Shown: piece after piece, positions 1 to 64,000 of the stretch
How the letters are laid out: each line of letters begins with the position of its first letter
Numbering within the stretch: position 1 is the stretch's first letter
Source of the DNA: Synergistaceae bacterium
Lineage (GTDB): Bacteria; Synergistota; Synergistia; Synergistales; Synergistaceae
Reading direction: 5' to 3'
DNA: 64,000 nt
NCBI GenBank assembly: GCA_030523725.1
Contig: JAUNHV010000001.1
Span: 248,001 to 312,000 of the forward strand
Translations under genes and position numbers: made by a program
Notes under the pieces: model-generated
Databases searched by the model: none
What the model was told of the DNA's origin: nothing
The model's input: the letters and a program-made list of their open reading frames with translations, nothing else

Positions 1-553
1 GCATCTGTTCAAGGGTATAGTCTCTGAACGGACCGCCAGAAGCTGTGAGGTATACACGCAAAATTTCTTCCTTTGGTTCGTTTCTGATACATTGCCAAAC
101 TGCACTATGCTCGCTGTCAACCGGTCGCAGTTGTGTAGAATATTTGACAAGTGGCATAACCCAAGGTCCAGCAACAACAATGCTTTCCTTGTTTGCAAGA
201 CTAACATCAATTCCACGACTTAATGCTTTTTGTAATGCAATTATAGAATCTGTGCCCGAAGATGCAAAAACTGCATGATTTATTTCTGGCATCTCTACAA
301 TTTCATCAGCTGCCTTTTGACCAGTTAATGTTACAAAACCATCGCAAGAAAATTTGCCATTGCTTGGTGTTGTCAAACACAGTACCTTTGCACCAAATTT
401 CCTGCCAAGAGCTACAAGTTTTTCTTCGTTCTTTTGTGCAACAAGTGCATAGACAGAAAAGACATCTGGAAACTTTTCACAAATATCAAGAACAGAAGTG
501 CCTACACTTCCCGTTGCGCCAAAAACTACCAGTGAAATTTTGGAGTTATACAT
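1..553 (-). CDS. dxr: 1-deoxy-D-xylulose 5-phosphate reductoisomerase, N-terminal part (runs off the window)
   Basis: Second enzyme of the non-mevalonate (MEP) isoprenoid pathway: NADPH-dependent conversion of DXP to MEP in the cytoplasm. About 184 residues are visible. The ATG at 553 opens a Rossmann fold (VVFGATGSVG near residues 9-18). Further in are SLANKESIVVAG and VDSEHSAVWQ, the family's metal/substrate-binding region, and LTASGGPF close to the window edge. The C-terminal half is outside the window. It starts 4 bp after cdsA ends, so it is probably co-transcribed with uppS and cdsA, a common bacterial arrangement linking isoprenoid and lipid-carrier supply. The identification is secure from the motifs. 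Confidence 0.95.
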   Translation of the reverse strand, partial: MYNSKISLVVFGATGSVGTSVLDICEKFPDVFSVYALVAQKNEEKLVALGRKFGAKVLCLTTPSNGKFSCDGFVTLTGQKAADEIVEMPEINHAVFASSGTDSIIALQKALSRGIDVSLANKESIVVAGPWVMPLVKYSTQLRPVDSEHSAVWQCIRNEPKEEILRVYLTASGGPFRDYTLEQM

Positions 554-557
554 GATC

Positions 558-1439
558 TTAAAAAATATTAATTATTGCAAAAAGCAGAAAAAAACTTGCT
601 AAATTTAACAATACACTGTCAAATCTATCTAAGAAACCACCATGACCAGGCAGCAAATTACCAGAATCTTTTACGCCAAATTCTCTTTTTAGAAGACTTT
701 CTGTCAAATCACCAATTTGCCCCAGCGTCCCACAAATAATTCCAATTGCAAAAATATAAGCAGGATTACATGCTCTAATTCCAATAACTGACAACATAAA
801 AGCATAGATGAATGCTATAACAACACTACCAACAAACCCGGCAACTAATCCCTCTATAGATTTCTTCTCAGAAGTCATTGGTGCTAGTCTATGGCGACCA
901 ATTGCACAACCGATAAAATAAGCAAATGTGTCACAAGCCCAAGTACAAAGAAAAATTGCTAGCATTAGTTGACGTGCAACAGAAGGAAACTTGTAGCAAT
1001 TTAAGAATATTAGCAAAATACACCATGGACAAACGATGAAAACAAGACCTAAAGTGTAAGCACCAGCCATCTCCACTGCCATGCTTTTTCCACTGTTTTC
1101 CCTAAGTAAAATTTGTTGAGTCATTGCTAGAAATGCTGTCAAAGATATAATGGACAAAAGTATGATTGTAGCTAAAGACAAATTTAGCCAAGTAAACTGA
1201 GAAGCAAGAAGCATGACTGCTGCCGAAACTAGCATAATTTTTAGATTAACAGCATATTTGGTTGATATCAATTTTGTATATTCATAGATAGAACAAAGTG
1301 CAATTCCACCAAATATAATCATGGCAAAATAGTTAGCCCACAAAATTGCTAACACAACTGAAATGACAACCACAACCGATGTAACTGTCCTTTCGTTCAA
1401 TGTAACAAAATTAGAAAATTTTTCTTTAAATTTTTCCAT
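558..1439 (-). CDS. cdsA: Phosphatidate cytidylyltransferase
   Basis: Integral membrane enzyme making CDP-diacylglycerol from phosphatidic acid and CTP, the precursor of all phospholipids. The 293 residues contain about eight hydrophobic segments. The C-terminal family signature is at about residues 251-275 (SLLKREFGVKDSGN followed by GHGGFLDRFD) and carries the acidic and basic residues used for metal and CTP binding. The ATG lies 14 bp inside the end of uppS, implying translational coupling. The product feeds PgsA and follows from PlsY, both encoded at 56097-57287 in this window. Confidence 0.95.
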   Translation of the reverse strand: MEKFKEKFSNFVTLNERTVTSVVVVISVVLAILWANYFAMIIFGGIALCSIYEYTKLISTKYAVNLKIMLVSAAVMLLASQFTWLNLSLATIILLSIISLTAFLAMTQQILLRENSGKSMAVEMAGAYTLGLVFIVCPWCILLIFLNCYKFPSVARQLMLAIFLCTWACDTFAYFIGCAIGRHRLAPMTSEKKSIEGLVAGFVGSVVIAFIYAFMLSVIGIRACNPAYIFAIGIICGTLGQIGDLTESLLKREFGVKDSGNLLPGHGGFLDRFDSVLLNLASFFLLFAIINIF

Positions 1440-2130
1440 AACGCCTATTCCTCACTTTAAATGAATTAATTGCTTCATTCAAATCTTCCTTATTCATATC
1501 TGGCCAATATTTGTTTGTAAAATAAAGTTCACTATATGCTGCTTCCCATAGCAAGAAATTTGACAAACGTAGCTCACCGCTTGTTCTAATTATCAGATCA
1601 GGATCAGGGACATCTGGTAAATATAAATATTGTTGTAGTATGTTCTCTGTAAGTTCTATTTTGTTATTAAAATTATCAGATTTTATGATTTTATTAAACG
1701 CATCTAACAATTCTTGTCTTCCGCCATAATTAATACATGCTATAAGCTGAATACGACTATTATTTTTTGTTTTTTCCTCAGCTTCTAATAATGCATCACA
1801 AAGGGGCTTGGGTAACATGTTTACTCTACCAGAAACACGTAATCTAACACCTTCTTCATATAGCTCATTTAGCTTTGCAGCAAGATAATGTTTAAAAATT
1901 GCCATCAAACCTGACACTTCATTTTGTGGACGAGACCAATTCTCCGTAGAAAAGGCATAAAGCGATAGATACGGAATTTTTAAGTCAGCTGCTGCACGTA
2001 CAACACGTTCAACAGCCTTTACTCCGGCATGATGTCCAACAATTCTTGGCATAAATCTAGACTTTGCCCAACGACCATTACCGTCCATTATTATACCAAT
2101 ATGTCGTAATTCTTTGTCCTCAGTTGCCAT
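1426..2130 (-). CDS. uppS: Isoprenyl (undecaprenyl) diphosphate synthase, cis-prenyltransferase
   Basis: Condenses isopentenyl diphosphate onto a farnesyl primer to give the C55 lipid carrier for peptidoglycan and surface polysaccharides. The 234 residues open with HIGIIMDGNGRWA, with the catalytic Asp at residue 16. The middle has SLYAFSTENWSRP and the end has PDLIIRTSGELRLSNF and LWEAAYSELYF, all diagnostic of the Z-prenyltransferase family. The start ATG shares one base with the upstream stop (TAATG). Chain length cannot be read from the sequence; undecaprenyl is inferred from the neighbouring wall genes murA and the WecA/TagO-type transferase. Confidence 0.95.
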   Translation of the reverse strand: MATEDKELRHIGIIMDGNGRWAKSRFMPRIVGHHAGVKAVERVVRAAADLKIPYLSLYAFSTENWSRPQNEVSGLMAIFKHYLAAKLNELYEEGVRLRVSGRVNMLPKPLCDALLEAEEKTKNNSRIQLIACINYGGRQELLDAFNKIIKSDNFNNKIELTENILQQYLYLPDVPDPDLIIRTSGELRLSNFLLWEAAYSELYFTNKYWPDMNKEDLNEAINSFKVRNRRYGKI

Positions 2131-2789
2131 TACTCAAACTTTACTCCTTCCAACGTCCCAGTATTTTTTACAAGTTCCCACACACGCTTAACTTCTTGTA
2201 TATCAAGCCAAGTGAGGTGCTTAGGAGCCCCTTCTTTGTTTATAGGATTTCTCAATAGATAACTAGGATGAAACATCGGCATCACAGCACAACCATGCCA
2301 CTCTTTCCATTTTCCGCGTATTTGTGAAATTGATTGTGTAGTTTTTAATATCCATCTCGTAGGTGTACTACCAAGCAAAACAATAATTTGGGGTTGAATC
2401 AACATAATTTGCGTTTGCAAATGTTTATCACAGTGAACCATTTCAATTGGTAACGGTGTTCTGTTCTGTGGTGGACGGCATTTAACAATATTTGCAATAT
2501 AAACATTTTTTCTGTCAATACCTGCAGCATTTAATATGTCTGTTAATAGCTGACCAGCTCTTCCGACAAATGGAACACCTTGAACATCTTCGTCTGCTCC
2601 AGGTCCTTCCCCAATAAACATGAGTTTGGAGTTTATATCACCATCCCCCCAAACTACCTGAGTTCTCGTTGAATACAGAGGACATGCATTGCAATGTAAT
2701 GCTAATTCTTTTGCTTCTTGCCAAAGCAAATCTCTAGCTTTGAGTTTATTTTCTTCGTTTAGCTGAAATATAATTTTTGCTCCGTCCAT
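2130..2789 (-). CDS. Type-4 uracil-DNA glycosylase (iron-sulfur)
   Basis: Removes uracil from DNA to start base-excision repair. The 219-residue protein has GEGPGADED (residues 60-68) followed by QGVPFVGRAGQLL, the family-4 active-site region, and a C-terminal MFHPSYLLRNP motif. Four cysteines at residues 33, 36, 104 and 120 match the spacing of the 4Fe-4S ligands in this family. It is coupled to both neighbours by TAATG junctions. A DNA repair gene inside a wall/lipid gene run looks like operon hitch-hiking; nothing in the sequence suggests a wall role. Confidence 0.9.
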   Translation of the reverse strand: MDGAKIIFQLNEENKLKARDLLWQEAKELALHCNACPLYSTRTQVVWGDGDINSKLMFIGEGPGADEDVQGVPFVGRAGQLLTDILNAAGIDRKNVYIANIVKCRPPQNRTPLPIEMVHCDKHLQTQIMLIQPQIIVLLGSTPTRWILKTTQSISQIRGKWKEWHGCAVMPMFHPSYLLRNPINKEGAPKHLTWLDIQEVKRVWELVKNTGTLEGVKFE

Positions 2790-3631
2790 TAAATTTTTAC
2801 CTCTACAATAACTACACTAACTCTTTTTACATCTAATCCAGTAAAATACGAAAGCGACATGAACACACGTTTTTTTACTTCTTCTGCTAATTTACGAAGA
2901 CTAAAATCTCCAATTTTAGCAACGATTGAAACTTCGACTATTATGCTCTCTCCGTCATGTGTTTCAATGTGAATATTATTAACAGAAATAACTTGATATA
3001 ATGTTTTGGTTATATGGTCAGTTAATTGATATATTGCTTCTTTTTCTATCTTTAATGTACCATTAAAACTAAATGGCGGTTTTACAATGGATTTGTCATC
3101 AGAATCTTCAGTTGCAAACTGCCAAATATCCTTAAGTTGCCCCAACACCTTTCCTGCAAAATTTTTTTGCACAATAAGGTGAGATACAGGAATTACGTGT
3201 AATCCTTTATAACATCTTTCCCTTCTTGCTTCCGAAATTTCCCTTGGAGAAGACACATTTTCAATCCTAATATATTTTGAAGGAGCAGGAAGTGAAAGAC
3301 GTTTGGTGATAATCTGAAGCATTCTTTTACTTGTAGCAATTATTAAAATCGTGCAAGGAGGAATATCCTGTAAAAAATTGCGTGCAATAATTCTGTGTTC
3401 ATCATAGTCAAATATTGCACGCCTAATTGCACTAACCTTATTATTTTCAGATTTTGCACTTCTTCCACAAACTATTGTACCTTTGTATATAATGAGACCA
3501 TCATCGATAATATATTGTGCTCCAACCTTTGCAGCTACAACTTGGGCACGATGGCTCTTTCCAGTCCCAGCGGGACCAACAAATGCAATTGTAGTTATGT
3601 GGGAAAAAACATCAAGAGTTTTTTCCGGCAT
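2789..3631 (-). CDS. P-loop NTPase with C-terminal Asp23/Gls24-like domain
   Basis: A 280-residue protein of unknown role. The N-terminal part has a Walker A motif, GPAGTGKS, at residues 19-26 and an alpha/beta pattern to about residue 150. The C-terminal 90 residues (about 190-280) resemble the Asp23/Gls24 envelope-stress family: a beta-strand/helix pattern with LTDHITKTLYQVISV, then IVEVSIVAKIGDFSLRKLAEE and the closing VKRVSVVIVEVKI. That family is usually a stand-alone protein of about 120-170 residues in Gram-positive bacteria. The gene sits between murA and the glycosylase, joined to both by TAATG overlaps, so a cell-envelope role is plausible. The P-loop is seen directly; the Asp23-like assignment is pattern-based. 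Confidence 0.6.
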   Translation of the reverse strand: MPEKTLDVFSHITTIAFVGPAGTGKSHRAQVVAAKVGAQYIIDDGLIIYKGTIVCGRSAKSENNKVSAIRRAIFDYDEHRIIARNFLQDIPPCTILIIATSKRMLQIITKRLSLPAPSKYIRIENVSSPREISEARRERCYKGLHVIPVSHLIVQKNFAGKVLGQLKDIWQFATEDSDDKSIVKPPFSFNGTLKIEKEAIYQLTDHITKTLYQVISVNNIHIETHDGESIIVEVSIVAKIGDFSLRKLAEEVKKRVFMSLSYFTGLDVKRVSVVIVEVKI

Positions 3632-4911
3632 TATTCATAAATCTCCAACTCTGCACCAAGTGAACGTAATTTTGGTATTAAATTTTCATAACCACGCCAA
3701 ACATGTTTTAAATCAGACACAATTGTATCACCATGGGCAGCAAGTCCCATCATTATCATAGCAGCTCCAGCACGTAAATTAAAAGAATGAACAGAAGCAC
3801 CATGCAAAGATGACACACCTGTAATATAGGCAATATTATCAGTTACTCTTACATCAGCACCCATTGCATTGAAGTCATCAACATGGTTTAGTCTGTTGTT
3901 AAATATACTTTCTTCTACAATAGATATTCCTTGAGCCTTTGTAAGAAAAGCCATGAATTGTGGCTGTGCATCAGTTGGAAATCCAGGGAATGGCATTGTC
4001 TTGATTGAAGTGTTTTTTAATGGTGTAACATATTTAGCTGTTATTTCATTCTTGAAAATATCTAAGCATACGCCTGCGTCTGCCATTTTGTCCAAAACAG
4101 CGGAAAAGAGATTCGAATCAATTCCACGTACACATACAGCACCTTCTGTCATAACTCCTGCTAAGAGATAAGTAATTGCTTCTATTCTATCTGGCATTAT
4201 TGTATTTTTTGCAGAATGTAATTTTTCAGTTCCTATGACTCTTATAGTCTCAGTTCCGTCCCCTTTAATGTCTGCTCCCATTAACCTCAACGTATCAGCA
4301 AGATTTACAATTTCAGGTTCCTTAGCGGCATTATCAATATAAGTAGTTCCCTCCGCCAAGGTCGCAGCCATCATGATATTTTGTGTAGCGCCAACCGAGG
4401 GAAAATCAAAACGCACATCAGCACCTTTTAATCTTCCGTTCACACTCGTAATAATCGAGCCATGGCTTAATTCTACCTCTGCACCCATCTTTGTTAGTGC
4501 CTTCAAATGAAAATCAAGCGGTCTATCACCTAAGTCACAGCCACCAGGTAAAGGTAATAGGCATTTTCCACACCGTGCTGTCAAAGGACCTAGTACAATG
4601 GAAGAAGCCCTCATTTTTCTGACAAGTTCAACCGAAGCGTTATAGGAAATCTTTTCAGGAACATAAATCTTCATATGATGATTTTCAAAACTAACCTGTG
4701 CTCCTAAACTTTCCAATAGTTGTTTCATTGTGTTTATGTCATAAAGATGAGGAACAGCCCCCAGTGTTAAAGTCTCATCACACAAAAGCAATGCACTAGC
4801 TATTACTGGTAGTGCAGAGTTTTTAGCCCCTTGGACATCTATTGTCCCGTTTAATTTTCTGCCACCATGAATCAATAACTTATCTGGTAGCATTTCGTCT
4901 TTTACTTCCAT
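3631..4911 (-). CDS. murA: UDP-N-acetylglucosamine 1-carboxyvinyltransferase
   Basis: First committed step of peptidoglycan synthesis: transfer of enolpyruvate from PEP to UDP-GlcNAc, the target of fosfomycin. The protein of about 426 residues has the usual length. The catalytic cysteine lies in LPGGCDLGDRPLDFHLKAL at about residue 125, so a fosfomycin-sensitive Cys form is expected. GGRKLNGTIDVQGAKNSALP at the N-terminus binds UDP-GlcNAc. I place the start at the ATG at 4911, which overlaps the wecB stop as TGATG; a TTG one codon upstream and an ATG at 4893 are alternatives. No strong ribosome-binding site is seen, consistent with coupling to wecB. Confidence 0.95.
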   Translation of the reverse strand: MEVKDEMLPDKLLIHGGRKLNGTIDVQGAKNSALPVIASALLLCDETLTLGAVPHLYDINTMKQLLESLGAQVSFENHHMKIYVPEKISYNASVELVRKMRASSIVLGPLTARCGKCLLPLPGGCDLGDRPLDFHLKALTKMGAEVELSHGSIITSVNGRLKGADVRFDFPSVGATQNIMMAATLAEGTTYIDNAAKEPEIVNLADTLRLMGADIKGDGTETIRVIGTEKLHSAKNTIMPDRIEAITYLLAGVMTEGAVCVRGIDSNLFSAVLDKMADAGVCLDIFKNEITAKYVTPLKNTSIKTMPFPGFPTDAQPQFMAFLTKAQGISIVEESIFNNRLNHVDDFNAMGADVRVTDNIAYITGVSSLHGASVHSFNLRAGAAMIMMGLAAHGDTIVSDLKHVWRGYENLIPKLRSLGAELEIYE

Positions 4912-6032
4912 CAATCACACAAACTTTCTTTTAAAACTTCAACAATTTTTTGCGAAGCTGTTCCATCTCCAAAAGGCATCAAAGCACATTTAGCAACGAC
5001 AGAGTCATAATAAATTTTATCATCCAACAATTTACGAGAAAAATATATGATCTTATCCTCATCAGTCCCTGTTAAAATTCCAGTTCCATTTTCTATCGCT
5101 TCAGGACGTTCAGTAACGCTCCTCAATATTAGAAGAGGTTTCTTTATCGCAGTAACTTCTTCCTGAACACCGCCACTATCACTCATTATAAATAGTGAAT
5201 TTTTCATTGCCCATACAAAATCCGGATATTCAAGTGGTTCACATAGGACTACACGTTCTTCATTGGTAAAATATTTGTAGAATACTTCGCGTACAATTGG
5301 ATTTTTGTGCATAGGAACGAGAAAATTTAAATCTGAATAATTTTCAAGTAAAAATGCAACTGCCTGACAAATATGTTCAAGTGGCTTCCCCCATGATTCG
5401 CGTCTGTGTGCCGTTAAAAGAACAAAAGGCTTGTCATCAGACAAACGATTAAACACGTCTATCTCAGGTTTTTTAATCCTTTGAACTGCACATAACAACG
5501 CATCTATTACTGTATTACCAGTTACAACAATATTCGACACAGGAAATTTTTCTTCAATCAGATTTTGCTTAGAAAGCACCGTGGGAGCAAAAGCCCATTT
5601 TGCAAATTTATCCACTAATACACGATTCAATTCCTCCGGAAATGGTTGAGACAACGTAAAACTACGAAGTCCTGCTTCTACATGTCCAACGGGGATTTTC
5701 AAATAAAACGCTGCAAGTGCAGCTGCAAATGTAGTGGTCGTATCTCCATGGACTAATACTGCTGCTGGATTTACTTTCTTTAAGTAATCTGACGTCAATG
5801 TCAAAACAGAAGAGGTAATGTATTCAAGACCTTGACAATTTTTCATAACATGTAGATTAGTATCTGGTGTTATGTTAAAAAAATTGAGTACACTATCCAA
5901 CATGTCAGCATGTTGCCCTGTAGCTAAAACCTTGACATCAAAATTACCATCGTTATGGATAGCCAAAATAACTGGCGCCATTTTTATTGCTTCAGGTCTA
6001 GTTCCCACGACACAAACAATAGTTTTCCTCAT
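4911..6032 (-). CDS. wecB: UDP-N-acetylglucosamine 2-epimerase (non-hydrolysing)
   Basis: Interconverts UDP-GlcNAc and UDP-ManNAc for teichoic-acid linkage units or enterobacterial-type surface polysaccharides. The 373-residue, full-length protein has GTRPEAIKMAPVI at the N-terminus, HGDTTTTFAAALAA and HVEAGLRSF in the middle, and SDSGGVQEEV near residue 285, all typical of the WecB/MnaA family. It lies between murA and a WecA/TagO-type transferase, which supports a role in lipid-linked surface-polymer assembly. The start ATG at 6032 has an upstream GGGAG. Both gene names (wecB, mnaA) are in use; the polymer made is not determinable here. Confidence 0.93.
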   Translation of the reverse strand: MRKTIVCVVGTRPEAIKMAPVILAIHNDGNFDVKVLATGQHADMLDSVLNFFNITPDTNLHVMKNCQGLEYITSSVLTLTSDYLKKVNPAAVLVHGDTTTTFAAALAAFYLKIPVGHVEAGLRSFTLSQPFPEELNRVLVDKFAKWAFAPTVLSKQNLIEEKFPVSNIVVTGNTVIDALLCAVQRIKKPEIDVFNRLSDDKPFVLLTAHRRESWGKPLEHICQAVAFLLENYSDLNFLVPMHKNPIVREVFYKYFTNEERVVLCEPLEYPDFVWAMKNSLFIMSDSGGVQEEVTAIKKPLLILRSVTERPEAIENGTGILTGTDEDKIIYFSRKLLDDKIYYDSVVAKCALMPFGDGTASQKIVEVLKESLCD

Positions 6033-6059
6033 AATTGCCGCTCCCAGTATGAAATTTAT

Positions 6060-6944
6060 TTACAATAGTAAGGAGAAAAAATATTTTCCGAGAAAAAGAA
6101 ATAGTACATGAATTGTACTCATGATAAACAGCGTTGCAGGTTTTGAAAAACCAGCATCTTGTAATTTGTGATGAGTATGCCCTCTATCAGGTAGAAAAGG
6201 AGATTTTTTATGCAAAATCCTTCTAGTCATCGCAACAAGAGTATCTATCACAGGAATTCCACCGAGGAACAACAATACAAAAGCAAAAATTAGGATATTA
6301 TATGAATTCCTTAGAGAAAAATTAGAGATTGACCAAGCTATATGACTAGCGCAAATAAAACCTAATAAGGTACTTCCACCATCACCAAGAAATGTCTTCG
6401 GTTTAGGAAAATTCCAAAACAATACACCGAAAATAACTGATGCCAATGGAAGCCATATCGATATACCGTGAAAAAAGAACAACGAAGCAATCGATGTCAA
6501 GAAAGATATTGTCAGGCACAAACCATCCATACCGTCAATAAAATTGTATGCATTAATCATTCCTGTAATCCAAACAAGTGTAACTAGCTTTGCAAAAAAC
6601 GTCAATGGAAGTGGTATTGCAACTATGGCAGCAGAAATAAATTGAATAAATAATCTTACCAGAGGTGGTAAAGAATGCATATCATCGACGTATCCTATAA
6701 AGAATATAAAAGTTGCACTCGTCGAAATGAAAGATATTTCTCGATTATACTGTGCCATAACAAGCGCCCACAAAATATATCCACTCCAAATTACTATTCC
6801 AGCACCCCTTGGTGTTATTTTTTTGTGAGACTTCCTTGCATCAGGTATATCCATAGCACGAAAATCCTCAGCTAATTTTATTGCTAAAGGTGTACCCAAT
6901 AATCCCCAGAATAAAAGGAGAATAGAAAATATATAATTTATCAA
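6060..6944 (-). CDS. WecA/TagO/MraY-family polyprenyl-phosphate GlcNAc-1-phosphate transferase
   Basis: Polytopic membrane enzyme transferring a sugar-1-phosphate onto undecaprenyl phosphate. The 294 residues contain about nine hydrophobic segments. The family motifs are present: NAYNFIDGMDGLC in the middle, FLGDGGSTLLGF, and DRGHTHHKLQDAGFS near the end, the last being the HHxL pattern of the WecA/TagO branch rather than MraY. The start is a TTG at 6944 preceded by GAGGA; no better ATG is available. It follows rpiB-upp by 18 bp and precedes wecB by 27 bp. The protein is somewhat shorter than the typical 320-350 residues, but all catalytic motifs remain. Confidence 0.88.
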   Translation of the reverse strand: MINYIFSILLLFWGLLGTPLAIKLAEDFRAMDIPDARKSHKKITPRGAGIVIWSGYILWALVMAQYNREISFISTSATFIFFIGYVDDMHSLPPLVRLFIQFISAAIVAIPLPLTFFAKLVTLVWITGMINAYNFIDGMDGLCLTISFLTSIASLFFFHGISIWLPLASVIFGVLFWNFPKPKTFLGDGGSTLLGFICASHIAWSISNFSLRNSYNILIFAFVLLFLGGIPVIDTLVAMTRRILHKKSPFLPDRGHTHHKLQDAGFSKPATLFIMSTIHVLFLFLGKYFFSLLL

Positions 6945-6962
6945 AATTTATCCTCTTTTGAA

Positions 6963-8063
6963 TTATTTGGCAGCAAATAATCTATTGCTAATATCCCCTA
7001 ATCCAGGAACAATATAACCATAGTCGTTTAAATTTTCGTCAATAGCTGCAACAAAAATATCAACATCTGGATGTGCTTCATGAACAGTATCAATACCCTG
7101 AGGTACCGCAATTATCGAGATAACAGAAATGGATTTCACACCAATTTTCTTAAGCATGGAGATTGCTTCCTTAACTGTTCCGCCTGTTGCAAGCATAGGA
7201 TCAAGAATAAAAACAGTGCTTGTAGTAATATCAGCTGGATACTTAGAATAATATTCAACTGGCTTTAAGGAATCTGGATCTCTGTATAGACCAATATGAC
7301 CAATAGTGGCATTGGGAACGAGGCTTAAGAAACCGTCCAGCATCCCCAAACCAGCACGTAGTATGGGAACAACTGCAATTTTGCTATCAGCTAATTTAAA
7401 CACAGTTGTTTGCTTCAAAGGTGTTTCCACAACTTCTTCTTTTACAGGAAGATCTCGTGTTACTTCGTATACCATTAAAGAGGTAATTTCTTTTACTAAT
7501 TCTCTAAAATCTTTAGGTGCAGTAGCCTTGTCACGCAAAACGGCAAGCTTATGTCTAACCAATGGATGGTCAAATACAATAGTTCTGCCACCTTTTGCGC
7601 CTGCATTGAGCATTGTGTTAGGTTTTTGTTCATAGGAAGTAATTTTTTGCAGGCGTATTGAATGGCGCCCACCTTCAAATGGCTCAACTAGCCACGCCTT
7701 TACCATTTCTTTTGCAACATCCATTCCAGTTACACGTGCTCCTAGAACAATTATGTTAGAATCGTTATGGCGTCTGCTTAGGAGCGCAGTAAATTGGTCA
7801 TGACATAATGCAGCACGTATTCCTTGAACTTTATTTGCGGCTAGCATCATACCTATACCTGTTCCACATATCAGAACACCTCTATCATACTTGTGTGCTG
7901 CAACAGATTCCGCAGTCAAGAAGGCCATATCCGGATAATCTACCCTTGCTTCAGCAGAATATGTACCAAAATCTTTAACCTCATGACCAAGGTCAAGCAA
8001 CATTTTACATATTTCCGACTTTAAAGTAACTCCAGCATGGTCAGACGCAATTGCAATTTTCAT
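6963..8063 (-). CDS. Fused ribose-5-phosphate isomerase B / uracil phosphoribosyltransferase
   Basis: One 366-residue frame holds two full enzymes. Residues 1 to about 150 are RpiB: ASDHAGVTLK at the start, the catalytic-Cys loop GVLICGTGIGM near residue 65, and NIIVLGARVTG. Residues about 158-366 are Upp: VFDHPLVRHKLAVLRDK, the PRPP loop FILDPMLATGGT, and a C-terminal YIVPGLGDISNRLF. The usual Upp ending is GLGDAGDR, so the uracil-site loop is altered (ISN for AGD). In relatives these are normally separate adjacent genes (rpiB, upp). There is a strong GGAGG before the ATG at 8063. An internal Met at the junction (residue about 152) has no visible ribosome-binding site. Isomerase supply of ribose-5-phosphate, the PRPP precursor, and PRPP use in uracil salvage make a metabolically sensible pair. 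Confidence 0.9.
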   Translation of the reverse strand: MKIAIASDHAGVTLKSEICKMLLDLGHEVKDFGTYSAEARVDYPDMAFLTAESVAAHKYDRGVLICGTGIGMMLAANKVQGIRAALCHDQFTALLSRRHNDSNIIVLGARVTGMDVAKEMVKAWLVEPFEGGRHSIRLQKITSYEQKPNTMLNAGAKGGRTIVFDHPLVRHKLAVLRDKATAPKDFRELVKEITSLMVYEVTRDLPVKEEVVETPLKQTTVFKLADSKIAVVPILRAGLGMLDGFLSLVPNATIGHIGLYRDPDSLKPVEYYSKYPADITTSTVFILDPMLATGGTVKEAISMLKKIGVKSISVISIIAVPQGIDTVHEAHPDVDIFVAAIDENLNDYGYIVPGLGDISNRLFAAK

Positions 8064-8077
8064 ATAATTTTCCTCCG

Positions 8078-9028
8078 TTATTTTAATATTTCATTTGTTA
8101 TTTCACTTGTCAACAGATAAGGATTTATCTTCCGACAAGATAATTTTTCTAATAATTCTACAGAACATTTTGCTTTCCACAACAAAGAGACCTTTTGAGA
8201 CAAATCATTAAGCAGCAATTTTTCCATCTCCAAAGCTGCACGGTCTAGTAATTTATTTTTTCCTGCTGGCGTATTGCTTAAAAATGCCTCATGTGAAAAA
8301 ATGTCATTGGCAACTTCAGCAAAACCAATATTAGAATAACTGGAAACAAGCCTTACAGACGGAATCCATGAATTCGTAGTAAACATTTTCAACATAGCAG
8401 AAACATCTGAAGCAACCTTTTCTGCACCTTCTCTATCACACTTGTTTATGACAAAAATATCGGCAATCTCCATAATTCCAGCCTTCATTATCTGGATATC
8501 ATCACCCATACCAGGTGTGAGAATAAGGCATACAGTGTCTGCAATTTTCATAATGTCAATCTCAGATTGTCCTACGCCAACTGTTTCTACTAGAATAATA
8601 TCATAACCACAAGCATCGAAGATTAGACTAGCTTCCCACGTAGCAGCACTAACTCCACCTAGACTACCTCTAGACCCCATAGAGCGAATGAATACATTCT
8701 GAGATAGTGCTAAATGCTGCATCCTCAATCTATCACCTAAAATTGCACCACCTGTAAATGGACTTGAAGGATCTATCGCTATTACTGCAACTTTTTTATT
8801 TTGTTCTAAAAATTCATCCACAAGCCTATCACAAAAAGTACTTTTACCAGCACCAGGACTTCCTGTTACACCTATTATATGTGCATGACCTGTATGAGGA
8901 TAGATATCTTGCATTATACTTTTTGCATCTGGTGATTGTGATTCAACTAATGTAACAAGTCTGCTTATAGCTCTTATATTTCCACTTAATGCATCCTGAA
9001 TAATCTTTTTCATTTTATACAATCTCAT
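8078..9028 (-). CDS. meaB: MeaB/ArgK-family G3E GTPase (methylmalonyl-CoA mutase chaperone)
   Basis: Members of this family protect and load the B12-dependent methylmalonyl-CoA mutase. The 316-residue protein has the P-loop GSPGAGKSTFCDRLVDEF near residue 56, the AIDPSSPFTGGAILGDRLRM segment, FIRSMGSRGSLGGVS, the G3 region VETVGVGQSEIDI and the base-specificity motif NKCD. No mutase subunit is visible in the window. The start ATG overlaps the stop of the upstream small membrane gene by 4 bp (ATGA). If mutase is encoded elsewhere, a succinate/propionate pathway would be expected, which is common in gut Negativicutes (inference). Confidence 0.9.
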   Translation of the reverse strand: MRLYKMKKIIQDALSGNIRAISRLVTLVESQSPDAKSIMQDIYPHTGHAHIIGVTGSPGAGKSTFCDRLVDEFLEQNKKVAVIAIDPSSPFTGGAILGDRLRMQHLALSQNVFIRSMGSRGSLGGVSAATWEASLIFDACGYDIILVETVGVGQSEIDIMKIADTVCLILTPGMGDDIQIMKAGIMEIADIFVINKCDREGAEKVASDVSAMLKMFTTNSWIPSVRLVSSYSNIGFAEVANDIFSHEAFLSNTPAGKNKLLDRAALEMEKLLLNDLSQKVSLLWKAKCSVELLEKLSCRKINPYLLTSEITNEILK

Positions 9029-9261
9029 TTAAATAAAACATTTTGTCCAATTAATGAATAAAGTCCTAGGTAAATTGATGCTACTAGCGTAAAACCTATC
9101 AAAGCTCTCAAATAAATTAGAAAAACATGAGATGCCTTTAATTCTCCTCTCATAATTTTTGCTGCTAATCTTGACAAGAACAAACTTGAAATAAATGATA
9201 TAAGGGCAACTAGTGCTTGCAGATTCACAAAAGAAATTTCTAAATTGAAAAATTTAACCAT
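9025..9261 (-). CDS. Small two-segment membrane protein, unknown function
   Basis: A 78-residue protein not recognised as any named family. It has two long hydrophobic stretches (about residues 11-32 and 45-70) separated by a short basic loop containing RLAAKIMRGELK. It starts 1 bp after folC ends and overlaps meaB by 4 bp (ATGA), so it is certainly read in the same transcript and likely coupled to meaB translation. This tight packing and the amphipathic loop support a real gene rather than a chance frame. Confidence 0.7.
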   Translation of the reverse strand: MVKFFNLEISFVNLQALVALISFISSLFLSRLAAKIMRGELKASHVFLIYLRALIGFTLVASIYLGLYSLIGQNVLFK

Positions 9262-9262
9262 A

Positions 9263-10549
9263 CTAATAATCTGCCTGATACATTTTTTTTACATAACCAA
9301 CTAAAAACAAACTCCCCAAAATTATTATTGGATTACTAAGCTTTTTTGCCATTTCAATAGCATCTAGCGGAATAGAACAATTAGCAATGACAGTCAAGCC
9401 TACTTCTCTTGCAATACACGCTATTTCAGAAGCTTTCATACTACGGGAATTATTCGGAACTTCAGTTGCAATAAAATTTGCATCAAGTAATTTCAAGTAT
9501 AACAAAGAAGTTTTTACATCTTTATCTTTCATCATTGCAACAACTAATGTTATTTTTGTGTTGCATAATTTTAATAGAGTTGTACATAATTTTTGTATTG
9601 CATGAGGGTTGTGGCCACCATCTAGAATTATCAATGGGTAACTTGAAATGATCTCAAAACGTCCTGGCCAAATTACCGTACTTACACCGCTATATATGAA
9701 TTGTTGATTAATCCTCGGGAAGTACTGTATTAAACGATATGTAATATATATTGCAAAAGCAACATTTTCCGAAGCAAAGGTACCTAATAATGGGGTCGTG
9801 TAATTTTTTTTTAATCCTTTAAAGGTTAAAGAAAATTGTGTGCTACTTAAAGAACATATAACGTTAGTAATACTTGCTTCACTGGTAAATATATTACTTG
9901 AAGTCTTATGTAAATTTGCAATATTAATAAAAAGTTTATTAAGAGACTCTTGACCGTAAAAAATTGCCAACGAACCTTGTCTAATAACAGCAAATTTTTC
10001 ATTGGCAATCTTTTCCAATGTATTGCCCAAAAACTGTTGATGGTCTAAATCAATTTGACAGATTACAGAGCATACAACATTCGTTAATATACTAGTTGCA
10101 TCAAATCTGCCTCCCATCCCAGCCTCTACAACAGCTACCTCTACATTTTGAGAAGACATAATCAGAATTGCTGCCACCGTCGTAAGCTCAAAAAACGTTG
10201 GTGGAGATTTCTTTAGTTTTATATTACGTGCAATTGCACCTTCAATTTTATCAAGTGCTTCATGCCAATAAGCTGATAATGTTTTTTTTCCAAAAAGCAA
10301 AAGCCTTTCTTCAAAATCAACTAAGTGTGGACTTGTATAAAGAGCTGTTGAATATCCACTTTTAAGTAAAATATTATGAATTGTAGCAGCTGTGCTTCCC
10401 TTGCCATTAGTTCCAACTACATGAATAACTCTCGTAGTATGCTGGGGATTACCAAGTTCATTTAGTAAACAAGCTACCCTCGAAAGTCCAGGTTTTATAC
10501 CAGGACTTGCTAGTTTTTCAATTCTATCCTCTACTGATAAACTGTTCAT
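9263..10549 (-). CDS. folC: Folylpolyglutamate synthase / dihydrofolate synthase
   Basis: Adds glutamates to folates (and to dihydropteroate in bifunctional members), an ATP-dependent cytoplasmic ligase of the Mur family. The 428 residues include the P-loop GTNGKGSTAATIHNIL near residue 46, TSPHLVDFEERLL, EAGMGGRFDATS, DHQQFLGNTLEKIANEK and the C-terminal DGGHNPHAI. It follows valS by 3 bp, an order (valS-folC) also found in Bacillus. Whether it has both activities cannot be told from the sequence alone. Confidence 0.93.
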   Translation of the reverse strand: MNSLSVEDRIEKLASPGIKPGLSRVACLLNELGNPQHTTRVIHVVGTNGKGSTAATIHNILLKSGYSTALYTSPHLVDFEERLLLFGKKTLSAYWHEALDKIEGAIARNIKLKKSPPTFFELTTVAAILIMSSQNVEVAVVEAGMGGRFDATSILTNVVCSVICQIDLDHQQFLGNTLEKIANEKFAVIRQGSLAIFYGQESLNKLFINIANLHKTSSNIFTSEASITNVICSLSSTQFSLTFKGLKKNYTTPLLGTFASENVAFAIYITYRLIQYFPRINQQFIYSGVSTVIWPGRFEIISSYPLIILDGGHNPHAIQKLCTTLLKLCNTKITLVVAMMKDKDVKTSLLYLKLLDANFIATEVPNNSRSMKASEIACIAREVGLTVIANCSIPLDAIEMAKKLSNPIIILGSLFLVGYVKKMYQADY

Positions 10550-10552
10550 TAA

Positions 10553-13204
10553 TTAGTTTGTTAAATTTTCAATGTTTAGACGTATTCTCGCTAATTTTTT
10601 TTCGTTTTCAGAAAGATCATTGGTTGTTTTCGCAATAACGTCCTTAGGTGCTCGTTCAACGAACTGCTTATTTGAAAGTTTATTTTTTTCTTTTGTAATG
10701 TCAAGTTCAAGCTTTTTCACTTCAAGTTTTAAACGAGCTAGTTCTTTATCGAGATCTAATAAATCTCCTACAGGCAAATAAACCTGTACATTGTCGAGAA
10801 CTGATGCTAGTGATTTATGGGGTTTTGAACTGTCATCTTTCATGAAAATAATATCATCAGCTTTAGCAAGTAGTTTAATTGCGGCAATATTGTCATTTAG
10901 CAAACTAAGAGACTTATCATCATTTGTCTGAAGAATAAACTTATTTACCTTTTGTGAAGGTGCGACATGTGCTTCTACACGTAAATTTCTCATTGAACGG
11001 ATTATTTCACAAACAGCTACCATGTCATCGATAACATCAGTTCTAATTTCTTTTTCAATTTTTGGCCAAGAATTGTTCATCAGAAAAGAATCGCCAAATG
11101 GAAAAGCATGCCAAAGTTCTTCTGTAACAAACGGAATAATTGGATGGAGCAATTTCAATACATTTTTAAATACATAAAGCAAAACTGATTGAGTAGAAGC
11201 TTTTCTACTTGTCCCTTCATCCCCCCGCAAGGCTGGCTTAGCAAGTTCAAGATACCAATCACAAAGCTCCCCCCATGTAAAGTCATACATCAACCTAGCA
11301 GCTTCACCAAAGAAATAACCATCAAGCAATCTTGTCATTTCTTGAGCAACCTGCGCCGTTCTCTCTAAAATCCATTCATCGTGCAAACGCAAGTCTAGCT
11401 CATTAAAGTTTTCATTCTCTTTTGCTCCATCAAGGTTCATAAGAGCAAACCTACTTGCATTCCACAACTTATTCATAAACAATCTATAGGTTGAAATTCT
11501 TTCCTTGGACAGAAAAATATCTCTGCCTTGAACTGTTAATGATGCCATAGTTAAACGCAAAGCATCGGCACCATATTCATCAACAATCAAAAGTGGATCT
11601 ATAACGTTCCCTTTTGACTTGCTCATTTTCTGCCCTTTCTCATCTCTTACAAGGGCATGTATATAAACATCATGAAAAGGAACTTCGTCATTCATATTTT
11701 CCAGGCCAAACATAATCATACGAGCTACCCAGAAGAAAATTATGTCAAAACCCGTAACTAAAACACTTGTAGGATAGAATTTTTTTAATGTCTTTGTTGC
11801 ATCTGGCCAACCCATTGTAGAAAAAGGCCAAAGTCCAGATGAGAACCATGTATCAAGCACATCTTCATCTTGTTTTAAGTTAGAGCTGCCACATTTTTGG
11901 CAGGTATGAGGAGTTTCTTCTGCAACTATTACTTCTCCACAATTTTGACAATACCAAGCAGGAATTCTATGTCCCCACCAAAGTTGACGCGAAATGCACC
12001 AGTCTCTAATGTTTTCCATCCACTGGTAATAAACATTTGTCCATTGTTCAGGAACAAACTTAATTTTACCAGCATTTACACTTTTTACACCAGCATCAGC
12101 AAGAGGCCTCGTCTTAACAAACCACTGTTCCGAGAGATAAGGTTCAATTATTGTATGACAACGGTAACATTCACCAACTGAATGTTTTAAGTCTGAAACA
12201 GACAAGAGAACTCCAAGATCCTTCAAATCCTTGCAAATTTTTTCTCGAGCTTCAAACCTATCCATACCTACATATTTGCCAGCATTCTCATTCATTTTGC
12301 CAGTGCTGTCAATTACGGAAATTTGCTCTAAATTGTGACGCTGTCCAACGAGGAAGTCATTAGGATCATGAGCTGGTGTTATTTTTACACAACCTGTTCC
12401 AAACTCAGGGTCAACCATAATATCTTCTATAACAGGAATCACTCTATTTACGATTGGGACAATAACTTTTTTTCCAACTAAGTGGCGATTTTTTTCGTCC
12501 CTAGGATGGATTGCAATTGCAGTATCACCTAAAAGAGTTTCTGGACGAGTTGTCATTACTATGACTCCTCCATCAGTACCATCCGCAAATTTATAAATAC
12601 ACTTGTAGAACTTTCCATCACGTTCATGGTGTTCAACTTCAAGATCAGAAAGTGCAGTCTGACACCTAGGACACCAATTAATTAAATACTTTCCGCGATA
12701 AATAAGACCTTTTTTATAGAGATTCACAAAATTTTTACGGACAGCACGTGACAAACCTTCATCCATGGTAAAACGCTCACGCTCCCAGTCACAAGAAGCG
12801 CCAAGTTTTTTCAATTGCCCAATTATAGTGTTACCGTATTTTTGTTTCCAATCCCAAACTCGTTTTACAAATTCTTCTCTGCCTAAATCCTGCCTTTTTA
12901 TGCCATCTTTAGCAAGATCTCTTTCAACAACATTCTGCGTTGCAATTCCGGCATGATCCGTTCCTGGAAGCCATAAAACTTCATAGCCTTGCATTCTTTT
13001 TGTGCGGCAAAGTATATCTTGCAGGGTATTATCTAGCGCATGTCCTACGTGTAATGAACCAGTAACATTTGGAGGTGGAATAACAATGGAAAAAGCAGGT
13101 TTTACAGAAGTCTCATCTGCATGGAAAAGTCTAGCTTTCACCCATTCTTCATACCATTTATCCTCTATAGGCTTAGGATCATACGATTTATCTAGCTCTT
13201 GCAT
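10553..13204 (-). CDS. valS: Valyl-tRNA synthetase
   Basis: Class I synthetase charging tRNA-Val. The 883-residue protein has the HIGH-type motif PPPNVTGSLHVGHA near residue 43, the KMSKS loop GQKMSKSKGNVIDP near residue 527, an editing domain between them (MTTRPETLLGDTAI), a CxxC pair (CQNCGEV and CQKCGSS) and a C-terminal lysine-rich coiled coil of the ValRS arm. All core motifs are intact. The gap to engB is only 36 bp, so there is no room for a T-box leader, unlike many Firmicutes valS genes. Confidence 0.97.
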   Translation of the reverse strand: MQELDKSYDPKPIEDKWYEEWVKARLFHADETSVKPAFSIVIPPPNVTGSLHVGHALDNTLQDILCRTKRMQGYEVLWLPGTDHAGIATQNVVERDLAKDGIKRQDLGREEFVKRVWDWKQKYGNTIIGQLKKLGASCDWERERFTMDEGLSRAVRKNFVNLYKKGLIYRGKYLINWCPRCQTALSDLEVEHHERDGKFYKCIYKFADGTDGGVIVMTTRPETLLGDTAIAIHPRDEKNRHLVGKKVIVPIVNRVIPVIEDIMVDPEFGTGCVKITPAHDPNDFLVGQRHNLEQISVIDSTGKMNENAGKYVGMDRFEAREKICKDLKDLGVLLSVSDLKHSVGECYRCHTIIEPYLSEQWFVKTRPLADAGVKSVNAGKIKFVPEQWTNVYYQWMENIRDWCISRQLWWGHRIPAWYCQNCGEVIVAEETPHTCQKCGSSNLKQDEDVLDTWFSSGLWPFSTMGWPDATKTLKKFYPTSVLVTGFDIIFFWVARMIMFGLENMNDEVPFHDVYIHALVRDEKGQKMSKSKGNVIDPLLIVDEYGADALRLTMASLTVQGRDIFLSKERISTYRLFMNKLWNASRFALMNLDGAKENENFNELDLRLHDEWILERTAQVAQEMTRLLDGYFFGEAARLMYDFTWGELCDWYLELAKPALRGDEGTSRKASTQSVLLYVFKNVLKLLHPIIPFVTEELWHAFPFGDSFLMNNSWPKIEKEIRTDVIDDMVAVCEIIRSMRNLRVEAHVAPSQKVNKFILQTNDDKSLSLLNDNIAAIKLLAKADDIIFMKDDSSKPHKSLASVLDNVQVYLPVGDLLDLDKELARLKLEVKKLELDITKEKNKLSNKQFVERAPKDVIAKTTNDLSENEKKLARIRLNIENLTN

Positions 13205-13240
13205 TTTATATCCCCTCCCACAATTTGTCTAAAAACATTA

Positions 13241-13840
13241 TTATATGCATTTTAGTCTTTTAATTACTTGAAGTAACGTACTTCTCAATTCATCAATATT
13301 TAACGTTTGATCTCCAGATGTGATAATTGGTGGCACTATTGAAAATAAGCACTCACTAGCCAATTTATCGTAATTAGCTTTTCGTTTTGTTTTAGCAATT
13401 TTATCCGCTTTAGTAAACACAACTAACGATGGAACATCAATAGATTTTAAGTATTTACACATCAAATAATCATTTTCAAGCATGCCATGGCGAAAATCTA
13501 TTAACTGCACCACAAAAGAAATTGGACGTATGGAAGTAAAATAAGAATCTATTAATTTTTGCCATTCTTTTCGTTCAGAATGTCCACGTGAAGCAAATCC
13601 ATAACCTGGCAAATCAACTAAGTTAAAAGTTAAATTGTCCGCCTCAACTTCGTAGAAATTTATACTCCGTGTTTTTCCAGGCTGAGAACTTACTTTTGCC
13701 AGTCTTCTACCTAATAACACATTGATTAATGTTGATTTTCCAACATTTGACCTACCTACAAAAGCAACCTCAGTATACTTAACATCTGGTAACTGTGTTT
13801 TGTTGAAAGCAGTACAAGTTAATTTTGCATTGAAATTCAT
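13241..13840 (-). CDS. engB: Ribosome-biogenesis GTPase EngB/YsxC
   Basis: TrmE-Era-EngA-like GTPase needed for 50S subunit maturation. The 199-residue protein shows G1 GRSNVGKSTLINVLLG, the conserved SSQPGKTRSINFYEV switch I, G3 DLPGYGFA and G4 TKADK. It overlaps the end of lon by 4 bp; the lon-engB neighbour pair is typical of Firmicutes. Confidence 0.95.
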   Translation of the reverse strand: MNFNAKLTCTAFNKTQLPDVKYTEVAFVGRSNVGKSTLINVLLGRRLAKVSSQPGKTRSINFYEVEADNLTFNLVDLPGYGFASRGHSERKEWQKLIDSYFTSIRPISFVVQLIDFRHGMLENDYLMCKYLKSIDVPSLVVFTKADKIAKTKRKANYDKLASECLFSIVPPIITSGDQTLNIDELRSTLLQVIKRLKCI

Positions 13841-16176
13841 TTTTTAAACACTAACTTAAAAACCTGATCAATTCTCGAAACATAATGCAATTTTAATCCC
13901 TTTTTCACCCATAATTTTAAATCTGCAACATCAGGTTTATTAAGCAAAGGGATAATAAGTTCATTAATTCCAAGTCTCCTAGCAGCTAATATTTTTTCTT
14001 TTATTCCCCCAATTGGTAAAACGTCCCCTGTTAATGACATTTCACCAGTCATTGCGAATTTATTATTGATTTCTTTCTCTGTTAATGCAGAAAAAAGAGC
14101 AACAGCTATTGTTATCCCTGCTGATGGACCATCTTTAGGGACAGCACCGGCTGGAACATGTACATGAACATCAACTTTATTCCACTGCAGCTTATTAAGT
14201 CCATAAAGTTTAGCATTCGACTTTATGTGAGCTAAGGCATTCGTCGCAGACTCTTTAAATATATCTCCAAGGTTACCCGTAAGCTTTAAACGACCGGAAC
14301 CTACCATTTTAACTGCCTGTATTAAAAGCACATCTCCACCAGTTGATGTCCAAGCAAGACCTATTCCAGTCCCTATGTTTGGATCAACAGGTAATAGAGT
14401 GTCATAAGATTTAGGACTTCCAAGAAATTCTAACAAGTACTTGTCTGTAAGGGTAAATTCATCTATATCTTTATTTTTAGCTTCTTCAAATTGAACAGCA
14501 ACTTTTCTAGCAATTTTACATAACACTCTATCAAGCTGTCTAACACCTGCTTCGTGTGTATAACCTATTATTATTTTCTTTACTAAATCATCTTCTATAA
14601 TCAGTTCATGCTCAGTAAGCCCATGTTCTTTTCTAATTTTGGGCAACAAATGTCGCTTAGCTATCTGTAATTTTTCTTCCATTACATAGCCCGACAAAGA
14701 AATGATCTCCATTCTATCTAATAATGGATATGGTATTGCATCATAATTATTGGCAGTAGTTATAAAAACTACTTTACTCAAGTCAAAGGAAACCTCAAGA
14801 AAATTATCAGTAAAGTGACTATTTTGCTCACTATCTAATACCTCAAGCAAGGCACTAGCAGGATCTCCTTTATAATCACTGGAAATTTTATCAATTTCAT
14901 CCAACAAAATTAATGGATTATTTACACCACATTGCTTTATGCTATAAATTATCCGTCCTGGTTGAGCTCCCAAATATGTTCTTCTATGTCCACGAATTTC
15001 AGCTTCATCATGCATTCCACCGAGAGCAATTTGAACAAATTCTCTTCCCATTGCTCTTGCTATAGATCTTGCTATAGACGTTTTGCCAACTCCTGGAGCA
15101 CCAACAAAACATAAAATTTGATTTCTGATGTTTTGTCCAGCACGTTTTCTTGCAACTAGATATTCAAGTATACGTTCTTTTGCCTCATCCAATCCCCAGT
15201 GATCTTTATTCAATATTTGTTTTGCACTTTTGATATTCAAATTATCAGTTGATGAGATATTCCAAGGCAAATCACACAATATTTCAACATATGCACGAGA
15301 AACACCAGCTTCAGGAGAACCTGGTTGAAGTTTTTTCAAACGGTTTAATTCTTTTTTTACCTTAACAAAAATTTCGTTAGGCATAGAAACAGCCTGAGCC
15401 TTCTTTAACAATTCATTGGCTTCAGACTCTAGTGAAATATCGTCGCCAAGCTCTTCATTGATAATCTTTAGCTTTTCTCTTAAATAGTATTTTTTTTGGT
15501 CAATATCAAGATTTCTTTTAACTTCTTCTTCAAGATTATGTTGCATTTCAAGCAAAGAGTTTTCATGCAATAGCTCAACCAATAACCTTCGCAACTGTAC
15601 CAACAGCGTTGGAACTGCCAATATTTCCTGTTTTACATTATATTTTAAGGTTGTATTTGCAAGTGCAACGTATATAAGCTCTTCTGGATTTTTTATATCT
15701 TGGATATTAGGATTAATTTTGCCTGGAAATTTAAAATCAAGTGCATCATTTCTAAAACATTGCTCAATAACCGAACGCATTAATGTTCCCACTTCAGCAG
15801 AACTAGTTCGCTTGGACTGTGTGAATTGGGTCACATTAGCTATTTTAAAATCTCCCACATCCTGTAAAGATTCTATTTTTGCACGGCTCAATCCCATTAG
15901 AACAATTCTTAATGAGCCATCCGGTAAACGTATTGACTGGTTCATCTCGACACTACAAATTGTTCCTATGGAATACAGATTATCCATTTCAGGCTGAGAA
16001 TTAACATCAGCCTGATGCATCTCACCAACTACAAACACAGATAATCCCTTAGATGCAGCATACTCGAGAGCACTAACTGACGCTCTCACAGTAACAATCA
16101 AGGGATTTAATATATGTGGTAATACAGAAACACCGTATACCGTAACTAACGGTAAATCTTCAATATTATGATTCAT
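13837..16176 (-). CDS. lon: ATP-dependent Lon protease
   Basis: Cytoplasmic AAA+ serine protease degrading damaged and regulatory proteins. The 779 residues comprise an N-terminal substrate-binding LON domain (about 1-200), a coiled-coil linker, the AAA module with Walker A GAPGVGKTSIARSIA (near 350) and Walker B LILLDEIDKI, and the C-terminal protease domain with the catalytic Ser in PKDGPSAGITIA and the catalytic Lys in GGIKEKILAA. Length and domain order match LonA. It follows clpX by 1 bp. Confidence 0.97.
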   Translation of the reverse strand: MNHNIEDLPLVTVYGVSVLPHILNPLIVTVRASVSALEYAASKGLSVFVVGEMHQADVNSQPEMDNLYSIGTICSVEMNQSIRLPDGSLRIVLMGLSRAKIESLQDVGDFKIANVTQFTQSKRTSSAEVGTLMRSVIEQCFRNDALDFKFPGKINPNIQDIKNPEELIYVALANTTLKYNVKQEILAVPTLLVQLRRLLVELLHENSLLEMQHNLEEEVKRNLDIDQKKYYLREKLKIINEELGDDISLESEANELLKKAQAVSMPNEIFVKVKKELNRLKKLQPGSPEAGVSRAYVEILCDLPWNISSTDNLNIKSAKQILNKDHWGLDEAKERILEYLVARKRAGQNIRNQILCFVGAPGVGKTSIARSIARAMGREFVQIALGGMHDEAEIRGHRRTYLGAQPGRIIYSIKQCGVNNPLILLDEIDKISSDYKGDPASALLEVLDSEQNSHFTDNFLEVSFDLSKVVFITTANNYDAIPYPLLDRMEIISLSGYVMEEKLQIAKRHLLPKIRKEHGLTEHELIIEDDLVKKIIIGYTHEAGVRQLDRVLCKIARKVAVQFEEAKNKDIDEFTLTDKYLLEFLGSPKSYDTLLPVDPNIGTGIGLAWTSTGGDVLLIQAVKMVGSGRLKLTGNLGDIFKESATNALAHIKSNAKLYGLNKLQWNKVDVHVHVPAGAVPKDGPSAGITIAVALFSALTEKEINNKFAMTGEMSLTGDVLPIGGIKEKILAARRLGINELIIPLLNKPDVADLKLWVKKGLKLHYVSRIDQVFKLVFKK

Positions 16177-16177
16177 A

Positions 16178-17488
16178 TCACGCTAATCTTTCTTCTACTA
16201 ACTCTCTTGTTATCACAAGTTTTTTTGTATTTGGTTCAGACGGTAATTTATATTGAAAATCAAGTAAGATTTTTTCCATTATTGAACGCACGCCCCTAGC
16301 ACCTACACCAAGTTCAAATGCTTTCTTTGCTATCAGTTGTAGTGCAGTTTGCTCAAACTCAAGAACCACTCCATCGTAGGAAAATAGCTCCTGATATTGT
16401 TTCGTTGTTGCATTTTTAGGTTGTGTCATTATCTTTACTATTGCATCTTCATCAAGAGATTGCAAAGTTACAACCACAGGCAAGCGACCTATTAGCTCGG
16501 GTATAAGACCAAATTTGCGTAAATCATCTGGAACAACTTGAGAAATGAGCTTGTCACTTGCTTTTGAATTTTTATTAACAATATTTCCACGAAATCCCAA
16601 CTGACCATTTGAGGTGCGCTTAGAAATAAATTTTTCTATCCCAACAAAAGCACCACCGCATATGAACAAAATATTCTTGGTATCGATATATACACATTGC
16701 TGATTGGGATGCTTTCGCCCCCCATTAGGAGGAACAGAAGCCACAGTGCTCTCAATTATCTTTAATAAGGCTTGTTGAACACCTTCGCCAGAAACATCTC
16801 TAGTTATTGAAGTATTTTCAGATTTTCGTGCTATTTTATCTATCTCATCTATGTAGATAATGCCTTTTTCTGCCTTCTTGACATCATAATCAGCAGCAGC
16901 TAAGAGTCTAACTAAAATATTCTCCACATCATCGCCAACATATCCAGCCTCTGTTACCGTCGTTGCATCTGCAATAGCAAAAGGCACATTAAGTATCTTA
17001 GCCAAAGTTTGCGCTAAATAAGTTTTTCCACTTCCAGTAGGACCAATTAATAGGACATTATTCTTAGGCAATTCTGTTTTTTCTTTTGAACTATTACTAG
17101 ATTCAAGTACATTGATCCTTTTATAATGGTTATAGACAGCAACTGCAAGTATTTTTTTTGCTTCCTCTTGACCAATAACATACTGATCGAGATATTTTTT
17201 TATCTCCATTGGTTTAGGAAAACTTAACTTTTTGTCTTTATGCTGTATCTTAGCATCTTCAACTTCATCCTCGAACGATCTGGATTGCAATTTTTCCAAA
17301 TCTAGATCATCCTCTACCATATCAAACATTTCATTGATATATGCATTATAAAGATGAATACAGTCAAAACATATTTTTACGTCTCTATCATGTCTAGCAG
17401 AAATAGCAGGCATTTCCTCAGAAAGAGTACAACCACAAAAGGAACACTTGTTCTTATTGTGGCTATTTTTTCTACCGGTTTGTACCAT
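16178..17488 (-). CDS. clpX: ClpX, ATP-binding unfoldase of ClpXP
   Basis: AAA+ unfoldase feeding substrates to ClpP. The 436-residue protein has an N-terminal C4 zinc-binding domain (CSFCGC at 15-20 and CFDC about 20 residues later), Walker [16 protein letters not shown], the pore loop GYVGDDVE, Walker [13 protein letters not shown], and the [12 protein letters not shown] stretch in the position of the IGF-type ClpP-docking loop, read here as LGF. A short charged insert (about residues 57-90) lengthens the linker after the zinc domain. It is 7 bp from clpP. Confidence 0.96.
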
Positions 17489-17495
17489 GAACTAT

Positions 17496-18083
17496 CTACC
17501 TTTTTGTGATAATTTCGTCAGCAATTCCATATTTAACCGCTTCTGTAGCAGTCATATAGAAATCACGTTCAGTATCATTCTGAATTTTTTCAAAAGTTTG
17601 TCCCGTATGAGAAGCTAATATTTCATTAAGTTTTTTTCTCGTTTTCTTTATTTCTTCTGCCTGAATAAGAATTTCAGTCTCCTGACCTTGAGCGCCTCCC
17701 ATCGGTTGATGTATCATTACCTTTGAATTTGGTAAGATAAAACGGGATCCTTTTTCTCCTGCAGCAAAAAGAACCGCAGCCATACTTGCAGCCATACCAA
17801 GACAAAGGGTTGAAACGCTCGGTTTTACAAACTGCATAGTGTCATATATTGCGAGCCCTGCAGAAACAGATCCACCAGGGCTATTTATGTAGAGTGAAAT
17901 TTGTTTGTCTGGATCCTCCAGTTCTAAAAAAAGTAACTGAGCAATTACAACATTTGCAACTATGTCATTTATTTCTGAACCTAAAAATATAATTCTATCC
18001 TTGAGCAAACGGCTGTATATATCGTAAGATCTCTCACCACCGTGCTCTGTTTGTTCAACTACAACTGGCACATAGTAAGACAT
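17496..18083 (-). CDS. clpP: ClpP protease subunit
   Basis: Serine peptidase forming the double heptameric ring. It is 195 residues with catalytic Ser in [16 protein letters not shown] (about 98), His in [12 protein letters not shown] (about 123) and Asp in the later NDTERDFYM region. [18 protein letters not shown] precedes the active site. It lies between tig and clpX with 5-7 bp gaps, the classic tig-clpP-clpX order. Confidence 0.97.
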
Positions 18084-18088
18084 TTGTT

Positions 18089-19651
18089 TTAATCCTTCGT
18101 ACTGTCTTTATCATCAAGATTTAATAATAACTGCTCAGTTGTATCTTTTTTGGCTGTTGTTTTAGCTCTTTTGGCAGTTTTTCTCTCAGTTTTAACTTTC
18201 GTAGTAGCACTTTTTGATTTTGTCACTGTTTTTGCTTTATCTGTAGTTTTGGTTGCTTTTGCGGCGCTCTGTCCTTTAGAAGTTTCCCGTATTTTTTCTA
18301 GTGTTTTAGCAAAGTCTTCCCTAGTTACACTATTAGTAGTCACTTTTACCTTCGAAATCACTGCATCAAGTGCCTTTTTCATAAGTACACTTTCTTTGAA
18401 AGATGCAAAAGCCTGTTCATTTTTCATCAAGTTATCAGAAATTTGCTTCGGTGAAAGTCCCATTTTCATAGACATATTAATTAATTCTTTATTGTAATCA
18501 GACTCTTCGAGTGTAATATTATCGTCTCTTACAATGTGATAGAGAATCAAGGTATTCTTTACAGTTTGTTTTGCAATTTCATCTACTTTTTTTTCATTTT
18601 CATCTTTAGTAATTCCATTTTTCTTCAAAAAATCTTCAAGGGAAATTCGCTCTTTTTCACACTCAGTTTCTTGTCTCTTTTTTATGTTTTCTTTCTCTCG
18701 AGACACCATAACCTCAGGCAATTCAATATCAATACTAGAGGAAATTCTTTCCATTACATCTGCTTTCAGCGTTTCTTGAGCTCTAGACTCTTCCATAGAT
18801 TCAAGTTGTGTTCTTATGTCGTTTTTTAAAGCCTCCACCGATTCAAGCTTTCCTTGACTTAATTCTTTTACATGGTCATCTGTTAGTTCTGGTATTTCCT
18901 CTTTCAAAATACCTAAAACCTCAATATTGTAAATACTCTTAGATATTTTGCGTTCCTTCGTTTTCACTGAATTATCGACAGAATAAGTAATCTCTATCTT
19001 CACCTTTTCACCAGGCTTTTTTCCGACCAAATTCTCAAGAAATTCAGGTCTTGTATATCCTTTTTCTAACTTAATTTCTGACTTAAATTCTTCGTTAGAG
19101 CTGTGCTCTGTAGAATCATTATAGTAAATTTTAGTTGTATATTTTACTGATGCGACATCTCCTGCAACAAGAGCCCTATCTTCATAGGTAGGAACTGTCT
19201 TAGGATAAGATTTCTGAATTTCTTTTAACTCATCCTCAACCATGTTATCAGTAATTTTCACTACAGTTTTTGTTACTGCAATGTCTTGTAAATTAGGTAA
19301 TTCAAAATCAGGCTCAACATTAAACGTGACATTTACAACAAAATCAGAACCTAACTCCAGTTTCTCAAGCTTAATATCAGGATCTGAAATCAAATTTAAA
19401 TCATACTCCTCCACTATTCCTTGTAATGACTTTGTAAGTAAATTCTCCGCTACCTCAGGTAAAATAGACTGCTTTGGATAATATTTTTCCAAAATTACAC
19501 GTGGAACCTTACCTCTTCTAAACCCTTTTATATTTGCCTTTTGGGAGATATCCCTATAGGCATTCTCCAGTTGATCAATCACCTCATCTTGTAAAAAGGT
19601 TAACTTGATTTCTACAACTGTTTTCTCCTGTTTAATAATCTCACTTTTCAT
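18089..19651 (-). CDS. tig: Trigger factor with a long basic C-terminal tail
   Basis: Ribosome-bound chaperone and peptidyl-prolyl isomerase. The 520-residue frame carries the ribosome-docking signature ([19 protein letters not shown] near residues 40-58), a divergent FKBP-type domain (about 150-245) and the helical C-terminal chaperone arms. Typical trigger factors are about 430 residues. The excess is a tail from about 450, dominated by Lys, Thr and Ala (for example [19 protein letters not shown]), ending in an acidic stretch ([11 protein letters not shown]). A strong AAGGAG precedes the ATG. It is the first gene of the long minus-strand run. Confidence 0.93.
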
Positions 19652-19741
19652 TTCAACTTTCTCCTTTGTCTAGTAAGATTCAAAATTTACTATTTACGTG
19701 AAATAAAACTCAGCACTTTTCCTTCCACGATAACGGTGCGT

Positions 19742-19750
19742 ATTCTACCA
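19742..19750 (-). promoter_or_regulatory. Candidate extended -10 promoter for the tig-to-dxr run
   Basis: On the minus strand TGGTAGAAT reads as an extended -10 (TGn plus TAGAAT) about 90 bp before the tig ATG. No good -35 is present at 16-18 bp. The rest of the 202-bp gap between tig and the helicase gene shows no clear terminator. Confidence 0.4.
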
Positions 19751-19853
19751 CAAAACACGAAAAATTGATATGCTTTTTAATAGTTAGCCAGACGAAAAAT
19801 TTAGGACTATAGTTTAGTTAAATGATGGCTAATAACAAAAATATTGCTAATTA

Positions 19854-21437
19854 TTAATAGCTTTTATTAATACTCGCATCTATAAGTTCTATTTTATCTT
19901 CAAAACCAAACACGGAGGAATCTATCTTATTTATTTCCTCATCAATTTCCTGTAATTTTACAATTGAATAATTGGATGGGAGATGACTAGTAAACCTCTT
20001 TACTTTGAGTAAAGCTTGTAACCTATTTCTCTCAGTTTTTTCAAAAATTGATAATAACTGCCACGAAGTAGCAACATCATGGCTATAAAAAAGTTCTGCA
20101 ACTTGAACATTTTGCTCAAGTTCTATCTCATCACTCCAAATCTCACCTAATATTTTTTTCAAAATTTTTCGTTTATTTTTATCTTTTATAAAAAGTAATT
20201 CTAAATCCAACTCACGTAGATTTTGTGACACAATTTTTAATGCTTTTTTGAAGGATACCTCAGGTAAAGAGCAATTTGAAATAACTTTGGCTTCCATTTC
20301 AATTGTTGCATTGCCAGTAAGCAATTTATTCATAGATGGATGTATTGTAATTTTTGCTAATTCCTGTGGCTTATGCAACGTGTTTAAATATAAATTAGCG
20401 GTATCATAGCTGAAATTTTCACATTTACTACCTGGCAGATATGTTACATAACCAGTGTTAAAATACCCTTTTCTCCCCGCCCTACCTGACATTTGTAAAA
20501 ACTCATTTTTTGTAAGTGGACCATCAATTAACTTTGCCATTTGGGCAAAAACTACAGTTTCAACAGGAAAATTCACCCCCAATGATAATGCATCCGTTCC
20601 TGCGACAACATCAATGATTCTTTCTCTAAAAGAAGTCTCAGTAAATAATTTTTCCTTAGGTAACATAGACCCGTAATACATTCCTACCCCCCGAAAATAA
20701 GTTGCAGGAATTTCATCAACCTCTAATATATTGGCTATTTCAAATAACCTATCACTGCTTTGTTTGGCAAGACGCCTACGACTTTTAGCAATTAAATTTG
20801 CTACATACTCAACTCCCTTTTTGGAAAAGGCAAAGACAAGCGCGTCATGTATATATTGAGGTCTAATTCCTCTATCTTTAAATACCAGCGCTGTAGCTCG
20901 TTCATTTGTATTAAAGAGGACAAATTCGCGTCGTGCCATTGTAGAAAGATAGCTCTTTACTATGGAAGCCTCTCCAAAGGTAGCAGACATAACAAGCATT
21001 CTACTGTCACATGGGGTTCTACGAAAAGCGTCAATGTATGCTCTTGTCCTACTTGAATCATTAAAAATATAATGAAACTCGTCAATAACTACCATTTGTT
21101 CAGGTAAACTGGAATATTTCAAGGTATAAATCTCTTGTGTGCAACATAAAATTTTTGCCTTTTCATTTTTTTTAAAATCACCAGTCTCTAGCCCAACATC
21201 AAAACCTTTTTTCTTTAGGTCCATGTAACGTTCACTTGAAAGTGCTTTTATTGGCGCAGTAAAAATAACACGTTTAGTTGGAAAAATTGGCTGCAAATTA
21301 ATATCCAAGAGACCTGCCCATACATATGCCACAACTGTTTTTCCACTACCAGTTGGAGCAGAAATAATTCCGTCTTGTAATTTGTTCTTTAGTACGCCTA
21401 GTTTCTCTAGTGCCGAAATTTGCCACTTATATAACAT
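19854..21437 (-). CDS. Ski2-like DExH-box RNA helicase
   Basis: Superfamily II helicase with two RecA-like domains. In the 527-residue protein, Walker A is SAPTGSGKTVVAYVW near residue 27, motif II is VVIDEFHYIF (a DExH box), motif III is VMSATFGE, and the second domain has DVVAGTDALSLGVNFP and QMSGRAGRKGYFNTGY, the QxxGRAGR pattern of Ski2/Mtr4-type RNA helicases. A C-terminal helical region of about 120 residues follows. I chose the ATG at 21437, which has GAGGG 8 bases upstream, over a longer frame from 21491. It is separated from the tRNA upstream by a terminator. The substrate is unknown; an RNA decay or remodelling role is inferred from the family. Confidence 0.85.
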   Translation of the reverse strand: MLYKWQISALEKLGVLKNKLQDGIISAPTGSGKTVVAYVWAGLLDINLQPIFPTKRVIFTAPIKALSSERYMDLKKKGFDVGLETGDFKKNEKAKILCCTQEIYTLKYSSLPEQMVVIDEFHYIFNDSSRTRAYIDAFRRTPCDSRMLVMSATFGEASIVKSYLSTMARREFVLFNTNERATALVFKDRGIRPQYIHDALVFAFSKKGVEYVANLIAKSRRRLAKQSSDRLFEIANILEVDEIPATYFRGVGMYYGSMLPKEKLFTETSFRERIIDVVAGTDALSLGVNFPVETVVFAQMAKLIDGPLTKNEFLQMSGRAGRKGYFNTGYVTYLPGSKCENFSYDTANLYLNTLHKPQELAKITIHPSMNKLLTGNATIEMEAKVISNCSLPEVSFKKALKIVSQNLRELDLELLFIKDKNKRKILKKILGEIWSDEIELEQNVQVAELFYSHDVATSWQLLSIFEKTERNRLQALLKVKRFTSHLPSNYSIVKLQEIDEEINKIDSSVFGFEDKIELIDASINKSY

Positions 21438-21495
21438 TATCTGTTCCCTCAAAAAAAATGAACTAAAATAATTATTCTCTCTAATATACATCTTG

Positions 21496-21535
21496 TAAAA
21501 AAAGAGCGTCTATCAAGCAAAAATGATAGACGCTC
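21496..21535 (-). terminator. Rho-independent terminator after tRNA-Ser
   Basis: A perfect 12-bp stem (GAGCGTCTATCA and its complement, 21504-21515 with 21524-21535) with an 8-base loop is followed on the minus strand by a run of seven T. It separates tRNA-Ser from the helicase gene. Confidence 0.9.
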
Positions 21536-21559
21536 ATGCAAAGTCAGTATTTTTATAGA

Positions 21560-21647
21560 TGGCGGAGAGTGGAGGATTCGAACCCCCGAGGCTGTTACAC
21601 CTAGTTGATTTCAAGTCAACCACCATCGACCACTCGGACAACTCTCC
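21560..21647 (-). tRNA. tRNA-Ser (anticodon UGA)
   Basis: An 88-nt cloverleaf on the minus strand: acceptor GGAGAGT pairing with ACTCTCC, discriminator G, encoded CCA, D-arm CCGAGTGG, anticodon loop CTTGAAA (anticodon TGA), a long variable arm typical of class II tRNA-Ser, and T-loop GTTCGAATC. Confidence 0.97.
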
Positions 21648-21659
21648 GCAACGGCGATG

Positions 21660-21688
21660 ATTATACAGCATAAGTAAAAAAAATACAA
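21660..21688 (-). promoter_or_regulatory. Sigma-70-type promoter of tRNA-Ser
   Basis: Minus strand TTGTAT (21683-21688), 17-bp spacer, TATAAT (21660-21665). The predicted start falls just before the tRNA 5' end at 21647. Confidence 0.75.
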
Positions 21689-21740
21689 TAGGTTAGATTA
21701 AAATTATCAGCACAGTATCGCTCAATGACGCTTTCATTCT

Positions 21741-21788
21741 TTACAAAAACAAAGCAGGACTGTAAAACAACAAACCTGCTTTGTTTTT
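21741..21788 (-). terminator. Rho-independent terminator after the SurA/PrsA-like gene
   Basis: A long stem (AACAAAGCAGG with CCTGCTTTGTT, 21746-21758 and 21775-21788) is followed on the minus strand by a T-rich stretch. It lies just downstream of the stop at 21811. Confidence 0.85.
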
Positions 21789-21810
21789 GTAATTTCTTTA
21801 ACTAAAATAA

Positions 21811-22854
21811 TTATTTTTTATTTTGTTTAGTTTTGGGTTTTTCTTGTGCTTTAGGTGCTGGCTTGAAAAGCTTCTCATCTTTTATGTCGACTTTAACACC
21901 TTTAAGCTTCTCCGAAAAATATTTATTTACTGCCATCATCGATTTTTGATTTTTGATAGCTTCTACTATTCTAGCTTTGACCTCGTCAAAAGGTGCTGTT
22001 CTCTTAGTAACAGTAGATAATTTCTTCACTATAAAGAAAGAATTGTTGGGACCACTTCTAACAGCAGACACCTCATTATCTTTTAAATCTTTTACAAAAG
22101 CAAAATCACCCTTCATATCAGAAAGTGGCATAATAGACTTTTGCTCTTGTTTGTTTGCCGTCACCAAACTATCTTGATGCTTTGCAAGTGTCGCATCCCA
22201 ATCAGTACCATCTGTCAAATCTTGCTTCATTGAATCAGCAGAGCCTTTGTCCTTAAAAACCGCAATTAGTATTTCTACACCATCCGGAGTCGTAAAATAT
22301 TGACTTTTAGCCTGGTTATAAAACTGCTGTGCTTCTGCGTCAGTAACAGTAATATTCCCTGCAATATTTTCTTGCAAATGCTGACGTTTTAGTTGTTCTT
22401 TTAATTCATCCTTTATGTCACTCTCACTTTTCCCGCTACGCTTAAGAAATTCTTCAAAAGCCTTTTCTGAAGGATAACTATCCTTTATTTTTTGAAGAGT
22501 TTCTTTAACTTCCTTTCTCTTCACGCTTATGTTTCTAGCCTTAACTTCCTTTTCTATTTCTCTATCCATAACGCAATTTTGTAGAGCAATTTGAAAAAGC
22601 TGATATTTGTTTTCTTCTGTTATCTGAACACCACCAAGACTTGGAATAATTTTTTCAGCAGATTTTCGCAAATCACTAAACATAATATCTTCACCATCAT
22701 AGACTGCAACAACATAGTCATTAGGATCAGATTTTACTCCATGTCCAATGCTAAAGCCATAGCCAATGACACAGGAAAGCAAGAAAAGAAATAAAACTAC
22801 CACAATTAGAATTTTTGTCGTTTTTTTAGACGGTCTGTGAAACTTTAAGTTCAT
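21811..22854 (-). CDS. Membrane-anchored SurA/PrsA-like foldase (rotamase family)
   Basis: 347 residues: a basic N-terminus, one hydrophobic anchor (about 15-37), then a SurA-N-type helical chaperone domain (about 45-170, with VMDREIEKEVKARNISV and SEKAFEEFLKRSGKSESDI), a degenerate parvulin-type region (about 185-290, FTTPDGVEILIAVF to FFIVKKLSTV) and a Lys/Pro-rich tail. It likely helps fold exported proteins in the periplasm. The window's giant autotransporter and TolC are candidate clients, by inference only. A near-consensus promoter and an AGGAGG site precede it, so it is expressed as a single gene ending at the terminator at 21741. Confidence 0.8.
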   Translation of the reverse strand: MNLKFHRPSKKTTKILIVVVLFLFLLSCVIGYGFSIGHGVKSDPNDYVVAVYDGEDIMFSDLRKSAEKIIPSLGGVQITEENKYQLFQIALQNCVMDREIEKEVKARNISVKRKEVKETLQKIKDSYPSEKAFEEFLKRSGKSESDIKDELKEQLKRQHLQENIAGNITVTDAEAQQFYNQAKSQYFTTPDGVEILIAVFKDKGSADSMKQDLTDGTDWDATLAKHQDSLVTANKQEQKSIMPLSDMKGDFAFVKDLKDNEVSAVRSGPNNSFFIVKKLSTVTKRTAPFDEVKARIVEAIKNQKSMMAVNKYFSEKLKGVKVDIKDEKLFKPAPKAQEKPKTKQNKK

Positions 22855-22903
22855 CGTTAAATCCTCCTAGTTCAAAACTATATGTTAAAAATTACGACTG
22901 ACG

Positions 22904-22932
22904 ATGTTACCACTTTTTTAATATTCTGTCAA
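22904..22932 (-). promoter_or_regulatory. Sigma-70-type promoter of the SurA/PrsA-like gene
   Basis: Minus strand TTGACA (22927-22932), 17-bp spacer, TAACAT (22904-22909), about 45 bases upstream of the ATG. Confidence 0.75.
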
Positions 22933-22969
22933 AATAAAAGTTGTAAACATGTATAGTGAAGCAGAATTG

Positions 22970-23869
22970 TTATAAGCCAAGAGCCACACCATAAATGGCC
23001 GCATTTTCCTCAAGTTTAGAAACAATAATTTTACAATGCATTTTCTGAGCGGTAGAGAGAAGTGGTTTTAATTCACTGGTAATCTCCTGAACAATCCCAA
23101 CGCTTTTTGAGATACCACCATATAGAAATATTGCTTCAGGGTCTAATATAGCAATGTATGTAGCAAAGGCAGATGCAAGTCTATTAATAAATTTCGTTGT
23201 TATATGTCTTGCATTTTCACTTGTGTTTCTCTTTGCCCAAAGCTCTTTGAAGCTATCAGCAACACCTGCATTTTTAGCCTCATTTTCAACGGTATAAGCA
23301 CCAACAAACGCTTCCAAGTGCCCCTTACCACCACATGCACAACTTTCTTTTTCATTCTTAAGAAATATATGTCCAAGTTCTCCAGCCAAGCCGTGAGCAC
23401 CTGTAATGAGATGATTATTTGAAAAAATTCCACCACCTATTCCTGTTCCCAATGTAACGCAAATAAAGTCCTGAAGATCTTTAGCCTGTCCAGCAACTTT
23501 TTCACCAATTGCAACAGCGTTAGCATCATTTTCAGCCTTCACATTGGCTAATATATTATGCTTGGCAAGCTCAACTGTAAGTAATTCTTGCAAGTTACAT
23601 CTAATGTTACCAAAATTAGTGAGATAACAATATTTTTTTGACTTATCAAGCGCACCTGGAACTGCGATTCCCACACTACAATCTTCATAGTCATGTACAT
23701 ATTCCTGCACAAGCAAAGAAAGAGAATCAACGAGAGTTTCAGGCGTTCTTGGTGACGGAGTAGCAATTGTTTTTTTATTAACGATATGTGGCTCTGGAAA
23801 CTCAACAACTTCTGCTATTGTCAGCGTGTGACCGCCAATATCAATGCCAAACTTCTTAATTTCAGTCAT
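22970..23869 (-). CDS. ROK-family sugar kinase (glucokinase-like)
   Basis: 299 residues of the ASKHA fold: an N-terminal phosphate loop FGIDIGGHTLTIAEV, VGIAVPGALD, ENDANAVAIGE with the catalytic Asp, VTLGTGIGGGIF, and the zinc-binding ROK signature GELGHIF followed by CACGGKGHLEAF. Two details differ from the usual consensus: GGH in place of GGT in the first loop, and GH in place of GC at the end of the zinc motif, where His could replace the Cys ligand. Glucose is the likeliest substrate by family, but this is not determinable. It lies 10 bp after ychF. Confidence 0.8.
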   Translation of the reverse strand: MTEIKKFGIDIGGHTLTIAEVVEFPEPHIVNKKTIATPSPRTPETLVDSLSLLVQEYVHDYEDCSVGIAVPGALDKSKKYCYLTNFGNIRCNLQELLTVELAKHNILANVKAENDANAVAIGEKVAGQAKDLQDFICVTLGTGIGGGIFSNNHLITGAHGLAGELGHIFLKNEKESCACGGKGHLEAFVGAYTVENEAKNAGVADSFKELWAKRNTSENARHITTKFINRLASAFATYIAILDPEAIFLYGGISKSVGIVQEITSELKPLLSTAQKMHCKIIVSKLEENAAIYGVALGL

Positions 23870-23879
23870 CTTAAAAACA

Positions 23880-24974
23880 CTAGATATTGAAACGAATTTC
23901 TATCATATCACCATCATGAACCTTGTATTCTTTACCCTCAAGGCGCAACACACCAGATTTTCGGCACTCATCAAAGGAATTATGATGAGCTTCAAAATCA
24001 TTATATGAAACGACTTGAGCTCGTATAAAACCTCTTGCAAGATCTGAATGTATTGTACCAGCTGCGTCTACTGCAGTACCACCATCAGCAAGGGCCCACG
24101 AACGAACTTCATCCTGCCCTGATGTAAAGAAAGAAATCAATCCAAGGGTTTTGTAGGCTTCTCTTATAAGACGCTCTCTTCCAGGCTCTGTAATTTTTAG
24201 TCCTTCAGTGAATAAAGCCGCGTCCTCAGGAGACAACTCGACAATATCCATTTCTATACTTCCATATAACTTTACGAGTAACACTCCGGACTCTTGCGCT
24301 TTTTTCTGCAACTCCAAATATTTGGGTATTTTGCTATCTTCAACCTGAGTTTCATCCAAATTCAAAACAACAATCTGTGGTTTTGATGTCACAAACGCAA
24401 AGCCACGAAGAGACCTTTTTTCCTCAACAGACATATCAATGCTAGAAAGTGGTTTTTCTTCCATAAGGCAATCATTACATTTTTCCAACAAGTTTTTTTC
24501 CTTAGCTTCTTCAGGCAAAAGCTTCTTTTTAGCAGATAACTTTGCAAGCCTGTTTTCAATAACAGCAAGATCTCTAAAAATCAACTCATTATTAACAATG
24601 TCCCAATCACGAATTGGATCAATACTACCTTCTGGATGTTCTACCCCACTATTTTCAAAACAACGAATTACATGTACCAATGCATCAGCATCACTAACAA
24701 AGGATAGAAAAGCATTTCCTAACCCAAGGCCTTGACCGGCTCCGCGAGAAAGACCAGCAAGGTCAACGAATTCAATTTGTGATGGGGTTTCTTTTTTAGG
24801 TTTATAGAACTCAACAAGCTTGTCAAAACGTGCATCTGGCACTGATACAACTGCTCTATTGGGATCCGTCTTTCCACCAGCGTAAGGTTTTACTTCTGCA
24901 CCAGCCTTTGTTATTACGTTAAATATCGTGCTTTTACCACTAAGTGGTAGACCTATAATTCCACAGTGTAACAA
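23880..24974 (-). CDS. ychF: YchF, Obg-family ribosome-associated ATPase
   Basis: 364 residues with G1 GLPLSGKSTIFNVITKAG, G3 DLAGLSRGAGQGLGLGNAFL, and the altered G4 NLDE in place of NKxD that gives YchF its ATP preference. The C-terminal TGS-like domain ends with RGFIRAQVVSYNDF and GKEYKVHDGDMIEIRFN. The start is a TTG at 24974 with GGAGAG upstream. It probably shares a transcript with the upstream membrane protein and the downstream ROK kinase. Confidence 0.95.
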   Translation of the reverse strand: MLHCGIIGLPLSGKSTIFNVITKAGAEVKPYAGGKTDPNRAVVSVPDARFDKLVEFYKPKKETPSQIEFVDLAGLSRGAGQGLGLGNAFLSFVSDADALVHVIRCFENSGVEHPEGSIDPIRDWDIVNNELIFRDLAVIENRLAKLSAKKKLLPEEAKEKNLLEKCNDCLMEEKPLSSIDMSVEEKRSLRGFAFVTSKPQIVVLNLDETQVEDSKIPKYLELQKKAQESGVLLVKLYGSIEMDIVELSPEDAALFTEGLKITEPGRERLIREAYKTLGLISFFTSGQDEVRSWALADGGTAVDAAGTIHSDLARGFIRAQVVSYNDFEAHHNSFDECRKSGVLRLEGKEYKVHDGDMIEIRFNI

Positions 24975-24987
24975 TTTACTCTCTCCT

Positions 24988-26043
24988 CTATTTTGTTATA
25001 AATTTCTCTTTCTTTTTAGATTTTGCTAACAAGTCATTAGCATCAGATAAACCAAGGCTTTTAATCATGACAATGGCACCTAGTGCAATTCCGGTGTATT
25101 CAGATATCATTCGCCAGAGAATTGCAGTTATACCGGCAGCTCCCAATGGCATAAAAATAGCACAAATTGTTGCTGCGCCGCACTCTGCAATACCAGAAGC
25201 CCCAGGTGTAGGCACAAAGTATAGAACAAATAAAAACAAAGCTTCTGCAATTAGACACTGCAAAAAGTTCACACTAAAACCAGTTGCTAAAATAACGACA
25301 GGCATAACTGACATATAAACAAACATATGACAAACTGCAACAAGAAAGGAAATAATAACCCACTTTTTCCCATGCCCAACGAATTCTTTCATATTTGAAT
25401 TATAAATGTCTATTTCGTTGTATAACTTTTGTAAAATTTCCGTCAAACGTTTTGCCTTTATAAAACCGCACTTATTGATTAATTTTAGTATTTTTTCCAC
25501 CATAAATTTAATTATGGAGGGTTTTACAATACTCGCTATTATTAAAGCGACAGAGGCAACAACAAATGCAAATATAAAATACAAATATCGACTTAAATAT
25601 CTATAATTGTCCAGAACACTTTCATCCAAAGACATTGCAAAGGGAACTACCAGTGCTAGTATTACAAGAGTGAAAATTGTGCGCACAAGTGTAACAGCAA
25701 CAGACTTGCCTACTGCAACTCCTTTTTGATATAACATATAAACTTGAAAAGGTCCACCCCCACTCTGCATAGGTGTAATTGCGCAACCAAAATAATTTAC
25801 AAGCACCACTGTCATTGTATCTTTAAAAGATAATTTTTCTCCTGCCGCCAGAGAAAGTGTCATAAATTTGATTGAATCAAGCGTCCATCCTAATACTACA
25901 AGGGCAAAAGCACAGAATAACAAGGGAATATTAGCATTTTTTAATGCTAAATATGTATCTGTATCCGCTGTATAACAGACAATTGCAATCATAGAAATTA
26001 AGACAAAAAATACAAAAAAAGAAATTCCTTTGCGAACAGTCAC
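24988..26043 (-). CDS. UPF0104/LPG-synthase-type membrane protein (flippase-like)
   Basis: 351 residues with about eight transmembrane segments matching the lysylphosphatidylglycerol synthetase TM domain family. Shared features are the early LDSIKFMTLS segment, the VLVNYFGCAITPMQSGGGPFQ region with its conserved Gly cluster, and a late PTPGASGIAECGAATI motif. It lacks the soluble aminoacyl-transferase half of MprF, so transport or flipping of a lipid is likelier than synthesis; the substrate is unknown. The start is GTG with GGAGGTG 5 bases upstream. Confidence 0.8.
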   Translation of the reverse strand: MTVRKGISFFVFFVLISMIAIVCYTADTDTYLALKNANIPLLFCAFALVVLGWTLDSIKFMTLSLAAGEKLSFKDTMTVVLVNYFGCAITPMQSGGGPFQVYMLYQKGVAVGKSVAVTLVRTIFTLVILALVVPFAMSLDESVLDNYRYLSRYLYFIFAFVVASVALIIASIVKPSIIKFMVEKILKLINKCGFIKAKRLTEILQKLYNEIDIYNSNMKEFVGHGKKWVIISFLVAVCHMFVYMSVMPVVILATGFSVNFLQCLIAEALFLFVLYFVPTPGASGIAECGAATICAIFMPLGAAGITAILWRMISEYTGIALGAIVMIKSLGLSDANDLLAKSKKKEKFITK

Positions 26044-26068
26044 AGTTGCACCTCCAATTAATCAGTCA

Positions 26069-26096
26069 ATTATAACAAAAATAGTTTACTTAGCAA
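26069..26096 (-). promoter_or_regulatory. Promoter for the UPF0104-ychF-ROK operon
   Basis: Minus strand TTGCTA (26091-26096), 16-bp spacer, TATAAT with a TGT extension (26069-26077). It faces away from the ttcA-like promoter. Confidence 0.65.
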
Positions 26097-26134
26097 GAAA
26101 TATTTTTGTTGAAATGCAAAATCTTAGTAATAGA

Positions 26135-26143
26135 TGATATAAT
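26135..26143 (+). promoter_or_regulatory. Extended -10 promoter of the ttcA-like gene
   Basis: TGATATAAT (TGn plus perfect TATAAT) lies 33 bases upstream of the ATG at 26177. No clear -35 at 17 bp, as is common with extended -10 elements. Confidence 0.6.
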
Positions 26144-26176
26144 TTCGAAGTAAATTAATTTGAAAGTAGATTTATC

Positions 26177-26926
26177 ATGAATAGTGAAACTAATAATATT
26201 TGTAATGATTTTCCACAGCTTTCTCGAAAAATTTCTCGTCTTGTTGGAAAAGCCATTTACGATTTTAGCATGATAGAAGAAAACGATAAAATTTTAATAG
26301 GATTTTCTGGAGGAAAAGACAGTTTTATCCTTACACTTGCGTTACGCACATTGCAGGCAAGAAGTCCAATTAAATTTAAGCTAGGAGCTTGTTACATCAA
26401 TCAAAGCAATCTAACACAGGAATTATCAGATATTCAAACTTTTTTAGCGAAACTAAATATTCCTCTCATTACTCGTTTTCACCCTACATTTCAAATAATT
26501 ACTGAACGTAAAGAAAAAAGTCCATGTAGTCTCTGTGCCAACTTCAGGCGTGGACTGCTTGCAACTGCTGCAAGTGAGTGTGGTTATAATAAAATTGCCC
26601 TAGGTCACCATAAAGATGATGTAGTACAAACTGTTTTGTTAAACCTTCTTCATACGGGCAACTTTAAGTGTTTCGAGCCCAGTCTATTTATGACCAAAAG
26701 CAAGATAACTGTTATTCGTCCACTTGTTTATGTTGAAGAACGTAACATTCTACTCGAATCAGAAAGGCTTAACTTGCCGATATTACAATCATCTTGCCCT
26801 TTTGGCAGCCACACACAACGCAATGAGGCACAGGAAATTATTGAATACCTAGAAGCAAAACATACTGATGTAAAAAGTAATATCCTTCATGCACTAATAA
26901 AAAGTCAATGGAAGCAATCAACATAG
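26177..26926 (+). CDS. TtcA-like PP-loop tRNA thiolation protein
   Basis: Likely makes 2-thiocytidine in tRNA. The 249 residues hold the ATP pyrophosphatase PP-loop GFSGGKDSFILTLALR (about residues 43-58), a CSLC motif followed by ANFRRG, and GHHKDDVVQTVLLNLLHTG, all in the TtcA order. TtcA uses cysteines of two motifs to bind an iron-sulfur cluster; the second region reads LQSSCPFGSHTQ with a single Cys. The family is certain; the exact tRNA position is inferred. Confidence 0.82.
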   Translation: MNSETNNICNDFPQLSRKISRLVGKAIYDFSMIEENDKILIGFSGGKDSFILTLALRTLQARSPIKFKLGACYINQSNLTQELSDIQTFLAKLNIPLITRFHPTFQIITERKEKSPCSLCANFRRGLLATAASECGYNKIALGHHKDDVVQTVLLNLLHTGNFKCFEPSLFMTKSKITVIRPLVYVEERNILLESERLNLPILQSSCPFGSHTQRNEAQEIIEYLEAKHTDVKSNILHALIKSQWKQST

Positions 26927-26949
26927 TTTGATGCTGGAAACGAGGTAGT

Positions 26950-27849
26950 ATGAAAGAAAACAAAATAGAGCAACTAATACATGAATACCTAGACCATCTC
27001 TCTGTCCTAGGTTACTCAAAACACACAATAACTAATTATGAAATTGACCTGAGGCACCTAAATAATTTTCTAAAAAATCAAGATATCAATGAACTTGAGC
27101 AACTTGATACAAGGTCTCTTAGAATTTTCCTCTCAAATATAATCGGTATAAATGAAGAAAAATCTACAGTATCTAGGCGAATGTCCGCACTTCGCGGTTT
27201 TTGCTCCTGGCTGAAGAAACGTGGGGACTTGACAAATGATCCGTCAAGTGCAATCAAGAGTCCAAAGAAAAACATCGTTTTGCCACGTGCATTGTCACAA
27301 ACTACTATAGAAAATATTTTGACTAAAGGGATAGATTCTTCCTCCCCCACAGCGATGAGAGACAAAGTAATCCTTGAAACACTCTATTCATGTGCGTTGC
27401 GTGTATCTGAATTGGCATCCTTAACATGGGGAAACATAGATTTAGAAGAACGCATTATGCGGGTTTTTGGCAAGGGTTCAAAAGAGAGGCTCGTTCCCTT
27501 TGGTTTCTGCTTGAAAGAATTGTTAGAAAGCTATATAACACTAGTTCCCCATGAAGCAGACGACCCACTGTTAAAGGGAGAAACAATTCGTAGTAAATTT
27601 TTAACAGTGCGAACAATTACTAGGATAGTGACAAAAATAGCAAAAAATGCAAATGTGAGGGAAGTGTCTCCTCACACATTGCGTCACTCTGCAGCAACAC
27701 ATATGTTAGAAAATGGAGCCCCTCTTAAATTTATACAGGAATTCCTCGGGCATGAAAGTATTGCAGCAACGGAAAGATACTTGAAAATAACTCAAGATTT
27801 AATGAAAGAGAGCTATACAAAAGCTATGCCCGATTTGGTAAAGGATTAA
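26950..27849 (+). CDS. Xer-type tyrosine recombinase
   Basis: 299 residues, the length of XerC/XerD. An N-terminal SAM-like core-binding domain (LIHEYLDHLSVLGYSKHTI) is followed by the catalytic domain with Arg in SCALRVSELASL, Lys in FGKGSKERLVPFG, HTLRH, and the GHESIAATERYLKI stretch with the His and the nucleophilic Tyr. It most likely acts in chromosome dimer resolution; whether it is XerC or XerD cannot be decided here. No phage or integron features surround it. It shares a base with the next gene (TAATG). Confidence 0.88.
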   Translation: MKENKIEQLIHEYLDHLSVLGYSKHTITNYEIDLRHLNNFLKNQDINELEQLDTRSLRIFLSNIIGINEEKSTVSRRMSALRGFCSWLKKRGDLTNDPSSAIKSPKKNIVLPRALSQTTIENILTKGIDSSSPTAMRDKVILETLYSCALRVSELASLTWGNIDLEERIMRVFGKGSKERLVPFGFCLKELLESYITLVPHEADDPLLKGETIRSKFLTVRTITRIVTKIAKNANVREVSPHTLRHSAATHMLENGAPLKFIQEFLGHESIAATERYLKITQDLMKESYTKAMPDLVKD

Positions 27850-28406
27850 TGGATAAACTTACAGAATCAGACAAAAAAATAATCACTGCAAATATGCAGG
27901 GAAGAAAATTTAATATAGAAAATAGCCTGTGTGTAGCACATCGTTGTAAATGGGGATATCCACAGGTAGTCATGACAAGCCCAATCTTTGAAAATGGTGT
28001 CCCCTGCCCCACTCTTTTTTGGCTTGTTTGCCCTTATCTTGAAAAAGAATGTGGCAAGCTGGAATCTGACGCAGGGGTAACGGAAATAGAAGAAATCTTC
28101 AAACAAAAGGCAAAAGAAATTGCCACTCTGCACGAAAAATATAAAAATCTTCGCATAGAAGTGGCAAAAAAAAATATCTCAACATGGAATGAAATTGACG
28201 ATAAGTTAAAAGAAAGCTTAACTCAAAAAGGTATTGGTGGAATTAACACAAAAGTTTATCCCACCGCAGCAAAATGTTTGCATTTACAACTTGCAACATT
28301 ACTTGGCATAGGACATCATCCAGCGGAAAACTGGTTCAAAGAAAAAATTGAAAATTTTTCATGTGATAAAGAATGTTGCGCGAAAATCAGAAGTTATAAA
28401 AGCTAA
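27849..28406 (+). CDS. DUF501 family protein
   Basis: 185 residues matching the DUF501 pattern: NMQGRKF near the start, CVAHRCKWGYPQVVMTSP, then FENGVPCPTLFWLVCPYLEKE. Cysteines at about 28, 33, 53, 61 and 68, plus a late CDKECC cluster, suggest metal binding, but no biochemical role is known to me. It is coupled to the recombinase upstream by TAATG, and its stop overlaps the stop of cysK from the opposite strand. Confidence 0.8.
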   Translation: MDKLTESDKKIITANMQGRKFNIENSLCVAHRCKWGYPQVVMTSPIFENGVPCPTLFWLVCPYLEKECGKLESDAGVTEIEEIFKQKAKEIATLHEKYKNLRIEVAKKNISTWNEIDDKLKESLTQKGIGGINTKVYPTAAKCLHLQLATLLGIGHHPAENWFKEKIENFSCDKECCAKIRSYKS

Positions 28407-29317
28407 AACACAGATAGATATTTGTCTCCCCTGTCGGGTTGTATTGTAACTACAACCTTGTCAGGGGATATATTTTTTGCAATTTTCATTGCGGCAACAA
28501 CATTTGCACCAGTAGAAATACCACTAAATATTCCCTCTTTTCTTGATAAATATTTAGTCATTTCTATTGCCTCGTCGTCAGTTACGGTTATAAATTCATC
28601 AATCACACCTTTGTCAAGACACTTTGGAATGAAATTAGGACCAATGCCTTGAATTTTGTGTGCTCCTGCTTTTCCCTCTGTGATTAGCGGACTGGATGCT
28701 GGCTCAACTGCCACAATTTTGGAAGCCTTATTTTCTTTTTTTATTGTTCTTCCCATGCCAGACACAGTTCCCCCTGTGCCAAAGGAAGCAACAAATGCAC
28801 CAATTTTGTCTGGATTTCCAATTTGATCCAGTATTTCAACAGCTGTTGTTGTTTCGTGAATTTGCGGATTGCCTTCGTTTGAAAATTGGTCAAGCATAAT
28901 TGCGTTTGGATTTTCTTTCAAAATTCCATTTGCGGCTTCCACTGCTCCAGCCATCCCTTTATCTGCAGGAGTCAAAATCAATTCTGCACCAAAAGCTGCA
29001 AGCACTTTTCTTCTTTCCAGCGACATAGATTCAGGCATAGTTAATATAACTTTTAGCCCTAATGCACTTCCCAAAAGTGCCAATCCTATTCCAGTGTTAC
29101 CACTAGTTGGCTCAACAATCACTGTGTTTCCATTGAGCAAGCCTAAATCTTCTGCACGCTTTAACATTCCAAAAGCTGCTCTATCTTTTATTGAGCCACC
29201 TGGATTATTCCCCTCAAGCTTTATATAAATCGGTGCACCACCAGTTATTAAATTTAATTTGTATAATGGCGTGTTTCCTATAAGTTTGATAATGGATAAT
29301 TCGTTAAGTTTTTTCAC
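28403..29317 (-). CDS. Cysteine synthase (O-acetylserine sulfhydrylase family)
   Basis: PLP enzyme making cysteine from O-acetylserine and sulfide. It is 304 residues with the Schiff-base Lys in NPGGSIKDRAAFGML (about 46), the substrate loop PTSGNTGIGLALLG and the phosphate-binding loop SFGTGGTVSGMGR. The length fits CysK/CysM; the two cannot be separated with confidence. It starts with GTG directly after the stop of the MBL gene (TAG GTG), with an upstream GAGGAG. Confidence 0.9.
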   Translation of the reverse strand: MKKLNELSIIKLIGNTPLYKLNLITGGAPIYIKLEGNNPGGSIKDRAAFGMLKRAEDLGLLNGNTVIVEPTSGNTGIGLALLGSALGLKVILTMPESMSLERRKVLAAFGAELILTPADKGMAGAVEAANGILKENPNAIMLDQFSNEGNPQIHETTTAVEILDQIGNPDKIGAFVASFGTGGTVSGMGRTIKKENKASKIVAVEPASSPLITEGKAGAHKIQGIGPNFIPKCLDKGVIDEFITVTDDEAIEMTKYLSRKEGIFSGISTGANVVAAMKIAKNISPDKVVVTIQPDRGDKYLSVF

Positions 29318-30211
29318 CTAATTAATCTCCTCGCTAATAATTTTACTTGTTTTAGACCTAGCATAGTCACGCCAAAATTTCCTTGAATTTATATCAACAA
29401 CCATTCCATCACTTGCCATAACAAGTTTAGTCTCTCCAATTTTTGTCGTATTTGATAAATTTTTGTATTCATCCCAGAAAAAATGTACACAAAGGTGTGT
29501 CAATAATGCAAGTTTCGGTTGTGCAACTTCTATTAATTTGACAGATTCCGGATATGAGAGATGTTCGCTAGTTGCTCGTGGCATGGCAAAGGTACAATTA
29601 ATTGACAAGACATCTAGTCCTTTGTAAATTGTCCCTAGTTCTGGAAGGTATTTTGTGTCAGATATAAATCCAACTGACGGATAACCATCACATCTGAATA
29701 TATAGCCTAATGGTTCAACTCCATTATGAATATGTTTTACAGGAAAGACAGAAATACCGTTAGGCAAATATAACATTTCTCCGTCATTTGCAGTAATTAT
29801 TTTTTCAAGGTTTTTCTGTTCATAATGAAGCACAACTTGATCATCACTCCAAATACAATCTGGTGGTGTAACCAAAAAACCACGCTTATTGCGTCCACCA
29901 TGTGTAAGCCCCTCGATAATTACATTTACGTCCCCTGTATGGTCAATATGTCTATGTGTTAATATGATACCATCAATATCTTCAACGATTGCATGTTCAT
30001 CGTTTTGCGTTGGCAATATTGACTCACACATCCTTACAAGGCTACCAGGACCTGGGTCAATTAGTAAATTCAATCCTGCATAACGAAACCAAATTCCCCC
30101 AGTTGAACGAAGTTGTTTAATCATGGAAAAACGTCCCCCGGAAGTTCCAAGGTACAATAAAAAATTATCTGGAAAATTTAAACATTCATTACCATGTGTA
30201 TTTTTCTTCAT
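29318..30211 (-). CDS. MBL-fold metal-dependent hydrolase
   Basis: 297 residues of the metallo-beta-lactamase fold. The metal motif is ILTHRHIDHTGDVNV (HxHxDH) near residue 85, with later ligands in VKHIHNG, FISDTKYLPELG and LLTHLCVHFF. It is closest in layout to RNase Z/PhnP-like small hydrolases, but no substrate can be assigned. The start overlaps the upstream ygjP-like gene by 23 bp, implying coupled translation. Confidence 0.8.
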   Translation of the reverse strand: MKKNTHGNECLNFPDNFLLYLGTSGGRFSMIKQLRSTGGIWFRYAGLNLLIDPGPGSLVRMCESILPTQNDEHAIVEDIDGIILTHRHIDHTGDVNVIIEGLTHGGRNKRGFLVTPPDCIWSDDQVVLHYEQKNLEKIITANDGEMLYLPNGISVFPVKHIHNGVEPLGYIFRCDGYPSVGFISDTKYLPELGTIYKGLDVLSINCTFAMPRATSEHLSYPESVKLIEVAQPKLALLTHLCVHFFWDEYKNLSNTTKIGETKLVMASDGMVVDINSRKFWRDYARSKTSKIISEEIN

Positions 30212-30881
30212 TACGTTTTAGCTCTTTTCTATATTCTTCTGCTTCAGGTATAAACTTTTTTACCAGTTGCCAAAATCTTGGCGAGTGATTCATCTCTTTT
30301 AAGTGGCATAGTTCGTGGACAATTACGTAATCAAAAAGATATTGTGGAAGAAGTGCCATTTTTACGTTAAAGGTAATATTTTTATTACTAGAGCAACTCC
30401 CCCACCTAGATTTTACATCTTTGATAGAAATTGCATTCGGCGAAAGATGTGTTTTTTTGCACCAATAGCTTAAGCGTTGTTGAAGCAATTCATACAGTAA
30501 GTGAGCATAAAAATTGTAAAAAAGTACATTTGCTTCTTCTCTACTACTAATTCTTGGAGATATCAGAAATTGACCGTCACGTTTAATTTCACGAGCAGAA
30601 TCTTCAATTTTTAATTTTACTTTTTCTCCACAACAGAAAAATTCGTCACCATCATTGTATGAATGTAATTTTGCTATTGTTTTTACTCTATCGTTCAACA
30701 AATTTTCAATAAAATCAGGAATAAATCTCTCAGCATTAATTTTGATTTCTTTATCAGACATATAGGCAGGCACATGCAAAAGAAATTCACCATCGTCACC
30801 AACTAGCACCGCACATCTTGTCCGTCTAGCCAATCTTTTAATATGGAAAATTTCATTACAAATCTTTATTTGTTCAATCAT
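30189..30881 (-). CDS. YgjP/WLM-type metallopeptidase-like protein
   Basis: About 230 residues of the YgjP (DUF45) family with the zinc motif VIVHELCHLKEMNHSPRFW (HExxH followed by a distal His) near the C-terminus and the preceding KSRWGSCSSNKNITFN block. I prefer the ATG at 30881 over a GTG six codons upstream. The predicted transcription start is at or just before this ATG, and the longer start would lie upstream of it. First gene of a three-gene operon with the MBL hydrolase and cysteine synthase. Confidence 0.8.
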   Translation of the reverse strand: MIEQIKICNEIFHIKRLARRTRCAVLVGDDGEFLLHVPAYMSDKEIKINAERFIPDFIENLLNDRVKTIAKLHSYNDGDEFFCCGEKVKLKIEDSAREIKRDGQFLISPRISSREEANVLFYNFYAHLLYELLQQRLSYWCKKTHLSPNAISIKDVKSRWGSCSSNKNITFNVKMALLPQYLFDYVIVHELCHLKEMNHSPRFWQLVKKFIPEAEEYRKELKRNEEKYTW

Positions 30882-30883
30882 AA

Positions 30884-30897
30884 TGGTATAATATACC
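30884..30897. promoter_or_regulatory. Overlapping divergent extended -10 elements in a palindrome
   Basis: The palindrome GGTATAATATACC (30885-30897) gives TGGTATAAT on the plus strand (30884-30892) for the ygiQ-like gene and TGGTATATT on the minus strand (98 down to 90) for the ygjP-like gene. Only one polymerase could occupy it at a time. Confidence 0.55.
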
Positions 30898-30926
30898 ACA
30901 ATTTTGAAAGAAAAGAACTAATATAC

Positions 30927-32729
30927 ATGCAAAAAGAAAACAAAATCAGGCTATCGTTTTTACCAACTACGCGAGAAGACTTAAAGCAAAGAAACATTCC
31001 TCAACTTGATGTTCTCATTATTACTGGCGATGCCTATGTTGATCATCCTAGCTTCGGACACGCAATTATTGCACGGCTTGTTGAATCACTTGGCTTCACG
31101 GTTGGAATAATTTCACAGCCTGATTGGCACAAAAATGACGATTTTACAAAATTAGGACGTCCGAGATTATGCGTTATGCTTTCTGCTGGTAACATGGATA
31201 GCATGGTAAATCATTATACTGCAAACAAGAAAAAAAGACATAACGACAACTACACACCAGGAGGAATTGCAGGCAAACGACCAGACAGAGCCACAATGGT
31301 ATATTGTAACAAGGTAAGAGAAAATTTTGGTGATATTCCGTTAATAATTGGCGGAATTGAAGCAAGCTTGCGCCGTCTTGCACATTATGACTATTGGAGC
31401 GACAAGGTGCGTGGCAGCATATTAGTGGATTCACGTGCAGATTTACTTGTCTATGGAATGGGCGAATTAGCAACAAAAGAAATTCTCACTAGACTAGATT
31501 CCGGCGAAAACATAAAAAATATTACTAATATTGACGGCACTTGCTACAAAACTCATGATATCAGTAAATTAAATTGTATAACTCTTCCAAGCTTCTCAGA
31601 AGTATCTTCTGATAAAAATAAATACGCCATGGCTTTTGCATCAGCGTATAAAGAAAATGATTCATTTAATGGTAAAAAATTAGCTCAAGACCAAGGAACA
31701 TGGTTTGTTGTTCAAAACAAACCAGCAAGACCTCTTACTCAATCAGAAATGGACGAGGTGTATGCATTGCCCTATACAAGGAAATGGCATCCAGACTACG
31801 ACAAGCTAGGAGGAGTTCCGGCACTTTCAGAAGTAAAATTTAGTGTAACACAACATAGGGGTTGTTTTGGTGAATGTGCTTTCTGTGCTATTGCAAGTCA
31901 TCAAGGAAGAATTATTCAATCAAGAAGTGATGAAAGTGTTTTAAAAGAAATAGAAGCAATGACACATGATCCTGATTTTAAAGGATATGTTTCTGATTTG
32001 GGTGGACCTACTGCAGATTTTACACATACACAATGCGAAAAGTGTGCAAAATATGGTTCTTGCCGTGATAAGTCTTGTTTGTATCCTGTTCCCTGCGAAA
32101 ATCTAAACACTAGCCATGAACACTACATTTCACTGTTAGAAAAAGCTAAAAAAATACCAAAAATAAAAAAAATATTTATTCGTTCTGGTCTTCGTTTTGA
32201 TTATATATTAGCTGAAAATAACTCAAAATTTTTGGAATATATTTGCGAAAACAATGTATCTGGACAGTTGAAAATTGCCCCCGAACACATATCCACAAAA
32301 GTTCTAAACTTGATGAGAAAACCACAAAAAGAAATTTTTGAAAAGTTTATAATGGCGTATAAAAATATTAACAATAAGCTTGGCAAGAAACAGTTTTTAG
32401 TTCCATATTTTATCTCGTCCCATCCTGGCTCTACTCTTGAAGATGCTATTGAGTTAGCAGAATTTATCAGAGACACAGGACTACGTCCTGAACAGGTTCA
32501 AGATTTTACTCCAACTCCCGGAAGCGTTTCCACGTGTATGTATTATACTGGCATAAATCCATTTAAAAATGAGCTTATTTATGTGGCGAAATCTATGGAA
32601 GAAAGAAAAATGCAACGTGCGTTGTTGCAATACTTTATACCTGAAAATAAAGATCTTGTGAAAAAGGCACTCATGAAAGTAAAAAGATATGATTTGATAG
32701 GAGCTGGCAAAAAATGCCTTGTAAGATAA
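30927..32729 (+). CDS. YgiQ-family radical SAM protein
   Basis: 600 residues from the ATG at 30927; the longer frame from 30843 would begin upstream of the likely promoter. The N-terminal domain has LPTTREDLKQRNIPQLDVL and GDAYVDHPSFGHAIIARL. The radical SAM cluster motif is HRGCFGECAFCAIASHQGR (CxxxCxxC), followed by a second Cys-rich stretch CEKCAKYGSCRDKSC. Length and order match the YgiQ (UPF0313) family. Its reaction is unknown to me. It overlaps thiM by 16 bp. Confidence 0.88.
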   Translation: MQKENKIRLSFLPTTREDLKQRNIPQLDVLIITGDAYVDHPSFGHAIIARLVESLGFTVGIISQPDWHKNDDFTKLGRPRLCVMLSAGNMDSMVNHYTANKKKRHNDNYTPGGIAGKRPDRATMVYCNKVRENFGDIPLIIGGIEASLRRLAHYDYWSDKVRGSILVDSRADLLVYGMGELATKEILTRLDSGENIKNITNIDGTCYKTHDISKLNCITLPSFSEVSSDKNKYAMAFASAYKENDSFNGKKLAQDQGTWFVVQNKPARPLTQSEMDEVYALPYTRKWHPDYDKLGGVPALSEVKFSVTQHRGCFGECAFCAIASHQGRIIQSRSDESVLKEIEAMTHDPDFKGYVSDLGGPTADFTHTQCEKCAKYGSCRDKSCLYPVPCENLNTSHEHYISLLEKAKKIPKIKKIFIRSGLRFDYILAENNSKFLEYICENNVSGQLKIAPEHISTKVLNLMRKPQKEIFEKFIMAYKNINNKLGKKQFLVPYFISSHPGSTLEDAIELAEFIRDTGLRPEQVQDFTPTPGSVSTCMYYTGINPFKNELIYVAKSMEERKMQRALLQYFIPENKDLVKKALMKVKRYDLIGAGKKCLVR

Positions 32730-33571
32730 TTGACGAATCTATTGAAAATGACGTAATAGCAGCCATAATACGTTTGAAATCAAGTCGCAATATAATTGCT
32801 AATGTTACGAACACAGTTAGTCAAAATCTTGTGGCAAACGTCGAGCTTGCACTTGGTGTTTCGCCAATAATGTTCAATATGCCAGATGAAGCCAAGGAAA
32901 TTGTTTCCATTTCTAGCGCTGCCTATATTAACCTTGGAACTGTTATCCCAATATATGAGCAAACTATTCCTTCCATGCTAATTTCGTTAAAAAATAATAA
33001 ACTTCCTTGGGTGCTCGATCCAGTTGCAGTTGGTTTTGGCAAATTACGAAATAAATTATTTCTTCACATGTTAGAAACAAAATGCTTCCCTTCTGTTATT
33101 AGAGGAAATGCTACCGAAATTATAACTTTAGCTAATCTTTGGAGCTTGACTCAAAATCAAATTCTTATAACAAGTGGTGTTGACACAATAAACACCACAG
33201 AAGAAGCAGAAAGTGCTGCAATTTCTCTTTCACTATTTACCAATGCTACTATTGCGGTTTCAGGTGAAGTAGATTTTATCACCAACGGAGAAAAGCATTT
33301 TCACTTATATGGTGGCTCAATTATGATGGAACAAGTCACAGGCATGGGATGTTCTTTAGGCGGTGCAATAGCAGCTTTTTTAACTGTAACCTCTCCACTC
33401 TATGCTGCTATAGCTGCTTCTATGATATATAAAATTGCGGGGAAAATTTCAGCAACCAATTCTCAAGGTCTGGGAGACTTTGTTTCTAACTTTCATAATT
33501 TAATAAATAAAATTGGTAAAACCGAAATTTTAGAAAACAAAGTATTGACAAATAATAAATTAAATGTATAA
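32714..33571 (+). CDS. thiM: Hydroxyethylthiazole kinase
   Basis: Phosphorylates the thiazole moiety for thiamine salvage. It is 285 residues in the ribokinase-like fold, with NVTNTVSQNLVANVELALG near the start, PWVLDPVAVG in the middle, RGNATEIITLA, and the catalytic-Cys loop VTGMGCSLGGAIAAFL near the C-terminus. No thiD, thiE or TPP riboswitch is present nearby. Translation starts 16 bp inside the ygiQ-like gene. The last codons contain the tRNA-cluster promoter. Confidence 0.9.
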   Translation: MPCKIIDESIENDVIAAIIRLKSSRNIIANVTNTVSQNLVANVELALGVSPIMFNMPDEAKEIVSISSAAYINLGTVIPIYEQTIPSMLISLKNNKLPWVLDPVAVGFGKLRNKLFLHMLETKCFPSVIRGNATEIITLANLWSLTQNQILITSGVDTINTTEEAESAAISLSLFTNATIAVSGEVDFITNGEKHFHLYGGSIMMEQVTGMGCSLGGAIAAFLTVTSPLYAAIAASMIYKIAGKISATNSQGLGDFVSNFHNLINKIGKTEILENKVLTNNKLNV

Positions 33572-33572
33572 T
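33545..33572 (+). promoter_or_regulatory. Consensus promoter of the tRNA cluster, inside the end of thiM
   Basis: TTGACA (33545-33550), 16-bp spacer, TATAAT (33567-33572). Both hexamers are perfect. The element overlaps the last thiM codons and its stop, and the predicted start is about 20 bases before the first tRNA. Confidence 0.85.
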
Positions 33573-33597
33573 GCATAGCGTGCTTGGCACGGCTGGA

Positions 33598-33674
<77 letters not shown>

Positions 33675-33689
33675 TATATATGAGAAGAT

Positions 33690-33766
33690 GGAGGATGTAG
33701 CTCAGTTGGCAGAGCCCCGGATTGTGGTTCCGGTTGTCGAGGGTTCAAATCCCTTCATCCTCCCCA
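33690..33766 (+). tRNA. tRNA-His (anticodon GUG)
   Basis: 77 nt including an encoded G at position -1 opposite discriminator C, the identity element of tRNA-His. Acceptor GAGGATG pairs with CATCCTC; anticodon loop TTGTGGT gives GTG; CCA is encoded. Confidence 0.97.
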
Positions 33767-33779
33767 TAAATTACTTTGT

Positions 33780-33855
33780 GGATCGTTAGCTCAATTGGCA
33801 GAGCATCTGACTCTTAATCAGGGGGTTACAGGTTCGATTCCTGTACGATCCACCA
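33780..33855 (+). tRNA. tRNA-Lys (anticodon CUU)
   Basis: 76 nt. Acceptor GGATCGT pairs with ACGATCC, discriminator A, encoded CCA; anticodon loop CTCTTAA gives CTT; T-loop GTTCGATTC. Confidence 0.97.
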
Positions 33856-33880
33856 TTTTTTTAGTATTTTAATTGGGCAT

Positions 33881-33955
33881 GGGCGGTTAACTCAGCGGTA
33901 GAGTGTCACCTTCACACGGTGGAAGTCGTTGGTTCAAACCCAATACCGCCCACCA
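33881..33955 (+). tRNA. tRNA-Val (anticodon CAC)
   Basis: 75 nt. Acceptor GGGCGGT pairs with ACCGCCC, discriminator A, encoded CCA; anticodon loop TTCACAC gives CAC. Last of the four clustered tRNAs. Confidence 0.95.
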
Positions 33956-33977
33956 TACTTTAATGGATAACAAAAGT

Positions 33978-34018
33978 AGTGGATGTCACAAAAGGTGATT
34001 ATCCACTGATTTTTTTTT
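33978..34018 (+). terminator. Rho-independent terminator of the tRNA cluster
   Basis: Stem AGTGGAT (33978-33984) with ATCCACT (34001-34007), extended inside by TCAC/GTGA, then a run of nine T. Confidence 0.85.
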
Positions 34019-34067
34019 GTAATTATATGACAGTGACGTAATGTTATAGTTATGAAATAACTATACA

Positions 34068-34110
34068 TAATAACAATAAACAGGCGAGATGCAATTAACA
34101 TCTCGCCTGT
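34068..34110 (-). terminator. Terminator of the giant autotransporter gene (possibly bidirectional)
   Basis: A perfect 12-bp stem, ACAGGCGAGATG (34080-34091) with CATCTCGCCTGT (34099-34110) and a 7-base loop, is followed on the minus strand by a T-rich tail. A short T-run on the plus side could also stop readthrough from the tRNAs. Confidence 0.85.
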
Positions 34111-34139
34111 TTTATTATGTTCTTCGATTCTTCACGCCT

Positions 34140-34940
34140 TTATAGTGTAAAACGGAAACCTAAATTAAAATTAACTGAATTACTAATATCCTTGTAGTGC
34201 TTAACAAGTTCTGCATAGAAGTAGCTAGCTTTACCCATCTGCCAGCCACCACCGAGAGAAACTTCCCACCAATTGTGTGCACCATCCTGTTTGTATGATG
34301 CATCACCATATGTAACACTCGCTGAACCAGCAAAATCATGGTAGTAATTTACATTAAGATAATAGTTAATGTTACTAACTCGCTGTCCAAGGGCTATGCC
34401 CCATCTAGTAATGAAATGGTTTGTGCTATCTATGTCCGCCACATAAGCAGCGCTACTTGTCTTCTTTGCACCACTCAAATAACCATAGATAAGCTCAACT
34501 TGTGGCTCAAGGTAAAAACCATTTTTGCCCAAATTTGCTCTATATCCATATTCACCAGAGAGCGTTACACCATTCATAGCATAATCCAATTTTGTTACAA
34601 TCCCTGTATCATAGCTTGTTGTATCACTATCGTACTTTCCATAACGAAGGATGAAATCAAAATAGTGACCGGTGTTATAGATTTTTGTGTAATAAACACC
34701 TAGTGATGTTGATTCTAAATCGCCACCACCAATCTTAAATGACTGGTTTCCGTCCATGTGTTCAAAAGAAAGACCAAGGTAACCACGAGAAGTTGTATCA
34801 TTTTTCAAGGCAACGTCATATCCTATTTGGTAGAGATTGCCAGAGACATTGAGCTTTCTGCCCATATTGAGGTCATCCAAGCTTCTTTGGAAACGCATCC
34901 AACCAGTATTACTTTCTTCACCGCTACGAAGATCGCCAAG
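34140..34940 (-). other. Autotransporter beta-barrel domain region
   Basis: The C-terminal 265 or so residues contain alternating amphipathic strands typical of the outer-membrane translocator, for example GYLGLSFEHMDG, GHYFDFILRYGKYD, GVTLSGEYGYRANLG and GFYLEPQVELIYGYL, with an aromatic-rich end FNLGFRFTL. The preceding helix (NLAWLESVNNLQKRLGDLR) fits the pore-spanning linker. Confidence 0.9.
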
Positions 34941-37900
34941 GCGTTTTTGCAGGTTATTGACACTCTCCAACCAAGCGAGATTTATCGCATTTACTGTATC
35001 AGAAAGTGACATCGTAGTCTCGCTAGCTTCCGCTCCTTTAACCTTGGTAAACGTAAACTCGCCCTTTTCTTTGTCGTATCCAGCCATATAAGCTTGCGTA
35101 TGTGACGCAACATGCAAGTTCCTTGTATCACCATCGTAAGAAACAGCAGAGGCTAAAGCTTTGTTAGAAGTAAAGAGAACTTTCGTTACATCTCCGCTTG
35201 CTTCTGTTAAGAGTGTCAAGGCAGTGATGTGGAGTTTACCGTTATTACCTATGGTCACCGGAACAGAATCATCAAAGTTATCCATCTTTTTTGCTGCAAG
35301 GTCAACATCTAACTTCAAATATCCATCAGCTAATAGATTAATGTTTCTAACAACGTAACTTATTACCTTGTTGTCTTGGAAATCAAAACCACCACCATTA
35401 AATGTTAAATCATTATCTGCCATATAACTTTCTTGTGTAATCCTTGAATATCCTTGTGCTGCAATAATATTCTGATTAGAAAGCTGGGCATCCAAGGTCA
35501 CTCCATACATACTTTTTAGTTGAACATCACCATTCTCAGTTGGCATACTTGATTTAACGAGCTTAGTTAAGGTACCACCATTCAATGTTAACGTTCCATC
35601 GTTAGTTACGGTGTTATTAAGCTCGTTTGCCTCAATCGTAAGAGAACCAGTATTTAATATGCTACCATTACCGCTAACACCAAAACCAGATGCAAATGTT
35701 GTCGTCCCTGTAACGGTCATTATACCATCATTCACCACGGAATTTTGCATATTGATCGTATCAGCAAATTCAACTGCTCCAGCATTCATCACAGATGCCC
35801 CTTCAAATCCAGTTACGGTTAAGTTAGAAAGCCTCAGTGTATCCCCCTCATTTACCTTAACTCCACCGAAGGAAGCACCATTTAACGTATAACCTCCACC
35901 ATCAATCGTAAAGTCTCTTGCCTCTTGACCATTTCTGGTTAATGTGCCTAATGAGGTCGCACCTACAGGAAGAATTCCCTCAGTACTCTTTCCTAAAGTA
36001 ACATCCTTTAAGAAAACATATGTTAGTGGTGGATCATCTCGCATCCATGTATCTTTGGAAAGATTTATCGCACCATAAAGTGTACATCCTTCCAAGGCCT
36101 TTACGTGTAGTTTACCCTCATTGCCTTCGCCCTCTATTGCTGCAAATCTGTACGCTATATCTGTGCCATTTACCACTGTTCCACCAATCAATGTTAGGTT
36201 ACTAACATTACCAGTAAAGAGGTCTATATCTGCCTCATCATTTATTTTGAAAGTCCCATCGTTATAAATGCTGGACCTTAGGGATGCAAATTTCATTGTA
36301 CCCAACGCAGTACCTGTTATATCAATGCTATCATTAATTGCCGCTCCTTCATTACCATCTCTGTAGAGCTTTGTATTAAACATTATTTTGTTTGCTTCAT
36401 TTTTTTTGCTCGCCTCATTTATTTCGTCGGTTAGTGCTGTGAAATTTTTTACAGTTACAATATTTCCAGCCGTCCTAGCACTTCCTTCACTGATGTCTAT
36501 AGTCCCACCAATCAAAGTGACACTGTCTGTTTCATTCAGATGACCTTTACCTGTTCTCAATGTTCCCATTGTAACAATATCTTGGTCGCTTACTGTTACT
36601 CCGTATTTAAATGATTTTACACCAATTCCAAGATGGAGGTTTCCTCTCTTACCTATTGATGCAGATACATTTTGACCTATCTGTGTGCCAATAAGATCTA
36701 ATATTCCATCATTTGTTACTGCACTACCAAGATTTTTTGCTAAACTAACAAGAGATCCACTATCACTAATTGTTATTTTATTTGTAGCAATGTTTGCAGC
36801 CGATACCACAGCTTCGGTTATTAATGTTTCACCGCTTCCTGTTAGAGCATTTTTTAATGTGCCTTGAAATAATTTTAACGTTCCTTCATTCGTCACATCA
36901 CCACTAACATTGCTAGCAGATATTTCAAGAGACTTATTCGTCCTTATTCTTATTTGATTAGCTATGCTTGCATCGGATTTTACATCACCTACTATTTCAG
37001 TTACACCATTTCCCGTTACAGTATTTACCAATGTTCCGTCTGACAAGACTAATGCTCCATAGTTTGTCACATCACCATTCAAATTACCTGCTGAGATATC
37101 AAGCGATTTGTCTTCATTCACTGTTACGTCATTTGTTATCTTTGCAGTGGACACCACATTGCCATCTATTACTGTCAAGCCGCTACCATTTATTGTCTTT
37201 TCCAGCATACCTTTTGATAATGTTAAAGTCCCATCGTTTGTTACATCACCACCAACATTGTTTGCAGAAGTTGCAAGAGATTTAGCCGCGTTTATTGCTA
37301 TTGTATTTGCAATTTTTGCGCTAGACTCTACATCTCCATCTATCACAGTTTTGCCACTCCCAGTCACAGCATTTGTCAATGTTCCATCTGCAAGGGTTAA
37401 AGTTCCTTCGTTTGTTACAACTCCACCAACATTGCTTGCTGAGATTACAAGTGACCTTGTATTATTTATTGTTATTGTATTAGCAATGCTTGCGGTAAAT
37501 GTCACCGCTCCATCTATTATTGTTGAGCCATCACCATTTATTGCCTTTTCTAACGTTCCAGTTCCAAACAAGGTTAACGTTCCATTGTTAGTTACGGTGT
37601 TATTAAGCTCGTTTGCCTCAATCGTAAGAGAACCAGTATTTAATATGCTACCATTACCGCTAACACCAAAACCAGATGCAAATGTTGTCGTCCCTGTAAC
37701 GGTCATTATACCATCATTCACCACGGAATTTTGCATATTGATCGTATCAGCAAATTCAACTGCTCCAGCATTCATCACAGATGCCCCTTCAAATCCAGTT
37801 ACGGTTAAGTTAGAAAGCCTCAGTGTATCCCCCTCATTTACCTTAACTCCACCGAAGGAAGCACCATTTAACGTATAACCTCCACCATCAATCGTAAAGT

Positions 37901-40900
37901 CTCTTGCCTCTTGACCATTTCTGGTTAATGTGCCTAATGAGGTCGCACCTACAGGAAGAATTCCCTCAGTACTCTTTCCTAAAGTAACATCCTTTAAGAA
38001 AACATATGTTAGTGGTGGATCATCTCGCATCCATGTATCTTTGGAAAGATTTATCGCACCATAAAGTGTACATCCTTCCAAGGCCTTTACGTGTAGTTTA
38101 CCCTCATTGCCTTCGCCCTCTATTGCTGCAAATCTGTACGCTATATCTGTGCCATTTACCACTGTTCCACCAATCAATGTTAGGTTACTAACATTACCAG
38201 TAAAGAGGTCTATATCTGCCTCATCATTTATTTTGAAAGTCCCATCGTTATAAATGCTGGACCTTAGGGATGCAAATTTCATTGTACCCAACGCAGTACC
38301 TGTTATATCAATGCTATCATTAATTGCCGCTCCTTCATTACCATCTCTGTAGAGCTTTGTATTAAACATTATTTTGTTTGCTTCATTTTTTTTGCTCGCC
38401 TCATTTATTTCGTCGGTTAGTGCTGTGAAATTTTTTACAGTTACAATATTTCCAGCCGTCCTAGCACTTCCTTCACTGATGTCTATAGTCCCACCAATCA
38501 AAGTGACACTGTCTGTTTCATTCAGATGACCTTTACCTGTTCTCAATGTTCCCATTGTAACAATATCTTGGTCGCTTACTGTTACTCCGTATTTAAATGA
38601 TTTTACACCAATTCCAAGATGGAGGTTTCCTCTCTTACCTATTGATGCAGATACATTTTGACCTATCTGTGTGCCAATAAGATCTAATATTCCATCATTT
38701 GTTACTGCACTACCAAGATTTTTTGCTAAACTAACAAGAGATCCACTATCACTAATTGTTATTTTATTTGTAGCAATGTTTGCAGCCGATACCACAGCTT
38801 CGGTTATTAATGTTTCACCGCTTCCTGTTAGAGCATTTTTTAATGTGCCTTGAAATAATTTTAACGTTCCTTCATTCGTCACATCACCACTAACATTGCT
38901 AGCAGATATTTCAAGAGACTTATTCGTCCTTATTCTTATTTGATTAGCTATGCTTGCATCGGATTTTACATCACCTACTATTTCAGTTACACCATTTCCC
39001 GTTACAGTATTTACCAATGTTCCGTCTGACAAGACTAATGCTCCATAGTTTGTCACATCACCATTCAAATTACCTGCTGAGATATCAAGCGATTTGTCTT
39101 CATTCACTGTTACGTCATTTGTTATCTTTGCAGTGGACACCACATTGCCATCTATTACTGTCAAGCCGCTACCATTTATTGTCTTTTCCAGCATACCTTT
39201 TGATAATGTTAAAGTCCCATCGTTTGTTACATCACCACCAACATTGTTTGCAGAAGTTGCAAGAGATTTAGCCGCGTTTATTGCTATTGTATTTGCAATT
39301 TTTGCGCTAGACTCTACATCTCCATCTATCACAGTTTTGCCACTCCCAGTCACAGCATTTGTCAATGTTCCATCTGCAAGGGTTAAAGTTCCTTCGTTTG
39401 TTACAACTCCACCAACATTGCTTGCTGAGATTACAAGTGACCTTGTATTATTTATTGTTATTGTATTAGCAATGCTTACAGTGGAAGACACAGCACCATT
39501 TATTATGGTCGAGCCACCACCGTTTATTGCCTTGCCTAATGTGCCAGTCCCAAACAATGTCAAGATCCCATCGTTTGCTATAGTACCATAAACATTTCCT
39601 GCTGAGATAGTAAGCGATTTATTTGACAAAATTGCTATTTGGTTGGTTATAGCTCCGTTAGCTGCCACATCTCCTGTAATTATTATGTTACCAGCTCCAA
39701 TTATATTTTTTTCCAATGTTCCGTCTGATAATATTAGTTTACCAGCTTCATTTGTTACATCTCCGTCAACATTACTTGCTGAAATGGCAAGAGATTTATT
39801 GTTATTTATTGTTACAGCATTGGCAATTTTTGTACTGGATACCACAGTACCATCTATCTCTGTTGTACCGTTTCCATTTACTGCATTTTTCAATAAGCCT
39901 TTACCAAGAGTTAGTGTTCCATTGTTAGTGATTGCACCACCAACATTGCCTGCTGCAATAGCAAGAGAATTATTTTGTGTTATTTTTATGACATTAGCAA
40001 TGAGTGCGTCAGACGTAACACTTCCAGCAATCACTGTTTCACCGTAGCCACTTACTTCATGGTTCAATGTCTTGTTGTCCCCCGTAAGGATTAGAGTACC
40101 ATCGTTTATTACAACGTTACCTACATTAGTTGCAGAAATTGCGAGAGATTTTCCCTCTTTTATTGAAATCTCGTTATTTATTGCTTTACTAGCAGTGACA
40201 TTACCTGCTATTACAGTTAAACCATTACCATCTACTCCACTCATTAATGTTGCTGGGAGATCTGCTGACGTTCCACCTGTAATTGTAAGTGTGCCTTTAT
40301 TTGCAACAGCTTTGGTGGTCTGAATATTATCTGCTGCAGTTTCAAGTGAGCTATCACTATTTATAGCTAAGTTCTTTGTTGCTATGCTTGCAACTGAGGC
40401 TACACTTCCCGCAATAATCGTTGAACCGTTTCCGCTTATGTTCTTTATCAAGTTACCATTGCTAAGAGTGAGCCTGGCACCGTCTTCCACAGTTACCTCA
40501 CCACCAACCTTGCTCGCGGAAATTTCAAGAGACTTACTGTTTTGTATCCTTATTGCATTAGCTATGATTGCGTTTGACAGAACATCGCCAGCAATGACTG
40601 TATGACCAGTTCCAGTTTTTTGGGTCTGCATCACAGTATGGTTTAACGTTCCATCTGTAAGGATAAGTGTTCCTGCGTTGTTTACCACAGAACCGCAGAC
40701 ATTGCTTGCAGAAATCTTGAGAGACTTGGCATCATTTATTGTCATTGTGTTGGTTATGAGTACAGTGGACGTAATGTTACCGCTTATTACGGTTTTGCCC
40801 TCTCCATCCACCTCATGTGCCAATTTTTTGTTGTTTCCCGTGAGGATTAATATTCCATCGTTTATAACAGTGCCACCGATATTATCTGCTGCAATAGTGA

Positions 40901-43900
40901 GACTTCTATTGCTGTTTATCAATATAGAGTTGTTGATTGCAACGTTTGATGTAATGTCGCCACCTATAATTGTTTGACCGATTCCATTTATTTCCTTTGC
41001 CAAACTTCCCGTTCCATACAATACAAACTTAGCATCGTTGGTTATGTTGGCTATATCTGCACCAAGTCCGTTAGCTTCTATCGCCATCGAACCACTGTTT
41101 TCAATAGAGCCGATGCCGCTAATACCAAATCCCGAATTGAATACAACTGTCCCTGTAACGGTCATTTTGCCATTATTTTTAACAGAAGCAAACATATTGT
41201 TTGTGCCAGCAAATTCAACTGTTCCAGCATTCGTTACAAAGTCACCGTTGAATCCTGTTACGGTTAAATTAGAAAGAGTCAAGGTGTCTCCATTGTTTAC
41301 TTCAACACCACCATAACCTGCACCATTCAACGTGTGGCCATTGCCATTGATTGTAAATGTGTCTCTTGTCGTTGTCACAGCAGGATCTCCATTTAACGTA
41401 CCTAATGAGGTTTCATTAGATGGAATATACCCAACAGCATCAACTCCAAGTATTACATCATCTGTAAAGGAATATACCGTTGGTGGATTCGCTTTCAATG
41501 GTTCTAGTGTTAGGTTTATTGCACCATAAAGTGTGCAACCTTCAGTTGCTTGTATGTGTAATTGTCCTGCGGTATCTGTAGTAGTAAAATTGTAGGCAAT
41601 ATCCGGACTTTCTACTACCAAGCCACCAACTAATGTGAGACCGGTTACATTACCAGTAAACAAAGAAATATCTGCCCCGCTACCCATAGTAAATGAACCA
41701 TCGTTATAGATATTCGCACTAGTAATATCTATTTTTACATTGCTAGGGATTGTCACATTTCCAGCAACATTTATGCTATCGCTTTTGACCTTTGTAGCAT
41801 CAGTTGAAAGTATTGTGTTAAATACTATCTTGTTTATGCCTTTATCTGCAGTAAAACTATTTATTTTTACAACGTTACCTGCTTCCTCGGCACTTCCATT
41901 TGTTATGTTGATTGTACCATTCTTTAACGTAACATTGTCCGTTGCATTTAAGTGCCATTGTCCTGTTCCGTCATCGCCAGCACCGGTATTGAGTTTTCCT
42001 CTTGCAGAAACTTCAATATCCTGATTGGTCACCTTTACTCCTTTATCAAAGGATTTTTCGCCACCAACAAATTTCAATGTGCCTCTCTTATTTTCTGACG
42101 CAAATACATCGTAACTTAACATCTTTCCAGTAAGATTCAGTGTTCCATCATTGGTTACATCTCCACCAACATTTTCTGCGGAAATTGTGAGAGAATTGTC
42201 ACTGCTTACTGTTATTGCATTCTCTATGCTTTTTCTGGCTACTATGGTTCCATCAATTACTGTTGCACCGTTTCCAGTCACAGTATTGTTTAATATTTCA
42301 GCATCTGCTCCAGACAATCTAAGTGTTCCATTATTTGTAACGTCTCCTCCTATATCATTTGCAGAAATATAAAGAGTTTTGCCACTATTTATTGTTATTT
42401 CGTTGGCTATTTTCGCAGCAGTAGATACAACATTTACACCATCTATTACGGTTGTTCCGTTCCCCTCTATTTTTTGTGTTAATATTCCATCTAACAACGT
42501 TAACGTGCCATTATTCACTACGTCACCATCAACATTATCAGCTAAAATTTCAAGAGAGCCTCTGTCGTATATTTTTATTGCATTCGCGATACTTGCAGTT
42601 GACCTCACAGTTCCAACAACCACAGTAGAACCGCCTCCATTTATCACCTTGTTTAATGTGCCAGTCTTGAGAGTTAGTGTTGCATTGTTTGTTACGTCAC
42701 CAGCAACATCACTTGCGGAAATAGTTAAAGCTCCTGCTGGTGTCCCGGCAGTTGCGTCTTCAGCTAATATAGTTATTGCGTTGGCTATGCTTTTTGTGGA
42801 TATCACGTCTCCGTTTATTACTGTTCGACCAGTTCCAGTTACTGCATTGCGTAATTTGCCGTCTGATAATGTTAGCGTTCCTGCAGTATTTGTTACTATC
42901 CCACCAATATTATTTGCAGAAATTTTAAGAGAATTACTGCCTTTTATTTCTATCGCATTGGCTATGTTTTCATCAGATGTTACAACTCCGTTTATTACAG
43001 TTTCACCGTTTCCACTTATTTCATTTGCTAAAGTGCCTCCTAAAAGGGTTAGCATTCCATCGTTTGTTACAACACCACCAACATTATTTGCAGAAATTTT
43101 AAGAGATTTTTCACTATTTATCGTTATTTTATTAGCAATGTTTTTGTCGGATGTTACAGCTCCATCAATAATTGTTACACCACTTCCGCTTACTGTTTTT
43201 GCCAAGGAACCACCTGAAAGGATTAGCGTTCCGTCGTTTGTTACAGCACCATCAACGTTACCTGCAGAAATTGCAAGGCTTTTTGTAGCATTTATTGTTA
43301 TTTTATTAGCAATGTTTTTATCAGATGTTACAGTTCCATCAATAATTGTTGAACCGTTTCCGCTCACTGCTTTCGCTAATGTCCCATCTGTAAGGGTTAG
43401 TGTTCCCGCTTCATTTGTTACGGTATTACCAACATAATTAGCGGAAATTGTAAGAGATTTGCCATTATTTATTGTTATGGTGTTTCCTATAATCGCACTA
43501 GATATTATATCTCCATCAATTTTTGTTGAACCGTTTCCTTTTACCGCATAGGCTAATTCACCATTAGACAATGTTAGTGTTCCAGCATCATTTGTTACAA
43601 CTCCCCCAATACTGCTAGCAGAAATTGTGAGAGAATTACTACCAGCTATTGTTATGGTGTTTCCTATGCTTGCATCAGACATTACAGCTCCAGCAATCAC
43701 AGTTGAACCGTTCCCACTTACATTACGGCTCAATGTGTCACCTTCAAGAGTTAGCGTGCCTTTGTTTGTCACGTCACCGCCAATATTATCTGCAGAAATA
43801 TTAAGAGATTTTCCGCTATTTATTGTTATTTCATTTTCTATGATTTCATTAGATATAACATCTCCGGCTATTATCGTTTCACCGCTTCCCTCAACTGCAT

Positions 43901-46900
43901 TGCCCAATGTGCCATCCAAAAGACTTAGTTTTCCATTGTTAGTAACAGTAAAATCGCCACCAACTTTATCTGCGGAAATTACAAGTCTCTTGTCAGTATT
44001 TATTGTTATTTTGTCATCAATGTTTGCCGTGGAAATTACGATTCCATCAATTACCGTTGAGCTATTCGTATTGTTTCCTGTTACAGTGTGCTTCAAAATT
44101 CCACCAGATAGTGTTAGAGTTCCACTGTTTGTCACGTCACCTGCAACATGACCGGCAGAAATTTTAAGGGACTTTCCTTCATTTACTGTTATTGCGTTAG
44201 CAATTCGTGTATTAGCAATCACATATCCGTCAACGACGGTGCTACCCGCTCCGCTTACGGCATAGTTTAATGTGCCATCGGACAGGGTTAGCGTTCCTGC
44301 TTCGTTTGTTACCCTCCCACCAATGTTATTTGCAGAAATTCCAAGAGAGTTTGAACTACTTATAGTTATTGCATTTGCTATAAGCTTGTTGGACGTAACT
44401 GCTCCGTCTATTATCGTCTGCCCATCTCCGCTTACAGCACTCTCCAACGTGCCATCTTTAAGAGTTAGCGTTCCGTTGTTTGTTGTTTCGTTGCCAAGAT
44501 TGCTAGCCCCTATCGTAAGGGAGCTTGTGTTTGTTATGACACCATCACCACTAACGCCAAAACCTGAGGCAAATGTTGTTGCCCCAGTTACATTCATTGC
44601 TCCGTTATTTATTACAGAGCTTTCCATTGTGTTTGTGTCATTAAACTCAAGTGTTCCTGCGTTTGTTAGAAACACATTGTCCTTAAATTCCTTTACGGTT
44701 AAGTCGGAAAGAATTAAAGTGTCACCTTCATTCACAGTAATTCCACCATATTGCTTAGCATTACCACTTAATACTTTTCCATTTCCAAGAATTGTAAAGG
44801 TTTCTCTCGTCTTTTCGTCTGGCAATCCATCGTTTAATGTGCCTAATGAGGTAGCACCTTCCGGCAGAACTCCTGCACCATCAGTTCCCAATGTTGTGTC
44901 TGCTGTAAGACTGTAGGTAGTTGGTAAATTATATTCTGTTCGTGGTGTATTTAAATTTATAGCCTCGTAAAGAGTGCAGCCTTCTTCTGCGTTTATTTTT
45001 ACCTTGCCTTCATTGCCTGCTCCTTCTACTGCAGAGAAAACATAGGACAAATCCGCACTTGCTGTTACACTCTTACCAACAATCTTTAGATTACTTATGT
45101 TACCTGTTTCGGCTGGCACAAATAAATCTATGATTGCCTCATCTCCTACGCCAAACGTGCCTGCGTTAGCAATGTTTGCTCTTGTGGCAGCGATATTCAG
45201 AGTGCTACCTGCCGTTACTGTTCCAGCAACCTTTATGCTATCGCTAATTGCTTTTGCAGTTCCAAGCGTTTTTGACACCTTTGTGTTGAACACAATTCTA
45301 TTTGTCCCATCTTTGGCAGAAAAATCATTTATTTCAACAACATTTGCATTGTGCTCTGTCAAGGCTATGGCACTTCCATTTGTAATATCTATTGTGCCAT
45401 TCTTCAAGGTAACATTATCGGTTGTGTTTATATGGTCTTTGCCAGCCTTTAGTATTCCAAGCGATGTAACACAAATATCCTGATTTGTTAAAGTTATGCC
45501 ATCAGCAAATGTCTTTTCACCAAGCGTAAGGTTTAATGTGCCCCTGTTTGTGGCAGTTACATTTTTGCTCAGTTGTTCGCCAAAGAGTGTGAGTGTTCCA
45601 TCATTAGTTACATTCGCGCCGACATTTTCCGCAGAAATAGTAAGGGTTTTGTCACTATTTATCGTTATTGCGTTGGATATGCTCGCAGTGGATGTCACAT
45701 CTCCGTCAATTACAGTTTCACCACTTCCATTAACTGCATTTTTCAATGTGCCATCTCCGAGAGTCAAGTTTCCACTGTTTGAAACGGTTCTACCAATATA
45801 ATTTGCCGATGAAGTAAGAGATTTTCCACCGTTTATCGTTATTGCGTTAGCCACATTGGCATCGAATGTTACTGTTCCATCAATTACAGTTTCACCGCTG
45901 CCACTTACTGCATTATTCAATGTGTCACCGGTAAGGGTTAGTGTTCCACTGTTTGAAACCGTCACGCCAAGATAATTTGCTGAAGAAGTAAGAGATTTTC
46001 CATCGTTTACCGTTATTGCATTTGCCACATTGGCATTAAAGGTCACAGCTCCGTCAATTTCCGTCGTGCCACTGCCATTTACAGCTTTTGCCAATGTTCC
46101 ACCTGTAAGATTCAGTGTTCCATTGTTTGTTACGAGAGAATCACTAATACAAATGTTTTCCGCAGATATCGCAAGAAGAGCGCTGGGGCTATCTGAAATG
46201 CTTAATGATTGGCCATAAATTTTTTCATTGGATACCACGTTTCCTGTAATATGTGTCTTTACGTTTTCACCAGTTGCTTGTGTCCCTATGCCCTGTGTTG
46301 TTAATGTTCCACCTGTGAGGTATAGGTTGCCAACGCCAGTTACGGCTTTACCGGCACCAATATTATCTGCTGAAATTTCAAGGCTGCTTTGTGCAACACT
46401 AAGATTTATTGAATTATTTATGAGAGCATTAGACAAAACATAACCATTACCTATTACAGTTGAGCCACTTCCAGCTACTGCATTATTCAGTGTGCCACCA
46501 GTGAGTGTCAATTTTTCATTGTTTGCGACAATTCCGCCAATATAATTTGCCGACGAAGTAAGAGATTTTCCGCTGTTTATCGTTATTGCGTTCGCCACAT
46601 TAGCATTAAACGTCACGGTTCCGTCAATTACAGTTTTACCGCTTCCACTTACTGCATTATTCAATGTGTCACCAGTAAGGGTTAGAGTTCCATTGTTAGA
46701 AACTGTTCCACCAATGTAATTTGCCAAGGACGAAAGAGATTTTCCAGAATTGATTGATATTTTAGTCTTTATCGACGCATTGCTTATTACACTTCCATCA
46801 ATTTCTGTTGTGCCATCACCACTTACTTCATGGCTTAATGTGTCACCAGTAAGGGTTAGAGTTCCACTGTTAGAAACTGTTCCACCAATGTAATTTGCCA

Positions 46901-49900
46901 AGGACGAAAGAGATTTTCCAGAATTGATTGATATTTTAGTCTTTATCGACGCATTGCTTATTACACTTCCATCAATTTCTGTTGTGCCACTTCCACTTAC
47001 TTCTTTTCGTAGAATTCCTCCTGTAAGGACTAGCTTTTTGTTTTTACTTATTGCTACAACACCGCCAACATTGCCTGCTGAAATTTTGAGTTCTCCGTCT
47101 TCAATGTTGATCTTGGGAGTGCTTATTTCTTTCTTTGCTGTTAACTTAGCCTTTATTGATGTTGTTCCACTTCCGGTAATTGCATTATTTATGCTATCGT
47201 TAGTCAACAATGTTGTATATGCGTATATTTCCAGTTTGCCATTATTCTCTATGTCACCATCAATATTAGATGCAATTATTTGAAGAGATTTGCCACCATT
47301 TATTATCATTTCACTACTTATTTTGCCAATGGCTGGCGCTATTGATGATATATTACCTGCTATTATTGTTTTACCACTACCCTTTATTCTATGAGCCAAT
47401 GGTTCACCAATACCTAATTTTGATTTGCCTGTCAAGGTCAGAGTTCCATTGTTCGTAACATCCGAAGTAACACCACCAATATTGCCAACAGAAATCTTAA
47501 GCGATTTACCATCATTAATCGTTATGTTGTTGGTAATCGCCTTATCTGATATTACATCACCATCTATCACTAAAGAGCCAAAATCTAATATTTCCTTGTT
47601 TAGCGTTCCATCAGAAAGAATTACCGTTCCTTCTCTATTATGGATAGTATTACCAACGTTATCAGCAGAAATTTCAAACTTTCTGCCAGGCTCAATGTAA
47701 ATCTCTGTATTTATTTTTGCTTCGGATTTAACATCGCCACGAGATATTGCTGTAACACCATTTCCCGATATTTCGTGTGTTAATGTTCCCTGTATCAGGT
47801 CTAGTTGCGCATATTTATTTACAAGGACATCGTGGGTGATGCTATCTGCTAAGATTGCAAGAGCTGTTTTTGCAGAGCCGTTTCCTACCGTTATTTTGTT
47901 TTGTATTTTCTTTCTTGTTTTTACAAATCCACTATCTATTATTGTGTTTCCTTCTCCCATTATGATGTTGTTCAACATCATTTCGTTATCCGCGTCAGAA
48001 CCGCCTGTCAGTTTTAACGTTCCTGCTTCGTTCGTTACGATACCACCCACATTCTCTGCAGAAACCTTAAGAGACTTTCCCTCATTGATTGTTATTTTAT
48101 TTTCTATTTTTGCATTGGATACAATATCTCCGTCAATTACCGTGGAGCCTATTCCGCTAACAGCATTTTCTAATTTGTTTCCTTCTGTTCCTGTCAAGGT
48201 AAGTTTACCATCGTTTGTAACAGCACCGCCAACATTACTAGCAGAAATTTGAAGCGACTTTAGTTTATTTATCATTATTGTGTTAGCTATGCTTTCACTA
48301 GATGTAACAGCACCGTTTATTACTGTTGTTCCACTACCACTTACCTTTTTGCTCAAGGCACCGGCTCCAAGGTTTAACGTTCCGTCATTTGTTATTGTGT
48401 TGCCAAGATTGCTAGCACCTATCGTAAGCGAACCAGTGTTTGTTATATTTCCTGTGCCGGTAACGCCAAAACCTGAGGCAAATGTTGTCGCCCCAGTTAC
48501 ATTCATTGTCCCGTTATTTTCCACCGAGTTATACATATTGTTTGTTCCAGCAAACTCAAGTGTTCCACTACCTTTTTCATCAGAATTTACAGTTACAAAT
48601 GCTCCGTCAAATCCTTTCACTGTCAAATTAGAAAGTGTCAAGGTGTCACCACTATTCACGACAACGCCACCGAATTTTGTTGAGCCATCTGTGCCATTCA
48701 AGGTGTGACCATCACCCTCAATTGTTAAGGAGTGTCTTGTGCCGCCCTCTGGCAACCCTGCATTTAATATTCCTAATGATGTCACATCATCTGGAACAAT
48801 ACCAGCACTTGTATCACTTTCCACAGTCTTATGATGCAATTTTATATCTTCTGTAAGAGTATATGTATCTGGTGGAAGCGCTTTTGCTTCGTCTGTATTT
48901 AGGTTTATTGCTTCATAAAGGGTGTAACCATCCATGGCTTCTATCTTCAATCTACCCTTTTGAGACTTATCTGCCGTAAATAGGTAAGCAAGCTCTGAGC
49001 TTGCTGTTACCTTCTCGCCAACCAAGGTTAAACCGTTCAAATTTTCGCCAGTAAACAACTGCAAATAGGCAAAATTTTGCTTAGCAAACAGATTATTACT
49101 GATATTTAATTTTGTGTCAGCAACATTCACTCTGCCACTTGCAGTCCCCGTTACTGTTATGCTATCACCAATTGCCTTTCCTTCTTTCTCCTCTTGGACA
49201 CCAGTTCCGGTAAGTTTTACGTTAAATACAATTTTATTTGTTCCTTGGGATGCATTGAAATTTTTAACCTTAACAACGTTGGCGTTAGCTTCCGTTAAGT
49301 CATCAGCACTTACGTTTGTAATGTCTATTGTTCCACCATTCAGCGTAATATCATCAGTTTCGTCTATATGTCCTGCACCTGTTCTCAAAATTCCGCTTGT
49401 GGTGACATTTTGATTTTTTATCTCTACACCTGTTCCAAATGATTTCTCACCTATTCCAAGATTTAATGTGCCAGTTTTGTCAGAGGAGGCAGACACATTT
49501 TGCCCCACCAATCTACCTAGAATGGTGAGTGTTCCGTCATTTGTTACTGCCTTGGCAAGATTATTTGACAAAGCAATGAGCGAAGCATTTTCGTTTATCT
49601 TTAGAGCATTATCTATTCTTGCTGTGGAAATTACGACACCACTATTTATTACTGTTGAGCCATCTCCTGTTACTTCTCGTGCCAATGTTACCTTGTCTTG
49701 AGCACTTCCACCACCAAGAAGAGATAATGTCCCGGCGTTCGTTACAGCTCCGCCAACATTGCTTGCGGAAATTTCAAGAGACTTTTCATTATTTATTGTT
49801 ATTTCATTAGCAATGCCAAAATTGGATTTTACTGTTCCGTCTATTTCTGTAAATCCAGCTCCATTTACAGCCTTTTTTAATTCCCCATCTTTTAGAATTA

Positions 49901-52900
49901 GTTTTCCATAGTTTGATACACCATCTGCAACATTGATATCACTAGCTGAAAGGTTAAGGGTGCTGCCATTATTTATAGCCAAGGTTTTACTAGCTATGCT
50001 CTCATTAGATGTTACATTTCCGGAAATGGTCGTAACTCCGGTTCCGCCTATTGCACGCCCCAAGGTGCCGTCTGTAAGGACAAGTGCGCCATTGTTAGTT
50101 ACAATACCTGCGACATTGCCTGCAGAAATCGTGAGAGACTTTTCCGCATTGATTGTTATCGCATTAGCTATACTTACATTAGACGTAACAACTCCGTCTA
50201 TTACAGTTGTGCCGACAGTCATGCCATCTCCCGTTACTGCCTTTGCCAAGGTGCCATCCAAAAGTGTCAGAGTTCCAAGATTTGTTGTGTTACCACCAAT
50301 ATTACTTGCAGAAATTGTGAGAGACTTAAGGCTTTGGATTTCTATTTCATTTCCTATGCTTGCATCAGATGTGACAGCTCCTGTTATTATCGTTTTACCA
50401 CTTCCACTTATTGCATTTGCCAAGGTATTACCCGTAAGATACAGCTGCCCATTGTTCGCCACCGTCACATCACCACCAAGGAAGTTTGCCAAGGTGGTAA
50501 GGGATTTTCCGCTATTTATTGTTATTTCATTGGCTATGTTTGCATTGGCTACAACAGCTCCGTTTATCACAGTTGTGCCAGAGCCTGTTATATCTTTTGC
50601 TAATGTGCCACCATTACCAGTTAGGGTTAGTGTTTTGTTGTTCTCAATGGTGTTACCAAGTTGACCTACGTTTATGGTAAACAGACCTGTATTTGTTATG
50701 GAGCCACTGCCGCTGACTCCGTAGTCGGAATTAAAGGTCGTTTCCCCTGTGACGTTCATTACTCCGTTGTTTTCCACAGAATTATTCATGGTATTCGTGC
50801 CTGTAAACTCAAGTGTCCCAGCGTTTGTAACAAATGACCCATTAAATTCTTTTACGGTAAGGTCTGAAATAATGAGTGTGTCATCACTATTAACGATAAT
50901 TCCACCATTACCGGCGCCATCCAAGGTGTGATTATTACCATTTATTGCAAAACTTCTTGGCTCTGTATCCTTCTCCGTCAAGGTGCCTAATGAAGTCACT
51001 CCTTCTGGAAGATTTCCTGCTTCACTGCCATCACCTAACGCAACATCAGTTTCTAAATCATAATCGCTTGGCGTTCTTGTTACAGCTCCTCCCTTGAGGT
51101 TAATAGCTTCATAAAGGGAATAACCAACCATTTTCTCTGCACTTAAGGATATGATTTGCCAAGTGTTACCATTTTGAGCAATTGTAGGAGTATAACGATA
51201 TATTTTATTGCCAAAGATATAATCAGTCGGCTTTCCAACAAGGGAAATTGTGTCTCCTCCGGTTGTGGCAGTAAACACATCAACCGTGCCAGACCAAATA
51301 TTTTCACCAGTTGCTAATGTTGCAAAGATTGGGTCATAGGCAATTTGGATGTTCAAAGTGTTGTTACCAGCTGCAACACTTGTTACTGTGATAGTATCAG
51401 AAATGCCGGCATCTAAATATGTTCCAACCTTTATTGTTCCGCCACTGTTATTTGCAATGAGATTTGTAAAATTAAGTTCCCTTTTTGTAGTTGCGGTTAC
51501 TTCACGTCCATAACTTTCCTTGCCATCTGTAATAGAATCATAGCCAACATCTATAACACCATCCTTGTCTAACGTGACATTGACACTATCTGTTGATTTG
51601 TGGGAAGTGCTATCAAAAACTGGGAGCCATCGCCCACCGTCAGACAGATATAATTTATTAACACCATTGCCTTCAGTAACAAAGTTTCCATGCACATAAG
51701 AATTATTGTTTGCAAGAGCGATGTTGTTTTCTGCCGAGTTGTATGTACTGTATGCCGTAACATTTCCCTCAAGTTGAATTTCCAAATTAGTTTTATTTAT
51801 TGCTGCTTGTTCTAAATAGCCAAGTGTAATTTTTCCAGAATCTGAGAAAAGTGAGTAATTATCTTGTTTGTTAGGATCCATTTTTACATAGACATTACCA
51901 ATAACGAGGAAATCACCGGAAGAATAAATACCATGGGCAGTATCTGCATTGATATTGCTAATTTTTAACGCACCTGCTTCCTTTGAAATGGCATTCATTA
52001 GCGATAGCTTAGCGGATTCTGTCTTTAAACCGCGGGCGGAAGTGCCATAGGTCTTTATTTGCATCCCATTAACACCATCTATTATGATATCACCACCACC
52101 TGTTTCTATGACGTAAGAAGGAGTAGTAGTATATTTTATCTCCATACCTACGTTGTTTACATCTTTGATAACGATATCTCCGCCCCTTTCGCTTTGCTTG
52201 CTGCTATCCAACTTGACCGTGAAAATTTTTCCATGGAGATAAAGACCTGTCCCCGGACCATCCTTCGGATTAGGATTAATAGAGCTAATGTTAATGTTGC
52301 TCCCATTTGTGCATACCTCCATACCACTCATATACATTCCATAAGCCTCATTCGTGCCACCAGCTTTTACCCCATTTATATTAATATCGCTAGCGGTGCG
52401 TAAGGATGACACATTTCCTACGGTGTAGATACCATAGGCTTTAGCCCACAAATCTTTACTGCTCGCCTCTATATTCGATACGTTGATACCGCCACCACCA
52501 AGAGTATGCCATTTTGTATCAACTTCAGTTGAAAGGGTAGCACCATTTAAATACACTCCACATACAGAAATACCATCATTTAAGTTAGAAGCGGGAAGGC
52601 TTGACTTTACATTACTTATATTCACGGTTGCACCTAACGTATATACAGTTGTCGAAGAACCAACCGCCGCTAGCCCATAGGCTTCTGTTCCTTCAGGTTT
52701 ACTAAGAGAGGGATCTTTTTCGATAGTTGTTACCTTGTCTATATTTATTGCAGCAAGATTATGGTCTTTATTTGTAAGTAAAACATCCAAAACATCCATA
52801 TAATTGTTAGAATAAAAATACATTCCGTATGCGCCATGGCTTTGTAAAAGGTATTTTGTGGAAACTGCACTTATGGTAGGATTGTCAGCAAACCATAGTT

Positions 52901-53126
52901 GACCCGATCCGGCATTAGACAAATGTATTCCATATGCGCCATCCTTATCGGGAGTGGTGACGGCAATGCTTTCGTAAGGGTCATTTGTTCCCTCGTTAAA
53001 CTCTGTCACTGTGGAATTTGTAATCATTGCATAGGCTGGCACACTCAAAATGCTTTGCCCAAAAATAGATAGCACAAGAATCCACACGGAAGCCTTTATA
53101 AATAGTTTATAATATTCTTCTTTCAT
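34140..53126 (-). CDS. Giant modular autotransporter (type V secretion) of 6328 residues
   Basis: An uninterrupted frame of 18,987 bp. The signal peptide spans residues 1-33, with likely cleavage after AYA. Residues about 34-660 form a distinct N-terminal region with repeated short Gly/Ile/Asn motifs (AYGIHL, AYGMYF, AYGMYM). From about 670 the passenger has six modules whose LY(E/G)AINL motifs fall near residues 669, 1402, 2718, 3865, 5020 and 5682. Each then has a GxTLNG / GDTLxLSNLTV block, an FASGFGVSG-type block and, except in the last, a run of about 58-residue repeats (about 6, 15, 13, 13 and 5 by my count) of the form TVIDGxVxSxxxIANxITIN, then KSLxISAxNVGGxVTNxGTL. This is a parallel beta-helix-like pattern. 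The last 260-270 residues are the beta-barrel translocator, ending in GFRFTL. Mass is on the order of 640 kDa. Probable surface adhesin; the ligand is unknown. It has its own promoter and terminator. Confidence 0.95.
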   Translation of the reverse strand: MKEEYYKLFIKASVWILVLSIFGQSILSVPAYAMITNSTVTEFNEGTNDPYESIAVTTPDKDGAYGIHLSNAGSGQLWFADNPTISAVSTKYLLQSHGAYGMYFYSNNYMDVLDVLLTNKDHNLAAINIDKVTTIEKDPSLSKPEGTEAYGLAAVGSSTTVYTLGATVNISNVKSSLPASNLNDGISVCGVYLNGATLSTEVDTKWHTLGGGGINVSNIEASSKDLWAKAYGIYTVGNVSSLRTASDININGVKAGGTNEAYGMYMSGMEVCTNGSNINISSINPNPKDGPGTGLYLHGKIFTVKLDSSKQSERGGDIVIKDVNNVGMEIKYTTTPSYVIETGGGDIIIDGVNGMQIKTYGTSARGLKTESAKLSLMNAISKEAGALKISNINADTAHGIYSSGDFLVIGNVYVKMDPNKQDNYSLFSDSGKITLGYLEQAAINKTNLEIQLEGNVTAYSTYNSAENNIALANNNSYVHGNFVTEGNGVNKLYLSDGGRWLPVFDSTSHKSTDSVNVTLDKDGVIDVGYDSITDGKESYGREVTATTKRELNFTNLIANNSGGTIKVGTYLDAGISDTITVTSVAAGNNTLNIQIAYDPIFATLATGENIWSGTVDVFTATTGGDTISLVGKPTDYIFGNKIYRYTPTIAQNGNTWQIISLSAEKMVGYSLYEAINLKGGAVTRTPSDYDLETDVALGDGSEAGNLPEGVTSLGTLTEKDTEPRSFAINGNNHTLDGAGNGGIIVNSDDTLIISDLTVKEFNGSFVTNAGTLEFTGTNTMNNSVENNGVMNVTGETTFNSDYGVSGSGSITNTGLFTINVGQLGNTIENNKTLTLTGNGGTLAKDITGSGTTVINGAVVANANIANEITINSGKSLTTLANFLGGDVTVANNGQLYLTGNTLANAISGSGKTIITGAVTSDASIGNEIEIQSLKSLTISASNIGGNTTNLGTLTLLDGTLAKAVTGDGMTVGTTVIDGVVTSNVSIANAITINAEKSLTISAGNVAGIVTNNGALVLTDGTLGRAIGGTGVTTISGNVTSNESIASKTLAINNGSTLNLSASDINVADGVSNYGKLILKDGELKKAVNGAGFTEIDGTVKSNFGIANEITINNEKSLEISASNVGGAVTNAGTLSLLGGGSAQDKVTLAREVTGDGSTVINSGVVISTARIDNALKINENASLIALSNNLAKAVTNDGTLTILGRLVGQNVSASSDKTGTLNLGIGEKSFGTGVEIKNQNVTTSGILRTGAGHIDETDDITLNGGTIDITNVSADDLTEANANVVKVKNFNASQGTNKIVFNVKLTGTGVQEEKEGKAIGDSITVTGTASGRVNVADTKLNISNNLFAKQNFAYLQLFTGENLNGLTLVGEKVTASSELAYLFTADKSQKGRLKIEAMDGYTLYEAINLNTDEAKALPPDTYTLTEDIKLHHKTVESDTSAGIVPDDVTSLGILNAGLPEGGTRHSLTIEGDGHTLNGTDGSTKFGGVVVNSGDTLTLSNLTVKGFDGAFVTVNSDEKGSGTLEFAGTNNMYNSVENNGTMNVTGATTFASGFGVTGTGNITNTGSLTIGASNLGNTITNDGTLNLGAGALSKKVSGSGTTVINGAVTSSESIANTIMINKLKSLQISASNVGGAVTNDGKLTLTGTEGNKLENAVSGIGSTVIDGDIVSNAKIENKITINEGKSLKVSAENVGGIVTNEAGTLKLTGGSDADNEMMLNNIIMGEGNTIIDSGFVKTRKKIQNKITVGNGSAKTALAILADSITHDVLVNKYAQLDLIQGTLTHEISGNGVTAISRGDVKSEAKINTEIYIEPGRKFEISADNVGNTIHNREGTVILSDGTLNKEILDFGSLVIDGDVISDKAITNNITINDGKSLKISVGNIGGVTSDVTNNGTLTLTGKSKLGIGEPLAHRIKGSGKTIIAGNISSIAPAIGKISSEMIINGGKSLQIIASNIDGDIENNGKLEIYAYTTLLTNDSINNAITGSGTTSIKAKLTAKKEISTPKINIEDGELKISAGNVGGVVAISKNKKLVLTGGILRKEVSGSGTTEIDGSVISNASIKTKISINSGKSLSSLANYIGGTVSNSGTLTLTGDTLSHEVSGDGTTEIDGSVISNASIKTKISINSGKSLSSLANYIGGTVSNNGTLTLTGDTLNNAVSGSGKTVIDGTVTFNANVANAITINSGKSLTSSANYIGGIVANNEKLTLTGGTLNNAVAGSGSTVIGNGYVLSNALINNSINLSVAQSSLEISADNIGAGKAVTGVGNLYLTGGTLTTQGIGTQATGENVKTHITGNVVSNEKIYGQSLSISDSPSALLAISAENICISDSLVTNNGTLNLTGGTLAKAVNGSGTTEIDGAVTFNANVANAITVNDGKSLTSSANYLGVTVSNSGTLTLTGDTLNNAVSGSGETVIDGTVTFDANVANAITINGGKSLTSSANYIGRTVSNSGNLTLGDGTLKNAVNGSGETVIDGDVTSTASISNAITINSDKTLTISAENVGANVTNDGTLTLFGEQLSKNVTATNRGTLNLTLGEKTFADGITLTNQDICVTSLGILKAGKDHINTTDNVTLKNGTIDITNGSAIALTEHNANVVEINDFSAKDGTNRIVFNTKVSKTLGTAKAISDSIKVAGTVTAGSTLNIAATRANIANAGTFGVGDEAIIDLFVPAETGNISNLKIVGKSVTASADLSYVFSAVEGAGNEGKVKINAEEGCTLYEAINLNTPRTEYNLPTTYSLTADTTLGTDGAGVLPEGATSLGTLNDGLPDEKTRETFTILGNGKVLSGNAKQYGGITVNEGDTLILSDLTVKEFKDNVFLTNAGTLEFNDTNTMESSVINNGAMNVTGATTFASGFGVSGDGVITNTSSLTIGASNLGNETTNNGTLTLKDGTLESAVSGDGQTIIDGAVTSNKLIANAITISSSNSLGISANNIGGRVTNEAGTLTLSDGTLNYAVSGAGSTVVDGYVIANTRIANAITVNEGKSLKISAGHVAGDVTNSGTLTLSGGILKHTVTGNNTNSSTVIDGIVISTANIDDKITINTDKRLVISADKVGGDFTVTNNGKLSLLDGTLGNAVEGSGETIIAGDVISNEIIENEITINSGKSLNISADNIGGDVTNKGTLTLEGDTLSRNVSGNGSTVIAGAVMSDASIGNTITIAGSNSLTISASSIGGVVTNDAGTLTLSNGELAYAVKGNGSTKIDGDIISSAIIGNTITINNGKSLTISANYVGNTVTNEAGTLTLTDGTLAKAVSGNGSTIIDGTVTSDKNIANKITINATKSLAISAGNVDGAVTNDGTLILSGGSLAKTVSGSGVTIIDGAVTSDKNIANKITINSEKSLKISANNVGGVVTNDGMLTLLGGTLANEISGNGETVINGVVTSDENIANAIEIKGSNSLKISANNIGGIVTNTAGTLTLSDGKLRNAVTGTGRTVINGDVISTKSIANAITILAEDATAGTPAGALTISASDVAGDVTNNATLTLKTGTLNKVINGGGSTVVVGTVRSTASIANAIKIYDRGSLEILADNVDGDVVNNGTLTLLDGILTQKIEGNGTTVIDGVNVVSTAAKIANEITINSGKTLYISANDIGGDVTNNGTLRLSGADAEILNNTVTGNGATVIDGTIVARKSIENAITVSSDNSLTISAENVGGDVTNDGTLNLTGKMLSYDVFASENKRGTLKFVGGEKSFDKGVKVTNQDIEVSARGKLNTGAGDDGTGQWHLNATDNVTLKNGTINITNGSAEEAGNVVKINSFTADKGINKIVFNTILSTDATKVKSDSINVAGNVTIPSNVKIDITSANIYNDGSFTMGSGADISLFTGNVTGLTLVGGLVVESPDIAYNFTTTDTAGQLHIQATEGCTLYGAINLTLEPLKANPPTVYSFTDDVILGVDAVGYIPSNETSLGTLNGDPAVTTTRDTFTINGNGHTLNGAGYGGVEVNNGDTLTLSNLTVTGFNGDFVTNAGTVEFAGTNNMFASVKNNGKMTVTGTVVFNSGFGISGIGSIENSGSMAIEANGLGADIANITNDAKFVLYGTGSLAKEINGIGQTIIGGDITSNVAINNSILINSNRSLTIAADNIGGTVINDGILILTGNNKKLAHEVDGEGKTVISGNITSTVLITNTMTINDAKSLKISASNVCGSVVNNAGTLILTDGTLNHTVMQTQKTGTGHTVIAGDVLSNAIIANAIRIQNSKSLEISASKVGGEVTVEDGARLTLSNGNLIKNISGNGSTIIAGSVASVASIATKNLAINSDSSLETAADNIQTTKAVANKGTLTITGGTSADLPATLMSGVDGNGLTVIAGNVTASKAINNEISIKEGKSLAISATNVGNVVINDGTLILTGDNKTLNHEVSGYGETVIAGSVTSDALIANVIKITQNNSLAIAAGNVGGAITNNGTLTLGKGLLKNAVNGNGTTEIDGTVVSSTKIANAVTINNNKSLAISASNVDGDVTNEAGKLILSDGTLEKNIIGAGNIIITGDVAANGAITNQIAILSNKSLTISAGNVYGTIANDGILTLFGTGTLGKAINGGGSTIINGAVSSTVSIANTITINNTRSLVISASNVGGVVTNEGTLTLADGTLTNAVTGSGKTVIDGDVESSAKIANTIAINAAKSLATSANNVGGDVTNDGTLTLSKGMLEKTINGSGLTVIDGNVVSTAKITNDVTVNEDKSLDISAGNLNGDVTNYGALVLSDGTLVNTVTGNGVTEIVGDVKSDASIANQIRIRTNKSLEISASNVSGDVTNEGTLKLFQGTLKNALTGSGETLITEAVVSAANIATNKITISDSGSLVSLAKNLGSAVTNDGILDLIGTQIGQNVSASIGKRGNLHLGIGVKSFKYGVTVSDQDIVTMGTLRTGKGHLNETDSVTLIGGTIDISEGSARTAGNIVTVKNFTALTDEINEASKKNEANKIMFNTKLYRDGNEGAAINDSIDITGTALGTMKFASLRSSIYNDGTFKINDEADIDLFTGNVSNLTLIGGTVVNGTDIAYRFAAIEGEGNEGKLHVKALEGCTLYGAINLSKDTWMRDDPPLTYVFLKDVTLGKSTEGILPVGATSLGTLTRNGQEARDFTIDGGGYTLNGASFGGVKVNEGDTLRLSNLTVTGFEGASVMNAGAVEFADTINMQNSVVNDGIMTVTGTTTFASGFGVSGNGSILNTGSLTIEANELNNTVTNNGTLTLFGTGTLEKAINGDGSTIIDGAVTFTASIANTITINNTRSLVISASNVGGVVTNEGTLTLADGTLTNAVTGSGKTVIDGDVESSAKIANTIAINAAKSLATSANNVGGDVTNDGTLTLSKGMLEKTINGSGLTVIDGNVVSTAKITNDVTVNEDKSLDISAGNLNGDVTNYGALVLSDGTLVNTVTGNGVTEIVGDVKSDASIANQIRIRTNKSLEISASNVSGDVTNEGTLKLFQGTLKNALTGSGETLITEAVVSAANIATNKITISDSGSLVSLAKNLGSAVTNDGILDLIGTQIGQNVSASIGKRGNLHLGIGVKSFKYGVTVSDQDIVTMGTLRTGKGHLNETDSVTLIGGTIDISEGSARTAGNIVTVKNFTALTDEINEASKKNEANKIMFNTKLYRDGNEGAAINDSIDITGTALGTMKFASLRSSIYNDGTFKINDEADIDLFTGNVSNLTLIGGTVVNGTDIAYRFAAIEGEGNEGKLHVKALEGCTLYGAINLSKDTWMRDDPPLTYVFLKDVTLGKSTEGILPVGATSLGTLTRNGQEARDFTIDGGGYTLNGASFGGVKVNEGDTLRLSNLTVTGFEGASVMNAGAVEFADTINMQNSVVNDGIMTVTGTTTFASGFGVSGNGSILNTGSLTIEANELNNTVTNDGTLTLNGGTLTKLVKSSMPTENGDVQLKSMYGVTLDAQLSNQNIIAAQGYSRITQESYMADNDLTFNGGGFDFQDNKVISYVVRNINLLADGYLKLDVDLAAKKMDNFDDSVPVTIGNNGKLHITALTLLTEASGDVTKVLFTSNKALASAVSYDGDTRNLHVASHTQAYMAGYDKEKGEFTFTKVKGAEASETTMSLSDTVNAINLAWLESVNNLQKRLGDLRSGEESNTGWMRFQRSLDDLNMGRKLNVSGNLYQIGYDVALKNDTTSRGYLGLSFEHMDGNQSFKIGGGDLESTSLGVYYTKIYNTGHYFDFILRYGKYDSDTTSYDTGIVTKLDYAMNGVTLSGEYGYRANLGKNGFYLEPQVELIYGYLSGAKKTSSAAYVADIDSTNHFITRWGIALGQRVSNINYYLNVNYYHDFAGSASVTYGDASYKQDGAHNWWEVSLGGGWQMGKASYFYAELVKHYKDISNSVNFNLGFRFTL
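35601..37491. repeat. Tandem module copy A, identical to 37587-39477
   Basis: A 1891-bp block inside the autotransporter gene that reappears exactly 1986 bp further on (662 codons). I found no difference on reading through both copies. The first mismatches are at 35600/37586 on one side and 37492/39478 on the other. It covers the sixth module's LYGAINL block and the preceding five 58-residue repeats with their spacer. Confidence 0.92.
37587..39477. repeat. Tandem module copy B, identical to 35601-37491
   Basis: Second copy of the 1891-bp block, containing the fifth module. About 95 bp of diverged sequence (37492-37586) separates the copies and completes the 1986-bp period. In-frame duplication keeps the gene open. 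Confidence 0.92.
46667..47014. repeat. Two tandem 174-bp units (58 residues each)
   Basis: 46667-46840 and 46841-47014 are almost identical, with only a few differences (for example ATTG/ACTG near 46694/46868 and a diverged last 25 bases). They give two consecutive copies of a unit containing EIDGSVISNASIKTKISIN and SLSSLANYIGGTVSN, and define the 58-residue period of the passenger. Confidence 0.88.
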
Positions 53127-53194
53127 TTTATTTTTTAGTCCCCTTCTCTTTTAAATTTGTACAAAAACATAAGTACCTAAGGATAACACTGATA

Positions 53195-53223
53195 ATAATA
53201 ATGTAACCCCATATTGTTGTCAA
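53195..53223 (-). promoter_or_regulatory. Promoter of the giant autotransporter gene
   Basis: Minus strand TTGACA (53218-53223), 17-bp spacer, TATTAT (53195-53200). Predicted leader of about 60 bases before the ATG at 53126. Confidence 0.8.
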
Positions 53224-53416
53224 TAAAAATGCAAGATTTTATTGAGATTAATGGATTATTTTAACAAGTAATGTTTATTGAAGGTCAAATAAGCTAAAAG
53301 TAAAAACTTTTCCTGAGACGTCCAGATTGTAGGCACTTATTTTTTTATTCTCTTATTCTCTGTAGTGCACTACTAAATCGTAAAAATGCATACCATACAC
53401 TTTCTCTTTAACCATC

Positions 53417-53446
53417 TTGACAAAGATTTATATATAGATAAAATCT
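53417..53446 (+). promoter_or_regulatory. feoAB promoter with an A/T-rich dyad over the -10
   Basis: TTGACA (53417-53422), 16-bp spacer, TAAAAT (53439-53444). An imperfect inverted repeat, AGATTT at 53425-53430 with AAATCT at 53441-53446, covers the spacer and -10, the place expected for an iron repressor. It does not closely match a classical Fur box, so regulator identity is open. Confidence 0.7.
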
Positions 53447-53474
53447 ATACTTGATGATACTAGGGTGAAGTGGA

Positions 53475-53720
53475 GTGATTAACTTGATTTCGACATTAGC
53501 AGATGCTAAGGTGGGGCAAACGGTAAGGGTAAAGAAAATACTTGGTCAAGGAGCATTACGAAGACGCATTATGGATATGGGAATAACAAAGGGAGTTTGC
53601 ATCACAGTAAGGAAATTAGCTCCTCTAGGTGATCCAATGCAACTCACGTTACGCGGATATGAATTAACACTAAGACATGAAAACGCCAGCTTAATTGAAA
53701 CAGAAATTTGCTTTCAGTAA
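53475..53720 (+). CDS. feoA: FeoA, ferrous iron transport accessory protein
   Basis: A small SH3-like cytoplasmic protein that supports FeoB. The 81-residue frame begins with GTG at 53475. A TTG at 53484 with GGAGTGA 6 bases upstream is an equally credible start giving 78 residues. Core motifs are VGQTVRVKKI, RRRIMDMGITKGVCITV and APLGDPMQLTLRGYELTLR, matching the FeoA family. It lies 41 bp before the chosen feoB start. Confidence 0.93.
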   Translation: MINLISTLADAKVGQTVRVKKILGQGALRRRIMDMGITKGVCITVRKLAPLGDPMQLTLRGYELTLRHENASLIETEICFQ

Positions 53721-53761
53721 TTTAACGATGGCTACAAGTTTTGTATTTAAGGAGAAAAGAA

Positions 53762-55867
53762 ATGGCATTACGAATTGCTCTTATAGGTAACCCAAATTCA
53801 GGCAAAACTACCTTGTTTAATCTTCTTACTGGTGAAAATCAATACGTAGGTAATTGGCCTGGCGTAACAGTAGAAAAAAAAGAGGGTAAACTCCGTGACA
53901 AAGAAAATATCACCATAACAGATTTACCTGGAATTTACTCCTTGTCACCCTATTCTCCAGAGGAAATCGTAGCAAGGAATTTTTTACTAGATGAAAATCC
54001 TGATGTAATTTTGAATATCGTTGATGGCACCAATTTAGAACGCAATTTATATTTAACAACTCAATTATTAGAGCTTGGTATTCCTGTGGTAATTGCCGTT
54101 AATATGTTCGAATTGGTTCGCAAGCGTGGCGACAAAATCGATTTTACACTTTTGTCCCAAAGATTAGGATGCAGAGTAATTCCTATTTCTGCTATTACTG
54201 GTGAAGGTGTTAATAAAGTGGCTGATGCAGCTATTTTGGCAACCCACGAATCAAGACAAGTTATAAATATGCACCCCTTCTGTGGAATAGTTGAACATGC
54301 CCTTGCACATATAGAGGAAGCTGTCTTAAAAGAAATACCTCTCAATCTTCAAAGATGGTATTCAATTAAAATTTTTGAGCGTGATATGTATGTGTTGGAA
54401 AAACTTAACATTAGCAAAGACGCCCTAAATTCACTTGAGACATCTATTCGAGAAGCAGAAAAGGAGCTAGATGACTCAACTGAGGGCATTATAGCCAATG
54501 AAAGATATCAATTTATAGACCAAATCAAGCAGGGAGCATATCAAAGATCAGCTTACTATGACATGACCCCGTCAAATAAAATCGACAAACTCCTCACAAA
54601 TCGCTTCTTAGCATTGCCTATTTTTGCATTAATAATGTTTTTTGTGTATTACATTTCCATTTCACTAGTTGGTGGATGGACAACGAAATGGATCAATGCT
54701 ACTCTGTTAGGAAAGGGGGCTTATTTGGGGAGTCACTGGATTCAAGGTTTGCCTCTAGTATTAAGTAATTTATTTACGAAATGGAACGTATCTGCCATAT
54801 TGTCTGATTTAGTTATAAAAGGAATTTTAGCAGGGTGTGGTGCTGTTCTTAGTTTTTTACCACAAATGTTTACACTCTTCGTCTGTATTACTTTTTTAGA
54901 AGATTGCGGCTATATGTCTCGCATTGCTTTTATTTTGGACAAATTGTTTAGAAAATTTGGATTGTCAGGCAAATCATTTATTCCTTTTCTTGTCGCATCT
55001 GGTTGTGGTGTTCCAGGAATTATGGCAACTAGGACGATAGAAAATGAGAATGATAGAAGGCTGACTATTATCACCACAACATTCATCCCCTGTGGAGCAA
55101 AACTTCCCATGATTGCTTTGATATCTGCAACTCTATTTGGAGGCTCAGCCTTGGTAGCACTTTCTGCCTATTTAGTGGGAATTCTGGCAATCATAATTTC
55201 CGGTTTTATATTAAAAAAATCAAAAAGTTTTTCTGGCAATGTGGCTCCTTTTGTCATGGAACTTCCAGATTATCGTTTACCACGTTTCTTAAATCTATGG
55301 AGAACAGTTTTAGACAGGACATTGTCATATATCAAAAAGGCAGGAAGCATCATTCTAATTTCTTCCATTTTACTTTGGTTAGGGACAAAATTCTCAGGTG
55401 GTTCAAATGGAATTGCATACACACCCAATTTAGCTCTTGAAAAAAGTCTGTTGGGACGCCTTGCATCTTACTTCCTCTTCCTATTTAAGCCTTTGGGTTT
55501 TGGAAATGTGAGGGCTGTAATTGCAACGATCATGGGACTCATTGCTAAGGAAGAAATTGTTGCAGTTTTTGGTGTATTGGACATTGCAAACATGTCAATG
55601 CTCGCTGGTTATTCGTTCTTAATTTTCAATTTGCTCTGTGCTCCTTGCGTTGCGGCAATGGCAGCAATAAAAAAAGAAATGTATAGTTGGAAATGGACAT
55701 TATTTGCTATCTCATATCAATGTGTCTTTGCATATTGTGTTTCCCTTATAATCTTTCAGCTTGGGAAATTTTACTCAGGAGCTAGGGCAAACCCACTTGG
55801 AGTAACTGTATCAGCAGTAATTTTGGGAATTTTAACCTATTGGTTATCCAAAGAGAGGAACAAATAA
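53762..55867 (+). CDS. feoB: FeoB, ferrous iron transporter
   Basis: Fe(II) uptake through the inner membrane. 701 residues from the ATG at 53762, which has AAGGAG 7 bases upstream. The N-terminal G domain has G1 GNPNSGKTTLFN (9-20), VGNWPGVTVEKKEG (switch), G3 DLPGIYSLSPYSPEE and a G4 of NMFE (114-117) in place of the usual NxxD, so the Asp that normally contacts guanine is Glu. A helical spacer and two membrane gate regions follow, with the conserved LVASGCGVPGIMATRTI and FIPCGAKLPMIALI motifs. The next gene encodes a Cys-rich partner. Confidence 0.96.
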   Translation: MALRIALIGNPNSGKTTLFNLLTGENQYVGNWPGVTVEKKEGKLRDKENITITDLPGIYSLSPYSPEEIVARNFLLDENPDVILNIVDGTNLERNLYLTTQLLELGIPVVIAVNMFELVRKRGDKIDFTLLSQRLGCRVIPISAITGEGVNKVADAAILATHESRQVINMHPFCGIVEHALAHIEEAVLKEIPLNLQRWYSIKIFERDMYVLEKLNISKDALNSLETSIREAEKELDDSTEGIIANERYQFIDQIKQGAYQRSAYYDMTPSNKIDKLLTNRFLALPIFALIMFFVYYISISLVGGWTTKWINATLLGKGAYLGSHWIQGLPLVLSNLFTKWNVSAILSDLVIKGILAGCGAVLSFLPQMFTLFVCITFLEDCGYMSRIAFILDKLFRKFGLSGKSFIPFLVASGCGVPGIMATRTIENENDRRLTIITTTFIPCGAKLPMIALISATLFGGSALVALSAYLVGILAIIISGFILKKSKSFSGNVAPFVMELPDYRLPRFLNLWRTVLDRTLSYIKKAGSIILISSILLWLGTKFSGGSNGIAYTPNLALEKSLLGRLASYFLFLFKPLGFGNVRAVIATIMGLIAKEEIVAVFGVLDIANMSMLAGYSFLIFNLLCAPCVAAMAAIKKEMYSWKWTLFAISYQCVFAYCVSLIIFQLGKFYSGARANPLGVTVSAVILGILTYWLSKERNK

Positions 55868-55869
55868 TA

Positions 55870-56067
55870 ATGACTCTTATAACACAAAACTTGGGCAACA
55901 TTATTGTTGGCTCTTTAGTTGTACTAATTTTGGCTATTGCACTGCGAAATATTATAAAAAATTTCGGACATTGCAACTGTCATTGTGCTGACTGTCCAAA
56001 GGAAATTGCAAAGGATTGCCATTGTTGCATAAAAAGTAAGGTAGATACAAAAAAGGTTGAGGAATAA
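55870..56067 (+). CDS. FeoB-associated Cys-rich membrane protein
   Basis: 65 residues from the ATG at 55870. One transmembrane helix (about 9-29) is followed by a short tail with seven cysteines in about 20 residues (HCNCHCADC, then DCHCC) and a Lys-rich end. This matches the small FeoB-associated Cys-rich family found downstream of feoB in Firmicutes, where FeoC is missing. A metal- or redox-sensing role is inferred. The stop codon lies inside the terminator hairpin. Confidence 0.85.
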   Translation: MTLITQNLGNIIVGSLVVLILAIALRNIIKNFGHCNCHCADCPKEIAKDCHCCIKSKVDTKKVEE

Positions 56068-56086
56068 TCCTCAACCTTTTTATTTT
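56051..56086 (+). terminator. Bidirectional terminator between the feo operon and plsY
   Basis: A perfect 13-bp stem AAAAGGTTGAGGA (56051-56063) with its complement (56068-56080) and a 4-base loop, flanked by A and T runs that serve both strands. Confidence 0.9.
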
Positions 56087-56096
56087 ACACGGATTT

Positions 56097-56711
56097 TTAT
56101 TTGAACAATCTTATATTAACCTTGAGCTCCGTTCCTTTTGAGACACGAATTAAATTTTCCTTGTGACGAATGATAGTAAGCAATGTTAGAAAAATTATTG
56201 CCCAAATATATGGCAAGGGCATATTAAAATGCCAAGCAAAGAAAGCCATAGACGCTATCGCAATAATTGAAGCAATAGAAACATAACCAGTTACAAACAT
56301 TACCAAAAACCAAACAACACCAGCATAAAGTGCCACCCAAAGATTAAAGAAATTATAGAAAGCTACTACTCCAAATGTTGTAGATACACCTTTGCCTCCT
56401 TTGAATGAGAGCCACACAGGATAATTATGCCCGAAAACAGAAGCAACACCAATTGTTGCAAGAAGAATAACACTATCAACAAAATGAGAAGCAAGCAAAA
56501 CAACTAAGCCACCCTTTAGCATATCCGTTAATGAGACAAATATTCCCCAAGATTTTCCCATTAACCTACTAATATTTGTTGCACCAATGTTTTTACTGCC
56601 AAATTCACGTATATCTTGTTTGGCAAAAATTTTAGCAACCACATACCCTGTTGGCATACTACCAGCCATATATGCAAGAAAAATCCAAAAACAAGCATGT
56701 AAAATTGTCAT
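56097..56711 (-). CDS. plsY: Acyl-phosphate glycerol-3-phosphate acyltransferase
   Basis: First step of phospholipid synthesis in the inner membrane. 204 residues with five hydrophobic segments and the three PlsY motifs: GSMPTGYVVAKI, REFGSKNIGATNISRLMGK, and FGHNYPVWLSFKGGKGVST. It follows pgsA by 12 bp, so one transcript makes enzymes for the start and a late branch of the pathway that also uses CdsA (558-1439). Confidence 0.95.
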   Translation of the reverse strand: MTILHACFWIFLAYMAGSMPTGYVVAKIFAKQDIREFGSKNIGATNISRLMGKSWGIFVSLTDMLKGGLVVLLASHFVDSVILLATIGVASVFGHNYPVWLSFKGGKGVSTTFGVVAFYNFFNLWVALYAGVVWFLVMFVTGYVSIASIIAIASMAFFAWHFNMPLPYIWAIIFLTLLTIIRHKENLIRVSKGTELKVNIRLFK

Positions 56712-56723
56712 TATAATTTTCCT

Positions 56724-57287
56724 CTATTTTGAAATAACATCTAACCCGTTGATAAGATATTCAATGCCACTCCACACAGTCAAGATGACAGAGATCCACA
56801 TAACCGTCATTGCAAATGGCATCTCCAACATAAGCATAATTATGCCAACCAGCTGTGTAATAGTTTTCAGCTTTCCTCCACGCGACGCGGCAATCACAAC
56901 GCCCTCCGATGCTGCTACCATTCGTAAACCTGAAACAATAAATTCACGAGTAATAATTATAACAACAGGTATTGAAGGGAAAAGTCCCAATTCAACCATC
57001 GTTATCAATACAGCAATAACTAAAATTTTATCTGCCAAGGGATCCAGGAATTTTCCAAAATTTGTAATCTGGTTGTTTTTGCGTGCAAGGTATCCGTCAA
57101 TAGCATCCGTCAAGGACGCTATTGCAAAAATAGCTACAGCAATTAAGTCACCAACATGAAAACCACAAAAATTACCAAATTGTGTACGCAAAGTTAAAAA
57201 AACAATAACAATCGGCACAAGAAAAACACGTAAAAGTGTTAAAATATTTGGTAGATTCCAAATTTTATTTTTCTTCAATGGCTTCAT
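56724..57287 (-). CDS. pgsA: CDP-diacylglycerol-glycerol-3-phosphate 3-phosphatidyltransferase
   Basis: Makes phosphatidylglycerol phosphate. 187 residues with the CDP-alcohol phosphotransferase signature (DGx2ARx8Gx3Dx3D) in DAIDGYLARKNN then FGKFLDPLADK (about residues 63-89), and LPNILTLLRVFLVP at the N-terminus. It starts 27 bp after the 3' end of tRNA-Arg, with no terminator between, so the tRNA and pgsA are probably on one precursor. Confidence 0.92.
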   Translation of the reverse strand: MKPLKKNKIWNLPNILTLLRVFLVPIVIVFLTLRTQFGNFCGFHVGDLIAVAIFAIASLTDAIDGYLARKNNQITNFGKFLDPLADKILVIAVLITMVELGLFPSIPVVIIITREFIVSGLRMVAASEGVVIAASRGGKLKTITQLVGIIMLMLEMPFAMTVMWISVILTVWSGIEYLINGLDVISK

Positions 57288-57314
57288 AAAACAATATCCT
57301 CATAAAAAATTAAA

Positions 57315-57391
57315 TGGCGTGTCTGAGGGGATTCGAACCCCTGACCTTATGCTCCGGAGGCATACACTCTATCCAGCTGAGCTACAGACAC
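57315..57391 (-). tRNA. tRNA-Arg (anticodon CCG)
   Basis: 77 nt on the minus strand. Acceptor GTGTCTG pairs with CAGACAC, discriminator G, encoded CCA; anticodon loop CTCCGGA gives CCG; T-loop GTTCGAATC. Confidence 0.97.
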
Positions 57392-57399
57392 TTTTTTTA

Positions 57400-57428
57400 A
57401 GTATAGCACAAATTATTTCTTTATTCAA
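57400..57428 (-). promoter_or_regulatory. Promoter of tRNA-Arg(CCG)-pgsA-plsY
   Basis: Minus strand TTGAAT (57423-57428), 17-bp spacer, TATACT (57400-57405). It abuts the divergent tadA start region. Confidence 0.7.
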
Positions 57429-57926
57429 TTGAAGGTGAAAGGCTTGACAGAAAATTTTTACTCTTATGAAAACGATGAAAAATTTATGCACGAAGCATTA
57501 TCAATGGCACAAGAAGCAATGGAACACATGGAAATCCCGATAGGTGCCGTCATTGTTCAAAATAACAAAATAATAGGACGTGGCAGAAATAAAAGAAAAG
57601 AATGCTCTTCCCCACTTGCACACGCAGAAATCGAAGCTCTTAACGACGCTGCAAAATATATAGATAACTGGAGATTTGACGACGCAACTATATATGTTAC
57701 CCTTGAGCCATGCGTTATGTGTGCTGCTGCTTTAGTGCAAGCACGCATAAAAAGAATTGTGTTTGGCGCAAGTGACGCAAAAGGCGGCGGATGTGGCTCG
57801 CTATACAACATTCCTAAGGATGAGAGATTTTATCATACATGCCAAATTACAAGCGGTGTCTTAGAAGAAGATGCCAGAAAAATTCTTCAAAAATTTTTTA
57901 AACAAAAAAGATCTGCTGTAAAATAA
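57429..57926 (+). CDS. tadA: tRNA-specific adenosine deaminase
   Basis: Converts A34 to inosine in tRNA-Arg(ACG). 165 residues in the longest form, with the zinc motif HAE (65-67) and PCVMCAAAL (94-102), catalytic Glu in HAEIEAL, and MEIPIGAVIVQNNKIIGRG before it. Start is uncertain: TTG at 57429, TTG at 57444 (with AAGGTG/AGG upstream) or ATG at 57486; the last would remove 19 residues ahead of the conserved core. No clear promoter is visible. Confidence 0.9.
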   Translation: MKVKGLTENFYSYENDEKFMHEALSMAQEAMEHMEIPIGAVIVQNNKIIGRGRNKRKECSSPLAHAEIEALNDAAKYIDNWRFDDATIYVTLEPCVMCAAALVQARIKRIVFGASDAKGGGCGSLYNIPKDERFYHTCQITSGVLEEDARKILQKFFKQKRSAVK

Positions 57927-57945
57927 CACAAAATATTCACATTTC

Positions 57946-57984
57946 TATTCTAGAATACGGTATCTTAAAATTGGAGGAGCTCCT
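57946..57984 (+). promoter_or_regulatory. Palindromes before the response-regulator gene
   Basis: A perfect 12-bp palindrome TATTCTAGAATA (57946-57957) could be an operator. The ribosome-binding site GGAGG lies in a second palindrome, AGGAGCTCCT (57975-57984), ending at the ATG. No good -35/-10 pair was found. Confidence 0.3.
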
Positions 57985-58668
57985 ATGAAAATTTTAATAA
58001 TAGAAGATGAAAAAGCGATTGCAGAGGTAGAACGTGCATACGTAGAAAAAGAAGGATATTCTGCCGACATCGCTGGAAATAGCAATATTGGAATAGAAAA
58101 GTTTGAAGAATTTGATTATGACCTTGTAATTCTTGATTTAATGTTACCTGGAATGTCTGGTCTTGAAGTCTGCCGTTTTATTCGTTCTAAAAAAAATACT
58201 CCTATTATAATGGTAACCGCAAAAAGCCGTGAAGATGATATCATTGCAGGGCTAGATGCTGGTGCAGATGACTACGTCATAAAACCATTTTCTCCAAAAG
58301 TGCTGATGGCAAGAGTGCGAGCAAACCTTAGAAAAACAGGGGCAGAATTTAGCGAAGGCTCTGAAGTTATAAAAATCGGCACGCACTTAGTCATAAAACC
58401 TCAAAACTATGCTGTTTACAAAGATAACATTGAAATTTCAATGACAAAAAATGAGTTTTTGATTTTGTCTTGCATGGCAAATAGACCGGAAAAAACTTGG
58501 TCACGCGACGAACTTATCACCTATGCATTGGGCGACGATTATGACGGCTTCGAAAGGTCTGTAGATAGCTATATAAAAAACATAAGAAAGAAACTTAATG
58601 ACCCTGAACATGATTTCATAAAAACTGTTTATGGTTTTGGCTATAAGCTCACAGATGGGGAGAAATAA
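57985..58668 (+). CDS. OmpR/PhoB-family response regulator
   Basis: 227 residues. The receiver domain has the acidic pair ED (7-8), phospho-acceptor Asp 51 in LVILDLMLPGMSG, and the Lys in DDYVIKPFSP. A C-terminal winged helix (about 125-225) includes NEFLILSCMANRPEKTWSRDEL and the terminal VYGFGYKL. It overlaps the kinase gene by one base (TAATG). By position it probably controls the exporter genes downstream. Confidence 0.93.
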   Translation: MKILIIEDEKAIAEVERAYVEKEGYSADIAGNSNIGIEKFEEFDYDLVILDLMLPGMSGLEVCRFIRSKKNTPIIMVTAKSREDDIIAGLDAGADDYVIKPFSPKVLMARVRANLRKTGAEFSEGSEVIKIGTHLVIKPQNYAVYKDNIEISMTKNEFLILSCMANRPEKTWSRDELITYALGDDYDGFERSVDSYIKNIRKKLNDPEHDFIKTVYGFGYKLTDGEK

Positions 58669-60014
58669 TGAGAAACCTTAGGTCACAACACATCATCCAA
58701 TACCTTTTATTAGTGTTAATTTGTGGTTTAGTAATTCCAGTTTCCATATCTCAGTTACTTGATTGGAACTTCAAAAAATTTGCAAGTGAAAAACTCAAGG
58801 AAAACAGAAGCACTGCTCGTGAATATTTCACAGGTTTATACAAAAAAAATCAAAATTGGAACACAGCAGTAAAATACACATCAGAATTTGATTTTTATAG
58901 ATGGCCTATTGTCTCTGTTCAACTTCTTGATAAAAATAACAAACTTGTAAAATTATATAAAAAAGAGCGTAGGTCAGGATATCATATAAAAGATGAAAAA
59001 TTATTGGTTTATGAGGATAAACTATATATTAAAAACACCAAAATTGGCACACTTCGCTTTGTTTGCCTACCATTTTCCGCTAGTCCTGAAGGAATATTTT
59101 TAAAAAAATTTAACATTTTGTTATTCCATACTGTCGCTTCCCTCTTACTTCTCAGTGCACTCTTAGCAATTTTCATTGCTTATAAAATAAGCAAGCCTAT
59201 AATAGCAGTAACAGAACGAGCTAAAACTATAACCAAGGGTGATTATGTAAAGAAAGAAGAAATGACAAGCAATATTACAGAAATTCAACAACTGATAGAT
59301 AGTGTTGACACATTAGGTCAAAGACTTGATCAGCAAGAAAAGTTGCGGCAGCGTATGATGGGAGACATCGCACATGAATTGCGCAATCCAGTAACAATTA
59401 TTAAGTCACATTTAGAAGCAATAGAGGACGGAATTTGGCAGCCAACACCAGAACGAATACATTTAACCGTGGAAGAAGTTGACAGGCTTTCTAATTTGAT
59501 TAAAGATGTTGAACGATTAATGACAATAGAAGGAATGGACAACGCGATGTCATTTGAACAGGGCAATTTTAGTGACCTGGTAAAAAACTCAATATCAAGC
59601 TTCTATCCTCTAGCTAAATCAAAAAGTATTACACTAAAATCTGACATTAATGATGGCATATTTTGCAAACTAGATGCTCCTAAAATACGTCAAGCCATTA
59701 ACAATCTCTTAACAAATGCCATCCGCTATACAGACTCTGGTGGTATAATTTCTGTGTCCTTGACACAATCGCCAAAAGATGATGTTGTAACTCTTACAAT
59801 TTCTGATACGGGCATTGGTATTGCAGAAAAAGATTTACCAAACATATTTGAAAGATTTTACAGGACTGATAAATCCAGAACAAGAGCGTCTGGAGGTATG
59901 GGAATTGGGCTTTCTGTCGTTAAAGCTATAGTTGAAGCACATCAAGGTAACATCGTTGTCAGAAGCACCTTAGGACAGGGAACTAGCTTCTATGTTTCCC
60001 TGCCTCTAGCTTAA
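58668..60014 (+). CDS. Sensor histidine kinase
   Basis: 448 residues: a first transmembrane helix (about 11-33), an extracytoplasmic sensor region of about 120 residues with no recognised fold, a second helix (about 152-178), a HAMP segment, the H-box GDIAHELRNPVTII with phospho-acceptor His 236, and an ATPase domain with NNLLTNAIRYTDSGG (N box), DTGIGIAEKDLP (G1) and GGMGIGLSVVKAI (G2). It is a BaeS-like layout. The neighbouring exporter suggests it senses envelope stress or a toxic compound (inference). Confidence 0.92.
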   Translation: MRNLRSQHIIQYLLLVLICGLVIPVSISQLLDWNFKKFASEKLKENRSTAREYFTGLYKKNQNWNTAVKYTSEFDFYRWPIVSVQLLDKNNKLVKLYKKERRSGYHIKDEKLLVYEDKLYIKNTKIGTLRFVCLPFSASPEGIFLKKFNILLFHTVASLLLLSALLAIFIAYKISKPIIAVTERAKTITKGDYVKKEEMTSNITEIQQLIDSVDTLGQRLDQQEKLRQRMMGDIAHELRNPVTIIKSHLEAIEDGIWQPTPERIHLTVEEVDRLSNLIKDVERLMTIEGMDNAMSFEQGNFSDLVKNSISSFYPLAKSKSITLKSDINDGIFCKLDAPKIRQAINNLLTNAIRYTDSGGIISVSLTQSPKDDVVTLTISDTGIGIAEKDLPNIFERFYRTDKSRTRASGGMGIGLSVVKAIVEAHQGNIVVRSTLGQGTSFYVSLPLA

Positions 60015-60049
60015 ATAGTTAAAAAATTTATACTCACAAGGAGGTAACA

Positions 60050-61318
60050 ATGAAAAAGAAATTACAAATATTGCTAGCCATCATTACAATTTGTCACTGT
60101 CAATATCCTTGCAAATCATTTGCCCTAACCTTATCTGAGGCAATTGATACAGCATTAAAAAATAATCCATCACTACAAATGCAGTCAAAGCAAGTGCTAG
60201 TTCAAAAGGAAGCTCTAGCACAGCAAAAAAAGAAAAAAAGTCCAACTGTCTCTGCAAATGCTTCTTATGTTCGTAGCGGTTCAGAAGGAGTTACCGCAAC
60301 ACATCAAACCGGATCCTATGGCACTGGATTCACACTTGAACAACTAATTGCTGATTCTGGTAAAACAGAAGCAAATATTCGCTCGGCACAATTTACTCTC
60401 TTATCGTCTGAATATGATTTTAAAGCAGCACAAAACGACCTTATAGTAGAAACTGTTTTTGCCTATTGGACAACACTTGTAAATAGAGAATGTGTAACTA
60501 TTGCAGAAAGAAAACATCAAAATTATGAAAATAGACTGAAATGGGCAGAAAGTTTTTATAGGGTTGGAACAAAAGCAAAAATTGAGGTAACAAGGGCAAA
60601 ATCAGAGCTTGCAACTTCAAAATCTGAGCTTGTAAAGAACCAAGCAGAGTTTGAAGAGAGCAAACAAAAATTAGCACAACTTCTTAGTTTAGAAGTTTCG
60701 GATATAAAAGAGTTAGACTCAAGCCTAGCATACCAAGATACAAAATTTGATACAACAAATGCAATAGAAAACGCGTTAAAAAATCGTCCCGAATTACTCG
60801 CAACAAAAGCACTTCTTTCTGCATCTAATGAAAATTTAGCCTTGCAAAAAAAAGGCTATTCCCCATCATTTACAGCAGGTGTTGGTTATAATTTTGGAAA
60901 CAACTCATATTTTGATTCTGATCAGTGGAATGCTCGGTTATCAGCTTCAATACCATTGTTTGATGGCGGAGTAACAAACAGCAAAATTAGAGAAGCCCAA
61001 GCAAAAAAAGAAATTGCAGCTGCCAAATTAAAGGACATTGAAAATTCTGTAAGATACGAAGTAAGTGTCGCTATAACAACAATGAATAAATCAAATGAAG
61101 CTTATTTTTCGATGTTAGAAGCTGAAAAAGCAGCTGAAGAAACCTTAAGACTTGCAAATGGAAGGTATAAGGCAGGAACTGGAGATTCATTAGAAATCTC
61201 AGATGCAATAGAAAAGTTGGCAAATGCACAATATAATACGTTAAAAGCACTATATACCTTTAGAGCAGCACAAATAGAGTACTTAAGAGCAATAGGAGAA
61301 AGGTACAATGCAAATTAA
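60050..61318 (+). CDS. TolC-family outer-membrane efflux channel
   Basis: 422 residues. A signal peptide (about 1-25, ending near SFA) is followed by two repeats of the TolC fold: LTLSEAIDTALKNNPSLQMQ at the start and IENALKNRPELLATKALLSA in the second half, separated by long coiled coils rich in Lys, Glu and Ala. It forms the outer-membrane and periplasmic tunnel of the exporter. A strong AAGGAGG precedes the ATG. Its presence is direct support for a diderm envelope. Confidence 0.92.
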   Translation: MKKKLQILLAIITICHCQYPCKSFALTLSEAIDTALKNNPSLQMQSKQVLVQKEALAQQKKKKSPTVSANASYVRSGSEGVTATHQTGSYGTGFTLEQLIADSGKTEANIRSAQFTLLSSEYDFKAAQNDLIVETVFAYWTTLVNRECVTIAERKHQNYENRLKWAESFYRVGTKAKIEVTRAKSELATSKSELVKNQAEFEESKQKLAQLLSLEVSDIKELDSSLAYQDTKFDTTNAIENALKNRPELLATKALLSASNENLALQKKGYSPSFTAGVGYNFGNNSYFDSDQWNARLSASIPLFDGGVTNSKIREAQAKKEIAAAKLKDIENSVRYEVSVAITTMNKSNEAYFSMLEAEKAAEETLRLANGRYKAGTGDSLEISDAIEKLANAQYNTLKALYTFRAAQIEYLRAIGERYNAN

Positions 61319-62522
61319 ATCAATGTACAAACAGAAAAAAAAATACACAATTTCAATTTTTGTCATAGCCATATTGATTGCACTTATTTTATTCACTTTT
61401 AGAGGCAAGACAAATAAAATTAGCTATGAGTTAGCACCTATAACTCTTGGTGACATCCAATCTGTTGTCCAAGCAACTGGAACAGTACAGCCAGTTGAAA
61501 CGGTAGACGTGGGCACACAAATTTCTGGTCGCATAGAAGAATTATATTTCGATTACAACAGTAAAGTAGAAAAAGGACAGCTTATAGCTTTGATGGATTC
61601 TGACACTTATGAAGCTAACAAACTAGAAGCACAAGCTTCAGTAGCTTCTTGCATTTCCGATATAGAAACTGCAAATACCACGTTAGAAAAAGCTCGGTTA
61701 GATTACAACAGAGCTTTAGAACTAGTAAAAGATGATCTTATCGCAAAGTCAGAAGTTGATAGCTATCGTGCAACTTACAAAAAAGCTATAGCTTCCGTAG
61801 CACAGTCAAAAGCAAGATTGCGTCAAGCACGTGCAAGTCTGAAAAGAGCGGAAATTAACTTAAATTATACACGAATTTATTCCCCCGTCTCAGGCGTTGT
61901 TACTATGAAAAATGTTGAAAAAGGTCAAACTGTTGCTGCAAGCTATCAAACTCCATCTATAGCAAAAATTGCAAAAGATCTAACCGATATGCAGGTTGAA
62001 GCTAATATTGACGAAGCAGATATTGGAAATATTAAGGAAGGGCAAAAAGCAATTTTTGATGTAGATTCTTACCCTGATCTAAAATTTGAGGGAATTGTTT
62101 CGCAATTACGTCTATCACCAGTCAACAACAATAATGTTGTAACTTACACAGTTGTCATCAAGGTAAAGAATAAGGATAAAAAATTACTTCCTGGTATGAC
62201 AGCGAATATAAATATCATTTTGCAAGAGAAAAAAAATGTTAAATGCGTTCCTAATGCTGCGTTCCGATTTAGACCACAAGAAACAGAAATAAAATCAAAA
62301 GGATTTATTGGATTTATGGGACGCAAGCACTTTAAAAACATGACAGATTCAAGTCAGCAAAATGGAGACGGAGCAGTAGTACACCTATTAGTGAAGGGCA
62401 AACCCATTCCGTATGGAGTAAAAATTGGAATAACTGATGGCATAAACACAGAACTTATAAGTGATTTAGAAGTTGGCTCTCCAATAATTGTAGGTATAAA
62501 TTTACCCCCTGATCAGAAATAA
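61308..62522 (+). CDS. MacA-like periplasmic adaptor (membrane fusion protein)
   Basis: 404 residues: an N-terminal membrane anchor (about 13-31), a lipoyl half-motif (VVQATGTVQPVETVDVGTQI), a helical hairpin (about 100-175, with KARLDYNRALELV and AKSEVDSYRATYKKA), the returning lipoyl half (INLNYTRIYSPVSGVV) and beta-barrel and membrane-proximal domains (VEANIDEADIGNIKEGQKA, LLPGMTANINIIL). It matches the MacA family. It overlaps the TolC gene by 11 bp with its own AGGAG. Confidence 0.92.
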   Translation: MQIKSMYKQKKKYTISIFVIAILIALILFTFRGKTNKISYELAPITLGDIQSVVQATGTVQPVETVDVGTQISGRIEELYFDYNSKVEKGQLIALMDSDTYEANKLEAQASVASCISDIETANTTLEKARLDYNRALELVKDDLIAKSEVDSYRATYKKAIASVAQSKARLRQARASLKRAEINLNYTRIYSPVSGVVTMKNVEKGQTVAASYQTPSIAKIAKDLTDMQVEANIDEADIGNIKEGQKAIFDVDSYPDLKFEGIVSQLRLSPVNNNNVVTYTVVIKVKNKDKKLLPGMTANINIILQEKKNVKCVPNAAFRFRPQETEIKSKGFIGFMGRKHFKNMTDSSQQNGDGAVVHLLVKGKPIPYGVKIGITDGINTELISDLEVGSPIIVGINLPPDQK

Positions 62523-62542
62523 ATTTTCCTTAGGAGTACAAG

Positions 62543-63235
62543 ATGCCAATACTTAAATTAAAAGATATAAGAAAATCATTCGAATTAGGTGATGATTTTA
62601 TCGAAATACTCCACGGGGTAAATTTGTCCGTAGAAAAAGGGGAATTTGTCGCAATGATGGGACCATCAGGATCCGGTAAGTCCACAACAATGAATATCTT
62701 AGGCTGTCTCGATCAACAAACATCTGGTGAATATTTTCTAGATGGTAAAAATGTAGCAACTTTAACTAGTGATCAATTAGCACACATGCGAAATCAGTTA
62801 ATTGGTTTTGTATTTCAAGGATTTAATTTGCTTTCAAAAACATCAGCTTTAGACAATGTTGCCATGCCTTTGCTTTATGCAGGAGTATCCAAGCAAGAGC
62901 GTTATAAGAGAGCTGAATTTGCACTAGATAAAATGGGCTTATTGGATCGAATTCACCATGAACCCACCCAACTTTCCGGAGGACAACAACAAAGAGTTGC
63001 AATTGCCAGAGGAATCGTGAATAATGCACCAATACTAATGGCAGACGAACCAACAGGAAATCTAGATTCAAAAACAAGTGATGAAATAATGAATCTCTTT
63101 AAAGAACTCAACAATGCGGGAATCACAATTATTCTTGTCACACACGAGCCTGACGTCGCAGCATATGCTAAACGTATCCTACTTTTCAAAGATGGAATCA
63201 TTCAAGATGACCAAATTAACGATAACAGAAGGTAA
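62543..63235 (+). CDS. MacB/LolD-type ABC transporter ATPase
   Basis: 230 residues with Walker A GPSGSGKSTTMNILG, Q-loop FVFQGFNLL, signature LSGGQQQRVAIARG, Walker B ILMADEPTGNLDSKT and H-loop LVTHEPDVA. In E. coli MacB the ATPase and permease are fused; here they are separate adjacent genes, as in many Firmicutes. Confidence 0.95.
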   Translation: MPILKLKDIRKSFELGDDFIEILHGVNLSVEKGEFVAMMGPSGSGKSTTMNILGCLDQQTSGEYFLDGKNVATLTSDQLAHMRNQLIGFVFQGFNLLSKTSALDNVAMPLLYAGVSKQERYKRAEFALDKMGLLDRIHHEPTQLSGGQQQRVAIARGIVNNAPILMADEPTGNLDSKTSDEIMNLFKELNNAGITIILVTHEPDVAAYAKRILLFKDGIIQDDQINDNRR

Positions 63236-63249
63236 GCGAGGAGAATATT

Positions 63250-64000
63250 ATGATTCCCCCCAATGAAATTTTTACAACCGCGATAAAAGCAATAAGAACA
63301 AACAGGACACGTTCTATCCTTACTACTCTTGGAATAATTATTGGTGTTGCCGCAGTTATTGCTGCACTTGCAGTCGGCGAAGGAACTAATAAAGTCATAG
63401 ATGAGCAGATATCGTCTTTTGGTAGCAATTTCATAATGGTCTTTCCTGACAGAGGTGGAAATTCTTCTAACAAAGATAGAATAGCTTTCTTAACCTTAAG
63501 CGATGCGCAGGCAATAGAACGCGAAGTTAGTGGAATCGAAGCAATATCTCCAGTAGTTGATTTGTCTGCAAATTTGATTTATAAAAATTCAAATTGGAGT
63601 TCAGATGTGTCAGGGGTGGGATCAAGTCATATTAATGTTACTGATTTTAAGATAAGTTCTGGCAGAAACATAACAGAAACTGACATCAAACAAAGTGCAA
63701 AGGTAGCTGTCCTGGGTAGTACCGTTGTAGAAAAATTATTCTACACTGGCTTCAATCCAATCGGCGAAGTAATTAGAATAGACAAGGTGCCATTTAAAGT
63801 TGTTGGTGTTCTTGAGTCAAAGGGAATTTCTTCCATGGGACTTGACCAAGATGATTTTGTTTTGGTTCCTTTGACCGCGGCTCAAAAAAGACTTGTTCGC
63901 TTCTCAACACCTGGACGAATTAACTATATCTATGTAAAAGCAGTATCAATGGATGCGTTAAATTACGTTCAGCACGAAACGGAATTGGTTCTAAGGGAAA
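63250..64000 (+). CDS. MacB-type ABC permease, N-terminal part (runs off the window)
   Basis: About 250 residues are visible from the ATG at 63250, which has GAGG 8 bases upstream. TTAIKAIRTNRTRSILTTLG, a transmembrane helix (IIIGVAAVIAALAVGEGTN) and SSFGSNFIMVFPDRGG are typical of MacB. The long periplasmic domain follows (VAVLGSTVVEKLF, FNPIGEVIRIDKVPFKVVGV). The remaining three membrane helices lie outside the window. With the preceding genes it completes a TolC-MacA-MacB tripartite exporter. Confidence 0.92.
   Translation, partial: MIPPNEIFTTAIKAIRTNRTRSILTTLGIIIGVAAVIAALAVGEGTNKVIDEQISSFGSNFIMVFPDRGGNSSNKDRIAFLTLSDAQAIEREVSGIEAISPVVDLSANLIYKNSNWSSDVSGVGSSHINVTDFKISSGRNITETDIKQSAKVAVLGSTVVEKLFYTGFNPIGEVIRIDKVPFKVVGVLESKGISSMGLDQDDFVLVPLTAAQKRLVRFSTPGRINYIYVKAVSMDALNYVQHETELVLRE

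What the first reader, a model, noticed from the sequence alone, without database searches (positions are those of the whole stretch)
34140..53126. A 6328-residue autotransporter built as a hierarchy of repeats
A single unbroken gene fills 30% of the window and predicts a surface protein of roughly 640 kDa with signal peptide, N-terminal region, six-module passenger and beta-barrel. About 50 degenerate 58-residue units are nested in larger modules. That size is exceptional for a classical autotransporter, and there is no sign of decay over 19 kb, which implies selection to keep it.
Basis: partly seen in the sequence, partly recalled or inferred. Interest (0 to 1): 0.85.

Follow-up and report, generated by a model that had tools for sequence, protein, structure and literature searches.

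The report
Giant modular autotransporter in a Synergistaceae bacterium
This is an intact gene for a very large (about 648 kDa) surface protein that exports itself through the bacterial outer membrane and was built by repeatedly copying one export-ready block in front of a single anchor; it is unusually big, but a larger autotransporter made by the same kind of copying was described in 2012.

Summary
Confirmed: one open frame, minus strand, 53126 to 34140, 6328 aa, 648 kDa, with promoter-like site, signal-peptide-like start, terminator, and a C-terminal type Va barrel (Pfam E 2e-25; TIGR01414 E 1e-33; EspP structures E 6e-17). The passenger is an N-terminal module (34-668) plus six modules, each headed by a ~105-aa CAP and followed by 1-16 copies of a 58-aa unit (58 in all). 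Five modules close with a ~185-aa END domain; the sixth closes with the pre-barrel domain. END is homologous to that pre-barrel domain, and the N-terminal module ends in a domain that sits just before the barrel in a 1079-aa paralogue. So the gene looks like complete passengers joined in frame onto one signal peptide and one barrel. One 662-aa stretch is an exact 1891-bp tandem duplicate, very recent or an assembly artefact; without it the protein is still ~5666 aa. The host is a 1.55-Mb Synergistaceae genome with 15 barrels and ~7.5% of its sequence in autotransporters. The size is the largest among 188 Synergistota genomes but not unprecedented: BigE (10,429 aa) has an eightfold-replicated passenger segment (Celik 2012). 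Likely role: long beta-helical surface adhesin (inferred).

The parts
53195..53223 (-). Promoter-like site TTGACA-17-TATTAT
   Evidence: 11 of 12 consensus matches; the number of such sites in the region is not above shuffles, so suggestive only
53140..53149 (-). Purine-rich ribosome-binding-like sequence agagaagggg, 13 nt before ATG
   Evidence: sequence read
53028..53126 (-). Signal-peptide-like N-terminus, aa 1-33 (MKEEYYKLFIKASVWILVLSIFGQSILSVPAYA)
   Evidence: by inspection of the translation: charged start, hydrophobic core, A-Y-A end; no SignalP available
51123..53027 (-). N-terminal passenger module, aa 34-668; its end (aa 470-668) is homologous to the domain immediately before the linker/barrel of paralogue AT_C14b
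   Evidence: phmmer E 2e-12, C14b residues 584-772, barrel motif LQKRLGDLR at 806
48927..51122 (-). Module 1, aa 669-1400: CAP 669-772, 7 units, END 1218-1400
   Evidence: HMMs
44979..48926 (-). Module 2, aa 1401-2716: CAP 1401-1521, 16 units, END 2528-2716
   Evidence: HMMs
41538..44978 (-). Module 3, aa 2717-3863: CAP 2717-2826, 14 units, END 3681-3863
   Evidence: HMMs
38073..41537 (-). Module 4, aa 3864-5018: CAP 3864-3970, 14 units, END 4832-5018
   Evidence: HMMs
36087..38072 (-). Module 5, aa 5019-5680: CAP 5019-5123, 6 units, END 5494-5680
   Evidence: HMMs
35472..36086 (-). Module 6, aa 5681-5885: CAP 5681-5785 and one full unit; its END position is taken by the pre-barrel domain
   Evidence: HMMs
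34953..35471 (-). Pre-barrel (autochaperone-position) domain and linker, aa 5886-6058; homologous to the five END domains
   Evidence: profile-profile probability 82%, E 1.1e-5, 154 columns; aligned with ten paralogues
34140..34952 (-). Autotransporter beta-barrel, aa 6059-6328 and stop
   Evidence: PF03797 E 2.1e-25; TIGR01414 E 1.4e-33; EspP/BrkA/Hbp barrel structures by sequence
37587..39477 (-). Copy 1 of an exact 1891-bp tandem duplication (period 1986 bp = 662 codons, frame kept)
35601..37491 (-). Copy 2 of the exact 1891-bp tandem duplication
34078..34111 (-). Intrinsic terminator-like hairpin AACAGGCGAGATG...CATCTCGCCTGTT followed by a T-rich run, about 30 nt after the stop codon
   Evidence: sequence read

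Best explanation
It is an intact type Va (classical) autotransporter of a Synergistaceae bacterium. Shown: one gene encodes a signal-peptide-like start, a repetitive passenger and a barrel domain; the passenger consists of whole passenger units (CAP, 58-aa repeats, END) copied head to tail, each END being a copy of the type of domain that stands just before the barrel. Inferred: the protein goes through Sec, the BAM machinery inserts the barrel, and the passenger is threaded out C-terminus first and folds outside as a right-handed beta-helix, with the pre-barrel domain as first folding nucleus. Inferred: it stays anchored as a rod up to about 95 nm long and works as a long-reach adhesin or self-association factor. 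Inferred: length changes by in-frame unequal recombination between repeats, at the level of 58-aa units and of whole modules.
For: Barrel. Paralogous barrels align throughout and end ...FNLGFRFTL in all. Repeat hierarchy. END = pre-barrel domain: 82% probability over 154 columns, while END against CAP, units, reversed profiles and the N-terminal region gives under 1%, and random passenger segments lacking END mostly under 4% (highest 15%). Second passenger type at the N-terminus. Unit structure: the AlphaFold model of a module junction gives short repeated strands with pLDDT about 95 in the 58-aa units; among the best but non-significant fold matches are the Ag43 autotransporter passengers. 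Omp85/BamA-type proteins in the genome. Purifying selection. Recent 662-codon duplication in frame. Length scale from Fap2, whose 2905-residue beta-helix is 47 nm long (PMC12397386).
Against: No Pfam family covers the passenger and no solved structure matches the module profile; no Foldseek match reaches E 0.001. CAP and part of END are poorly predicted (pLDDT 33-60). The adhesin role has no direct evidence. The terminal residue is Leu instead of the usual aromatic. No TamB-family protein was found in the genome.
Confidence: 0.8

Rival explanations
1. The true gene is shorter: the exact tandem duplication (or more of the repeat array) is an assembly artefact, and the natural protein is about 5666 aa or another length.
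For: 1891 bp without a single difference; in this assembly several contigs start or end within or beside autotransporter genes, so repeats did strain the assembly.
Against: Short-read assemblers usually collapse exact repeats rather than add them; the duplication keeps the frame and its edges fall in homologous 58-aa units, as expected from unequal crossing-over. Even without it the architecture stands.
Confidence: 0.3
2. The passenger is cleaved and released, or its modules are released separately, acting as secreted factors instead of a cell-bound adhesin.
For: END domains homologous to the pre-barrel domain lie between modules; some autotransporters are processed (general knowledge).
Against: No protease domain or catalytic family found; cleavage sites cannot be predicted here.
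Confidence: 0.15
3. A decaying or non-expressed repeat array kept open by chance or by gene conversion.
For: Repeats with gene conversion can look young.
Against: 458 expected stops, none seen; synonymous sites saturated while amino acids are kept; promoter-like site and terminator present.
Confidence: 0.03

Closest known systems
BigE (beta-proteobacterial giant autotransporter, Celik et al. 2012, PMC3419190)
   Same: Single-chain type Va autotransporter made giant by replication of a passenger segment (eightfold) plus short internal repeats (eight of 69 aa) in front of one barrel.
   Different: BigE is larger (10,429 aa), belongs to the BrkA-like passenger group and another phylum. Here the replicated block also ends in a copy of the pre-barrel domain and holds 1-16 units of 58 aa. 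No sequence comparison with BigE was made (its sequence was not at hand).
Fap2 and RadD of Fusobacterium nucleatum
   Same: Very long beta-helical type Va adhesins in a genome with about 20 autotransporters.
   Different: Fap2 mature protein is 3744 residues; no CAP/58/END module hierarchy was reported in the passages read; lectin and TIGIT binding are shown there, nothing is shown here.
ShdA of Salmonella
   Same: Weak match of the repeat regions to NCBIfam NF011847 (E 7.6e-8 and 1.6e-5).
   Different: 30 and 22 bits against a cut-off of 2249: only a shared repeat style, not membership.
Ag43 / AIDA-type self-associating autotransporters
   Same: Best autotransporter folds in the PDB comparison (Ag43 4kh3, 7kob; probability 0.66-0.69).
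   Different: E-values 0.03-0.08, not significant; no sequence match.
Autotransporters of Synergistaceae genus g6 (G005, G155)
   Same: Share pieces of the CAP/58-aa/END set; open frames up to 3410 aa.
   Different: Shorter and divergent; the set was not found in the other 50 family genomes searched.

Membership tests
Type Va (classical) autotransporter | C-terminal autotransporter barrel (PF03797) | tested here: met
   E 2.1e-25, 90 bits against cut-off 26, aa 6093-6306; TIGR01414 E 1.4e-33
Type Va (classical) autotransporter | N-terminal Sec signal peptide | tested here: inconclusive
   Fits by inspection; no signal-peptide predictor available
Type Va (classical) autotransporter | Helical linker through the barrel | tested here: inconclusive
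   A helix at about aa 6041-6067 in a model of very low confidence
Type Va (classical) autotransporter | Beta-helical passenger | tested here: inconclusive
   58-aa units modelled as repeated short strands at pLDDT about 95; no significant PDB fold match
Type Va (classical) autotransporter | Single chain, no separate translocator protein | tested here: met
   Passenger and barrel in one ORF; the barrel matches the monomeric class
Type Va (classical) autotransporter | BAM machinery in the genome | tested here: met
   Three Omp85-family matches, best E 3.7e-30
BigE-type giant autotransporter | Replication of a passenger domain in one chain | tested here: met
   Six CAP modules, five END domains
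BigE-type giant autotransporter | Sequence homology to BigE / BrkA-like passengers | not tested
   BigE sequence not in the collections searched; so it is built like BigE, membership open
ShdA | Score above the curated cut-off of NF011847 | tested here: not met
   30 and 22 bits against 2249

The most novel reading that the evidence does not exclude
The giant is a concatemer of complete passengers in which every internal END domain still works as an autochaperone, so that secretion proceeds as a relay of folding nuclei; this would be how a 6000-residue chain is drawn through one barrel without ATP, and without a TamB-family protein.
Probability: 0.2. Interest if true: 0.6.

Novelty: new member of a known kind. 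Interest (0 to 1): 0.4.

Why it matters
It shows in one gene how giant autotransporters can grow: unit duplication, module duplication and fusion of two passenger types, each block carrying a copy of the pre-barrel domain. It makes a testable system for the question of what drives secretion of very long passengers. It also shows a small-genome Synergistaceae bacterium that spends about 7.5% of its genome on autotransporters, in a phylum for which I found no paper on classical autotransporters in the library searched.

Tried and rejected
Pfam, NCBIfam and PDB sequence searches of the passenger found no passenger family apart from a weak ShdA likeness. A scan of named genomes with the barrel found nothing, so the organism was placed through valyl-tRNA synthetase. 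Size comparison with Proteobacteria by search was not possible because only genome handles can serve as a centre; the literature was used instead. Fold search of the junction model gave no significant match. Considered and rejected: trimeric or inverse autotransporter (barrel class and C-terminal position wrong), RTX/type I giant adhesin (signal-peptide-like start and barrel present), decay.

Full report
Observation. The window holds one uninterrupted frame on the minus strand from 53126 to 34140, 6328 aa from an ATG, 648 kDa, pI 4.7. From base composition about 458 stops would be expected; the other five frames hold 119 to 718. Upstream are a TTGACA-17-TATTAT site and a purine-rich stretch, downstream a strong hairpin followed by Ts about 30 nt after the stop. 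The first 33 residues read as a Sec signal peptide ending AYA; this is by eye.

Barrel. The C-terminus of the protein matches Pfam PF03797 (E 2.1e-25) and NCBIfam TIGR01414 (E 1.4e-33), and by sequence the solved barrels of EspP, BrkA and Hbp. It aligns without trouble with barrels of paralogues in the same genome. A single-sequence AlphaFold run of this region was uninformative.

Hierarchy of repeats. An HMM iterated from one unit finds 58 units of modal length 58 aa, almost all contiguous within a module. They fall in six groups of 7, 16, 14, 14, 6 and 1. Each group is headed by a conserved CAP of about 105 aa, and five are closed by an END domain of about 185 aa. In the sixth module the END position is taken by the pre-barrel domain. 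Profile comparison shows why: END and the pre-barrel domain of the paralogues are homologous over 154 columns (probability 82%, E 1.1e-5), while END against CAP, units, reversed profiles and the N-terminal region gives under 1%, and the random passenger segments lacking END gave at most 15%, nearly all under 4%. The only other sizeable score (pre-barrel alignment against units, 58%) comes from the piece of a 58-aa unit that stands at the start of that alignment.

Two passenger types. The N-terminal module (34-668) has no CAP. Its end (470-668) is homologous to residues 584-772 of a 1079-aa paralogue, where that domain directly precedes the barrel (barrel motif at 806). So two kinds of passenger appear to have been joined in frame, and both still carry the domain type that elsewhere faces the barrel.

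Recent change. Within modules 4 to 6, 1891 bp are repeated with no difference at a spacing of 1986 bp, exactly 662 codons; the mismatches lie at the edges, in homologous units. This is either very recent unequal crossing-over or an assembly artefact. The other copies are old: synonymous sites are near saturation while pN is about half of pS on average; pN < pS in 1272 of 1275 unit pairs and all END, CAP and barrel pairs.

Genome and phylum. The genome is 1.55 Mb in 15 contigs, with 15 barrel-bearing genes, together 116 kb or 7.5% of the genome, a lower bound because three run off contig ends. Valyl-tRNA synthetase places it in Synergistaceae (78% to a Synergistes MAG). In 188 Synergistota genomes 42 have barrels, and the longest such open frame outside this genome is 3410 aa. 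The CAP/58/END set was found in this genome and in two genomes of one other genus among 53 family genomes. Three Omp85-family proteins are present; no TamB-family match was found although the controls rang.

Structure. AlphaFold of a module junction (two units, END, CAP, first unit; five window rows) gives the units as repeated short strands with pLDDT about 95, END mostly 60-90, CAP low. Foldseek against the PDB gives no match at E 0.001; Ag43 passengers are first by probability (0.66-0.69). A beta-helix is therefore likely but not proven. By the scale of Fap2, 47 nm for 2905 residues (PMC12397386), a fully helical passenger would be about 95 nm long.

Comparison. Celik et al. 2012 (PMC3419190) describe BigE, 10,429 aa, made large by an eightfold replication of a passenger segment and eight internal repeats of 69 aa. 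The present protein is the same kind of thing in another phylum, with a clearer block structure; homology to BigE was not tested. Mechanism and role (Sec, BAM, vectorial folding, adhesion) follow from the type Va family and are inferred. The relay reading, internal END domains as active folding nuclei, is possible and untested.

Noticed in passing
L018, L019, L020, L022, L023, L025, L027 (3' ends of autotransporter genes): The paralogues on these loci have 92-100% identical last 900 nt (barrel region), while the window gene's barrel is only 73-75% identical to them; looks like homogenisation of the barrel by gene conversion or recent spread.
   Followed up: partly
contig ends of G000: C11 start, C14 start, C1 end: Autotransporter genes run off contig ends there, so the near-identical barrels or repeats probably break the assembly and the true gene lengths are larger.
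   Followed up: no
G000 whole genome: No TamB-family (PF04357) match in a genome with 15 autotransporter barrels, although the search rang in six control genomes.
   Followed up: no
L021:2645-14983 (AT_C13b): A 4112-aa paralogue of another barrel class whose protein continues past the barrel with a Q/K/E-rich tail ...QKQEAEQKQKKPQEAIDNNQ.
   Followed up: no
L025:1-6554 (AT_C6): A 588-aa frame overlaps the start of the 1618-aa autotransporter frame in another frame; possible frameshift or sequencing error.
   Followed up: no
window 53127-53740: The giant gene is divergent from feoB (53741-55867) and shares its upstream region with the feo genes; shared iron regulation is conceivable.
   Followed up: no
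window 33598-33955: Four tRNA genes (Arg, His, Lys, Val) lie convergent just downstream of the giant gene.
   Followed up: no

Follow-up and report, generated by a model that had tools for sequence, protein, structure and literature searches.

One stretch of a giant autotransporter gene in a Synergistaceae bacterium has, on well-supported sequence grounds, apparently been copied recently over another stretch of the same gene. The gene lies in the window, by which we mean the whole 64,000-nucleotide stretch of DNA that was analyzed. The reading we favor, with a probability of roughly 60%, is that an old duplication was followed by recent gene conversion, or by an equivalent unequal exchange, over 1.9 kb.

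The gene (34140..53126, minus strand) encodes 6328 aa, laid out as an N-terminal region, five complete modules, a sixth header, a linker, and a C-terminal barrel. The barrel matches the autotransporter β-barrel PF03797 (34209..34850, minus strand; E 1.6e-25; 90.7 bits versus a cutoff of 26), and the N-terminus, MKEEYYKLFIKASVWILVLSIFGQSILSVPAYA, looks by eye like a Sec signal peptide. A complete module consists of a header, 58-aa β-helix units, and a footer; a profile of the repeat finds ∼52 full units in the protein. Because the headers start with LYxAINL at residues 671, 1403, 2719, 3866, 5021, and 5683, modules 1 to 5 are 732, 1316, 1147, 1155, and 662 aa long. Module 4 (38067..41531, minus strand) holds 13 full units and module 5 (36081..38066, minus strand) holds 5. 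Module 5 is predicted to fold as a parallel β-helix: the protein model is of good confidence (pLDDT 86.6), and its structural neighbors are pertactin, Ag43, Hap, and UpaB, all of them autotransporter passengers (Z 13–17), with weak Foldseek scores and a large rmsd in the longest alignments. The passenger as a whole would then be a long parallel β-helix of a type Va-like monomeric autotransporter, an assignment that our estimate of roughly 60% includes jointly with the conversion history. A surface fiber, adhesive or shielding, would be the natural reading for a giant β-helical autotransporter by analogy. A cluster of four tRNA genes lies just past the 3′ end of the gene (33598-33952), and the window also holds a YgiQ-like radical SAM gene (30843-32729) whose top matches among named genomes come almost entirely from Clostridia (53–58%), from which it was possibly acquired. 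Within the giant gene, the opposite strand also carries long open frames (42379-43437, 37108-37878, and others), probably a byproduct of repeat composition.

Positions 35601-37491 and 37587-39477 match at 1891 of 1891 bases, third codon positions included, as the initial annotation had claimed, at an offset of 1986 bp, or 662 codons. This is the sole run of at least 40 bp at that offset and the longest exact repeat of the window; across the whole genome, the block is present at two sites only. In gene order, the first copy (37587..39477, minus strand) takes in the last part of one 58-aa unit, then four more units, the module-4 footer, and the module-5 header; the second (35601..37491, minus strand) takes in the corresponding elements where module 5 ends, together with the sixth header. 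Neither block is in phase with the module boundaries, and identity is lost abruptly at either side. The earlier description of two adjacent, identical 662-residue modules was right about the 662-codon period but not about whole modules: each block spans a module tail and footer plus the next header, modules 4 and 5 differ in length (1155 and 662 aa), and the identical run covers 1891 of the 1986 bp. Within the block there are 0 differences over ∼452 synonymous sites (dS < ∼0.007 by the rule of three). The other modules are strongly diverged, as had also been noted, with headers 60–67% and footers 59–63% identical in nucleotide sequence and a synonymous divergence (pS) of 0.49–0.70; the remaining module pairs are all near silent-site saturation.

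Between the two copies lies a 95-bp spacer, X′ (37492..37586, minus strand), whose homologue X (39478..39572, minus strand) adjoins the first copy on its 5′ side in the gene sense. Aligned in register, X and X′ are identical at 71/95 positions and differ at the other 24 (25%), with 12 synonymous and 7 nonsynonymous codons and a pS of 0.61; the spacer looks like a relic of older divergence. In a comparison covering the giant gene and the paralogue loci that we fetched, X and X′ are reciprocal best matches, at 75%. The chance of all 24 differences falling within 95 of 1986 bp is ∼1e-33, and mutation alone cannot yield 0/1891 beside 24/95. At the 3′ edge, the in-register homology itself ends ∼27 bp beyond the identical tract. 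An invariant block bounded by a diverged homologous flank is the pattern of a conversion tract, and the juxtaposition argues for an old duplication with recent overwriting confined to the neighboring 1.9 kb.

Under this history, modules 4 and 5 would stem from an old in-register duplication, and homologous recombination, either as gene conversion or as unequal exchange between sister copies, would much later have overwritten 1.9 kb of one copy; we infer both the mechanism and its direction. The 95 bp of X/X′ would have stayed unconverted at one edge, and the tract would have halted at the other where homology runs out. With a period that keeps both the reading frame and the phase of the β-helix units, such an exchange would preserve a foldable protein, and the homogenized repeats would now lend themselves well to the gain or loss of more 662-aa segments. 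The genome carries a full-length recA. It also carries mutS, which counts against conversion, as MutS normally disfavors recombination between strongly diverged partners. Inspection of the block edges turned up nothing pointing to a mobile element.

The identity had first been put down to very recent duplication or ongoing gene conversion. Recent copying is borne out, but a simple tandem duplication is disfavored because it should leave an identical run of at least 1986 bp, 95 bp longer than the one observed, and because the silent sites of X and X′ are near saturation. The initial annotation also expected module copy number to vary between strains, which would be a prediction from the single genome available for the genus. 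A modified version, in which unequal crossing-over recently duplicated one 1986-bp unit and X or X′ was then replaced via another 58-aa unit, would yield the order seen, X-block-X′-block-Y, and the last header shares, at its end, a short stretch with the start of X that could have seeded the crossover. However, this version requires two events, must accommodate the near-saturated silent sites, and lacks a source for the replacement, as neither the giant gene nor the fetched paralogue loci hold a better donor for X or X′ than their mutual 75% match. We consider it unlikely.

The copying that we favor for modules 4 and 5 would fit a wider pattern in the genome (1.55 Mb in 15 contigs, rated 100% complete), where ∼12 loci carry this barrel, eleven of them close. 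Paralogues have exact blocks of 2450, 1214, 1154, 815, and 742 bp in common, all with abrupt edges; the 2450- and 1214-bp blocks are shared by the genes on contigs C11 and C14, and the 1154-bp block is shared by C1 and C2. Eight genes have identical barrel segments of ∼550 bp, and a segment of 617 bp occurs at four places, whereas the barrel of the giant gene is only ∼65–74% identical to the other paralogue barrels. The C11 and C14 genes differ in length in frame, by ∼1080 bp (a multiple of three) and by ∼2223 bp. At the starts of these two contigs, the paralogues that share the exact 2450-bp block open with the same 55 bp. Contig C2 (40000-59999) bears two autotransporter genes head to tail, at segment positions 2346-9269 and 9464-19042, with 3.2 kb shared at 89% identity and an exact 723-bp block. 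Because the paralogues show exact blocks with abrupt edges, concerted evolution is a trait of the autotransporter family and not of one pair. Much more tentatively, and with more doubt than confidence, the dozen genes might constitute a single recombining pool, with barrels, headers, and β-helix units continually copied within and between genes, varying passenger length and surface sequence.

The exactness of these repeats has to be weighed against the quality of the assembly. Six pairs of contig ends have exactly 55 bp in common, a pattern characteristic of short-read assembly on a de Bruijn graph with k = 55; several contigs start or stop in autotransporter genes or rRNA-like sequence, and the assembly holds no 16S gene. 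Assemblers of the SPAdes type merge small bulges. The single SNPs retained in the long exact paralogue blocks all lie close to a block end, none farther in than ∼130 bp; SNPs in the interior may therefore have been collapsed, and the blocks may in truth be less than 100% identical. Because the assembly is of this type, the figures of 100.0% identity and exactly two copies are provisional; placement of exact 2-kb repeats may have drawn on longer-range links. It is conceivable, on this basis, that copies only ∼97–99% alike were merged and that two passes through the loop differ from the true number. The 55-bp contig-end overlaps, the missing 16S gene, and the long exact paralogue blocks free of interior SNPs are all compatible with such merging, and errors of this sort in tandem-repeat genes are the subject of PMC6868369. 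Yet the diverged X′ is joined to the block on both sides, which calls for at least two block starts and at least two block ends. Moreover, 25 short paralogue differences, nine of them single SNPs, were retained between exact runs of at least 55 bp, and exact repeats elsewhere, as long as 2450 bp, are set in unique contexts. We regard an assembly effect of this kind as quite improbable. The concern over an artifact raised by the initial annotation is thus justified by the k = 55 signs but does not extend to an erroneous doubling of one copy, from which a diverged X′ cannot arise; that the copies are very similar and number at least two is strongly argued. Identity kept by purifying selection or codon constraint alone has a negligible probability and was rejected, given 0 differences over ∼452 synonymous sites against a pS of 0.5–0.7 in homologous modules.

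Beyond this genome, barrel relatives in other members of the Synergistaceae are only ∼25–34% identical, and the genomes of a related genus (g6) hold distant module relatives at ∼31–40% identity. Long module-like proteins (31–40%), including a 3410-aa frame, are found on four contigs of one related-genus genome (G014; C99, C11, C97, and C72); the contigs fetched from that genus, these four among them, contain no long exact repeats. Neither the named public genomes nor the viral contigs searched yielded relatives of barrel and modules, and a distant DNA search of a phage collection gave no match. Within the analysis, placement in the Synergistaceae was judged from a Synergist-CTERM signal, which is above the cutoff in 6 of the 8 other genomes of the family that were tested and in 0 of 14 controls; the genome with the giant gene itself lacks the signal.

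The comparison suggests one old repeat recently copied over its neighbor; the process itself is ordinary. The case is a clean natural example of age and local homogeneity coexisting in giant repeat adhesins, with the unconverted 95-bp spacer serving as a built-in internal clock. It also brings into view a large, little-studied family of Synergistaceae autotransporters, and it shows that perfect repeat identity in short-read assemblies should be read with care. If the recombining pool were real, passengers would differ across a population of cells in length and in surface sequence, changing by large in-frame steps. Our literature searches found nothing specific on concerted evolution of autotransporters or on autotransporters of Synergistetes.

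Among known systems, the giant protein resembles the type Va autotransporters (antigen 43, pertactin, Hap, and UpaB) in its C-terminal PF03797 barrel and its predicted parallel β-helix passenger. It differs from them in its length of ∼6.3 thousand residues and in its 58-aa units grouped into modules of 662–1316 aa, and no protease or catalytic domain was identified in a scan that took in the smaller part of the passenger. Autotransporters reportedly act as surface adhesins in Veillonella, a diderm outside the Proteobacteria (PMC7549365); the giant protein likewise comes from such a diderm, in this case from the Synergistaceae. The Periscope Proteins contain highly identical tandem repeats whose number is expected to change protein length by homologous recombination (PMC8201768, PMC9704523). 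Like them, the giant protein is predicted to be a monomeric surface protein, and its one identical repeat pair may be a partial parallel; on the analogy, length change in 662-aa steps by recombination would be a reasonable prediction from the one genome of this genus. Unlike in the Periscope Proteins, only one repeat pair is identical (100% over 1891 bp), whereas all other modules are strongly diverged at 59–67% nucleotide identity, and where Periscope Proteins are built from separately folding domains, the giant protein is built from continuous β-helix units.
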